From Alphaproteobacteria bacterium (lineage in GTDB: Bacteria; Pseudomonadota; Alphaproteobacteria; SMXS01): a stretch of 37,050 nt of DNA. How positions within the stretch are numbered: position 1 is the first letter of the stretch; each line of letters starts with the position of its first letter. The DNA lies in assembly GCA_030836535.1 (NCBI GenBank), contig JAURPT010000169.1, positions 1 to 37,050 of the forward strand. Direction: 5' to 3'. Shown one piece after another: positions 1 to 37,050 of the stretch. Under the pieces are notes generated by a model. That model was given only the letters and a program-made list of their open reading frames with translations, made no database searches and was not told the DNA's origin. The translations under genes and the position numbers were made by a program.

Positions 1-151
1 CACCAAATTCCTTGCGCCAGCGATAATAGGTCACCTTGTTCACACCGAGCTGACGGATCACTTCTCCTACCGTCATGCCCTGGCCGATCAACACATCAGC
101 CTCTCTCAACTTCCGGATAATCTCTTCCGCTGAGTACCGTTCGCCAGACAT
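1..151 (-). CDS. IS3-family transposase OrfA, N-terminal part (cut by window edge)
   Basis: About 50 residues are visible, starting MSGERYSAEEIIRKLREADV and ending YYRWRKEFG. This is the helix-turn-helix that opens IS3-family OrfA proteins: it binds the element's ends, and OrfA is normally fused to the DDE integrase OrfB by -1 frameshifting. The start ATG at 151 is preceded by a strong AAGGAGG ribosome site on the minus strand (about 157-163). A second ATG at 155 is out of frame. The DDE domain is outside the window, so activity of the element cannot be judged. Confidence 0.85.
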   Translation of the reverse strand, partial: MSGERYSAEEIIRKLREADVLIGQGMTVGEVIRQLGVNKVTYYRWRKEFG

Positions 152-216
152 TCATGCCTCCTTTTCCAGTTCAAAAATACTACCTCAAACTGGCTGCAAA
201 TACGGGGGCAAGGTCA
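1..216 (-). mobile_element. End of an IS3-family insertion sequence (partial)
   Basis: This is the 5' terminal part of an IS3-family element on the minus strand; the rest lies outside the window. The outer end reads TGACCTTGCCCCCG on the minus strand (203-216), which has the TG...CA type tip expected of IS3 elements, and the first transposase frame (OrfA) starts about 65 bases inside it. The tip is placed at 216 because the plus-strand reading frame of a different, repeat-type protein begins right after it. The other end and the target duplication cannot be seen, so the exact boundary is an inference good to a few bases. Confidence 0.7.
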
Positions 217-621
217 CTTGGGGTCGACGATACCGACTACGCCGCGTTGAACAGCCAGGTTAATGGTGGAACGCTGACACTCGCGCTGATCAGTGATGCA
301 GGTATTACCCAGGAAATCGACGATTATGACGTCTCCAATGACGATGTCACATCGACGGTTGACGGCAATACCATCATTGCTGAAGCCATCAGTAATGATG
401 CCGTTAACCTGATCTCGCTGAGTGCGGGTAACCCGTCTCGTCCGAGTGCTGACATTGTAAGTCTGCAGTACAACGACGGTTCAGCTGCAGTTGCCAGCAT
501 CTCCGGTGCGCAGATCGGCACAAATGCCTACGGTGGGTCTGGCAGCCGCCATTCCGTATCGGGCAACACCATCAGTGCTACTTCCATTGGCAACCGTGGT
601 GTGAACGGCATTACGCAGTAA
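217..621 (+). pseudogene. 5'-truncated repeat-type surface protein, cut by the IS
   Basis: An open frame of about 134 codons continues straight out of the IS end with no start codon of its own; the ATG at 154 that opens it lies inside the IS, so the fusion is accidental. The protein is rich in Ser, Asn, Gly, Ala and Val and holds two copies of a repeat, V-D-G-N-T-I-I-A-E-A-I-S-N-D-A-V-N and V-S-G-N-T-I-S-A-T-S-I-G-N-R-G-V-N. Such beta-strand repeats are common in adhesin or holdfast-anchor proteins; the pattern reminds me of HfaD-like proteins, but this is a weak resemblance. It stops at TAA and is followed by a clean terminator, so this is the true 3' end of an older gene whose front half was displaced or lost. 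Confidence 0.65.
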
Positions 622-644
622 GCCGAGCGAAAACAATATTGGGG

Positions 645-671
645 AAGGGGGCGGTTGGGCCCCCTTTTCTT
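645..671 (+). terminator. Rho-independent terminator
   Basis: An 8-bp stem AAGGGGGC / GCCCCCTT (645-652 with 659-666) with a six-base loop is followed by a T-rich run. It lies 24 bases after the TAA of the truncated repeat protein and would end its transcript. Confidence 0.85.
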
Positions 672-698
672 TTGTAGGTTGCCTCCTACTTTTTTAAG

Positions 699-1397
699 AT
701 GCTTAGCATCAGTCAATCCATGCGGGGGTCCGTCATCGTGAGCTTATTCAGCACTCCACCTAAATCAGCCAGCTCTTATTTTTGCGCCGCCGTGTCACTG
801 GCATTCTCAGTTTTTGTGACCAATTATGCGGTCGCCGTGGATTCGACAGGTGGTTACGGCCTAAGAGGTGTCGGGGCGCAGTCTTGCTAGCGATATCTCG
901 ACATTTTGGAAGTTCAGGATCCTGTCCAGCTGCGACCATTCCTGTCCTGGATGGACGGGTATATCAGTGGGATCAACCAATTGCAGGCAGACACCTACGA
1001 TGCTTCGCCCGTTGTTTCCTCTAATGCCATGGCATCAATGGTTCGGAATTTGTGCAGCACGAAGCCTGATATGAAATTTGAGACATCGTTGGCACAACTG
1101 CTGAATGCGCTCAAACCCTATCGCGTACAGAAAAATTCGCGTTTGGTTGAAGTGAGCGTCGACAATAATTTTGCCGCTGTTCGGCAGGAAACACTTGTCT
1201 GGATGTAGTCGGAAATGAGCGCATTGGGCTTCTATTCTGGAGAGGCCGACGGTGTCTTTGATGCGTCCACGCAAAGTGCGCTTGCTAACTTCCAGTCTTC
1301 GAACGGGCTGACCCCCACAGCGGTACCCGACGCGGATACAGTGATTAAATTTATTGAGTTGTCCACCGGGCGTGTACAGTCTGGGCAGGGGCAATAG
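699..1397 (+). pseudogene. HdeA-like plus peptidoglycan-binding protein, interrupted by two in-frame TAG codons
   Basis: One reading frame runs 699-1397 with TAG at 888-890 and at 1206-1208 and no frameshift. The N-terminus (start ATG 699, ATG 720 or GTG 738) has a hydrophobic signal-peptide-like stretch ending ...VTNYAVAVD. The middle part (about 880-1120) resembles the HdeA/HdeB acid-stress chaperone fold: a Cys just before the first TAG, the segment FLSWMDGYISGIN, and a second Cys in NLCSTKP followed by a leucine-rich helix. After the second TAG comes a typical peptidoglycan-binding_1 domain (ALGFYSGEADGVFDASTQSA...). An intact form would be a secreted periplasmic protein of about 230 residues. 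As written only fragments would be made. The alternatives are readthrough or a recent double mutation. The family assignment of the middle part is moderate, that of the C-terminal domain good. Confidence 0.6.
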
Positions 1398-1413
1398 TCG
1401 CTAAAATTGCCGG

Positions 1414-1818
1414 CTATACAGTGCGTTCAGCGCTTTGTTGATAGTCAAATCCATGCATCAATTTTGCCCATTGAACCGCGATCAATGCGCCTTTGATGCG
1501 GGGTAGCAAGACCAGGCAACTGATGGATATGGCCGGGACCAGGCCAGCCAGTACTGCCGTTGCAGACAGGTCCCAGTTGCGCAAGGCGATGATGGCAAGC
1601 GGCACAAAAATGTGACCCACGATCATAATGGTGAAATAGGCAGGCGCGTCATCTGCTTCATGATGGTGATAGGCCTCGCCACAATTCTGGCAGTGGTCTT
1701 CCACCTTCAGATATCGCCCGAATAATTCCCCCTCATTGCAGGACGGGCAGCGGCCGAAAAAGCCCCTCATGAGTGCAGGAAAAGTAGGCCTTTCGACCGG
1801 GTGATTGAGCTGTGTCAC
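1414..1818 (-). CDS. DUF983 family membrane protein
   Basis: A 134-residue protein of the DUF983 family, common in alphaproteobacteria and of unknown function. The N-terminal half has a zinc-ribbon-like set of cysteines (C24, C27, C43, C46 in CPSC and CQNC) inside the family signature RGFFGRCPSCNEG. Two hydrophobic helices follow at about 61-80 and 86-106, separated by RNWD. The start is GTG at 1818, backed by a GAAGGAC ribosome site. It ends in TAG, 16 bases from the convergent broken HdeA-like gene, and is divergent from the monooxygenase that follows. Confidence 0.85.
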   Translation of the reverse strand: MTQLNHPVERPTFPALMRGFFGRCPSCNEGELFGRYLKVEDHCQNCGEAYHHHEADDAPAYFTIMIVGHIFVPLAIIALRNWDLSATAVLAGLVPAISISCLVLLPRIKGALIAVQWAKLMHGFDYQQSAERTV

Positions 1819-1955
1819 GGACGTGTCCTTCGAGTTTCCAGCGCCTTCTTAATTCGGGTTTCTATTATCACTTCCTTTCGAGAAGTCATAGAAAATGGTG
1901 GCAATCATTTATGGGCAATGGTCCAATGGCGGCTAAGTGCAAGAGGGGAGAAACC

Positions 1956-2960
1956 GTGAGTAACTCAGTGAATTTTGGTATTTGGGCCGATTTCAGAAAC
2001 CCGACACAATGGGTCGTGCCCTTCGAAAGCTTCTATGAAGCAAGCCTAGACCAGATCGCTCTGGCTGAAGACTTGGGCTTTTCGTCTGTCTGGCTGACCG
2101 AACACCATTATTGCGACGATGGCTATACACCGTCCCCCTTTGTCATTGGAGGAGCCATAGCCAGCCGCACAAAGTCGATGCGGATTGGGACGAATTTGAT
2201 CATCCTGCCCATTCACGACCCGCTTCGGGTTGCAGAAGATGCAGCAACACTGTCCATCCTGTCGGGCGGGCGGTTCGACCTTGGTGTTGGCATCGGCTAC
2301 CGGCAGCTTGAATTTGATCAGGCGGGGCGCTCGCTGTCACATCGGCCCAGTCTGATTGAGGAGAGCATCGAAATTCTGCGCCGCGCCTGGCGGGGTGAGG
2401 CGATCAACTTCTCAGGCAAACGATTTGACATTGGTGATTTGCGAATTACCCCGGTGCCAGAGAACCCGCCCCGGATCTTCGTGGGCGGTATGGCGTCGCC
2501 CGCGATTCAGCGTGCGGCACGTATCGCTGATGGTTTTCTGTCCACCGGCGGTATTGGTCATGACGACTATATTGCCGCGTTGGACAGCGAAAACACCCCA
2601 GAAGAACGAACCGGTATTTATGCGGGTTGCTGGGCCATTATTGCCGAAGACCCGGAGGCCGAAGCCGCCCGTATCGGCGAACATGTTCTATATCAGACCA
2701 ATGAATATATCAGTTGGGGTGCCTTTGGCCCGCCTGAAGAAACGCCGCTATTTGAAACGCCGGCTGCGGCGATTGAAGGCGGTCTTTACGAGTTGTGGGA
2801 TGCCAACATGGCGATTGAGCGCTTGCGTGGGATGATCGATACATACCCGCAGATTCGAGATATTCATTTTTGGTCGCGATTCCCCGGAGAGACGGTCGAA
2901 TCCGGCACAACACGTTTACGGTATATTGCGGAGAAGGTGCTGCCTGCTTTGCGCGACTAG
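1956..2960 (+). CDS. Luciferase-like (LLM) flavin-dependent monooxygenase
   Basis: A 334-residue TIM-barrel protein of the bacterial luciferase/LLM class, which uses reduced FMN (or F420) and O2 to oxidise organic substrates. Visible family features are the N-terminal NFGIWADFRNP strand, WLTEHHYCDDGYTPSP (the loop near the flavin), LSGGRFDLGVGIGYR (the classic flavin phosphate region) and PPRIFVGGMASPAIQRAARIADG near the C-terminal side. The start is taken as GTG 1956 because AGAGGGGAG lies just upstream; the frame is open further up to 1812, but that part is not luciferase-like. It ends in TAG, overlapping the tail of the convergent response regulator. The substrate is unknown. Confidence 0.85.
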   Translation: MSNSVNFGIWADFRNPTQWVVPFESFYEASLDQIALAEDLGFSSVWLTEHHYCDDGYTPSPFVIGGAIASRTKSMRIGTNLIILPIHDPLRVAEDAATLSILSGGRFDLGVGIGYRQLEFDQAGRSLSHRPSLIEESIEILRRAWRGEAINFSGKRFDIGDLRITPVPENPPRIFVGGMASPAIQRAARIADGFLSTGGIGHDDYIAALDSENTPEERTGIYAGCWAIIAEDPEAEAARIGEHVLYQTNEYISWGAFGPPEETPLFETPAAAIEGGLYELWDANMAIERLRGMIDTYPQIRDIHFWSRFPGETVESGTTRLRYIAEKVLPALRD

Positions 2961-3682
2961 GGACTTAGGCGTCGGTGTTGACAATCATCTTGTAGCCCTG
3001 CCCCCTGATCGACTTGATCACAATATTGGAACCGGCGCCCTTGAGTTTTTTGGCGCAGGTGGGAAATGTGTACATCGATAGACCTATCGTATGAGTCCCA
3101 TTCCCGCCCGAGAACGGTGTAATACAGGTCTTCTCGGCTCAGGTTGGCCGACTTATGCTCGATAAACTGGCTTAACAAGATGGTTTCGATCTGGGTCAGA
3201 TTGATGACCGTATTGTCTGGGCCAATCAGTTTGTCATTTACCCCGTCCAGTCGTGTGCCGTCTTCCAGCTTCAGAGGGTCTGCCGTGGGTGCATTTTCAT
3301 TCTTGTAGCGCTCTGATCGTCGCAGCTGGCTGCGAACACGTGCCAGCAATTCGGTTGGGCTCACGGGTTTGGGCAGATAGTCGTCCGCCCCCGCTTCCAG
3401 ACCGTTGACGCGCTCTTCGGTTGCGCCAATGCCGGAAAGGATAATGATAGGCATGTCGGTTGCTACCCGAATTTCCCGGGCGACATCCAGTGAATCGCCG
3501 TCGGGTAAAATGCGATCCAGTATCATCAGGTCAATATTGTCGGCTTGCGTGAACGCCATAGCGTCAGCACAACTCTCGCCATGTTCAATCTTGTAGGAAT
3601 GTCGTTCAAGATAGCGCGCCAAATCCATGCGCAGTCTCTTGTCATCGTCTATTATTGCAACGACAGGCTTTGCCCGTGTCAT
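2957..3682 (-). CDS. OmpR-type response regulator with frameshifted C-terminus
   Basis: A receiver domain (1-115: acidic D12-D14, phospho-acceptor D56 in LMILDRILP, K105 in PKPVSP) is joined to an OmpR/PhoB winged-helix DNA-binding domain (about 140-212, ending SIDVHISHLRQK). After residue 212 the frame is wrong: the expected ending, which should read roughly LKGAGSNIVIKSIRGQGYKM, is present one base over and would stop at TAA 2965-2967, giving a 238-residue protein. The shift sits in a run of six A on the coding strand (T6 at 3046-3051 on plus), one base too long. As written the recognition wing is lost and 29 unrelated residues are added up to TAG at 2957. No sensor kinase is adjacent. It is either a sequencing indel or a real loss of DNA binding. 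Confidence 0.8.
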   Translation of the reverse strand: MTRAKPVVAIIDDDKRLRMDLARYLERHSYKIEHGESCADAMAFTQADNIDLMILDRILPDGDSLDVAREIRVATDMPIIILSGIGATEERVNGLEAGADDYLPKPVSPTELLARVRSQLRRSERYKNENAPTADPLKLEDGTRLDGVNDKLIGPDNTVINLTQIETILLSQFIEHKSANLSREDLYYTVLGREWDSYDRSIDVHISHLRQKTQGRRFQYCDQVDQGAGLQDDCQHRRLSP

Positions 3683-3788
3683 CCGTACCCGGTCTCACGA
3701 ATACAACCTTACCCATGCCGTCCGGCAAGCCGAACAACCGCCAGAGCATATCATGGAAAAATCGCATGCAAAGGCTTTTGGGCGCTGA

Positions 3789-4199
3789 TTATGCCCCTGC
3801 TTCTAGCGCCTTTCGGATTGTATTCGCCAGAATACTGCTGGAAAAAGGCTTCGACAGTCGCTCAGAGCCTCTGGGTAACAAGTTGCGATCAGACAATGTG
3901 TCGGCAGAATAGCCTGACATATAGATAATCCTGCAGCCTGGGTGCAGTGCGAGAACTTCCTCAGACACTTCCCGTCCGTTAAGGGACCCAGGCAACATGA
4001 TATCTGTCAGCAGCAGGTCTGGCGTGAAACCGGAGCACTTCAACTGGCCCAAAGCTTCATGACCATCAACTGCACTGATGACGTCATAACCAAGCTTCTT
4101 CAGAATGGTGACAATGGTATCCTTGACCAGTTGTTTGTCTTCTACCACCAGTACGGATTCAGAGCCCCCGTTCAGTGCTTTATGCAAGGGTACATCCAT
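3789..4199 (-). CDS. Stand-alone CheY-like receiver protein
   Basis: A 136-residue single receiver domain. The acidic pocket E20-D21, phospho-acceptor D66 in LLLTDIMLPGSLNG, the IYMSGYS switch region and K117 in LSKPF are all present. The sequence resembles the receivers found at the C-terminus of hybrid histidine kinases, but the minus frame upstream is closed by TGA about 30 bases before the ATG at 4199, so this is a free-standing protein and not the tail of a kinase here. A weak GGAAGCAG sits upstream of the start. It precedes the OmpR-type regulator on the same strand by 106 bases and may be co-transcribed. Its partner kinase is not in the window. Confidence 0.8.
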   Translation of the reverse strand: MDVPLHKALNGGSESVLVVEDKQLVKDTIVTILKKLGYDVISAVDGHEALGQLKCSGFTPDLLLTDIMLPGSLNGREVSEEVLALHPGCRIIYMSGYSADTLSDRNLLPRGSERLSKPFSSSILANTIRKALEAGA

Positions 4200-4342
4200 A
4201 TAACTTCTGCTTCCGCTGCAAAACAGGATTCAGGTTGCTGGGTCGTTAAGGTGAGGAGAAATAATCCCCACATCCATAGTAGAGCCTTTTGCTCTGTCGA
4301 AAAGCAACGCTGCAGCAGTTAAGAATTGTTAACTAACCGGCG

Positions 4343-4828
4343 CTAAAGCAGTATTGCAACATGCTCGGCGCGTTCGCCGTGGCCTTTTTCTTCCTTGCCG
4401 TTCTGGCGCAACAGCTTGCCCATTTCAGGGTCGCCCAGGGCCTGTGCCCAACCCTCATAAAGGGCTTCACCGCCATATTCGCCTTCGGCGATGGTGGCCA
4501 TCAGGTCCGGTGTGGGGGCAATCCCTTCGGGAACAGCGTAATATGGGTTTTCATCCGGTCCGGGTACGGCAAAATCTTCCCCGTTCAGCATCTTGATCAC
4601 GCGGATCAGCCGGTGGGCATGGGCCATTTCTTCCCGGCCACTGCGTGCCAGCAGGTCGGCGGCCTCTTCATTGGGGGCAGCATCAGCCAGCGCCTGATAG
4701 AAGCCCTGGCCGCTTGCCTCCAGACAGACCATGATCTTTAGGTCATCAACGCTTGGTGTTGTCACTGTGCCAATATGAGCAAATGCAGCATCGCCGTCCG
4801 CCGGCATATTTTCTGGTAGACCAGACAT
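4343..4828 (-). CDS. Ferritin-like / rubrerythrin-type diiron protein
   Basis: A four-helix-bundle protein with two pairs of iron-ligand motifs: CLEASGQGFY then SGREEMAHAHR, and GEYGGEALYEGW then NGKEEKGHGER, giving the Glu...ExxH twice-repeated pattern of the ferritin-like superfamily. Members handle peroxide, iron or reactive oxygen, or serve as diiron oxidases; no rubredoxin-like Cys4 domain is present. The frame is open to a GTG at 4909, but that start has no ribosome site and would lie over a promoter-like sequence, so I prefer ATG 4828 (161 residues). It is divergent from the SnoaL-like gene. Confidence 0.75.
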   Translation of the reverse strand: MSGLPENMPADGDAAFAHIGTVTTPSVDDLKIMVCLEASGQGFYQALADAAPNEEAADLLARSGREEMAHAHRLIRVIKMLNGEDFAVPGPDENPYYAVPEGIAPTPDLMATIAEGEYGGEALYEGWAQALGDPEMGKLLRQNGKEEKGHGERAEHVAILL

Positions 4829-4882
4829 GAAATTCTGCTTCCACAGGGCTTCTACTGGGCCCTTTTCTTCCCATGCACTCTC

Positions 4883-4911
4883 TATATAAAAATGGCTGTT
4901 TTGGATCACAA
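4883..4911 (-). promoter_or_regulatory. Possible sigma-70 type promoter for the ferritin-like gene
   Basis: On the minus strand TTGTGA (4906-4911) and TATATA (4883-4888) are spaced by 17 bases, each matching 4 of 6 consensus positions. Its place just upstream of ATG 4828 fits, but such matches arise by chance. Confidence 0.3.
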
Positions 4912-4970
4912 AAATTCATTGCGTCTGCTGTCTGTCGGGTTACCGTTGAAGCCATGTCCTAGGGGGGAAC

Positions 4971-5453
4971 ATGACGATAGAAGAACTGGCAGCCCGTGTG
5001 CAGCGGTTGGAAGACCTGGCGGGAATCCAGGAACTCAAGGCACGCTATTGCGCGGGTTGTGACGACGATCACAATTCAGAAACACTTTCCGCCCTTTTTG
5101 TGGAAGACGGGGTCTGGGACTTTGTTGGCACAGCGCGGTGTGAGGGTATCCCGGCCATTCGGGAATTTATGGATAATCTTCGGTCCAGCGGCACCATCCG
5201 CAATTCGGCCCATATGGTGACGAACCCGAATATTCAGATTGATGGCGACACTGCCACCGGTCACTGGCGGTTCATGATGATCTACACGGGCAATGTGGGT
5301 GATGGCACGACCCAGTTTCATCGCATCATCGGCTACTATCAGGACGAATTAGTTCGCGTTGATGGCAAGTGGTTGTTCAAGAGCCTCACGCCGATGGTTG
5401 AGGAAAGCGATTCCTACCCCGTGATTGACAATCTTATTGGTTCAAAGATGTAG
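4971..5453 (+). CDS. SnoaL-like (NTF2-fold) protein
   Basis: A 160-residue protein of the SnoaL-like/NTF2 superfamily, whose members act as small-molecule isomerases, dehydratases or hydroxylase partners. The N-terminal helix TIEELAARVQRLEDLAGIQELKARYC is the usual opening, followed by DDDHNSETLSALFVEDGVWD and a curved sheet with NIQIDGDTATGHWRFMMIY. The ATG at 4971 follows an AGGGGGGAAC ribosome site. It is the first gene of the plus-strand run and lies 7 bases ahead of the second LLM gene, so the two are very probably co-transcribed. Known relatives in catabolic clusters often act on steroid- or terpenoid-like rings, but the substrate here is not known. Confidence 0.75.
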   Translation: MTIEELAARVQRLEDLAGIQELKARYCAGCDDDHNSETLSALFVEDGVWDFVGTARCEGIPAIREFMDNLRSSGTIRNSAHMVTNPNIQIDGDTATGHWRFMMIYTGNVGDGTTQFHRIIGYYQDELVRVDGKWLFKSLTPMVEESDSYPVIDNLIGSKM

Positions 5454-5460
5454 GTTCACC

Positions 5461-6582
5461 ATGGCCATTATTGATGAAAACAGCACAAATCCGCTCCTGA
5501 GCAGCGCTAATCGACTAAAGCTCGGGATTTTTGGCGTCAATGTCTCGAGCGGCTGCTCGATGACAGACATGCCCGAGACCATCAAGGTCGAATGGGATGA
5601 ATCTGTCCGCATTGCCCAATTGGCTGAATCCATTGGCATTGAAGCCATGGTGCCGGTTGCCCGTTGGCGGGGCATGGGTGGTTCGGTCAATTTTAACCAC
5701 CGTAATTTCGACCCCTTCACCTGGGCGGCCGGCCTGTCGGCTGTCACCAGCCGGATCGCGCTGTTCTCTACCTTCCATATCCCGACGGTTCATCCCGTGC
5801 GCGCGGCCAAGGAAGTGGCGACCATCGACCACATCTCGGGCGGGCGGTTCTGCCTCAATATGGTGGCGGGCTGGAATGACAAGGAAATCGCCATGTTCGG
5901 TGCGCCGCAGAAGGACCATGACGAACGTTACGATGTTGCCGATGACTGGATTTCGCTCTGCAAAGCACTTTGGTCCACCGATGGCACCTTTGATTATGAC
6001 GGGCCGTATTATCCGGTGGCGGATGCCTATTCAGAACCCAAGCCCGTCCAGGCACCGGCACCCGTTTTGATGAGTGCCGGTAATTCACCGCGCGGCCAGC
6101 ATTTTGCGGCCAAGCATACGGATTTGAATTTTGTGGTGGCGCGCGACCTGGAAACAGTCGGCGATGCCGTCAAAGGCGTGAAGCAATTGGCGCGAGAGGA
6201 ATATGACCGTGACATCCAGGTGTTTGGCCAAGCCTATATTGTCTGCCGCGAAACGGAGAAAGAAGCGCAGGACTATGTCGACTATTACGTTAACCAGCAG
6301 GGTGACTGGGAAGGCGTGCGCAATCTGCTCGATGTGCTGATTCCCAATTCACAGAGTGCTTTGGGGGATGATTGGGAGGCGATGGCCGCCAATATGATCG
6401 CCGGCTATGGGGCGCTGCCACTGGTTGGCACGAAGGAACAGATTGTTGAAGGTCTGCAGGGTTTTGCCGATGCGGGCGTTGACGGCCTGACCCTGTCTTG
6501 GGTGGACTATGAGGCAGGCCTCAACCAGTTCCGTGATGATATTTTGCCGCTTATGGTGCAGGCCGGGTTGCGTGAAGGCTGA
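5461..6582 (+). CDS. LLM-class flavin monooxygenase, RutA/SfnG-like
   Basis: A 373-residue luciferase-like monooxygenase. LGIFGVNVSSGCSMT, VPVARWRGMGG, ISGGRFCLNMVAGWN and the GNSPRGQHFAAKHTD segment are typical of the subgroup holding RutA (pyrimidine ring opening) and SfnG (dimethyl sulfone monooxygenase). Such enzymes need FMNH2 from a separate reductase and split C-N or C-S bonds or oxidise carbonyls. ATG 5461 is chosen; the frame is open to 5425, but that part overlaps the previous gene and lacks family similarity. It ends in TGA six bases before the TAG of the convergent third LLM gene. Confidence 0.85.
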   Translation: MAIIDENSTNPLLSSANRLKLGIFGVNVSSGCSMTDMPETIKVEWDESVRIAQLAESIGIEAMVPVARWRGMGGSVNFNHRNFDPFTWAAGLSAVTSRIALFSTFHIPTVHPVRAAKEVATIDHISGGRFCLNMVAGWNDKEIAMFGAPQKDHDERYDVADDWISLCKALWSTDGTFDYDGPYYPVADAYSEPKPVQAPAPVLMSAGNSPRGQHFAAKHTDLNFVVARDLETVGDAVKGVKQLAREEYDRDIQVFGQAYIVCRETEKEAQDYVDYYVNQQGDWEGVRNLLDVLIPNSQSALGDDWEAMAANMIAGYGALPLVGTKEQIVEGLQGFADAGVDGLTLSWVDYEAGLNQFRDDILPLMVQAGLREG

Positions 6583-6588
6583 TAGCGC

Positions 6589-7428
6589 CTAGCCAACTCT
6601 TTCTGCCAATTCCGCCAAGGGCTTCAAAACGTCTGCACTGTGCGGCGGCGGCAGGTAGAACACCATCAGGTCCAACCCCGCCTCTTTGAAGGCTTTGCAG
6701 TTTTCTTCCAACTCATCCAGCTTATCCATTTCGGCAGACTGGTGAATGGAGGTCATGATTTCAGACGGGTCCCGGCCAATATCAGCACAGCATTGGTGCA
6801 GCACCTCGCGCTTGGCGATAAAACCCTCCAGGTCGAAGGCAGCATAGTTCCAGTGCTGGGCATATTTAGCCACATTGGGCAGGGTGCGCTTTTCGCCATT
6901 GCCGCCAATCAGTAGCGGCGGGTGTGGTTGCTGGATGGGCGGCGGGTTGTTACGCGCATCCGTCAGGGAGAAATAGTTACCAGAGAAGTTCGAAACCTCC
7001 TGCGTCAGCAGGGAATGGATGACCGCGAGGGCTTCGTCGAACCGGTCGAAACGCTGTTTCATGCTGCCAAGCTCGATGCCATAGGCGTCGCATTCTTCCT
7101 CGTTCCAGCCAGCGCCCAGGCCGAGTTCTAACCGTCCGCCAGAGACAATATCCAGTGTCGAGATCATATTCGCCAACACGGCTGGGTGCCGATAGACGAT
7201 GCCGGAGACAAGACAGCCCACGCGAATACGCTTGGTCGCCTGCGCCAGTGCCGTCAGCGTGATCCAGGCCTCCATGCAGGGGCCGGTCGTGTCGGGCACA
7301 TTGATGGGGTAGAAGTGGTCAAAATTCCACGCTGAGTGGAATATTTCCATCTCGTCGGCAGTCTGCCAGACAGACAGCATATCTTCCCAGGTGGTGTATT
7401 GCGGTGATGTCTTGATGGCGTAGAGCAT
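6589..7428 (-). CDS. Luciferase-like (LLM) flavin-dependent oxidoreductase
   Basis: A 279-residue LLM protein, third of the family in this window, with the usual flavin-site segments SGGRLELGLGAGWNEEE and PPLLIGGNGEKRTLP and the barrel strand TKRIRVGCLVSGIVYRHP. In several LLM subfamilies this form is F420-dependent, but this cannot be decided here. The ATG at 7428 is backed by an AAGGAGGGG ribosome site; the frame runs up to 7518 without family similarity. It is transcribed away from the amidohydrolase gene at 7563, with 134 bases between them that must hold both promoters. It is convergent with the RutA-like gene. Confidence 0.85.
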   Translation of the reverse strand: MLYAIKTSPQYTTWEDMLSVWQTADEMEIFHSAWNFDHFYPINVPDTTGPCMEAWITLTALAQATKRIRVGCLVSGIVYRHPAVLANMISTLDIVSGGRLELGLGAGWNEEECDAYGIELGSMKQRFDRFDEALAVIHSLLTQEVSNFSGNYFSLTDARNNPPPIQQPHPPLLIGGNGEKRTLPNVAKYAQHWNYAAFDLEGFIAKREVLHQCCADIGRDPSEIMTSIHQSAEMDKLDELEENCKAFKEAGLDLMVFYLPPPHSADVLKPLAELAERVG

Positions 7429-7562
7429 TGTCCCCTCCTTCTGTTCCCCTCTGTGGACGCTAGAAACGGCGCGGGGGCCTGTCAACCTGCCATTGCTTTT
7501 GGCTAATTGATAGAACACTATGCCTGCATACGCGTGGCGGCATGCGTAGAAGGGGAGAGACC

Positions 7563-8909
7563 ATGGCTTCGGGCATTCTGATTGAAAATGGCAATGTAAT
7601 AGACGGCACCGGTGCGCCCATGCGCACGGAATCGGTGCTGGTAGATGGTGAAAATATCACCGCGACGGGCTCGGACGCCGACAAACAGGCGGATGGTCGC
7701 AACGATATTCGCAAAATTGACGCCACGGGCATGACCGTCATGCCCGGGATGATTGACGCCCACTGCCACATCACTTTTGACGAACCGACATCGAATGACG
7801 AGTTGTTCAACCACCGTTCGCGCGAGGGCCTGGCGGCTATCATTGCAGCGGCCAATGCCCGCAAATTGCTGTTGGCCGGGGTGACTGGCATCTTCGATGC
7901 CGATTCGATTTTCCTGACCGGTATTGACCTGCGCGACGCTATTGAAGCCGGCGTGGTTGAAGGCCCTCGCATGGCCACGGGCGGTAATGCGCTGGTTACA
8001 TCGGTTGGCGGTACCGCCGGGCATATGATCCCCGATGAAGGCCGGGCGGGCTATGCCATGGCCGTGCGCGGCAAGGACGAAATCATTGCCGAGGTGCGCC
8101 GAGAGATCAAAGCAGGCGCAGACTGGATCAAGGTGCATGTCACCGGCCTGGTGCCGCGCCAGCGCCACCTGGGCGAGCTACGTGTTTGGTCTGATGAAGA
8201 ACTCGATACTGTTTGCAAGGCCGCGCATGATTTGGGCATTCGTGTTGTTGGCCATTGCCGTGGCGGTGAAAGCACGGCTGCGGCGGCCAAGGCTGGGTTC
8301 GACATGATTCTGCACGCCACGTTGATTGATGATTATGCGCTGGAAGAAGTGGTGAAGGCCAATGTGCCGCTGGTGCCGACGTTCACGTTCCAGGCCAATC
8401 TGGCCGATTGGGGCGACAAAGTTGGTAGCGACCCGGGGCTGAAAGACGTGTTCCGCCGCGAGATTGAAGACAGTGCCAAGACCCTTCGCGCAGCCTATGA
8501 TGCAGGCGTGCCCCTGCTATGCGGATCAGAAAGTGGGTTTGCGCTGACACCTTATGGCGAGTGGCACTATCGCGAGATGGAAATCTTCATCAACGACTTT
8601 GGGCTGACTCCCTTGCAGGCCATCCAATGTGGCACCCAGGCCGGGGCCCTTGCGCTGGGGCTGGAAGGCAAGGTCGGCGAGATTGGCGCGGACAAATTGG
8701 CGGATATTCTGGTGGTTGATGGCGACCCGGTGAAGGACATCCGCGTCCTGGGCGACCACAAAAACCTGAAGCATGTCTTCAAGGGTGGCAGGGAAGTCGA
8801 CCTGATGAACCGCCCAGCAGAGCGGCAGCCGATCAGCGGGTGGCGAGTTAGCTCCTTTGCCGACCGTATACTGACCCGTGAGGTTGCCCGCGAGGGTGGC
8901 AGCGCGTGA
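7563..8909 (+). CDS. Amidohydrolase (imidazolonepropionase-like subgroup)
   Basis: A 448-residue metal-dependent amidohydrolase. It begins with the small beta domain (ILIENGNVIDG), then the metal motif MIDAHCHIT (H67, H69), a Lys-bearing strand IKVHVTG, a GHCRGG histidine and the C-terminal AGALALGLEGKVGEIGADKLADILVVDGDP that closes the beta sandwich. Members hydrolyse C-N or lactone bonds, often in cyclic compounds. ATG 7563 follows AGGGGAGAG. It opens a tight plus-strand run: its last bases overlap the start of the first P450 (GTGA), showing translational coupling. The substrate is unknown. Confidence 0.85.
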   Translation: MASGILIENGNVIDGTGAPMRTESVLVDGENITATGSDADKQADGRNDIRKIDATGMTVMPGMIDAHCHITFDEPTSNDELFNHRSREGLAAIIAAANARKLLLAGVTGIFDADSIFLTGIDLRDAIEAGVVEGPRMATGGNALVTSVGGTAGHMIPDEGRAGYAMAVRGKDEIIAEVRREIKAGADWIKVHVTGLVPRQRHLGELRVWSDEELDTVCKAAHDLGIRVVGHCRGGESTAAAAKAGFDMILHATLIDDYALEEVVKANVPLVPTFTFQANLADWGDKVGSDPGLKDVFRREIEDSAKTLRAAYDAGVPLLCGSESGFALTPYGEWHYREMEIFINDFGLTPLQAIQCGTQAGALALGLEGKVGEIGADKLADILVVDGDPVKDIRVLGDHKNLKHVFKGGREVDLMNRPAERQPISGWRVSSFADRILTREVAREGGSA

Positions 8910-10111
8910 GCGACCCGATCAAAGACTATCAGCTAGCGTCTAAAACGCTGCGGCAGCGCGACCTGCGCCAGGGCCTTTATGATGAAGGCGCGGTGCTGAT
9001 GGACGGCGTGCTGGTGAACCTGCATGGGGACAAGCACAAGGCGCGTCGTGGGCTGGAAAACAAGGTCTTCCGGCGCGATTTCTTCAAATATTACGAGCGG
9101 GAAGTGTTTCCCGACTCCTTGCAGGCAACGATTGATCGTTTTGTCGATCAGGGCGGCGGTGATCTGGTCGAGTTCGGCTTCCGAGCCATGATGAACCTGA
9201 CCATCGATTTCGCAGGCATTGACCGACCTGACAGGACCGAAGAAGAAACAGATACGCTGTTGCGCTTGCTGCGCAGTTTTGCCTTGGGGACGACGTTGGC
9301 ACACTCCAAGGATGACCGGGAACGGGTGCGCCAGGAAGTGCGCGATGCTTTGGCAGAATTTGATGAGCGGTTCCTGCAGCCGTCGATTGATCGCCGACAG
9401 GCCATTATTGACCAGTTTGAAGCGGGTGACCTCGAAGAAGAGGCCCTGCCGCGCGATGTGCTGACGGTTTTGCTGCGCAATGAAGATAATATCGATCTGC
9501 CGCGTGATGAATTGCTGCGTGAAATGGCATTTTTCTTTGTGGCGGGAGCCCAGACCAGCATCCATTCGCTGGTTCATTCGGTGCATGAGATTTTCGACTG
9601 GTGCGATACCCATCCCGAAGACAAGCAACGCCTGAAGGACGACCCATTGTTTATTCAGCGCTGTGTGCATGAAAGTGCGCGGTTGCATCCATCCAGCCCT
9701 GTGGCGATGCGGCGCGCCGAATGCCCGACCCATTTGCCCAATGACGCGGCGGTGGATAAAGACGAATTGGTGGTGATCGACCTGATGGGCTCCAATCGTG
9801 ACGCCAGTGTTTTTGGGGAGGATGCAGATCTCTTCAACCCGAACCGTGACCTGTCTGGCTCTACAGCGGCTTATGGCTTGTCGTTCGGGTTGGGCATGCA
9901 TGCCTGTATCGGGCGGAATCTGGCAGCTGGTGTGACGCCCCGGTCCGATGAAGCCGCAGCGGACCACCAATTGGGCACGATCACCCTGATTGTTCAGGTG
10001 CTGCTGGCGTATAATGTGCGGCCAGACCCCGACCATGCACCACAAATGGATACCAAGACCGAACGCCCGAATTGGGGCCTGTATCCGGTTCTGATTGGCC
10101 CGGAAACCTAG
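8906..10111 (+). CDS. Cytochrome P450 (first of a tandem pair)
   Basis: A 401-residue P450. The heme-thiolate motif is FGLGMHACIGRNLA (C334) and the K-helix ExxR is ESAR (E256-R259). The I-helix reads AGAQTS (213-218): the usual acidic residue before Thr is Gln. The C-helix motif (LHGDKHKARR) comes only about 40 residues in, so the usual N-terminal 50 or so residues are missing, while the segment after the Cys is lengthened. The start is GTG 8906, overlapping the amidohydrolase stop by four bases. No ferredoxin or ferredoxin reductase lies nearby, so electrons must come from elsewhere. It is clearly paralogous to the next gene. It ends in TAG. Confidence 0.85.
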   Translation: MSDPIKDYQLASKTLRQRDLRQGLYDEGAVLMDGVLVNLHGDKHKARRGLENKVFRRDFFKYYEREVFPDSLQATIDRFVDQGGGDLVEFGFRAMMNLTIDFAGIDRPDRTEEETDTLLRLLRSFALGTTLAHSKDDRERVRQEVRDALAEFDERFLQPSIDRRQAIIDQFEAGDLEEEALPRDVLTVLLRNEDNIDLPRDELLREMAFFFVAGAQTSIHSLVHSVHEIFDWCDTHPEDKQRLKDDPLFIQRCVHESARLHPSSPVAMRRAECPTHLPNDAAVDKDELVVIDLMGSNRDASVFGEDADLFNPNRDLSGSTAAYGLSFGLGMHACIGRNLAAGVTPRSDEAAADHQLGTITLIVQVLLAYNVRPDPDHAPQMDTKTERPNWGLYPVLIGPET

Positions 10112-10114
10112 ACC

Positions 10115-11365
10115 ATGTCGGCATCATCTGTTGAACCACGACGGACAGTCGAAGTCGCCACCTATGTCGAGGCGCGGGCAGGGCTGTTGAATCGTAATCT
10201 CCGGCAAGCGCTGTATGATGAAGGCGCCGTTGTCATGGAAGATGTTTTGCTCACGCTGCATGGGCCGCCGCATCGTGCCCGCAGGGCGATGGAACACCGG
10301 ATATTCCGACGCGACTTTCTGCGCTATTACGAGCAGGAACTGTTCCCAGCAGTATTGGAAGAAACATTAAGGCCATTTCTGGAGGCAGGACAGGCAGACC
10401 TCGTCCAATTTGGCTATCAGGTTACCATGAACCTGACAGCGGATTTTGCCGGTGTCGACCGACCGGAAAAGTCGCCCGAAGAAACAGCAAGCCTATTGGC
10501 GTTGGTGAAGAAGTTCAGCGAAGGGGCCACGCTGGTGCATTCCACGCGGGACAGGGAAGGAGTTCGCGCCGAAGTGCGGGCGGCGCTGGAGGTTTTTGAC
10601 GAACAATTTCTGCAGCCATCTATTGCGCGCCGCCGTAAGGCCCTAGCAGCGCTGGACGCGGGCACCATTACCGAGGCTGAGCTGCCACGCGATATTCTCT
10701 GTGAGCTGTTGCGGGGCGAATCGGAACTGCCGCTAGAACCGGAATTGTTGCGGCGCGAAATCGCCTTCTATCTGCAGGCGGGGTCGCACAGTACGGCGAA
10801 TGCAACTGTCCATGCCTTGCATGATTTGATGGTCTGGGGCGAGCTGTACCCCGAAGATCTGCAGCGTGCGAAGGATGACATGCTGTTTCTGCAGCGTTGT
10901 GTCCATGAATCCCTGCGGTTGCGGCCCGCCAGCCCGGTTGCCTGGCGCAGGCCCGTTTGCCCGGCAGAGGTAGACGGTGCAGGGCCTGTTGATGAAGATG
11001 ATCGCGTGGTGCTTAATCTGCATGCTGCCAACAGAGACCAAAGCATCTATGGGCCTACGGCAGATGATTATGACCCGCACCGGCAGGTGCCGGAGGGGCG
11101 GGAACCCTGGGGGCTGACCTTCGGGGTGGGTATTCATATCTGCCTGGGGCGCGACCTGGATGGTGGCACGGCCCAGAAGGGCAGGTACGACCCGGCGACC
11201 CATCAATATGGCATTATTGCCTTGCTGGTCCGGGCGTTGCTGGACCATGGTGCCGTGGTTGATGCGGCTAATCCGCCACAAGAAGACGAAACAACAGAAC
11301 GGCGCAATTGGGGTGCATACCCTGTGCTCTTTCCTGGGCGCTATACCAAGAAACGGGGGGAATAA
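10115..11365 (+). CDS. Cytochrome P450 (second of a tandem pair)
   Basis: A 416-residue P450 closely related to the one before: both share ALYDEGAV or GLYDEGAV, RRDF, YYE and FLQPSI at matching places. The heme motif is FGVGIHICLGRDLD (C343) and ExxR is ESLR (E265-R268). The I-helix reads AGSHST (222-227), with His where P450s normally have Asp or Glu. The N-terminus is again short and the post-Cys region long. It starts three bases after the first P450's TAG and its TAA overlaps the next gene's ATG by one base, so it is part of one operon. Tandem duplication followed by divergence is the simplest origin. Confidence 0.85.
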   Translation: MSASSVEPRRTVEVATYVEARAGLLNRNLRQALYDEGAVVMEDVLLTLHGPPHRARRAMEHRIFRRDFLRYYEQELFPAVLEETLRPFLEAGQADLVQFGYQVTMNLTADFAGVDRPEKSPEETASLLALVKKFSEGATLVHSTRDREGVRAEVRAALEVFDEQFLQPSIARRRKALAALDAGTITEAELPRDILCELLRGESELPLEPELLRREIAFYLQAGSHSTANATVHALHDLMVWGELYPEDLQRAKDDMLFLQRCVHESLRLRPASPVAWRRPVCPAEVDGAGPVDEDDRVVLNLHAANRDQSIYGPTADDYDPHRQVPEGREPWGLTFGVGIHICLGRDLDGGTAQKGRYDPATHQYGIIALLVRALLDHGAVVDAANPPQEDETTERRNWGAYPVLFPGRYTKKRGE

Positions 11366-12114
11366 TGAAACAGGCAATCGTAACGGGCGCGGGCGGCGAT
11401 ATTGGCACGGCTATTACCAAGTTGGCCTTAGATCAGGGCTATCGTGTCGGGGCGATTGATATGAACCTCGATATGGTTCAGCCCCTGGCGGACGCGCATA
11501 ACAATGTTGTCGCGCTCGCTGCCGATATTCGCGATGCCGAGCAGGTACAGGCTGCTTTTGATGCCTTTGGCGACGCGCCGGATGTGCTGGTGAACAATGC
11601 CGGGCTGGTGCGTTTTGGCCCGCTGGAAGAGCTGGCTATTCAAGACTTTCAAGACGTGGTCGACGTCAACCTTGTCGGCACGTTCATTGTCTCGCAAATT
11701 GCGGCCCGGGCGATGATGGCCAATGGCGGCGGTGCCATGGTCAATATTACGTCCATGGGCGGTATTCACCCGGCACCGGGTGGCGGTGCTTATGGGGCCA
11801 CAAAGTCTGGCCTGGCGCAGATGACAGAGCTGATGTCTGTGGAATGGGGCCCGTCCGGCATCCGTGTGAACGCGGTAGCCCCCGGCTTTATTGATGCCGG
11901 CATGTCTGCGCCCTTCTTCAAGGACCCGGTGGTGCGAGAATTGCGGGGTGGTGGCGTGCCGCTGCGACGCCTCGGCACCGCAGAAGACGTGGCAGAGGCG
12001 GTGATGTTCCTGGCGTCTGATGCCGCCAGCTATATCTCTGGGCAGGAACTGGCTGTTGATGGCGGTGTGATCAACTCCGTGCTGGCGCAATTGCCGCGTG
12101 AGCGCCCGGAATAG
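11365..12114 (+). CDS. Short-chain dehydrogenase/reductase (SDR)
   Basis: A 249-residue classical SDR. The nucleotide motif TGAGGDIG (7-14), the NNAG motif (77-80), catalytic S130, Y143 and K147 (YGATK) and the C-terminal SGQELAVDGGV are present, so it should be an active NAD(P)-dependent alcohol dehydrogenase or ketone reductase. Asp at the end of the second strand (AIDMN) suggests NAD over NADP. Its ATG at 11365 overlaps the P450 stop (TAATG). In this operon it most likely oxidises an alcohol made by the P450s. Confidence 0.9.
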   Translation: MKQAIVTGAGGDIGTAITKLALDQGYRVGAIDMNLDMVQPLADAHNNVVALAADIRDAEQVQAAFDAFGDAPDVLVNNAGLVRFGPLEELAIQDFQDVVDVNLVGTFIVSQIAARAMMANGGGAMVNITSMGGIHPAPGGGAYGATKSGLAQMTELMSVEWGPSGIRVNAVAPGFIDAGMSAPFFKDPVVRELRGGGVPLRRLGTAEDVAEAVMFLASDAASYISGQELAVDGGVINSVLAQLPRERPE

Positions 12115-12120
12115 GAACCA

Positions 12121-12816
12121 ATGCAGAAGAACCTGATCATTGCCGGGGGGATTTTCCACCCCTTTGAGGAAAGCTCAGCTGCCTTGGCGGCGCAGCTGGA
12201 GCCATTGGGTATCCAGTCGACCATCACCATGGATATTGAAGGGGCGCTGGGTGGCCTTGATGACTATGACATGGTGACGATGAACTGCCTGCGTTGGCGG
12301 ATGATCCAACACGAAAAATACATCCCCTATCGGGACGAATGGGCGATGGAGCTTTCTCAGGCTAGCCGCGATGCGCTGACTACCTTTGTGCAGGGTGGCG
12401 GCGGTCTACTTGGTCTGCATACGGCAAGTATTTGTTTTGATATTTGGCCGGAGTGGAAAGACTTGCTCGGCGTCGCCTGGCAGTGGGGACAGTCTCACCA
12501 CCCCGAAATTGACGATATCGATATCAAGGTTAATTCTACTGCGCATCCCATTGTCGCGGGTATTGATGACTTCACCGTGCATGATGAAATTTATCATCAT
12601 CTGGCAGCGGCCGATGATGCGCCGGGTCTTTTATTTGCCGAGGCTGCTGAAGGCCGCCAGCCCTTGATGGTCGCGCGCCAGGTAGGCGACGGACGGTCGG
12701 TCTATGACGCGCTGGGTCATGGGCCAGAATCTGTGGCCCACCCCAGCCATGCGCGGTTGCTCAAGCGGTCGGCCCTGTGGTTGCTGGGCCGTGATGACGA
12801 AGTGAGGGATATCTGA
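12121..12816 (+). CDS. ThuA-like protein (class I glutamine-amidotransferase-like fold)
   Basis: A 231-residue ThuA-like domain protein. Family landmarks are VQGGGGLLGLHTA, the ...AHPIVAGIDDFTVHDEIYHH stretch and ARQVGDGRSVYDALGHGPES, with WLLGR near the C-terminus. ThuA was named in trehalose/sugar catabolism in rhizobia, but the family's reaction is poorly known, and here it sits in an oxidative operon with no sugar genes. The catalytic Cys of true glutaminases is replaced by His/Thr in GLHTA. A GGAA ribosome site precedes ATG 12121. Its TGA overlaps the next ATG by one base. Confidence 0.8.
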   Translation: MQKNLIIAGGIFHPFEESSAALAAQLEPLGIQSTITMDIEGALGGLDDYDMVTMNCLRWRMIQHEKYIPYRDEWAMELSQASRDALTTFVQGGGGLLGLHTASICFDIWPEWKDLLGVAWQWGQSHHPEIDDIDIKVNSTAHPIVAGIDDFTVHDEIYHHLAAADDAPGLLFAEAAEGRQPLMVARQVGDGRSVYDALGHGPESVAHPSHARLLKRSALWLLGRDDEVRDI

Positions 12817-13577
12817 TGCGCTCCGTTGAAGGCATGTCGATCCTCATAACCGGTGGGGGTTCCGGGCTGGGCGAAGGGGCGGCCCGCTACTTCGCAGTAC
12901 GCGGTGCGCGCGTGACCATTTGTGGTCGTCGGTTGGAAAAAATTGAGGCTGTTGCCAACTCCATCGGGCCGAATTGCCTGGGTCTGCAGGCGGATATTAC
13001 CAAGGCGGAAGATCGCGACCGTCTGGTTGAAGCAGCTGTTGCCCATGGTGGTGGGTTGCATGGGTTGGTTAACAATGCGGGCAACATGATGCGTGGTCCT
13101 ATTGCCGAATTGGACGAACAGGGCCTGTTGGATATTTTCCATACCAATGTGGTGGCAGGCATGATGTTGACAGGGCTGGCCCAGCCGCATCTCGCCAAAG
13201 AAGGCGGGGCGATTGTCTTTATGGGATCGGTACACACCCGGCGGGCTTTTCCCGGTGCGTCACCCTATGCCGCCAGTAAGGGGGCTGTGGAAGCCCTGAC
13301 CAAGGTGCTGGCCGCAGAACTGGGCAGCCAGAATATCCGGGTTAATTGCATTGTGCCTGGCGCGGTGCTGACGGAAATTAACCAGCGGGCGGGCCTGTTT
13401 GATGACGAAGCAGCGGCCAAACGGCTGAATGACATGGCCTCATCGCATGTGTTGGGACGCATTGGCAGGGAAGAAGAAATCGCCGAGGCCATGGACTATC
13501 TGCTGCGGGCAGAATGGACCACAGGGACATCGGTAGAGGTAGATGGCGGGTTGGGGCTTGGCCTTACAAATGCCTGA
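12816..13577 (+). CDS. Short-chain dehydrogenase/reductase (SDR)
   Basis: A 253-residue classical SDR, distinct from the one at 11365. TGGGSGLG (12-19), NNAG (86-89), catalytic S138, Y151 and K155 (YAASK) and the closing SVEVDGGLGL are all intact. Arginines after the second strand (CGRR) suggest NADP preference. It is coupled to the ThuA-like gene by a TGATG overlap. Two SDRs with different likely cofactors in one operon suggest two separate alcohol/ketone steps in the pathway. Confidence 0.9.
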   Translation: MRSVEGMSILITGGGSGLGEGAARYFAVRGARVTICGRRLEKIEAVANSIGPNCLGLQADITKAEDRDRLVEAAVAHGGGLHGLVNNAGNMMRGPIAELDEQGLLDIFHTNVVAGMMLTGLAQPHLAKEGGAIVFMGSVHTRRAFPGASPYAASKGAVEALTKVLAAELGSQNIRVNCIVPGAVLTEINQRAGLFDDEAAAKRLNDMASSHVLGRIGREEEIAEAMDYLLRAEWTTGTSVEVDGGLGLGLTNA

Positions 13578-13592
13578 TCAATTGAGGATAGA

Positions 13593-14588
13593 ATGACCGG
13601 TTTGAAAGAAGCAAAATCGATTGATGTGCACGCCCATGCGGTGCTCGACATGGCCATGGGCGCCGCTGGCGAACATGGGCCGGAGCTAACGGAAGAGCCC
13701 GGCAAGCCTGCCGTCTTTCGTGTCGGCGGCTACACGCTGCATGGCGTGAAATATCGCCAGAGTCCGTTCATGGACCCGGACCGACGCATTGCGGCGATGG
13801 ACAAGGCAGGGATTGATTTTCAGGTCATTTCACCGAACCCGCTGACTTACTTTCATTATATCGATGTGCCCAATGCGGTGCGCTTTAACCAGAAATATAA
13901 TGAAGGTCTGCAGGACCTGTCTGTTCGCTATCCAGATCGTTTGGCGGGTTTTGCTGGCCTGCCGATGCAGGATGTCGGCGCCGCTGTTGAAGAGCTGTAT
14001 CGGGGCGTACAGGAACTGGGCCTGCTCGGGGGCTATATCGGTACAGATTTCGGCATGCCGCTGGATGACCCAGAGATGGACCGACTATACGAGGCCTGCG
14101 TGAAGCTCAATGTGCCGCTGTTTATTCACCCCGCCCCGGCAGGGATCGACGGTCCGGCGGGCGACCCGCATCTCGACCGCTACGACATGGCCCTGACAAC
14201 GGGTTTTGCTGCCTCTGAAACCATTGCAGTGGGCTCGCTCATTTTTGGGGAGGTGCTGGAGCGTCACCCGGACATTGATATCTGCCTTAGCCATGGCGGT
14301 GGGGCGGCGATGTTCCTTTTGGGCCGCATGGCACAGGCCAGCCGGGTACGCCCCTGGGCACCCGCCTCCCTGAGTGCGGAAGGCGCCTATGAAGAAATAC
14401 TGGGTAAGCTGTGGTTTGACACCAATGTGCATGAGCCACGGTCCCTGCAATTGATGCGTGACATAGTTGGTGATGAAAAGCTGGTTTTCGGCACCAATTT
14501 TGCCGGTTGGGACCAGGCAGACCCACACCTGCCAGACGGTTTCATGGATGTATTGACGGCCAATGCCAAGCGATTGCTGCGCGCCTAG
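13593..14588 (+). CDS. Amidohydrolase family 2 (ACMSD-like) protein
   Basis: A 331-residue TIM-barrel protein like aminocarboxymuconate-semialdehyde decarboxylase and related aromatic-acid decarboxylases or hydrolases. The HxH metal motif is SIDVHAHA (H13, H15), then FIHPAP and CLSHGGG supply further His ligands, with the barrel strand FAGLPMQD. The last metal/catalytic Asp, normally in a GTD or GSD motif before Pro, is Asn here (N302 in FGTNFAGWD), so activity or mechanism may differ. AGGATAG precedes ATG 13593. It lies 15 bases after the SDR and ends the tight part of the operon (TAG). Confidence 0.8.
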   Translation: MTGLKEAKSIDVHAHAVLDMAMGAAGEHGPELTEEPGKPAVFRVGGYTLHGVKYRQSPFMDPDRRIAAMDKAGIDFQVISPNPLTYFHYIDVPNAVRFNQKYNEGLQDLSVRYPDRLAGFAGLPMQDVGAAVEELYRGVQELGLLGGYIGTDFGMPLDDPEMDRLYEACVKLNVPLFIHPAPAGIDGPAGDPHLDRYDMALTTGFAASETIAVGSLIFGEVLERHPDIDICLSHGGGAAMFLLGRMAQASRVRPWAPASLSAEGAYEEILGKLWFDTNVHEPRSLQLMRDIVGDEKLVFGTNFAGWDQADPHLPDGFMDVLTANAKRLLRA

Positions 14589-14742
14589 TGATTTTGGGTG
14601 TGTTCACAATAATCCGCAGAATTGATCCTAATCACAGGCACGGTTTGCCTGCTGGGGTTAGATGTTCCCGTAATGACGGAATCGCGCCGCCAAAGGGCGG
14701 GCTTGTTGCCGATGAAACGTTCCAAACGGGAAGGAAGATACA

Positions 14743-15987
14743 ATGAAAAATCTGCTGGAGCTTAAACCGCGCGAACGGGTTGCTGCACTCGCTGATGTGA
14801 TCGCCAAGGGCGGTGACGAAGCGCAGGACCTGCGCCGCCTGCCGGAGCACACAAAGGACGCCTTGATCGACGCGGGCATTTTCCGCTTTGCCATGCCGAA
14901 AGAACTTGGCGGCGACGATGCGACCATTACAGAAACCATTGATATCCTTGCTGATATTTCCGCCATCGACGCTTCCGTCGGCTGGAACGTGATGCTGGTC
15001 TCAGAAATCAATGCCATGACTGCAGGCGGTATGGATAAAGAGCTGGCTAAAGAGGTTTTCCTCGATAACCCACGCGTTGTCATGTGCGGTGGCGGTGGCC
15101 CGGGCTCCAAGCCTGCCTATGCGATCAAACAGGATGATGGCGGCTATAAGGTTTGGGGTGAAACGACCTTTATCTCCGGCGTGCATAATTCTGAATGGTG
15201 CTTCATGGGTGCGCCCGTCATCGAAAATGACGCCCCCATTTGCGACGACAATGGCAATCCCATCATCAGCATGTGGTTCCTGAACAAGTCTGAGTACACG
15301 ATCCTGGATACATGTGATGTTGCGGGCCTGCGCGGCTCCGGCAGCCATAGCGTGTTGGCCGAGGGTGCCTATGTGCCTGAGAAATTCGCCAATGTTGAGC
15401 TGATCAGCTTCCCCGCCCATTACGACAACCCGGCCTTCCGCGTACCGACACCGCTGCGTCTGGCCTATAACAAGGCCGCTATTGCCATTGGTGTGGCCCG
15501 TGGTGCGCTGGATGCGTTTGTCGACCTGACCAATAACAAAGTGCCGATGTTGTCGCCGTCGAAGCTGAAGGATCGGCCGATTGCCCAGTACAAGCTGGTG
15601 CAGAGCGAAGCCAAATATCGTGCGGCCTATGCCTACCTTATGGATGCGTTCCATGATGTGGAGGAAGAACTGTTGGCCGGGGCCGAATTGCCTGGGCCTG
15701 AAACGACCCAGAATGCGCGCTTGGCCTGCATCTATGCCGGCGACAGCTGCATGGAAATTGTTGATGTTATTCACAACGCTGCGGGCACCAGTACCTCCTA
15801 TATGGAGAACCCGCTGGAGCGCAAATTGCGCGATGCCCATGGCGCAGCCACCCACCGCTGGATTGCTCACCCGCTCTATCAAGACCTTGGTTCCATCCTG
15901 ATGGGGAACCCCGCTAGTCATGAATTCGTGGGCGACCCGGGCGGCCCTGCACTGGGTGCCAAGTTGAAGAAAGACGGCTCTGTATAA
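14743..15987 (+). CDS. Acyl-CoA-dehydrogenase-fold flavin monooxygenase or dehydrogenase
   Basis: A 414-residue protein with the acyl-CoA dehydrogenase fold. The N-terminal helices hold FRFAMPKELGG and DASVGWNVML, the middle beta domain GGYKVWGETTFISGVHNSEW and the C-terminal part HNAAGTSTSYMENPLERKLRDAH, the pattern of group D flavin-dependent monooxygenases (HsaA, DszC, HpaB-like) rather than of a CoA-ester dehydrogenase with a clear catalytic Glu. GGAAGG precedes ATG 14743. The 154 bases before it hold only a small hairpin (CAGGCA/TGCCTG) and no convincing promoter. It fits a hydroxylation step in ring breakdown. It stops at TAA, overlapping the next gene's likely start. Confidence 0.8.
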   Translation: MKNLLELKPRERVAALADVIAKGGDEAQDLRRLPEHTKDALIDAGIFRFAMPKELGGDDATITETIDILADISAIDASVGWNVMLVSEINAMTAGGMDKELAKEVFLDNPRVVMCGGGGPGSKPAYAIKQDDGGYKVWGETTFISGVHNSEWCFMGAPVIENDAPICDDNGNPIISMWFLNKSEYTILDTCDVAGLRGSGSHSVLAEGAYVPEKFANVELISFPAHYDNPAFRVPTPLRLAYNKAAIAIGVARGALDAFVDLTNNKVPMLSPSKLKDRPIAQYKLVQSEAKYRAAYAYLMDAFHDVEEELLAGAELPGPETTQNARLACIYAGDSCMEIVDVIHNAAGTSTSYMENPLERKLRDAHGAATHRWIAHPLYQDLGSILMGNPASHEFVGDPGGPALGAKLKKDGSV

Positions 15988-16435
15988 TCCAGCCATCTAT
16001 ATCGATGGGGATGCATGCCCCGTCAAAAAAGAGATTGTCCGTGTCGCCGAGCGTCACGGGCTTTCTGTTTTTCTGGTGGCCAATGCCTGGATTCACCTGC
16101 CGCACCCACAGGTCGAACTGGTGGTTGTCTCTGAAGGGCCAGATGAAGCCGACAATTGGATCGCAGACAATATTGGCAAAGCGGACATCTGCATTACGGC
16201 GGATATCCCACTTGCCTCTCGCTGCCTGGAAAATGAGGCCCTGGTGCTCGGCCCTACCGGCAAAGCCTTTACGCCTAATAATATCGGCAATGCATTGGCG
16301 ATGCGGGAGTTGAAGTCGCATTTGCGCGAGACGGGTGAGGGTGGCAACTACAACCCGTCCTTTACGCAGAAGGACCGGTCGCAATTCCTGCAGTCGCTGG
16401 AAAACCTGGTGCAGTCTGCCAAGCGGCAGCGATAG
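15980..16435 (+). CDS. yaiI: YaiI/YqxD family (DUF188) protein
   Basis: A DUF188 protein with a PIN-like fold. The N-terminal signature AIYIDGDACPVKKEI, then VANAWI, ITADIPLAS and the C-terminal NPSFTQKDR give a near-complete 151-residue protein, the usual family length. No ATG, GTG or TTG lies ahead of the signature: the frame is closed by TGA at 15965 and the only plausible start is CTG 15980, or ATC 15995. The first standard start is GTG 16076, which would remove 32 residues including the DxDACP motif. AAGAAAG lies just before CTG 15980, and the overlap with the previous stop suggests coupling. Confidence 0.8.
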   Translation: MYNPAIYIDGDACPVKKEIVRVAERHGLSVFLVANAWIHLPHPQVELVVVSEGPDEADNWIADNIGKADICITADIPLASRCLENEALVLGPTGKAFTPNNIGNALAMRELKSHLRETGEGGNYNPSFTQKDRSQFLQSLENLVQSAKRQR

Positions 16436-16519
16436 GGCATAGCGCAAAAACCTCTTGCAGCGGGCGATAGATATTCCTATCGATCAGGGCAGCTGGTTTT
16501 TGATTAACGGGAGGCCCCC

Positions 16520-16993
16520 ATGGCATCACGCCGCGATATGATCATGATGAATGATGAGGAATTGCACGACTATGTGCGCGCTGAAAAGACGCTGATCATC
16601 GTTTCCAATTCACCCGATGGCTTCCCGCACCCGATGCCGATGTTTTTCTATACGGATGACGAAGGGCGTTTTCTGGTCTCCACCTATGGGGCGAGCCAGA
16701 AGGTCAAGAATTTCGAGCGCGACAACAAGGCAGCCCTGCTCATTGAGTCTGGTGGCGAATATGAAGAGCTGAAGTCAGTTGTCATGCAGGCGACGGCCGA
16801 GATTATCGACGACAATGACTTTGTGGTAGAGACCATGAAGAACATTCGCCTGCAACGTGACCCGGCCAAAGAAGGCTTCCCGGAAGAAGAGTTGGAAGGC
16901 ATTGCCTATGCAGCGCGTAAACGGGTGATTATCCGCTTCACGCCGGTTAACACGATCAGCTGGGACCACACCAAGCTGGGCGGCGTATATTAG
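16520..16993 (+). CDS. PPOX-type split-barrel flavoprotein
   Basis: A 157-residue pyridoxamine-phosphate-oxidase-like split-barrel protein. Typical segments are LIIVSNSPDGFPHPMPMFF (first barrel strands), FLVSTYGASQKVKNFERD (flavin or F420 phosphate site) and AALLIESGGEYEELKSVVMQ. Members bind FMN, F420 or heme; in a cluster with three LLM enzymes it might supply reduced flavin or act on an F420-linked step, which is inference only. GGGAGG precedes ATG 16520. The 84 bases before it contain a 6-bp inverted repeat (CGATAG/CTATCG) of unknown meaning. Its TAG overlaps the convergent gene's TAA by three bases. Confidence 0.8.
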   Translation: MASRRDMIMMNDEELHDYVRAEKTLIIVSNSPDGFPHPMPMFFYTDDEGRFLVSTYGASQKVKNFERDNKAALLIESGGEYEELKSVVMQATAEIIDDNDFVVETMKNIRLQRDPAKEGFPEEELEGIAYAARKRVIIRFTPVNTISWDHTKLGGVY

Positions 16994-17850
16994 GGTGCAG
17001 GTTTTTCCCAATCCAGGATACGGCGCAACGTCGCGCCGAAGATCCAGTCCTTTTCCTCGGGTGTAATGCCGTCGCTGTCGAGCAGGTAGTGCACCAGCTG
17101 CGCCCATGTTTCGCCGGTCTGGTTGCCACCCCAGTCGGATGCCCAGGTAATCCTGTTTGCGCCAAAGGCTTCAATAGCCCGGCGCAAATAGGGGATCAGC
17201 CCAGGTGAGGGATAGTCCAGCTCACCAAACATGCCTTGGGCATGGCTCCATTTCAGGTCAACATTCGGCCAGGACGCCAGCTTGAGGACTTCCTCAAAAT
17301 AGGCAGGCTGCGGACCGGGGTGCGGTGGGGCCCCTTCAATGGCAACAACGCCGGCTTCCATGGGCATGCCGCAATGGTCGACAACAAAATTCAGGTCGGG
17401 GAACTGGTCCAGATAGGGGTGCAGCAACTCGACATGCCCGGCGATAAACAGGAAAATTGGCATGCCGACTTCCTGGCAGGTCTGGAATATGTCGATATAG
17501 CCGCCATTCGCCATCGCCTCCAACTCGTCGGGTGAAACTGCCGGGATCACACGGATCGCTCGGCAATGCGGGTCATCATCAGCAATGCGAATGAGTGCCA
17601 AAACCTCCGGGTCGGTGCGCTCAACACGGGCGACGTAGGAAAAGCGGTCCGGGTGCAGGGCGCCGGCGAGTTCCACAGTCGGGCGTGTGGGGCGAAAGGT
17701 GCCATTCGGTAGTGTGTAGCCTGGCCCCCAGGTTTCCAGACCCCAGAACTCATCGACCAGCACGCCCTGAATGCCAAGAGCGTCCATCTCGGCAAGAATG
17801 TCGTCTATGCCGCCCGGGCCGAAGTGAATTTGCGAATCTACGATGTCCAT
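16990..17850 (-). CDS. Amidohydrolase family 2 (TIM-barrel hydrolase)
   Basis: A 286-residue amidohydrolase of the group with 2-pyrone-4,6-dicarboxylate lactonase and fuconolactonase. It begins MDIVDSQIHFG (DxQxH metal motif), has FLFIAGHVELL, the NFVVDHCGMPM His strand and ITWASDWGGNQ near the end, where the Asp of the active site sits. Members open lactone rings, a common late step in aromatic ring catabolism, which fits the cluster. ATG 17850 is chosen because AGGGGG lies upstream; the open frame above it is not family-like. It is on the opposite strand to the cluster and divergent from the DUF748-like gene. Confidence 0.85.
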   Translation of the reverse strand: MDIVDSQIHFGPGGIDDILAEMDALGIQGVLVDEFWGLETWGPGYTLPNGTFRPTRPTVELAGALHPDRFSYVARVERTDPEVLALIRIADDDPHCRAIRVIPAVSPDELEAMANGGYIDIFQTCQEVGMPIFLFIAGHVELLHPYLDQFPDLNFVVDHCGMPMEAGVVAIEGAPPHPGPQPAYFEEVLKLASWPNVDLKWSHAQGMFGELDYPSPGLIPYLRRAIEAFGANRITWASDWGGNQTGETWAQLVHYLLDSDGITPEEKDWIFGATLRRILDWEKPAP

Positions 17851-17954
17851 ATACGCCCCCTTTTTGGTGATTATGCCATCTGTACTCGTCTTGCCAAGTT
17901 CTGTGGTCAGTCGTACTCTCGGAAGATCTGGAATAGCCCGCAACCAAAGAGAAT

Positions 17955-20339
17955 ATGGCGACAATTAGCAGACGAAATCGCTTTATGATCCTGGGTGGCT
18001 TCATAGCTGCCGTATTTTTGGCCCTGTACTTTTTGCCTTCCATTTTTCTACGCGGTTATTTGGAAGATTATTTAGCCGACTACGGTTTGCATGCTGAAGG
18101 ATTGGAAGAAGTCCATTTCAATGTCTTCAATATGGGTTTGGAGACTGGCCCATTGGCCCTCAACCGTGGCGATAAGCAGATCGCAGACCTGGATGGTCTG
18201 ACACTGTTTCTAGGCCTGGGGCCTTTGTCCCAGCAGCGGGTCGACGTCACTGGTGCCAGGTTAACCGGGTTGACGCTTAAGGTTGAGCGCGGCGCCGACG
18301 GCACGATATCGATACCCAATTTGCCCAGCCTTGCTAGCGACGGTGAAGATGAGTCCGCCTGGGTGTTCGGGCTGACGCGTTTGGAATTGGCTGACGCCAA
18401 GCTTGCCATTAGGTAGCCAGAGCTGTCGGGGTTGCTACTTCTTGATGAGTCGTTGATCGAGAACTTGAAGGAATGGACACCGCAGATGCCGGGTCGTCTG
18501 GATCTTGAGGCGCGTTTTGAGGGTGCGGAAATCAATGCTTCGATGCGTGTGCGCCCGTTTACAGAAGAGCTGGATATCGATTTTGACATTGGCGTCGACA
18601 ATTTTCCATTGGATCGACTGTATGTCGGTCCATCGCTCACCGGGTATGCCAATGTTGCCCTGAATGGTGAAATTCAGTCGCGCGACTACCTCAGCCTGAG
18701 TGTTGAAGGGACAGCATCTATTGAGCCGTTCAGTATTGTTATTGAGGGTGCGCCCTCGGTGTCGTTGGGCTCTATTCGTGTCGATGTGGAGCAGGCTAAA
18801 GCTTCAGAGTCAGCGGATGGACTGGCTTGGGACTTCTCTGCCAATATCGACAATCGTTCCCTGGAGATCAGCAGTGAGCGTGGGCCGCTGCTGAGTTTTG
18901 CCTCTGCTGCCATCGATGCGCTGACGGCAGATTCAGCAGGGCAATACGCTGCCGACTCCGTTCTGCTTGAAGGGCTTGCCGCTTTAGAAACTCAGGAGCA
19001 AGGCGGTGTTTTCGTTGAGCGTACGGAGATTGGCCCCGTACGTGCTGGCGAGACGCAGAGTATTGAGTTGGGTGCGATTGTCTTTGGGGGCGTGACCGTT
19101 ACCCTTCATCGAACTGCCGAATGGATTGCCGAACTTTCGCTTATGCCTGGCGGTGAAGGGCCGGCGGAACTGGACGGTGAAAAGCCTCGTGAGGACGCGA
19201 GCGCCAGTTTACAACTGGCTGTTGATGAAGTCATATTTGCAGATGAGGCGGTTATTGCCCTGAATGACGCCAGCCTGGCCCAGCCTATTCAGCATGAACT
19301 GAGGATTGCTGCGTTGCGTGTTGGTCGTATGGATATGGCGCAACCCGACATTGCCACCGATGTGTCGCTGGATGCCGCTTACGGAGAGAATACAACGCTT
19401 CAACTTGCCGGCACCGTCCGGCCATTTGCCCCGGGCGGCGCAGCTTTTGACGTGTCAGGTCAACTGGACCGATTGGCGCTGCCGGATATATCTGCCTATG
19501 CCGCTGACGCTATGGGGGTTAATCTCAAGTCCGGTCGGTAGAAAATGGACTTCAGTGGTAATGCTGCAAACGGCAGGCTGGATGCGGAAACGGACTGGCT
19601 GATCCAACGTATTGAGCTGGAAGAACTGGACGAGTTTGCGAAAAATAGTCTTGCTGAACAAGTGGACTTGCCGGTGGATACCGCCATCAACCTGTTGCAG
19701 GACAAAGACGGAAACATCGAGCTCAATATCCCGATCTCCGGCCAATTGGATGACCCTAACTTCGGTATTTCTGGTGTTGTTTCCATGGCCATTGGCAATG
19801 CCATATCGGGTGCTGTGGTCACAACGCTGAAGGTTCTGTTCCCAATTGCACTGTTGGGGGATATCTCCAAAGACGATGGCGGCGTGGATTTCGAACCGGT
19901 GATTTTCGAGGACGGTGACGCCACTTTGGACAGCAAGGCGCAAGAGTATGTCGGGTCCGTTGCAACGCTGATGAACGATCGTCCAAAACTGTCCATTCTC
20001 GTCTGTGGTGTCGCAACGCGGGAAGACCTTGCCGTGTTGCGGCGGCCAGCGCATGAAATTGCATTGCTCGAGGCAGCCGTGGCCCACGAACAGGCGGTGG
20101 CAGATGCTGTGGCATTGGGTCAGCCGACCCCGCCAGCGCCAACCATGCCCGATATCATGGCCTCGTCGATTGCCGAGGATGAGCATGCAAGGCTCACAAT
20201 CCTGGCTGACTCGCGTCAGACTGCTGTGAAACAGATGATCACAGCGGAATTCGGGATAGCGCCAGATCGCCTGTTCGAATGCCGTGACCGGGTCGAAACG
20301 GACGTTGATAGCGCCCCGAGAGTCGAGATCGGTATTTGA
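17955..20339 (+). pseudogene. DUF748/AsmA-like envelope protein interrupted by two in-frame TAG codons
   Basis: One frame of 794 codons runs ATG 17955 to TGA 20339, broken only by TAG at 18414-18416 and 19539-19541. The N-terminus has a membrane anchor (FMILGGFIAAVFLALYFLP, about 10-28), then AsmA/DUF748-type beta repeats (LTGLTLKVERGADGTISIPN; LDIDFDIGVDNFPLDRLYV), the family landmark LPVDTAINLLQDKDGNIEL followed by ISGQLDDPNF, and an OmpA-like tail (DSKAQEYVGSVATLMNDRP). Family members are inner-membrane-anchored periplasmic proteins linked to lipid transfer and outer membrane upkeep. By comparison with family patterns the first TAG sits where Gln would fit (AIR-x-PELSG) and the second where Leu fits (SGR-x-KMDF). 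There is no frameshift elsewhere, so the damage is recent or the stops are read through or are errors. Confidence 0.75.
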
Positions 20340-20351
20340 CCAAGGGTGAGG

Positions 20352-21530
20352 TTATCGTAGAGACCTGAAGGTGGCGCGAATATCTGCGACCACGACCTCT
20401 GGTTCTTCCATGGGGGCAAAGTGCCCGCCGGTGGGGTGGCTATTGGTGTAGTGTTCATCAAACATGCCGGATGTATCGCGCCCCAACCCACCGGGATTGT
20501 CCCCTTCCAGCAGGGTGACACCCACAGGGACAGTGATTTGCGGCGTACCCGTGTGGGCTGGTTGCCAGGGGTTGTGGGCGGCCTCGGCATAATAGCGGGC
20601 AGAGGTATTGAAGCTGTTGGTCAGCCAATAGATCATCGTCGTCGTGATCAGATGCTCACGGGTAAACCGGCTTTCCACATCGCCATTACAGTCGCCCCAG
20701 GCGCGGCGGCGCTTCACGAGCCAGGAGAGCAGCCCGGCGGGTGAATCATGCAATCCAACGGCAAGCGTCTGCGGGTCCAACACATGGACGGCGACATGGC
20801 TGGCAATGCGTTCCTGGCGAGCATGAGCGGCTTTGCGCGCCTCGCAGGTGATGTCCTCCGGTACCGTGTTGCCACCGGTGATGTCCCACGGGCGTTCGGT
20901 ATTGAACAGGGTGAAGGGGATTACATTCGTCAGGTGAATGCCGATCAGACTGTTGGCGTATTTGTGACCAAGCTGGTTGGTGACCAGCGCGCCCCAGTCG
21001 CCCCCTTGTGCGCCAAATCGATCGTAGCCCAATCCCTCTTTCATCAGTTTGTGCCACATGTCAGCGGTGCGCCAGAAATTGATGCCAGGTGTTGCCAGAG
21101 GTGTCGAAAAGCCGAAGCCTGGCAGCGACGGTATGACAACGTCAAAGGCATCTTCTGCCTGGCCGCCATGGGCTTCCGGGTCGGTCAGCGGGCCGATGAC
21201 CTCGCGAAGGTCCCAAAAGCACCACGGCCAGCCATGTGACAAAATGAGGGGTATAGGTTCTGGCCCTTTGCCTTTCTCATGAATGAAGTGGATAGGCATG
21301 CCGTCGATGTCGGTCTTGAAGTGATTGTGGCTGTTGATTTCGGCTTCCGCTGCACGCCAGTCATGCTCATTGATCCAGTAGTCGACCAAGTCGCGCAAAT
21401 AAGCCGTGTTAGTGCCGTATTGCCAGTCGTCATTGCCGTAATCATGCGGCCAATTGGTGTTGCGCAGGCGGTCATGCAGGTCATCCAACTGCGCTTGTGG
21501 AATGTCGATGGTAAAGAGTGAAATCTTCAT
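20352..21530 (-). CDS. EHN-type epoxide hydrolase
   Basis: A 392-residue alpha/beta-hydrolase with the EHN N-terminal domain (residues 1-100: IDIPQAQLDDLHDRLRNTNW). Catalytic features are the oxyanion motif HGWPW (99-103), nucleophile D178 in AQGGDWGA and the base H370 in GGHFAPMEEP. It should hydrolyse epoxides to diols, a natural partner to P450 chemistry. ATG 21530 is chosen, two bases after the TAG of the molybdopterin gene upstream on the same strand, so the two are co-transcribed. It is convergent with the DUF748-like gene. Confidence 0.9.
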   Translation of the reverse strand: MKISLFTIDIPQAQLDDLHDRLRNTNWPHDYGNDDWQYGTNTAYLRDLVDYWINEHDWRAAEAEINSHNHFKTDIDGMPIHFIHEKGKGPEPIPLILSHGWPWCFWDLREVIGPLTDPEAHGGQAEDAFDVVIPSLPGFGFSTPLATPGINFWRTADMWHKLMKEGLGYDRFGAQGGDWGALVTNQLGHKYANSLIGIHLTNVIPFTLFNTERPWDITGGNTVPEDITCEARKAAHARQERIASHVAVHVLDPQTLAVGLHDSPAGLLSWLVKRRRAWGDCNGDVESRFTREHLITTTMIYWLTNSFNTSARYYAEAAHNPWQPAHTGTPQITVPVGVTLLEGDNPGGLGRDTSGMFDEHYTNSHPTGGHFAPMEEPEVVVADIRATFRSLR

Positions 21531-21532
21531 GG

Positions 21533-23728
21533 CTATTCGATCCAAACAGGGGTGGCCTTGAAGGCGGGCGTTTTGCTGCGTGGGTCAACATCGGTGCCGA
21601 CCAGGACATTGGCTTCGGGGAAATAGGCCATCACACTGCCCGGCGACAGGTCGTGCGTATAAAGCGTTACATCCTGCATGGTGCCGTGGGCGGATTTCAG
21701 GGTGATAGTCTGCCCGTCTTGCAGGCTGCGAGATGCTATGTCCTCAGGCGACATCATGACGCACCAGCGATCCTCCGTCTGGCGGTATGTATCCTTTTCC
21801 TCATAGATAATGGTGTTGAACTGCCCCTCGCTGCGCACCGTTGCCAGCATCAACTCACCCTGCGCCTGCGGCGTTGGGCGGGTGTTGAAGCGCGCTTTGC
21901 CGCTCTTGGTCTTGAAGGTCTGTTCATGCATCAGGCGGCCTGCAATATGGAATTCTTTCCTGGCCACATCGATGCTCGCGAGTTCTTCGAGGCCGGGAAC
22001 GATTTCTGCAATGGCCTCCCGGATTGTCTGATGGCGGCTGAAGGCCTGCCAGTCCACTGGGCTGTCGGGCAGCAGGCGGCCAGCCAGGTCACACAGAATT
22101 GTTGTCTCTGGTCTTACATTGTCCAACCGGGCAATGCCGCCATCGCTAAGCCGCACAAAGTTGAACATGGATTCCTGGGTGGTGGGCTGCCATTCCTCAT
22201 CCCGTGCGGTAACCGGCAGGATCAGGCTTTCGCCATTTTCAACGCCGTGCACATGGCCGGGATTCAGCGTGGTGGTCAGGAAGAGTTTAAAGCCGATTTT
22301 GTTGAGCGCTTCAGCAGCCCAGCTACTGTTGGGGTTAGCACCATAGAGATTGCCACCCATGATCAATGCCGCACCAATGTCACCGTTATGGGCGGCCTGC
22401 ATGCCGGCCATCGTATCGAAACCGGACGAGGTTGGCAGGGTGACGCCCAGCGCTGCCTCCATACGGTGGAAGACATCCTGCGCCAATACGGGTGTGACTC
22501 CAATAGTGCCAATTCCCTGCACATTGGAATGGCCGCGTAGGGGCAAGAGCCCGGCATAGCGCTTGCCGACCATGCCCCGCAGTAAGGCGAGGTTTGAAAT
22601 ATACTCAATGTTTTCAACGCCATGCAGGTGGTGCGTCATACCCATACCCCAGGCGAAGACGACATTCTTTGCCTGGGCATAGAGTTTGGCGACATGCTTT
22701 ATATCGGCTTTGGTCACGCCGCATTGTGCACACAGAGCATCCCAGTGTTGGGCTTCAATGTCGGCGCAGAACGGCTCCATGCCTTCGGCGTGGGTTTCCA
22801 AAAACGCGTCGTCCTGCCCGTTAATTTCCAGCAGCGCTTTGGCGATGGCCTTGAACAGGGCAATGTCGGCGCCGATTTTGGGCTGCAGATAGGCAGTGGC
22901 AATCTCGGTGCCGCCGCTCAGCAGGCTTTTCGGGCTTTTGGGGACGGCGAATTTGACCAGCCCGGGTTCCTTGGCCGGGTTGATAATGACCACATGCCCG
23001 CCTCTGTTGCGGCAATCCATCAGCTTGTGGATGAAGCGCGGGTGGTTCGACGACGGATTGGCCCCAATGACGAAGATCAGGTCACAGCCCGTCAGGTCAT
23101 CGAGCTCAATGGTCGATGTCCCGGTACCGATGGAACTGGCTAATGCCTCGCTGGTGGCCTGATGGCAATAATAGGAGCAATTGTTGACGTTATTCGTGCC
23201 GTAAAGGCGGGCCAGCAATTGCAGCACAAACCCGGCCTCGTTGGAGGACCGCCCGGAAGAATAAAAGAACGTCCGCGCCGGGTCGGTGGCCGCAAATTTG
23301 TCGGCGGCCAGCGCCAAGGCGTCGCTCCAGGCGATGGGCTGATAGCGTTCGCTGCCAGCCGTCTTGTAGAGCGGTACGTTCAAGCGCCCGAGATGCTCCA
23401 TTTCATACCCGGAAAGTTCCTGTAACTCGGGCAGTGGGTGCTGGAATATTTCTTCTGGTATAGGCGGCTGTACATCGCTGGACTGGGCCTGAATGCTCTT
23501 ATTACAAAATGCGGGGAACTCCCCCAGCTCGTTGGTCATACCACCTTTTTGGCCACCCATGCCCAGGGCGCAGGCCTTGCAGGCATTGTGCGCTGTCATG
23601 GCTTTGGAGGTCTTGCGCAGGCCCATGCGCTGCGCCGTTTGCAGCGTATAGAGCACCTTCTTCATGCCGCCGCCTACGACGGTAGATGACGACGTTGTAT
23701 TGTCTGGTTGCTGCGGATGGCTGCTCAA
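21533..23728 (-). CDS. Molybdopterin oxidoreductase, FdhF/YdeP family
   Basis: A 731-residue molybdopterin-bis(guanine dinucleotide) enzyme of the formate-dehydrogenase-alpha-like YdeP type. Landmarks are NACKACALGMGG with a further Cys after GEFPAFC near the N-terminus, FFYSSGRSSNEAGF, IFVIGANPSSNHPRF and the C-terminal domain with VMMSPEDIASRSLQDGQTI. The site that holds Cys or Sec in true formate dehydrogenases is not obviously conserved (NNCSYYCHQATSEAL is in its place), and no in-frame TGA exists, so it is not a selenoprotein here. The reaction is unproven for this subfamily. It starts at TTG 23728 behind AGGGGGAAAC, a good ribosome site. It is divergent from the ABC-F gene. Confidence 0.85.
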   Translation of the reverse strand: MSSHPQQPDNTTSSSTVVGGGMKKVLYTLQTAQRMGLRKTSKAMTAHNACKACALGMGGQKGGMTNELGEFPAFCNKSIQAQSSDVQPPIPEEIFQHPLPELQELSGYEMEHLGRLNVPLYKTAGSERYQPIAWSDALALAADKFAATDPARTFFYSSGRSSNEAGFVLQLLARLYGTNNVNNCSYYCHQATSEALASSIGTGTSTIELDDLTGCDLIFVIGANPSSNHPRFIHKLMDCRNRGGHVVIINPAKEPGLVKFAVPKSPKSLLSGGTEIATAYLQPKIGADIALFKAIAKALLEINGQDDAFLETHAEGMEPFCADIEAQHWDALCAQCGVTKADIKHVAKLYAQAKNVVFAWGMGMTHHLHGVENIEYISNLALLRGMVGKRYAGLLPLRGHSNVQGIGTIGVTPVLAQDVFHRMEAALGVTLPTSSGFDTMAGMQAAHNGDIGAALIMGGNLYGANPNSSWAAEALNKIGFKLFLTTTLNPGHVHGVENGESLILPVTARDEEWQPTTQESMFNFVRLSDGGIARLDNVRPETTILCDLAGRLLPDSPVDWQAFSRHQTIREAIAEIVPGLEELASIDVARKEFHIAGRLMHEQTFKTKSGKARFNTRPTPQAQGELMLATVRSEGQFNTIIYEEKDTYRQTEDRWCVMMSPEDIASRSLQDGQTITLKSAHGTMQDVTLYTHDLSPGSVMAYFPEANVLVGTDVDPRSKTPAFKATPVWIE

Positions 23729-23808
23729 TTGTTTCCCCCTCTAGGGGGTCGATCCTATAGAAGCGGCAGCCCGTTGACAAACAGCCGCCAAGCCTGCACA
23801 CCCGTGCC

Positions 23809-25683
23809 ATGCTGAGCATTCGCAACATATCCTTTGCCATTGAGGGCAAGCCGCTATTCAGTGATGCCTCGGCCACGATTCCCACCGGCCACAAGGTAGG
23901 GATTGTGGGGCGCAATGGCACAGGTAAAACCAGCCTGTTCCGGTTGATCCGCAATGAATGGTCGCTCGAATCTGGTGAGATTGAAGTACCGCGTAATTTT
24001 CGCATTGGCGGTGTGGCGCAGGAAGCCCCGGCCGGTGACGATAGCCTGCTGGAAACGGTGCTGGCGGCCGATGTGGAGCTGGCGTCACTCTTGTCTGAGG
24101 CCGAAACAGCAACAGACCCTGAACGTATCGCCCATATCCATACCCGCCTGGCGGATATTGATGCGCACTCTGCTGAAGCGCGAGCCGCAACAATTTTGGC
24201 AGGGCTGGGTTTTGACGCAGCCGCCCAGGCGCGCCCTTGCCATGAATTTTCCGGCGGTTGGCGCATGCGTGTGGCGTTGGGCGCGGTGCTGTTTTCAGAA
24301 CCCGACCTGCTGTTGCTTGATGAGCCGACGAACTATCTGGACCTGGAAGGCACTGTTTGGTTGGAAAGCTTCCTGGCGAAATATCCGCACACGGTATTGG
24401 TCATCTCCCATGACAGGGAGCTGTTGAACCGGTCTGTGACGGGTATTCTGCATCTGATGGACCAGAAACTCAGTTATTACACCGGCACCTACGACCAGTT
24501 CGATGCCGAGCGCCGCATGCAGTTGGAACAACAGCAAAGCATGAAGCGCAAACAAGATGCCCAGCGGGCGCATATTCAGGCCTATGTTGACCGGTTCCGG
24601 TACAAGGCCAGCAAGGCGCGCCAGGCACAGTCGCGCCTCAAATTGTTAGAGAAGATGCAACCCATTGCCGGGGTTACTGAAAACCGGATCGCGGAGTTTC
24701 ATTTCCCCGGGCCGGAAGAATTACCGCCGCCGCTCGTGACGATTGAAGGGGGTAGCGTTGGCTATGACGGCACCCCGGTGCTGCAGAAGATGAACCTCCG
24801 GCTCGACCAGGATGACCGCATCGCCCTGTTGGGCGCGAATGGTGAGGGCAAGTCGACCCTGTCCAAGCTCTTGGCCGGGCGCATGGTCTTGATGGACGGC
24901 AAGTTGACCAAGCCTTCGAAGTTGCGTGTTGGGTTTTTTGCCCAGCACCAGCTCGATGAACTGGTGGAAGGGGAAACGCCCTTCCAGCACATGGTGCGTT
25001 TGCGACCGGATGAAGGGAATGCGCAGATCCGTTCACGTCTTGGCGCGGCGGGGATCGGCGCCGACATTGTTGAAAACCCGGTTGAGCGCCTGTCAGGCGG
25101 CCAGAAAGCGCGGTTGCTGATGGCTATGGCGGCCATTGACGCCCCGCATATCCTGATCCTTGATGAGCCGACAAACCACCTCGATATTGAAAGTCGTGAG
25201 GCGCTGGTTCATGCGCTCAATGATTTCCCAGGCGCTGTTATCGTTGTCAGCCACGACCCGCATCTGGTGGAGACGGTGGCAGACAGGCTCTGGTTGGTCC
25301 AGGACGGTGCGGTTTCTGTCTTTGAAGGTGATATCGAAGAGTACAAGACCCAACTGCTCAGCCAACGCAGCGGTCGCGGGGGCAAGAAGGGCAAGGTCGA
25401 AGAAGCACCCAAAAAGGTGGGCAGGTCAGCACAGGAACGCCGGCGAGAGACGGCCCCTTTGCGGTCTGCCGTTAAGAAGGCGGAAAAACAGATCGCCGCG
25501 CTGGAGAGGCGCCAGCAGGTGCTGGAAACGCAATTGGCGGACCCAACATTTTATGAACAGACTGAATCCGTAAAAATTGAAACAATGAGTCGCGAGTTGG
25601 CCAAGATCAAAGACGATTTGGCGCGTGAAGAGGAGAACTGGCTGCTTCTCCAGGAGGAGCTGGAAGAGGCTCTGGCGGACTAA
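23809..25683 (+). CDS. ABC-F family ATPase (ribosome-associated)
   Basis: A 624-residue soluble twin ABC ATPase. Domain 1 has Walker A GRNGTGKT (34-41), signature FSGGWRMRVAL and Walker B LLLLDEPTNYLDL. The linker is a charged helical region (MQLEQQQSMKRKQDAQRAH). Domain 2 has Walker A GANGEGKS (about 343-350), signature LSGGQKARLL and LILDEPTNHLDI. A C-terminal coiled coil (about 540-620) rich in Glu, Lys and Leu matches the Uup/YheS type. No membrane domains are present; ABC-F proteins act on the ribosome in translation rescue or antibiotic protection. ATG 23809 has TTGACA about 30 bases upstream but no clear -10. Confidence 0.9.
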   Translation: MLSIRNISFAIEGKPLFSDASATIPTGHKVGIVGRNGTGKTSLFRLIRNEWSLESGEIEVPRNFRIGGVAQEAPAGDDSLLETVLAADVELASLLSEAETATDPERIAHIHTRLADIDAHSAEARAATILAGLGFDAAAQARPCHEFSGGWRMRVALGAVLFSEPDLLLLDEPTNYLDLEGTVWLESFLAKYPHTVLVISHDRELLNRSVTGILHLMDQKLSYYTGTYDQFDAERRMQLEQQQSMKRKQDAQRAHIQAYVDRFRYKASKARQAQSRLKLLEKMQPIAGVTENRIAEFHFPGPEELPPPLVTIEGGSVGYDGTPVLQKMNLRLDQDDRIALLGANGEGKSTLSKLLAGRMVLMDGKLTKPSKLRVGFFAQHQLDELVEGETPFQHMVRLRPDEGNAQIRSRLGAAGIGADIVENPVERLSGGQKARLLMAMAAIDAPHILILDEPTNHLDIESREALVHALNDFPGAVIVVSHDPHLVETVADRLWLVQDGAVSVFEGDIEEYKTQLLSQRSGRGGKKGKVEEAPKKVGRSAQERRRETAPLRSAVKKAEKQIAALERRQQVLETQLADPTFYEQTESVKIETMSRELAKIKDDLAREEENWLLLQEELEEALAD

Positions 25684-25865
25684 ATATAAGGGGTTTGGCT
25701 GGATGGCTCGCAATAAGTTGATGGCGTGAAGGTAATGCAAACATTGACAAAATGGCTTTGTCCGTCATGCTTTGGGCTTGCGATGCAAGGGGTTGCGACA
25801 CCGGCGGATTGAATGTGCTTTGGCGGTCGCGTTTTGAAATCTACTGACGCCAGAGGATCAAAAGA

Positions 25866-26123
25866 ATGGCAGACAGTTTCATTCCAACCAAAGACAAAAC
25901 GGCTGTGACTATCCGTCAATATGATGGCAGTGACATAGAGGGATATCTGTTTGTTCCTGTCCACGACCGGCTGGTAGACGTCATGAACGATGAACGGCAA
26001 TTTCTCCCTTTCGAATCGGAACAGGGCGAGTTCATTGTTCTGGCCAAAGCATCGATCGTTTCGATTTCTGCTGGCAAGACCTCGGGCAGCGGCTTGCGGC
26101 TGCGGGCCAAGCCCGAAATCTAG
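25866..26123 (+). CDS. Small conserved hypothetical protein (DUF6812-like)
   Basis: An 85-residue protein, probably one small beta barrel: alternate polar/hydrophobic strands (TAVTIRQYDGSDIEGYLFV, FIVLAKASIVSIS) around the motif HDRLVDVMNDERQFLPFES. This resembles the uncharacterised DUF6812 pattern of proteins with 'R-x-x-D-x-x-N' and 'F-x-P'; I am not certain of the family. AGAGGATC precedes ATG 25866. It lies 12 bases before the CoA-transferase and is probably co-transcribed. The 182 bases before it hold TTGACA (25744-25749) without a good -10 and nothing else recognisable. No function can be given. Confidence 0.65.
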   Translation: MADSFIPTKDKTAVTIRQYDGSDIEGYLFVPVHDRLVDVMNDERQFLPFESEQGEFIVLAKASIVSISAGKTSGSGLRLRAKPEI

Positions 26124-26135
26124 GGCCAGTTCAGC

Positions 26136-27458
26136 ATGAATGTCTATCAGCAAACCTATCAGGACAAGTGCGTCTCGGCTGCCCAGGCTGTCGCCACGAT
26201 CGACGACCGATCCAATGTTGTTCTGGGGATGAGCGCGTCGATGCCGCCGGCGTTGATGCAGGCCCTGGCGCAGCGCGCCCAAGAAGGCGCCTATGAATGC
26301 CTCGACCTGTTTTACATGCATTCGACCGAAGCTGCCTATAACAGCATCCTGCAGGCCGACTTGATGCATTGCGTGCATCCGCACCCCCTTTTTATGAGTG
26401 CTTATGACAGAGCCCTGGCCAAGCAGGGCCGCGATCAAGACGAAGACTGGGTCGGCTACATTCCCTGCATGTTCCACCAGGCGGGGCGGCTACTGACGGA
26501 AAATATTTCGCCAGATGTTTTTATGGTGACGGTCTCACCCATGGATCGGGCGGGCTATTTTAGCCTGGGGACGAATGCCGACTACGGTGCAACCGTTATT
26601 CTTCATGCAAAGAAGTTGATCTTGGAGGTGAACGAAAATATGCCGCGCACCTTCGGCGAGAACCAGGTGCATATCAACGATGTCGACCTGGTCGTGGAAC
26701 ACAATGTGCCGCTCATGCAGGGCATACTTGGCCCCGCCCAGCCGGAAGATATTGCTATTGCGGGCCAGATTGCAGAAGAAATCCCCAATGGGGCAACCTT
26801 GCAAATGGGGATCGGGGCTATTCCCAATATCGTGTTAGAGCACCTGGCAGAGCATGAAGATTTAGGCCTGCATTCCGAACTGTTTTCACCGCCCATGGTG
26901 TCGCTCATTCGGAAAGGCGTGCTGAATGGTCGCGCCAAAACGGTATTGCCGCACAAACATGTCTTCACACTCGCGATCGGTGATAAAGACACCTACGACT
27001 TCATGGATGACAACCCCTCGATTGCCGGCTACCCGGCATCATGGGTGAACAACCCTTACGTCATTCGCAAGAATGACCGAATGGTCTCTGTGAATTCTGC
27101 AATTGAAATTGACCTCACAGGCCAGATCAATGCCTCTGCCATTGGTGGCCTGCCATTCAGCGGCACGGGCGGGCAGCTCGACTTTGTCCGGGGGGCTTAT
27201 GCGTCACGGGGCGGCAAGTCATTCATTGCCATGCGATCCGTCACCAAAGACACCACCATGTCCAAGATCGTGCCCACCATCCAGGGTGGCACCGTGACCG
27301 ACACGCGAATGGATACGCATTTTGTCGTCACCGAATATGGCAAGGTCAACCTGAAGGGGCGCTCGCTGGCAGAACGGGCAGAACTGCTGATCAGCATTGC
27401 CCACCCCGACTTCAGGGATGAGTTAAAGACCGCTGCTGAGAAGATGCATCTCTTCTAG
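26136..27458 (+). CDS. Acetyl-CoA hydrolase/transferase family CoA-transferase
   Basis: A 440-residue protein of the class I CoA-transferase family that holds 4-hydroxybutyrate CoA-transferase and acetyl-CoA hydrolase. The catalytic Glu is E248 in LGLHSELFSP, followed by the glycine loops GGLPFSGTGGQLDFVRG; N-terminal VLGMSASMPPALMQAL matches the first domain. It moves CoA from acyl-CoA donors to a carboxylate and so would activate organic acids for breakdown. It starts 12 bases after the small gene. It ends in TAG 18 bases before the convergent MFS gene, with no clear terminator between them. Confidence 0.9.
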   Translation: MNVYQQTYQDKCVSAAQAVATIDDRSNVVLGMSASMPPALMQALAQRAQEGAYECLDLFYMHSTEAAYNSILQADLMHCVHPHPLFMSAYDRALAKQGRDQDEDWVGYIPCMFHQAGRLLTENISPDVFMVTVSPMDRAGYFSLGTNADYGATVILHAKKLILEVNENMPRTFGENQVHINDVDLVVEHNVPLMQGILGPAQPEDIAIAGQIAEEIPNGATLQMGIGAIPNIVLEHLAEHEDLGLHSELFSPPMVSLIRKGVLNGRAKTVLPHKHVFTLAIGDKDTYDFMDDNPSIAGYPASWVNNPYVIRKNDRMVSVNSAIEIDLTGQINASAIGGLPFSGTGGQLDFVRGAYASRGGKSFIAMRSVTKDTTMSKIVPTIQGGTVTDTRMDTHFVVTEYGKVNLKGRSLAERAELLISIAHPDFRDELKTAAEKMHLF

Positions 27459-27476
27459 CAGGCGGTTTTTCCTATT

Positions 27477-28739
27477 CTAGTCTTCAAGTGGTTCGTTGCG
27501 CTTGTCTTTCAGGGTCAGCGCCACCAGGAAGGCGACGACTGCCATGGCTGACATATACCAGCCAAAAGCCATGTCATCATGGGTGCGTTCAATAAGCCAG
27601 ACCGCCACCATCGGGGCTGTACCGCCAAAGATGGCAAAGGTCAGGTTGTAGCCGATGCTTACGGCGGTCACACGCACTTCACTCGGGAACATTTCTGCCA
27701 TGGCTGCCGGGATTACAGACATGAAGGTGGCAATCAGGGCTGCAAAGCCCACCTGGCCCAAGAAAATCATCATCGCATCCTGCTGGTGCATCAGTGTAAG
27801 CAGTGGATAGGCGAAGATTGCCAAGCCACCCATGCCCAACAGCATCATCTTCTTGCGGCCCCATCTGTCGGAAATGATCGCCGCAATGGGGATGAAGACC
27901 AGCAAGACGGCCATGGCCGCGGTGTTGATATCCAGTGCTGTAGAATTGGGTTCTTTCATATAGTCGACCAACCAGGTCACGATATAGACGAACATCAGGT
28001 AGAAGCTGATGGCTGATACAATGTTGAGGGCCGACAGACGCAGCATGGGCTTTAGGTATTTGGTGAAGGTCAGCTTGATGGGTGAGGCTTCCGGCTTGGG
28101 GCTGTCTTCTGTGCCCATATGGCGGCGGATGACATAGCCAAACAGGGCAACCACGATGCCGCCGAGGAAAGCACACCGCCAACCCCAGCTGATCAGGTCT
28201 TCATGGGGGATGATATTGCTCAGACCCGCACCAACGGCGGACCCCAGCATGGTGCCGGCAACACCGCCCCACATGGCCCAGCTGGCAAAGAAACCACGCT
28301 TGCCCCTTGGTGCCTGTTCAGCCAGGAAAACAACAGAGCTGGTATATTCACCACCGACAGCCAGGCCTTGGGCCATGCGTAACAATACCATCAACACAGC
28401 AGCGGCTATGCCGATGGTCTCATAGGTTGGCAGAAAGCCAATCAGGAACGTGGGGACGGCCATCATCATGACAGACAGCATCAGTGCCTTTTGGCGGCCG
28501 AGCTTGTCGCCGATATGGCCGAAGAAGGCACCACCAACAGGGCGCATCAGGAACCCGGCAGCAAAGGCACCAAAGGTCGCAATCAGCGAAACCGTTGGAT
28601 CATCGGACGGAAAGAACTGCTGGGCAATAATCGGGGCGAAAAAGCCGTAGACGGCAAAGTCGTACCACTCCAGCACATTACCAGCCACGCCAGCGATAAT
28701 TGTTTTACGACGCGACGGCGCCTGTGTTGTCTCGGTCAT
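27477..28739 (-). CDS. MFS transporter, metabolite:H+ symporter (MHS) type
   Basis: A 420-residue 12-helix transporter. The N-terminal GNVLEWYDFAVYGFFAPIIA is the hallmark of the MHS family (ProP, ShiA, KgtP, CitA), followed by the MFS loop HIGDKLGRQKAL (loop 2-3) and a central repeat SDRWGRKKMMLLG. Members import organic acids, betaines or shikimate with protons, so it could feed the nearby catabolic genes; the substrate is not readable from sequence. It lies 26 bases downstream of the ZIP gene on the same strand and may be co-transcribed. It ends in TAG. Confidence 0.9.
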   Translation of the reverse strand: MTETTQAPSRRKTIIAGVAGNVLEWYDFAVYGFFAPIIAQQFFPSDDPTVSLIATFGAFAAGFLMRPVGGAFFGHIGDKLGRQKALMLSVMMMAVPTFLIGFLPTYETIGIAAAVLMVLLRMAQGLAVGGEYTSSVVFLAEQAPRGKRGFFASWAMWGGVAGTMLGSAVGAGLSNIIPHEDLISWGWRCAFLGGIVVALFGYVIRRHMGTEDSPKPEASPIKLTFTKYLKPMLRLSALNIVSAISFYLMFVYIVTWLVDYMKEPNSTALDINTAAMAVLLVFIPIAAIISDRWGRKKMMLLGMGGLAIFAYPLLTLMHQQDAMMIFLGQVGFAALIATFMSVIPAAMAEMFPSEVRVTAVSIGYNLTFAIFGGTAPMVAVWLIERTHDDMAFGWYMSAMAVVAFLVALTLKDKRNEPLED

Positions 28740-28765
28740 GTTTTATCTTTCTGGCATTGTTGTGG

Positions 28766-29524
28766 TCAGGCCACGATGGCAATCAGCGCCATGGTGGTAA
28801 AGCCGAGAATGGCAACAATCCATTGAATGGTGAGGCCATAGTCACGCTGAATGGCATTTGGCAATATGCTGCCTAAACTCATGTAAAGGAAAGTAGCCGC
28901 GGCTACCGAATCGAACAGCGCTTCAAAAAGAACACCGGACCGACCCGTAAAGGCCTCTGCCATGACGCTGCCCAGTACGACGCCAATGGGCGTCATCAGT
29001 GAAAAGACATAAATCTGCCGCTTGCTTTCGCTAAGCGCTGTATCGGATTTGGCAAGCGCCACGCCCAGGGCGAAGCCAGCGCTGCTTTTGTGGGCCATAA
29101 TAGCCACGAAAAGCGCTATAGAGCTGGCCATGCCGCCCTCAATGCCCAGGGCGGCACCAGCAATGATGGAATGGACCGACAGCATAATCATCAGCAGGAT
29201 AGGGGTGCGGTCCTTATGGGCGCTTCCCTTGGAGCTGGCGTGATCAAATAAGAGTATCGCCAGTATTCCAATGCCGGCAAACAGGGGAGCCAATGGAAAG
29301 TCCTGGTTGGGCATTAACGTTGTAATATTGGACTCGGCGTCGGGTAACAGGTGCAGCAAACCCGCGCCCAGGAATACACCGCCGGCAAACGCTTCACCGC
29401 GCTGAAAGCCGACGCCCGCACCATGCCCTGAAAGCGATTTTTTTCTGAGTGGCGCTAAGCCTCCCAGCACACCGGCCAGAAATATGACGACAATATAGGC
29501 AACTTTGATCCCTACGACTTCCAT
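28766..29524 (-). CDS. ZIP family metal transporter
   Basis: A 252-residue ZIP (zinc/iron-regulated) permease. Metal-site motifs HLLPDAESN, SVHSIIAGAALG (helix 4) and MAHKSSAGFALG (helix 5) are present, with eight hydrophobic helices predicted. It takes up Zn2+ or other divalent metals. ATG 29524 is chosen because GGGGAAGG lies upstream; an earlier in-frame start at 29557 has no ribosome site. It is divergent from trhO, with 182 bases between them. No Zur- or Fur-like box is recognised. Confidence 0.85.
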   Translation of the reverse strand: MEVVGIKVAYIVVIFLAGVLGGLAPLRKKSLSGHGAGVGFQRGEAFAGGVFLGAGLLHLLPDAESNITTLMPNQDFPLAPLFAGIGILAILLFDHASSKGSAHKDRTPILLMIMLSVHSIIAGAALGIEGGMASSIALFVAIMAHKSSAGFALGVALAKSDTALSESKRQIYVFSLMTPIGVVLGSVMAEAFTGRSGVLFEALFDSVAAATFLYMSLGSILPNAIQRDYGLTIQWIVAILGFTTMALIAIVA

Positions 29525-29706
29525 GGTGCCTTCCCCTTTTTCACCCTGGGGCATCATGATGACAGGGAAACCAGATGAAAAGAAGAGTTGTGTTGAGATT
29601 TGTTTAGCAGATTTGACCTTCCCGCATTTCCCGTTATGGTGCCCGCAGACAGTCGGTTTGGGCTATTGCGTGGGGCTGCAGGCCGATTTTACAGGATACA
29701 GGAACT

Positions 29707-30681
29707 ATGGAAGACCAGGTCGTAATTGCCGCTCTTTATCACTTTGCGCCGCAGCCGGACTTTGCCGAACTGCAGGCGCCTTTGCAGACCTGTTGCAACG
29801 AGGCTGCCACGCTGGGTACGTTGCTTCTGGCTGAAGAAGGCATCAATGGTACCATTGCAGGCCCGCGTGCCGGCATTGACGCCGTTTTGGCCCAAATTCG
29901 AGCCATCCCCGGCTTCGAAGCGCTGGAACATAAAGAATCCTATGCTGAAGAAAATCCCTTCCTGCGTATGAAAGTGCGCCTCAAGAAGGAGATCGTGACC
30001 ATGGGGGTGCCGGGGGTAGACCCCAATGACATTGTCGGCACCTATGTTGACCCCATGGAATGGGATGAGCTGATCAACGACCCGGATGTTGTCGTTATCG
30101 ATACGCGGAATGATTATGAAGTGGCCATCGGTACCTTCAAGGGGGCGATAGATCCGGACATTAAAACCTTCCGTGAATTTCCGGACTGGGTTCGCGCGCA
30201 GGAATACATCACGCCGGACACAAAAGTGGCCATGTTCTGTACAGGCGGCATTCGGTGCGAAAAATCGACAGCGTTCCTCAAGGCCGAAGGGGTCAAGGAC
30301 GTTTATCATCTCAAAGGCGGTATCTTGAAATATCTGGAAAACGTGCCGGAACAGGATGAACTCGGGAACGACAATATGTGGGAAGGCGACTGCTTCGTCT
30401 TTGATGACCGGGTTTCCGTTGGCCATGGTCTGGTGCCCGGGGATTACGGTATGTGCCACGCTTGCCGCCGACCGGTAACGGCAGAAGATATGGCTTCTCC
30501 CTTGTTTGAGCAAGGCGTTTCCTGCCCCCATTGCCACAATGAAAGAACCCCGGCGCAGCGGCAGCGCTATGCCGAACGGCAGCGGCAAATTCAGTTGGCC
30601 AAGCAGCGGGGTGAAGCACATCTTGGTGCGCAGCCGCCCAGGGAGGATGCGCACAAGGTCGACCAGGGCGAGGGTAAGTGA
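29707..30681 (+). CDS. trhO: tRNA uridine(34) hydroxylase (rhodanese-like TrhO/YceA)
   Basis: A 324-residue protein with the TrhO/YceA layout: an acylphosphatase-like N-terminal domain ([15 protein letters not shown]), a rhodanese domain (about 120-215) with active-site C178 in [12 protein letters not shown] and a C-terminal zinc site CHACRRPV...CPHCHN. The enzyme hydroxylates U34 of certain tRNAs with O2 to give ho5U, the precursor of cmo5U/mo5U. ACAGGAAC precedes ATG 29707. Its TGA overlaps the GTG start of the GST gene by four bases. The length and motifs are complete. Confidence 0.93.
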
Positions 30682-31358
30682 CACGCTTCTACGAGGCAGG
30701 GATAGAACCTGATGGGCAGCCGTTGCCTATCCTCTACTCCTTTCGGCGTTGCCCCTATGCCATGCGGGCCCGTATGGCGCTGGTTGCCTCGGGGACGCCG
30801 TGCCGTCTACGCGAAATAGTCCTGCGGGACAAGCCCGATGAAATGTTGGCTGCCTCGCCCAAGGGAACAGTCCCGGTCGTCGTATTGCCGGATGACACAG
30901 TGGTCGATGAGAGTCTGGACGTGATGCAATGGTCGTTGGGGTTGAATGACCCTGATGACTGGTTGATCCCCCCGACCGAAACTGTCGACGACATGATGGC
31001 GCTGATCCGCCAATGCGATGACCAGTTCAAGCACAATCTTGACCGGTATAAATACGACACGCGATACCCCGGCGAGAAATCGACGGACCATCGTCAGGAA
31101 GGCCTCCTGTTTCTTGAGCTTCTGAATGGCCACCTGAAAGGTCAGCCCTTTCTGTTTGGTGAGCGGGCCTGCCTGGCGGATGTGGCAATCTTCCCGTTCA
31201 TTCGCCAGTTTGCGAATACGGACCGTGCGTGGTTCGACTCATTGCCTCTGCCAGAACTGCAGGATTGGTTGGCTTTGTGGCTCGACTCCGAGGTTTTTTC
31301 CAAGGTGATGACCAAGTTCCCATTGTGGAAAAAGACAGGCGAAGAGAACTTTTTCTAG
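30678..31358 (+). CDS. Glutathione S-transferase-like protein
   Basis: A 226-residue protein with a GST/thioredoxin-like N-terminal domain ([19 protein letters not shown]) whose CPYA motif keeps the Cys of omega-type or glutaredoxin-like GSTs, then [21 protein letters not shown] and an all-helical C-terminal domain ([16 protein letters not shown]). The start is GTG 30678, coupled to trhO by a GTGA overlap. It ends in TAG. The function is probably glutathione-dependent reduction or conjugation; the link to trhO is positional only. Confidence 0.85.
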
Positions 31359-31401
31359 GACTCCCCAAAGTCGTTTTCGGCTCATTTCAAATTCAACATT
31401 A

Positions 31402-31439
31402 AGGAGTGTTAAGTTAACACTCCTAATCGCTACTTTTTT
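31402..31439 (+). terminator. Perfect 23-bp palindrome followed by T6; probable terminator
   Basis: AGGAGTGTTAA / TTAACACTCCT around a central G (31402-31424) forms a 9-bp hairpin with a 5-base loop; a run of six T follows at 31434-31439, nine bases after the stem. It lies 43 bases after the GST stop. The gap before the T-run is long for a standard terminator, so an operator is the alternative. Confidence 0.45.
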
Positions 31440-31540
31440 GTAAACCGTAAATATATATTATTCATAAATATCAACAAGTTAAAAGAATAAAAATGTATAT
31501 ACGATGTAAATGTTAAGCCTTCTTAATTAATTTATCTTAA
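31440..31540. other. AT-rich non-coding stretch upstream of the riboswitch
   Basis: About 100 bases that are strikingly AT-rich compared with everything else in the window (ATATATATTATTCATAAATA and similar runs). No gene fits here. It must hold the promoter of the riboswitch and protease gene; several -10-like hexamers (TATATT, TATCTT) occur and I cannot choose between them. At its end ACCCA/TGGGT (31540-31544, 31551-31555) can form a small hairpin. Confidence 0.5.
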
Positions 31541-31554
31541 CCCACCTGCCTGGG

Positions 31555-31682
31555 TGCGTTTGGCACGATGAAATCAGAAAGACCAACGAAACGGCAAACC
31601 GTCGGCAACGGCGGGACGCAAAGCCACCGGCCCCACGAGGGCAGCGGAGCTACCGAAAGGCAGGCATGTTGTGCCAAACGTA
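31555..31682 (+). promoter_or_regulatory. Long-range helix that closes the riboswitch and buries the start codon
   Basis: CGTTTGGCAC (31557-31566) and GTGCCAAACG (31671-31680) are perfect 10-bp complements flanking the aptamer. With G-U pairs the helix extends to 31555-31570 with 31667-31682, 16 pairs without a bulge. The 3' strand contains the only usable start codon of the protease, GTG 31671-31673; the ribosome site AAAGGCAGG (31656-31664) lies between aptamer and helix. Ligand binding that steadies this closing stem would block translation. Confidence 0.6.
31585..31664 (+). ncRNA. Cyclic di-GMP-I (GEMM) riboswitch aptamer
   Basis: The conserved pieces of the GEMM-I aptamer occur in order: GGCAAACC (31593-31600); a hairpin CCGTCG-GCAA-CGGCGG (31599-31614) with a GNRA tetraloop; GGGACGCAAAGCC (31613-31625); CCGG (31627-31630); a variable stem CCC-CACGA-GGG; and GGGCAGCGGAGCTACCGA (31639-31656), the near-invariant 3' strand. 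This matches the well-known Vibrio Vc2 aptamer in sequence and order. It senses the second messenger c-di-GMP. It lies directly before a LapG-like protease gene on the same strand. No T-rich terminator follows, so control of translation is expected. Confidence 0.9.
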
Positions 31683-32301
31683 GCAAAACAAGCGACTACT
31701 CTTTTCATTGCATCTGCTATCGCAGTTGTTACCCTGGTAACCGGTGCAGAGGCAGGTGTTACCAAACAGCCTTCCTTCTTCAACTCCCCAGGAAATCGAA
31801 TATACCTCCCATTCCAACCTGCAAAAGTGGCAGGGCCTGTTGGTCAAGCATGAAGAAGCTGGCCTGCAGGGTGCAGCCGCTGCTGAGAGGAACGCCATCA
31901 TTGAAGAAAACAAGGACCGCCCTCTGAGCGAACAGATCGACGCCGTTAACCGCGAAATCAACCGCTTCTATTACGAAGAAGATGCCGCTCAATATGGCCG
32001 CGTAGATTACTGGGCTTCCCCGGCTGAATTCTTCGCCCGCGGCGCTGGTGACTGTGAAGACTTCGCCATCGCAAAATACATGCTGCTGAAAGCCATGGGT
32101 GTCGATGAAGACGCCATGCGGATCGTTGTTCTGGAACAGGCAAATGGTATTGGCCACGCCGTCCTGGTTGTCGACAGTGAAGACGGCCAGATGGTTCTGG
32201 ATAACCAGAGCGGGAAGGCCGAACTGGCTTCCGCCATCAACGACTACCGCCCCATTTACTCCGTCAATGGCAATGCCTGGTGGATGCACGTCGCCAACTA
32301 G
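31671..32301 (+). CDS. LapG-like transglutaminase-fold cysteine protease (frameshifted)
   Basis: A bacterial transglutaminase-like cysteine proteinase (BTLCP, LapG family). LapG is a periplasmic, calcium-dependent protease that cuts large adhesins off the cell surface. Start GTG 31671 opens a signal peptide (FIASAIAVVTLVTG, AEA cleavage site); mature family sequence begins with QEIEYTSHSNLQKWQ but is one base over: a +1 shift is needed in the CCCC run near 31786-31789. The catalytic Cys (codon 32053, GAGDCEDF), His (codon 32155, GIGHAV) and Asp (codon 32200, VLDNQ) are intact. Without the shift only about 60 residues are made. It is preceded by the c-di-GMP riboswitch and closed by a strong terminator, so it is a single-gene unit. 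It ends in TAG. Confidence 0.8.
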
Positions 32302-32337
32302 GCCGAACATTTCAACCAAAAGACAACACAGACAAAA

Positions 32338-32367
32338 GAAAGCCCGGCAATGCCGGGCTTTCTTTTT
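32338..32367 (+). terminator. Rho-independent terminator after the LapG-like gene
   Basis: An 11-bp stem GAAAGCCCGGC / GCCGGGCTTTC (32338-32348 with 32352-32362), loop AAT, then TTTTT. It is 36 bases after the protease stop; its symmetric A- and T-runs may also serve the convergent thioesterase gene. Confidence 0.93.
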
Positions 32368-32385
32368 GTTGGCATGAGGCGGGTA

Positions 32386-33300
32386 TCAGGCGAGTTCCGG
32401 ATAGATGCTTTCTTCAAATACGGCGCGCATTTGCGGCGGGAAGGAGCGGGCCCGTCGTTCTGTCAGGTCGAAACCCAGGCCGATCTGAGAAATCATCGAG
32501 ACAGGGGCACCGGTTGCCTCATTGAAGGACCAGTGGACCGAGTGCACTGTCTTGTCGCCGACGGCCAAGTGGGCTGATCGCGTAACGATGGTATCGCCGA
32601 GCTTTGGCGTGGCCAGCAGGACCTGACGGCTCTCCATGGTGGCGATGGCCATATTGTCATCACCCCAGCCGCGGGCAGAGCCACGCTGCTGCTTGATCTT
32701 GATGGGTAGCTTGGCGAAGGCCAGGGACGTGCCATCCTGTAGGTTCATGAAACCATGACTGTCACAATCATCGGCATCCAGCGTATAGGGCTCCAAGCGC
32801 ACCATGACCTGTTTATCTGCCATCATCTGCAGGGTGATATCGGTGCGGACGGGCTCCAGCGGCAAGCTGCGCGGGCGGCCATAGTCCGGCCAGTCCACAA
32901 TATGTGTCAGCGCCTGCTGGATTATTTCGTCGGCAAACGGCTTGGGCGCGCGGGTGGTGGCGTCTTCCAGCCGGATAACATTGTTGAATGTCGCTGCCCG
33001 ATCGCCAGTCTCGGCGTTCAACAGCTCCAAATAGACCGTGATGGCCTCGGGCGCAGCAGAGATGACACCGGCAATCACCTTTAATGGCGCGCCTTCCATC
33101 TGTTCCTTGTAAAAGCGAACATGGTTGTCATAGGCCTGTACGATGCTGCCGTCCTGTAGCAGTGCATTGGCATCCAAACCCAGGCTGGCAACGAGGGCGT
33201 GGGTCGCCTGGGCTGCCTTGCGGGCATAGACCCGCACATTCATATGGCCGAGATTGTCGATATCCGCGGGTTCGACGCGGCTTTCATGAAAGGTCTGCAT
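32386..33300 (-). CDS. Acyl-CoA thioesterase-like (hotdog fold) protein
   Basis: A 304-residue protein with two hotdog domains. The first starts ESRVEPADIDNLGHMNVRVYARK, the usual 4-hydroxybenzoyl-CoA-thioesterase-like opening with Asp and the GHMN motif; the second (about 160-300) has DCDSHGFMNLQDGTS in the matching place. It probably cleaves acyl-CoA esters, or binds acyl groups. ATG 33300. It lies 12 bases downstream of the MATE gene on the same strand, so the two are probably co-transcribed. It ends in TGA. Confidence 0.8.
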   Translation of the reverse strand: MQTFHESRVEPADIDNLGHMNVRVYARKAAQATHALVASLGLDANALLQDGSIVQAYDNHVRFYKEQMEGAPLKVIAGVISAAPEAITVYLELLNAETGDRAATFNNVIRLEDATTRAPKPFADEIIQQALTHIVDWPDYGRPRSLPLEPVRTDITLQMMADKQVMVRLEPYTLDADDCDSHGFMNLQDGTSLAFAKLPIKIKQQRGSARGWGDDNMAIATMESRQVLLATPKLGDTIVTRSAHLAVGDKTVHSVHWSFNEATGAPVSMISQIGLGFDLTERRARSFPPQMRAVFEESIYPELA

Positions 33301-33312
33301 GGGGACGATTGC

Positions 33313-34767
33313 CTAGACGTTGATTGTTTTCCATTTGCCGGTCTTGAAGCGCCAGCTCATGAGCCCTGCCTTTATCAAATAATCAAGCAGCAGGAAACTC
33401 CATACGGTCGCAATACCAACATCAAAAAGGTAAACGGCGACATAGCCGGGAATAACGCGCCCAAAGAACAGCCCGCTGAACACAGCGAATAGTGGGAAGC
33501 GGGTGTCACCTGCCCCGCGCAACCCCCCGCCCAGGGCGTTTTCAATCGCCATCATCGGTTGAGCCAGGCCCAAAAACAGGATGAATTGCACCGCCAGCAT
33601 CACGACTTCATCATCATCGACAAACCAGCGGGCGAAGGGTTCGGCTATGGCAATGATGATGCCGCCCATGGAGCCCATCACCAGAATGGCCATGCCCATG
33701 GACCGCCACCCGGCGCGGGCGGCCGCCTCCGGGTCTTCTGCCCCCAAATGCTGGCCAACGAGGGTGGCAGACGCCGTGGCAAAGCCATGGCCGGGCAAGA
33801 AGGCCAGCGCCAGTACCTGCACACCAATTTGATAGGCGGTGAAGGCTGCCGTGCCGAATTGGTTCATCAGACTCATGAAAGCGAGCATGCCGAACTGGAA
33901 CATTGCCCCTTCAATAGAGGCGGGGTAACCAATCTTCAGGATGCGTTTCCAGATATCAAAGTCCACCCGGAAACCATTGGGGCGGGGCTTGATCTTCAAG
34001 CGGTGCTTCTGCCAAAGCACCAGGAAGAAAATCAGCTGCACGAACATGGATATGCTCGAGGCCAGGCCGGCCCCAACAACGCCCAGCGCGGGCATGCCCA
34101 GATTGCCGTGTATCAGCACCCAGTTGAGAAAGATGTTGAGAATATTGGCGACAACGCCAACATAAAGCGGGGTGCGCGAGTCACCCGCCGCGCGCAGGGC
34201 AGCGGCAAACACAAAGGCCAGCGTGAAGGGCACGTTGCCCGCCAAGAGCCAGAATAGATAATCCTCACCCAGGGGGATAACGTCTTCGGCCATGCCGATC
34301 AGGGCCAGCGCGTCGCCCAACCAGGGCAGGGATACCACCCAGGAAAACAGGCCAAAGCCTGTCCCGATAATAATAGATTGGCGCAATACCTTGTCGGCCA
34401 AATCTTCGTCCTTGGCACCGAAGGCGCGGGCGACAAGTGCTACTACGCCCATGGTCAGGGCCATGGCCACGGCCTGAACGACCCAATAGACCTGACCGCC
34501 TGCCGTCACACCGGCGACGGCGTTGATCCCCAAATCACCAACCATCTTGATATCGGCCCAGCGCACGACGGTGTGCATGAGGGCGGCAAGGATGGTGGGC
34601 CAAGCAAGTTCCCAAATGCCGAGAGATTGGGGCAGGGGGGCTAGGCGGCTGGCGGGCTTTTCGCGGAAGTCCCACAGGCTGGAGACGGCTTCTTTTTCAT
34701 CCATGGGCTGTTCGGTCACCTGCGAGGGCGCCAGTTTCCCAAAGAATGATTTCAGCCGAGCCAGCAT
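33313..34767 (-). CDS. MATE family efflux transporter
   Basis: A 484-residue multidrug and toxin extrusion protein with 12 hydrophobic helices in two related halves. Characteristic parts are WPTILAALMHTVVRWADIKMVGDLG (helix 1), FGAKDEDLADKVLRQS (loop after helix 3) and LPGHGFATASATLVGQHLGAEDPE in the second half. It exports cationic or hydrophobic compounds with Na+ or H+. The first 40 residues are a soluble extension (DEKEAVSSLWDFREKPASR) longer than usual. ATG 34767. The 112 bases before it hold a repeated TTCTATAGGC (two copies, about 34827-34852) and no clear promoter. Confidence 0.88.
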   Translation of the reverse strand: MLARLKSFFGKLAPSQVTEQPMDEKEAVSSLWDFREKPASRLAPLPQSLGIWELAWPTILAALMHTVVRWADIKMVGDLGINAVAGVTAGGQVYWVVQAVAMALTMGVVALVARAFGAKDEDLADKVLRQSIIIGTGFGLFSWVVSLPWLGDALALIGMAEDVIPLGEDYLFWLLAGNVPFTLAFVFAAALRAAGDSRTPLYVGVVANILNIFLNWVLIHGNLGMPALGVVGAGLASSISMFVQLIFFLVLWQKHRLKIKPRPNGFRVDFDIWKRILKIGYPASIEGAMFQFGMLAFMSLMNQFGTAAFTAYQIGVQVLALAFLPGHGFATASATLVGQHLGAEDPEAAARAGWRSMGMAILVMGSMGGIIIAIAEPFARWFVDDDEVVMLAVQFILFLGLAQPMMAIENALGGGLRGAGDTRFPLFAVFSGLFFGRVIPGYVAVYLFDVGIATVWSFLLLDYLIKAGLMSWRFKTGKWKTINV

Positions 34768-34879
34768 TACTAACCTTCAATACCAAAAGAAGTGCCGGGT
34801 CGTCCTGTTCCCCGGCGGTCTTCTTCTATAGGCCATGGTTCTATAGGCTAGGGGCAAGCCTGTCCATGTGGGATATCGG

Positions 34880-35308
34880 CTAGTCGGTACGCGGGTCGAC
34901 GGGGCGGCGTGCCTTCTTGGTGCCGCTGCGCTTCTTTTTGGCATCCAGCCGTGCCCGTTTGGCCGTCCGGCTGGGCCTGGTTGCCTTGCGGGTTTTGGGG
35001 CGTTCCAACGCGCGGAGGATGAGTTTTTGCAAACGCTCACGCGCATCCTGCCGGTTGCGGTCCTGGCTACGGAAACGTCTCGCTGTTAAAATCAGCGCAC
35101 CCTCATTGGTCATGCGCGTGCCTGCCAGGGTGCGCAGGCGGGCAAACACCTCTGGTGTCAGCGCCTTGCAGCCTGCCGCATTGAAGGAAAGCTGCACGGC
35201 TGTGGCGACTTTGTTGACATTTTGGCCGCCAGGGCCAGAGGCGTGGATGAACTGCTCGTGCAGGTCGCTCTCATCAATCGACAGGCTCTCATTGATGATC
35301 AGCACCAT
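34880..35308 (-). CDS. arfB: Alternative ribosome-rescue factor ArfB (peptide-chain release factor-like)
   Basis: A 142-residue class-I-release-factor-like protein of the ArfB/YaeJ type. The GGQ motif (27-29, in HASGPGGQNVNK) catalyses peptidyl-tRNA hydrolysis on stalled ribosomes; the C-terminal tail (about 105-140) is very basic (KKKRSGTKKARRP) and enters the empty mRNA channel. The codon-recognition domain of normal release factors is absent, as expected. ATG 35308, five bases after the TAG of the quinoprotein gene upstream on the same strand, so possibly co-transcribed. It ends in TAG. Confidence 0.92.
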   Translation of the reverse strand: MVLIINESLSIDESDLHEQFIHASGPGGQNVNKVATAVQLSFNAAGCKALTPEVFARLRTLAGTRMTNEGALILTARRFRSQDRNRQDARERLQKLILRALERPKTRKATRPSRTAKRARLDAKKKRSGTKKARRPVDPRTD

Positions 35309-35313
35309 GGGGT

Positions 35314-37050
35314 CTAGTCGTCTTTGTGGTCGCTGCGGATCAAGGAGATCAGCAAATTCCCCGGCATGTGTCCTGCAAAGGCATAGCCAGACATAATGTA
35401 AACACGGTTCACAGTCGCGATGGGTCCAGCGCCATTCATCGAGCCGCCTTGGCCAACAACTCCATTGATGCCCTCCATGGGTTGTGTGGTGTCCAAAGAC
35501 CAGACGACGACGCCATCTTGGCGCCGGTGAATGCGGACCCAACCATCCAGCCCATTGGTCATGACATAATCACCAATCACGGTCGGTGGGGCGGCGATGC
35601 CGGGGTCGCAGCCTTCACGCCCCATGCAGGTGTCTTCTGAGGGCTCCCAGGCCCAGATTTCTTGACCGCTCGCTGCATCCAGCGCAAACAGCCCGGGGCG
35701 CGGTTCGCGTTCATAGGTGGCGGCATCACCGTCATAGATCATGTCGGAAACGGGGATGTAGGCCACGCCATCATGAGCGGCCATGCCGAAGTGAATGCCA
35801 CCCTGAATGCCGCCTCGACCCAAAGTATGGCGCCAGATACCTTCACCTGTATCCGGGTCAATGCCATGGGCGTCAGAAGACTTCTGCCCGGCGATAACGA
35901 TGTCTTTGCCGTTTTTGTCTGTCACCAGCATGGTGCCGGCCCCCATGTCGAAATCCGGTCCTTCTGGTTCTGGGCAATTGGGGCCGCGAATGCCAGCCAT
36001 ACACGCAACGTTCCAGCGGTCATTCACCGTGCCGCGATAGACCCAATTCAGCCCGCCGGTATCCATATCAAAGGCGAGTACGGAGTCACTCGTCCCACTA
36101 TCAGGATTGGCATAATTGTTGGAAGTGCCGACATAAATCTGGCGGCGTTTGAAGTCCATGCTCGGCGTGTTCCAGATGGTTGCGCCGGCTGGGCCATATT
36201 GTTCCGTCCCGACAGAGCTGTGCCCCTGCAGGGTGCTTTCTTCGGGAATGGTATAGCTCATCCAGACGGTCTCGCCGGTTTTCGTATCAAGCGCGGCCAA
36301 CGCGCCTCGGAACGTACAACAGGGATAGTCAGGGTTTGCGGCCGACTGGTCCTCATGGGACGCGAAGGGCACGATGACTTTGTCTTCCATGATCCGCGGT
36401 GAGCCGGTGACCTTGGCGTGGGGGTGGTCGTGTGGTCGTACCTTCCAGATCAGCTCGCCACTGCGGGCATCCAACCCGTAGACGTAGCCGACATGGTCGC
36501 CAAATATCAGAACCGGTTCTTTGTCTAACTCACCTAATGGCCAAGTCGTGATGGCAAAACTGGTGCGCACCTCGGCTGTAGCCTGGAAGGTCCAATGTTG
36601 GCAGCCGGTTCGGTGGTCCAGCGCATAGACTGTGCCGTCCTGGCTGCCCATATACATGAAACCGCCTGCAAAGGCGGGTTGGGAACGCATCTGGATGGTG
36701 TTGGGCAGGGCGATGACCCAGTCAATTTCAAGTGTTTCCAGCTTGTCATCCGGGAAGCCGTTTAGCGGGCCGTCCTGATAGCGGGTCCGTTCAGCATTAA
36801 TACCCCAATCCTTGCTCACGGGTTTCCTGGCGGAGCTGAAGAATGTTTCCTTGCACTGTGGAATGCCTGCACCTTCGGTGGTTTCACCAATTTTCATGCC
36901 CGACAGATATTCGGAAACAGCCTCTTTGTCTTTCGTCGACAAATGGCTCGATTGTTCCTGCATCATGCCCTCTGTGAGAGCACGGTAGATATTATCGGCG
37001 GTCATTTGCCGTAGCAGGGCGGCATGGGGTGTTCTTGCCATACGTTCGGC
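35314..37050 (-). CDS. PQQ-type beta-propeller quinoprotein dehydrogenase, N-terminus outside window
   Basis: 578 residues are visible and the frame is open at the window edge. The part at the edge (RTPHAALLRQMTADNIYRAL...EYLSG) is the tail of a cytochrome c domain; its CxxCH should lie just outside. Then comes an eight-bladed PQQ propeller with repeated blades such as GTVYALDHRTGCQHWTF, GYVYGLDARSGELIWKV and GALAALDTKTGETVWM. This cytochrome-first order is known from quinohemoprotein polyvinyl-alcohol-dehydrogenase-like enzymes: they act in the periplasm and pass electrons to cytochrome c. The conserved pair of neighbouring Cys in PQQ alcohol dehydrogenases may be YPCCTF. An internal ATG at 37041 is not taken as the start. 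It ends in TAG. Confidence 0.85.
   Translation of the reverse strand, partial: AERMARTPHAALLRQMTADNIYRALTEGMMQEQSSHLSTKDKEAVSEYLSGMKIGETTEGAGIPQCKETFFSSARKPVSKDWGINAERTRYQDGPLNGFPDDKLETLEIDWVIALPNTIQMRSQPAFAGGFMYMGSQDGTVYALDHRTGCQHWTFQATAEVRTSFAITTWPLGELDKEPVLIFGDHVGYVYGLDARSGELIWKVRPHDHPHAKVTGSPRIMEDKVIVPFASHEDQSAANPDYPCCTFRGALAALDTKTGETVWMSYTIPEESTLQGHSSVGTEQYGPAGATIWNTPSMDFKRRQIYVGTSNNYANPDSGTSDSVLAFDMDTGGLNWVYRGTVNDRWNVACMAGIRGPNCPEPEGPDFDMGAGTMLVTDKNGKDIVIAGQKSSDAHGIDPDTGEGIWRHTLGRGGIQGGIHFGMAAHDGVAYIPVSDMIYDGDAATYEREPRPGLFALDAASGQEIWAWEPSEDTCMGREGCDPGIAAPPTVIGDYVMTNGLDGWVRIHRRQDGVVVWSLDTTQPMEGINGVVGQGGSMNGAGPIATVNRVYIMSGYAFAGHMPGNLLISLIRSDHKDD

What the first reader, a model, noticed from the sequence alone, without database searches (positions are those of the whole stretch)
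4971..17850. Large oxidative catabolic cluster of unknown substrate
SnoaL-like, two LLM monooxygenases, two P450s, two SDRs, three amidohydrolases, ThuA-like, HsaA/DszC-like monooxygenase and PPOX-like proteins lie together, with an epoxide hydrolase, CoA-transferase and MFS importer further on. The set suggests hydroxylation, oxidation, ring opening and hydrolysis of a heteroatom-containing or polycyclic compound. No ring-cleavage dioxygenase, ferredoxin or transcription regulator is inside.
Basis: inference. Interest (0 to 1): 0.52.

Follow-up and report, generated by a model that had tools for sequence, protein, structure and literature searches.

The report
Conserved double-P450 amidohydrolase catabolic operon
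Seven enzyme genes in this stretch form an operon whose order recurs in many unrelated water-dwelling bacteria, including very small-genome ocean species, so it is very probably a real pathway for breaking down a still unknown dissolved ring compound, run by an unusual kind of P450 enzyme pair.

Summary
The listed genes are there, but what holds together is smaller: a packed operon at 7563-14588, AH1-P450a-P450b-SDR1-ThuA-SDR2-AH2. The six-gene order is exact in 26 of 81 related loci, consistent but cut in 8, and rearranged (P450 pair first) in 11. AH1 is in 15 of 18 genomes of a streamlined marine family, but in 1 of 398 phylum genomes, the window's own. LLM1 belongs too: 17 of 49 cassette genomes against 2 of 372 class genomes, both carriers. 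ACAD, PPOX, AH3, epoxide hydrolase, CoA-transferase and MFS do not follow the cassette.

The enzymes are atypical. Both P450s lack about 40 N-terminal residues, carry a 15-residue insert after the heme cysteine and have His or Gln for the I-helix acid. AH1 has Glu (82 of 82) and AH2 Asn (49 of 49 readable) for the catalytic Asp.

Likely role: oxidative then hydrolytic ring opening, perhaps of an N-heterocycle. The substrate is unknown; five literature searches found no description.

The parts
7563..8909 (+). AH1: imidazolonepropionase/Xaa-Pro-dipeptidase-like amidohydrolase with Glu instead of the catalytic Asp (residue 330 in the 455-aa ORF that starts at 7542)
   Evidence: Amidohydro_1 E 1.2e-32; Glu in 82 of 82 relatives; aligns to the Asp of PDB 2qs8, 9kov and 3mtw; start chosen from the ATG with a ribosome-binding-like sequence
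8906..10111 (+). P450a: divergent cytochrome P450, first of the tandem pair
   Evidence: PF00067 E 2.9e-18; model pLDDT 93.1 with P450 fold Z 36.9; residue features
10115..11365 (+). P450b: paralogue of P450a, second of the tandem pair (His-Ser in place of acid-Thr)
   Evidence: PF00067 E 9.7e-16; 49% identical to P450a
11365..12114 (+). SDR1: short-chain dehydrogenase
   Evidence: PF13561 E 6.8e-57; found in 60 of 81 loci
12121..12816 (+). ThuA-like protein
   Evidence: PF06283 E 4.6e-23; model pLDDT 95.8; Z 24.5 to ThuA-like 4e5v; 43 of 81 loci
12816..13577 (+). SDR2: short-chain dehydrogenase
   Evidence: PF13561 E 4.9e-51; 43 of 81 loci
13593..14588 (+). AH2: ACMSD-like amidohydrolase 2 with Asn302 instead of the catalytic Asp
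   Evidence: PF04909 E 7.7e-31; nearest solved structures are ACMSD, E 9.5e-38; Asn in 49 of 49 readable relatives; aligns to the Asp of ACMSD; 49 of 81 loci
7429..7562 (.). 134-base divergent intergenic region between LLM2 and AH1, presumed promoter region
   Evidence: sequence; promoter scan found no more matches than shuffles
6589..7428 (-). LLM2: luciferase-like monooxygenase, divergent from the operon
   Evidence: PF00296 E 2.4e-40; TIGR03560 277 bits against a cutoff of 231; same divergent place in the sister species; 72% identical and beside the cassette in L123 and L125
5461..6582 (+). LLM1: RutA/SfnG-group FMN monooxygenase
   Evidence: PF00296 E 1.1e-56; RutA and DMSO2 monooxygenase among the nearest solved structures; co-occurs with the cassette
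4971..5453 (+). SnoaL_4-like protein, peripheral, membership unproven
   Evidence: PF13577 E 4.1e-29
14743..15987 (+). HsaA/DszC-like flavin monooxygenase, peripheral, followed in the sister species only
   Evidence: sister-genome order SDR2-[cupin]-ACAD-DUF188-[P450]-PPOX

Best explanation
A conserved operon encodes the oxidative and hydrolytic opening of a dissolved ring compound. Shown: operon packing, conserved order across classes, patchy distribution, the enzyme families and their altered residues. Inferred steps: (1) P450a and P450b, fed by an external [2Fe-2S] ferredoxin (encoded inside the cluster in some relatives), oxidise the ring, perhaps as a pair or in sequence. (2) SDR1 and SDR2 dehydrogenate the alcohols. 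(3) AH1, with Glu at the catalytic position, hydrolyses the activated ring bond (amide, lactone or diketone C-C). (4) AH2, an ACMSD-like enzyme, decarboxylates or cleaves a product. (5) LLM1 and LLM2 make further oxygenative cleavages. ThuA acts on an intermediate, step unknown. I commit to an N-containing ring as the likeliest substrate class (about 0.35 within this reading), because relatives add an XDH-family Mo-hydroxylase and a Rieske oxygenase and because LLM1 groups with RutA.
For: Order AH1-P450a-P450b-SDR1-ThuA-SDR2 exact in 26 of 81 loci, 8 more cut by contig ends but consistent, 11 Halieaceae-type loci with the pair moved ahead of AH1, 5 variants. Present in 15 of 18 genomes (6 of 6 high quality) of a family with 0.9-1.4 Mb genomes, yet in 1 of 398 phylum genomes; the P450 pair is in 2 of 10 genomes of the window's own family. 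LLM1 at 66% identity or more in 17 of 49 cassette genomes, against 2 of 372 class genomes, both cassette carriers. Mo-hydroxylase large subunit in 19 of 82 loci, Rieske in 22, SnoaL_4 in 19, Fer2 ferredoxin in 13, MFS in 22. L122/L123 hold nearly the whole set on one contig.
Against: No substrate, expression or enzyme data. 31 of 81 loci keep AH1 without the P450 pair nearby, and in 28 of those 31 genomes the pair is absent altogether, so AH1 can work in another context. The sister species has a cupin where AH2 would be and a second P450 further on. The P450s lack the canonical acid, so ordinary hydroxylation is not assured. The 80 GTDB loci are the best of 129, chosen by AH1 similarity.
Confidence: 0.66

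Rival explanations
1. The operon degrades a terpenoid or steroid-like alicyclic compound; the P450s hydroxylate it, the LLM enzymes act as Baeyer-Villiger oxygenases and AH1 opens the lactone.
For: A limonene-epoxide-hydrolase-like protein is near the cassette in 11 loci; an HsaA-like gene follows in the window. Steroid catabolism has been reported in SAR86, OM60, Novosphingobium plasmids and Sphingomonas (PMC4810484, passages), which overlaps this distribution; P450 structural neighbours include CYP142 and CYP125.
Against: No recurrent CoA ligase, thiolase, KshA/HsaC/HsaD set or 3-ketosteroid dehydrogenase was recognised among the recurrent neighbour families that I annotated. The HsaA-like gene is not conserved with the cassette. 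P450 fold neighbours say nothing about substrate.
Confidence: 0.2
2. A biosynthetic or modifying operon (small secondary metabolite or signal) rather than catabolism.
For: Best P450 NCBIfam and fold neighbours are biosynthetic P450s such as the CYP134A1 type and P450BioI; a single P450 homologue sits on a Streptantibioticus plasmid.
Against: No scaffold-making enzyme (NRPS, PKS, terpene synthase, RiPP, cyclodipeptide synthase) was recognised among the recurrent neighbours annotated; MFS and TonB importers, a Mo-hydroxylase, a Rieske oxygenase and ACMSD-like AH2 recur instead.
Confidence: 0.08
3. A detoxification island: it inactivates one inhibitory compound without using its carbon.
For: Freshwater carriers include strains named as microcystin degraders or their relatives (Novosphingobium THN1 in PMC6691742, abstract and passages), and it lies on plasmid pTHN.
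Against: Retention in 15 of 18 streamlined marine genomes suggests a common substrate; two to four oxygenases and several dehydrogenases are more than a detoxification usually needs (inference).
Confidence: 0.06

Closest known systems
Lumichrome (riboflavin) catabolic cluster lum of Nocardioides simplex (PMC12746152: abstract, passages, sections 10 and 16 read)
   Same: Uses the same chemical vocabulary: a P450, hydrolases that open a heterocycle, a xanthine-oxidase-like Mo-hydroxylase and a Rieske dioxygenase.
   Different: LumU is a fused self-sufficient P450, there is a thiamin-dependent decarboxylase and an extradiol dioxygenase, and ThuA is not mentioned in its text. The present core has a stand-alone P450 pair and none of those in the window.
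Cytochrome P450 superfamily (nearest folds P450BioI, CYP134A1, CYP109)
   Same: Heme-Cys loop, ExxR, C-helix HxxxR and overall fold (Z 36.9, rmsd 2.4, 341 aligned).
   Different: 17% identity; about 40 N-terminal residues missing, 15-residue insert before helix L, His/Gln for the I-helix acid, two tandem paralogues in the standard form.
Amidohydrolase superfamily: Xaa-Pro dipeptidase/Cc2672 group (AH1) and ACMSD family (AH2)
   Same: HxH, and in AH1 also the Lys, His and His metal ligands with the spacing of the superfamily motif quoted in PMC4407906.
   Different: The last motif residue, Asp, is Glu in AH1 (82 of 82) and Asn in AH2 (49 of 49 readable).
RutA/SfnG group of FMN-dependent luciferase-like monooxygenases (LLM1)
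   Same: E 2.5e-36 to RutA (5wan) and E 2.0e-31 to dimethylsulfone monooxygenase (8t0u), nearly full length.
   Different: Far under every NCBIfam equivalog cutoff (SfnG 184 of 383, RutA 148 of 498 bits).

Membership tests
Cytochrome P450 | Heme-Cys loop FGxGxHxCxG, ExxR, C-helix HxxxR | tested here: met
   Cys, Glu, Arg and His invariant in 40 first, 40 second and 9 other P450s
Cytochrome P450 | Acid-alcohol pair in helix I (usual, not universal) | tested here: not met
   Acid position: first P450 27 His, 12 Gln, 1 Phe; second 40 of 40 His with Ser for Thr. Five other P450s of the window's genome have Glu or Asp. Neighbour family c36 also lacks the acid
Cytochrome P450 | Full N-terminal part (helix A, first strands of sheet 1) | tested here: not met
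   43 residues before the C-helix His in P450a and 52 in P450b against at least 86 in other P450s; model residue 1 aligns to residues 34-62 of the 50 listed chains
Amidohydrolase superfamily (AH1) | HxH...Lys...His...His metal ligands | tested here: met
   H74, H76, K197, H238 and H258 invariant in 82 of 82
Amidohydrolase superfamily (AH1) | Catalytic Asp at the end of strand 8 | tested here: not met
   Glu330 in 82 of 82, opposite the Asp of 2qs8, 9kov and 3mtw. It remains a homologue; hydrolytic activity is not assured
ACMSD family (AH2) | HxH, His, His ligands and catalytic Asp | tested here: not met
   His residues met in 49-50 of 50 rows; Asp is Asn in 49 of 49 readable
ThuA-like family | ThuA fold | tested here: met
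   Pfam PF06283; Z 24.5, rmsd 2.2, 212 aligned to 4e5v. Enzymatic activity not testable here
Lumichrome lum cluster | Fused P450-ferredoxin-reductase, thiamin-dependent decarboxylase, extradiol dioxygenase | tested here: not met
   P450a and P450b are single-domain; no thiamin or extradiol-dioxygenase family among the families scanned in the window's cluster or the recurrent neighbours annotated
9,10-seco steroid catabolism | KshA, HsaA, HsaC, HsaD set | tested here: inconclusive
   An HsaA-like gene only, under cutoff; the genome was not searched for the others

The most novel reading that the evidence does not exclude
This is an undescribed pathway for a ring compound common in sunlit water, near-universal in PS1-type streamlined ocean bacteria and shared by Halieaceae and sphingomonads. 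It runs on a new P450 subfamily that works as an obligate pair with a His-based proton relay, and on two 'amidohydrolases' whose swapped catalytic residues (Asp to Glu, Asp to Asn) mark a chemistry other than amide hydrolysis, for example C-C bond hydrolysis or decarboxylation. A boldly specific version: the substrate is an alloxazine- or pterin-like photoproduct.
Probability: 0.2. Interest if true: 0.75.

Novelty: new variant of a known kind. Interest (0 to 1): 0.55.

Why it matters
Bacteria that keep only about 1.3 million bases of DNA rarely keep multi-gene catabolic operons, so the substrate should be common in the surface ocean; naming it would add a line to the dissolved-organic-matter budget. 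The P450 pair (shortened N-terminus, insert behind the heme cysteine, no I-helix acid) and the two amidohydrolases with conserved swaps at a near-invariant residue are clean, testable questions in enzyme mechanism. Named, non-MAG carrier records exist (Sphingosinicella microcystinivorans DSM 19791, Novosphingobium spp.), so the question can be tested now.

Tried and rejected
Whole-region cluster 4971-17850: rejected, because ACAD, PPOX, AH3, epoxide hydrolase, CoA-transferase and MFS do not recur with the cassette. A tRNA-Arg predicted inside LLM2 (6921-7007): treated as a false positive, because it lies inside a gene kept at 72-80% identity and Rfam finds no RNA in 4900-18000. Promoter and terminator scan: 8 and 15 sites against 7.8 and 13.3 in shuffles, uninformative. 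Curated-family naming: among the ten proteins scanned only LLM2 passed an NCBIfam cutoff (TIGR03560).

Literature: bile-salt degradation in Sphingomonadaceae (listing only), ThuA + amidohydrolase + P450 + gene cluster + degradation (none), PS1 clade + P450 (none), SAR86 + amidohydrolase/Rieske/P450 (listing, which led to PMC12746152 and PMC4810484), ThuA-like + amidohydrolase + P450 + marine (none). LigY as precedent for a Glu ligand in the AH2 branch is recalled; the search for it found nothing. A His in the I helix of StaP (CYP245A1) is recalled; the searches did not confirm it. A search on the conserved aspartate of the amidohydrolases led to PMC4407906. Microcystin link: PMC6691742 passages mention P450 once, without this operon.

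Substrate naming by gene content was tried for steroid, terpenoid and N-heterocycle and left open. Not tested: whether LLM2 co-occurs genome-wide; the 49 of 129 AH1 relatives that the tool dropped.
Full report
WHAT IS THERE. The window is contig C136 of an alphaproteobacterial assembly of 2.68 Mb; its sister species is a GTDB record titled Alphaproteobacteria bacterium. The compact part is 7563-14588: AH1, P450a, P450b, SDR1, ThuA, SDR2, AH2, with gaps of -4, +3, -1, +6, -1 and +15 bases. LLM2 (6589-7428) runs the other way from a 134-base gap, and LLM1 (5461-6582) lies beyond it. After AH2 there are 154 bases before the HsaA-like gene.

CONSERVED ORDER. P450a hits on plasmids led to pTHN of Novosphingobium sp. 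THN1, and a search of related genomes led to G057; both carry AH1-P450a-P450b-SDR1-ThuA-SDR2 in that order at 40-61% identity. One scan of 84,980 species genomes with AH1 gave 129 relatives, of which the tool kept the best 80. With pTHN that makes 81 loci. The exact six-gene order is in 26. Eight more (L022, L023, L040, L052, L054, L061, L065, L080) agree up to the contig end. Nine Halieaceae loci, plus two cut ones (L076, L091), have the P450 pair ahead of AH1, mostly with a GntR regulator between them. Five vary: L031, L063 and L064 have one P450; L057 and L093 lack ThuA. The other 31 have AH1 without the P450 family nearby; in 28 of those 31 genomes it is absent altogether at E 1e-60. Many of these have a Rieske oxygenase and a SnoaL_4 protein instead. 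On an AH1 tree of 82 rows the P450-type label changes 9 times against 25.7 in shuffles, so it is clustered but was gained or lost repeatedly.

DISTRIBUTION. The P450 alignment finds 8 of 385 genomes of the class, seven of them with two copies. In the window's own family 2 of 10 genomes have the P450 pair, both of the same genus. AH1 is in 15 of 18 genomes of the family of G057 (0.9-1.4 Mb; 6 of 6 among the high-quality ones), but in 1 of 398 drawn from the phylum, the window itself. GTDB titles of carriers include PS1 clade, OCS116, SAR86, Halieaceae/Luminiphilus, Porticoccaceae, Woeseiaceae, Sphingomonadaceae and Caulobacteraceae. SAR86 carriers have the Rieske form, not the P450 form.

LLM1 BELONGS. 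LLM1 occurs at 66-81% identity in 17 of 49 cassette genomes and in 2 of 372 class genomes at E 1e-140, the window's and G234, which is also a cassette carrier. LLM1 and LLM2 sit beside the cassette in L122/L123 and L125; L128 has LLM1. In the Halieaceae stretches fetched, LLM1 lies elsewhere, next to an SDR2-like gene at 55-57%.

WIDER GENE SET. Recurrent neighbours by number of loci among 82: MFS 22, Rieske oxygenase 22, a third SDR 22, Mo-hydroxylase large subunit 19, SnoaL_4 19, a ChrR-type cupin 18, glyoxalase 14, Mo-hydroxylase Fe-S subunit 14, Fer2 ferredoxin 13, MarR 12, GntR 11, limonene-epoxide-hydrolase-like 11, TonB receptor 11. L122/L123 hold nearly all: Rieske, SnoaL_4, a three-subunit Mo-hydroxylase, LLM1, LLM2, LEH, SDR2, ThuA, SDR1, P450b, P450a, AH1, MFS, ferredoxin, PQQ protein, AH2. 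The window's genome has a 55% homologue of the Rieske protein on another contig.

ODD ENZYMES. P450a and P450b keep the heme-Cys loop, ExxR and HxxxR, and P450a folds as a P450 (pLDDT 93.1; Z 36.9, rmsd 2.4, 341 aligned). They have 43 and 52 residues before the C-helix His, against 86 or more in other P450s of these genomes, and a 15-residue insert between the Cys loop and helix L that none of the 20 comparison P450s with that region readable has. The acid position of the acid-alcohol pair is His 27, Gln 12, Phe 1 in 40 first P450s and His in 40 of 40 second ones, where Thr is Ser in 40 of 40 (89 of 96 P450 ORFs were of usable length). The five other P450s of the window's genome read here have Glu or Asp; the neighbour family c21 has Glu in 9 of 9, while c36 lacks the acid. 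[quoted passage not shown] AH1 keeps HxH, Lys, His and His, but the last residue of the superfamily motif (quoted in PMC4407906, passages) is Glu in 82 of 82; AH2 has Asn there in 49 of 49 readable rows of 50. HMMER alignments place both opposite the Asp of solved relatives. All AH1 rows come from one clade picked by its own motifs, so 82 of 82 shows fixation in that clade, not independent origins. ThuA is a clean ThuA-like fold (pLDDT 95.8; Z 24.5) with invariant His13, His100, Cys105, His127, Asp155, Glu156 and His200 in 31 sequences.

HOW IT MAY WORK. Inferred order: oxygenation by the P450 pair with an external ferredoxin, dehydrogenation by SDR1 and SDR2, ring hydrolysis by AH1, decarboxylation or C-C cleavage by AH2, further cleavage by LLM1 and LLM2; ThuA unplaced. 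The P450-type and Rieske-type carriers share AH1, SDR1 and AH2, which suggests shared middle steps and exchangeable oxygenases. The set resembles in chemistry, not in genes, the lumichrome pathway (P450, heterocycle hydrolases, xanthine-oxidase type, Rieske; PMC12746152, abstract, passages and sections 10 and 16). That, LLM1's kinship to RutA and the Mo-hydroxylase make an N-heterocycle my first guess, at low confidence. Steroid or terpenoid remains possible: steroid genes have been reported in an overlapping set of lineages (PMC4810484, passages).

LIMITS. No expression or biochemistry. The sister species has a cupin where AH2 would stand, an extra P450 before PPOX, and no AH2 on that contig. 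Literature coverage is open-access only, so 'undescribed' rests.

Noticed in passing
window 6921-7007 (+): ARAGORN calls a tRNA-Arg inside the LLM2 gene; Rfam finds no RNA there. Probably a false positive.
   Followed up: yes
L030, L032, L048, L049: Four carrier contigs are titled 'Klebsiella pneumoniae' MAGs, but their AH1 sequences place among uncultured gammaproteobacterial groups; the names are probably wrong in the records.
   Followed up: no
L014:16158-17288: P450b of plasmid pTHN ends early and its remaining C-terminal part is not in frame, while the Novosphingobium ERN07 locus (L074) has a longer ORF. Either a real lesion or a sequencing error.
   Followed up: no
L133 (sister species contig C156): In the sister species a ChrR-cupin-like gene stands in place of AH2, and an extra canonical P450 lies before PPOX.
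   Followed up: partly
window 35314-37041 (-): A PQQ-type beta-propeller dehydrogenase at the window edge has 39-40% relatives near the cassette in Halieaceae loci; the link is unclear.
   Followed up: no
window 21533-23728 (-): FdhF/YdeP-family molybdopterin oxidoreductase (671 bits against a cutoff of 582) beside an epoxide hydrolase; unrelated to the cassette.
   Followed up: no

Follow-up and report, generated by a model that had tools for sequence, protein, structure and literature searches.

A complete class I c-di-GMP (GEMM-I) aptamer directly precedes a BTLCP protease gene, and the two stay together in most genomes of the family (f1) in which they were found. The stretch of DNA that was analysed, referred to here as the window, is a 37,050-nucleotide alphaproteobacterial contig (JAURPT010000169.1, positions 1 to 37,050). 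On balance, the leader is probably a class I c-di-GMP riboswitch acting, in the OFF direction, on the translation of a periplasmic BTLCP protease that is related to LapG but is not a LapG orthologue. The features of the leader and of the gene are as follows.

31557–31566 (+): left arm, CGTTTGGCAC, of an inverted repeat (10 bp, perfect) flanking the aptamer; present in the window only, with none in relatives
31583–31657 (+): c-di-GMP-I (GEMM-I) riboswitch aptamer, RF01051; complete, 58.9 bits, with covariation in relatives
31655–31664 (+): Shine-Dalgarno-like purine stretch, GAAAGGCAGG, which abuts and overlaps the aptamer 3′ end (from the sequence)
31671–31680 (+): right arm of the inverted repeat, GTGCCAAACG, its first three bases being the probable GTG start (repeat search and minimum free energy (MFE) fold)
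31671–31790 (+): signal-peptide frame, V(M)PNVAKQATTLFIASAIAVVTLVTGAEA...FFNS; the aptamer ends 13 nt before its start, a spacing like that in relatives
31744–32301 (+): catalytic frame of the BTLCP (Peptidase_C93) protease, with PF06035 at 31915–32286 (profile search)
31782–31792 (+): one-base reading-frame change at a run of C, between signal peptide and protease (frame comparison)
32341–32367 (+): hairpin resembling an intrinsic terminator, AGCCCGGC-AATG-CCGGGCT, followed by a T-rich stretch (sequence inspection)

The aptamer

The aptamer scores 58.9 bits against the covariance model RF01051, whose cut-off is 35, with an E-value of 3.4e-9 for the window; the match spans the full model (positions 1–87) and is the sole one in the window's own genome (G000; 2.68 Mb, 96%-complete). 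Our own aptamer model R1, which has the window sequence among its training sequences, scores the window copy at 76.9 bits. In the 21-pair consensus structure of 13 aptamers, 97.4% of cells are standard pairs and nine pairs are changed on both sides, a level of covariation matched by none of 500 shuffles. The clear GEMM-I aptamer of the original prediction is confirmed by covariance as a genuine c-di-GMP-I aptamer, which would be expected to bind its ligand. Encoded in the same genome are GGDEF proteins and two EAL proteins, so that c-di-GMP is plausibly both made and broken down there. Also found in this genome (L060 4330–4968, C145) is a hemerythrin domain fused to a GGDEF domain reduced to its final third (profile positions 116–160 of 161); lacking the GGDEF active site, this fusion is either an odd deletion or an assembly collapse.

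That the ligand is 3′,3′-cGAMP instead of c-di-GMP, as for GEMM-Ib, is highly improbable. Geobacter GEMM-I aptamers do include cGAMP-selective ones, differing at position 20 (PMC6456294), but the cGAMP types carry A at that position (its correspondence to the present sequences being assumed), whereas GG opens the GGCAAACC block in the window and in all BTLCP-heading copies of the family, as in the family consensus.

Geometry of the leader

As had been predicted, the aptamer lies directly before the protease gene; the probable start codon is 13 nt on. This spacing varies little: in all eight aptamer–BTLCP pairs of the family the start codon lies 11–13 nt past the aptamer, that of the window being GTG and that of G008 the second of two in-frame ATGs. 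Kept at the Shine-Dalgarno spot in all eight pairs, and in front of a remnant gene in the genus neighbour G001, is CCGAAAGG; between aptamer and start the family pairs carry GAAAGG, the terminal CCGAA of the aptamer continuing into AGG. Because the start follows the aptamer so closely, leaving no space for a terminator, control acting on translation initiation or on RNA stability is most plausible, and because the 3′ base of the aptamer adjoins the Shine-Dalgarno stretch, an OFF switch is favoured.

In the MFE fold of the window, the right arm of the inverted repeat (31671–31680) pairs with the left arm (31557–31566) around the aptamer, and a flank helix of at least 10 bp was reached in only 7 of 2,000 dinucleotide shuffles of the window flanks. 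No common start-masking helix was found in the leaders of relatives, the 10-bp helix being peculiar to the window. Its absence from the relatives makes this helix a local feature at most, and for the same reason the direction of control is weakly supported.

The aptamer heads a one-gene unit, since a glutathione-transferase-like ORF upstream ends at 31358 and the thioesterase-like gene downstream lies on the opposite strand; the hairpin at 32341–32367 likewise suggests a one-gene transcript. At its far end (1–160, reverse strand) the contig opens inside an apparent IS3-type transposase orfA fragment (MSGERYSAEEIIRKLREADVLIGQG...), which is adjoined at 154–621 by a repeat-like ORF with no Pfam match.

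The protease and its gene model

The window protein (P0001) matches PF06035 at 78.2 bits in a profile search (gathering cut-off 27) and is the only BTLCP in its own genome. Its catalytic triad is formed by Cys 32053–32055, His 32155–32157 and Asp 32200–32202 (C104, H138 and D153); this C-H-D triad, together with the Asp and Glu flanking the Cys, is invariant in an alignment of relatives (A1). Profile alignment to LapG-type structures gives E-values of 8.9e-35 (4U65) and 9.3e-34 (4FGO). The NCBIfam LapG equivalog NF045674 is matched by all eight members of A1 (best E 1.2e-29), with the window protein, at 98 bits, below its cut-off of 320. The LapG-type protease that had been predicted stands as far as BTLCP membership is concerned, but does not extend to LapG itself: judged from its sequence, the protein holds as a BTLCP that is LapG-like at the family level only, not as a strict LapG.

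The ORF that shares the end coordinate first given for this protease, 32301, begins at an internal GTG at 31744, and as a gene model it has to be revised. No ribosome-binding site is evident before that codon, and a start there would drop the signal peptide; GTG 31671, in a different frame, is the likely start of the BTLCP gene. In the window, the signal-peptide-like segment that begins at GTG 31671 is one base out of frame with the catalytic domain; in relatives, by inspection, the signal peptide is in frame with the BTLCP. Gapless alignment to related proteins, also by inspection, follows the signal-peptide frame before 31782–31792 and the domain frame after it. Intact orthologues are encoded in G002, G003, G004, G005, G006 and G008.

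One explanation of this one-base break between signal peptide and protease is that the pair is decaying in the genus of the window, the gene being a pseudogene and the aptamer a relic. In line with this is the genus neighbour G001 (L008 1501–1800 / L057), where the aptamer (63 bits) and the start are kept in front of a remnant of ~49 aa, which is the C-terminal piece of a BTLCP alone, without the catalytic Cys and His; a PF06035 search of G001 gave no match. In the window, on the other hand, nothing in the aptamer departs from the canonical form, and both the catalytic triad and the reading frame of the domain are intact. The same one-base break is present, moreover, in an OmpR-type response-regulator gene elsewhere in the window (2957–3682, reverse strand), at a homopolymer near the C-terminus, such that its DNA-binding domain covers profile positions 2–58 of 77 only and the remainder lies in another frame. 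Two one-base breaks in 37 kb suggest an assembly error more than decay, which we consider rather unlikely; an assembly error appears to be the likeliest origin of the break. Ranked below it is a programmed frameshift, as a slippery signal with a stop next to it is lacking and the original frame continues for ~60 bases.

Conservation in the family and beyond

The expectation that aptamer and BTLCP gene would stay together in orthologues is borne out by eight pairs in seven of the ten family genomes (G000, G002, G003 with two, G004, G005, G006 and G008). Five further BTLCP paralogues in the family are without an aptamer. A tree built from 106 BTLCP domains unites the aptamer-linked proteins of G002 with those of genus g3 in a single clade (99/99), and those aptamer-free paralogues that it includes in a separate one (98/71); the window BTLCP is not firmly placed. 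Loss is also observed: G007, a genome without a BTLCP, carries a degraded aptamer (L063 9749–9851, 32 bits) in which GGCAAACC has become GGCGAGCC, and aptamer and BTLCP gene seem to have decayed jointly. A second, strong aptamer in G002 (L056 8116–8204) precedes a gene for an ATPase-like protein (MRLGEFLVARNVVTEDNVFDALKLQREHGG...), the start of which is GspE-N-like.

Of 385 genomes sampled evenly across the class, 114 carry a BTLCP and 33 the aptamer. No direct aptamer–BTLCP pair outside the family was found among the matches listed, which are the best-scoring loci of this 385-genome Alphaproteobacteria sample; an occasional pair among weaker matches may have escaped. The link was rejected as a general alphaproteobacterial trait, as the best non-family aptamer loci are without a BTLCP within 1.5 kb; in the nearest case (G384) the BTLCP lies 6 kb from the aptamer, with opposite-strand genes between.

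Of a further 80 BTLCP loci, taken from named genomes, one (L113, 2271–3100), on a ‘Deltaproteobacteria’ MAG contig of 3.5 kb, has an aptamer of 55.4 bits ~90 nt before the BTLCP start. In the 106-domain tree the L113 protein falls among beta- and gammaproteobacterial sequences (80/95), which points to a separate pairing or to transfer. Misbinning of this contig is possible. Taken together, the family and L113 lead us to suggest, tentatively and with somewhat less than even confidence, that direct control of a LapG-type protease by a c-di-GMP riboswitch, in lineages without LapD, has arisen more than once.

Lap partners, substrates and neighbourhoods

The original prediction noted no LapD or LapA homologue in the window, and searches of the ten family genomes detected no LapD and no LapA retention module either. 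The LapD N-terminal domain (PF16448) gave no match in these genomes, but this model matched no control genome either, which makes it a weak negative when taken alone. Neither of the two EAL proteins in the window's own genome, which are of REC-GGDEF-EAL and REC-EAL type, has LapD architecture, and the EAL proteins of genus g3 (~650 aa), considered as LapD candidates, appear by inspection to be EAL-CBS-GGDEF proteins that lack the LapD N-terminus. The LapA retention module (NF033682) is found in none of the ten genomes, and the LapB-type exporter (TIGR03375) in none above the cut-off (best 345 versus 693 bits). An arrangement in which LapG is served by LapA and LapD encoded elsewhere in the genome was set aside, the three models giving nothing above cut-off. 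As none of these three Lap partners was detected in the family, an adhesin role for the protease, and a surface adhesin as its substrate, are only inferred. Encoded in G000 are two small RTX proteins, and in G006 an RTX gene lies beside secretion genes; secreted RTX proteins appear to exist in the family, with no protease substrate nameable among them.

The family's lack of a LapA or LapB signature also bears on a different reading, in which the BTLCP is still under riboswitch control, but in the ON direction and/or with a substrate other than an adhesin, for example envelope or flagellar proteins in the change between motile and sessile states. A motility-linked role is kept open by the neighbourhood of the second pair of G003 (L053, C2), which by inspection lies among flagellar genes, with flgG/flgA on one side and flgL/flgK/flgE/fliI on the other. 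The other G003 pair (C1) and the G004 pair adjoin genes for a large sensor protein of PAS type and for a regulator of OmpR type; neither of these neighbours is an adhesin. Yet a single flagellar neighbourhood in eight pairs may be chance, RTX proteins are present in G000 and G006, and the known function of BTLCP proteases is the cleavage of surface adhesins, LapA by LapG (PMC3032545) and CraA and FrhA (PMC6890996). We regard an ON switch or a non-adhesin substrate as unlikely.

Proposed mechanism

In the mechanism that we favour, translational control in the OFF direction, the aptamer ends where the Shine-Dalgarno stretch begins, and ligand binding would act on ribosome access or on RNA stability. 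Binding of c-di-GMP would close P1 or the flanking helix, hiding the start site. At high c-di-GMP little protease would be made and surface proteins would stay on the cell; at low c-di-GMP the protease would be made and surface proteins released. From known physiology, adhesins should be kept at high c-di-GMP, which calls for less protease under these conditions and agrees with an OFF switch, in our analysis the most likely direction. RNA dosage, in a family without detectable LapD, would take the place of sequestration by LapD.

To our knowledge, control of BTLCP proteases is understood only where LapD is present. If the proposed mechanism is correct, bacteria without LapD could still tie the release of surface proteins to the decision between sessile and motile life, through an RNA. 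The pairing yields a prediction that is simple to test, and offers a way of finding new BTLCP substrates.

Comparison with known systems

The closest functional parallel is the Cdi1_12 class I switch of C. difficile, which represses the protease ZmpI/PPEP-1 at high c-di-GMP, adhesins being released at low c-di-GMP (PMC4591827, PMC6366702). In both cases a class I c-di-GMP riboswitch stands before a protease gene and the amount of protease would be set through RNA, adhesin release being a supposition for the family described here. ZmpI/PPEP-1 is a zinc metalloprotease of a Gram-positive bacterium with sortase-anchored substrates, whereas the window encodes a cysteine protease of a Gram-negative one. 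In C. difficile c-di-GMP represses transcription and the leader in the window has translational geometry; there an adhesin gene lies next door with a class II switch, and the window protease has no adhesin neighbour. The original proposal that c-di-GMP sets the amount of protease through RNA, as a different layer of control, retains the linkage on which it was built, and has a precedent in Cdi1_12-zmpI/PPEP-1 (PMC4591827).

With the LapD–LapG–LapA system, in which LapG cleaves LapA in Pseudomonas fluorescens (PMC3032545) and CraA and FrhA in V. cholerae (PMC6890996), the window shares the protease superfamily (BTLCP, with its C-H-D triad) and the second messenger. There, c-di-GMP acts post-translationally through LapD; in the present family it would act through the RNA leader, and LapD, the LapA retention module and the LapB-type exporter were not detected in the family.

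In its RNA, the window resembles Vc2, the leader of V. cholerae tfoY, which is described as switching translation OFF under the control of P1, an element required for the ligand to bind tightly (PMC9262584). Both are GEMM-I aptamers of Gram-negative bacteria, with translational control through the P1 end proposed for the window, but Vc2 controls a transcription regulator and the aptamer in the window heads a protease gene. No link between a c-di-GMP riboswitch and a BTLCP was found in the open-licence literature searched. The functional idea, a riboswitch that sets the amount of an adhesin-releasing protease, is already known from C. difficile; what is new, at the level of sequence, is that a GEMM-I aptamer and a BTLCP, each known before, are paired, and stably so within one family.
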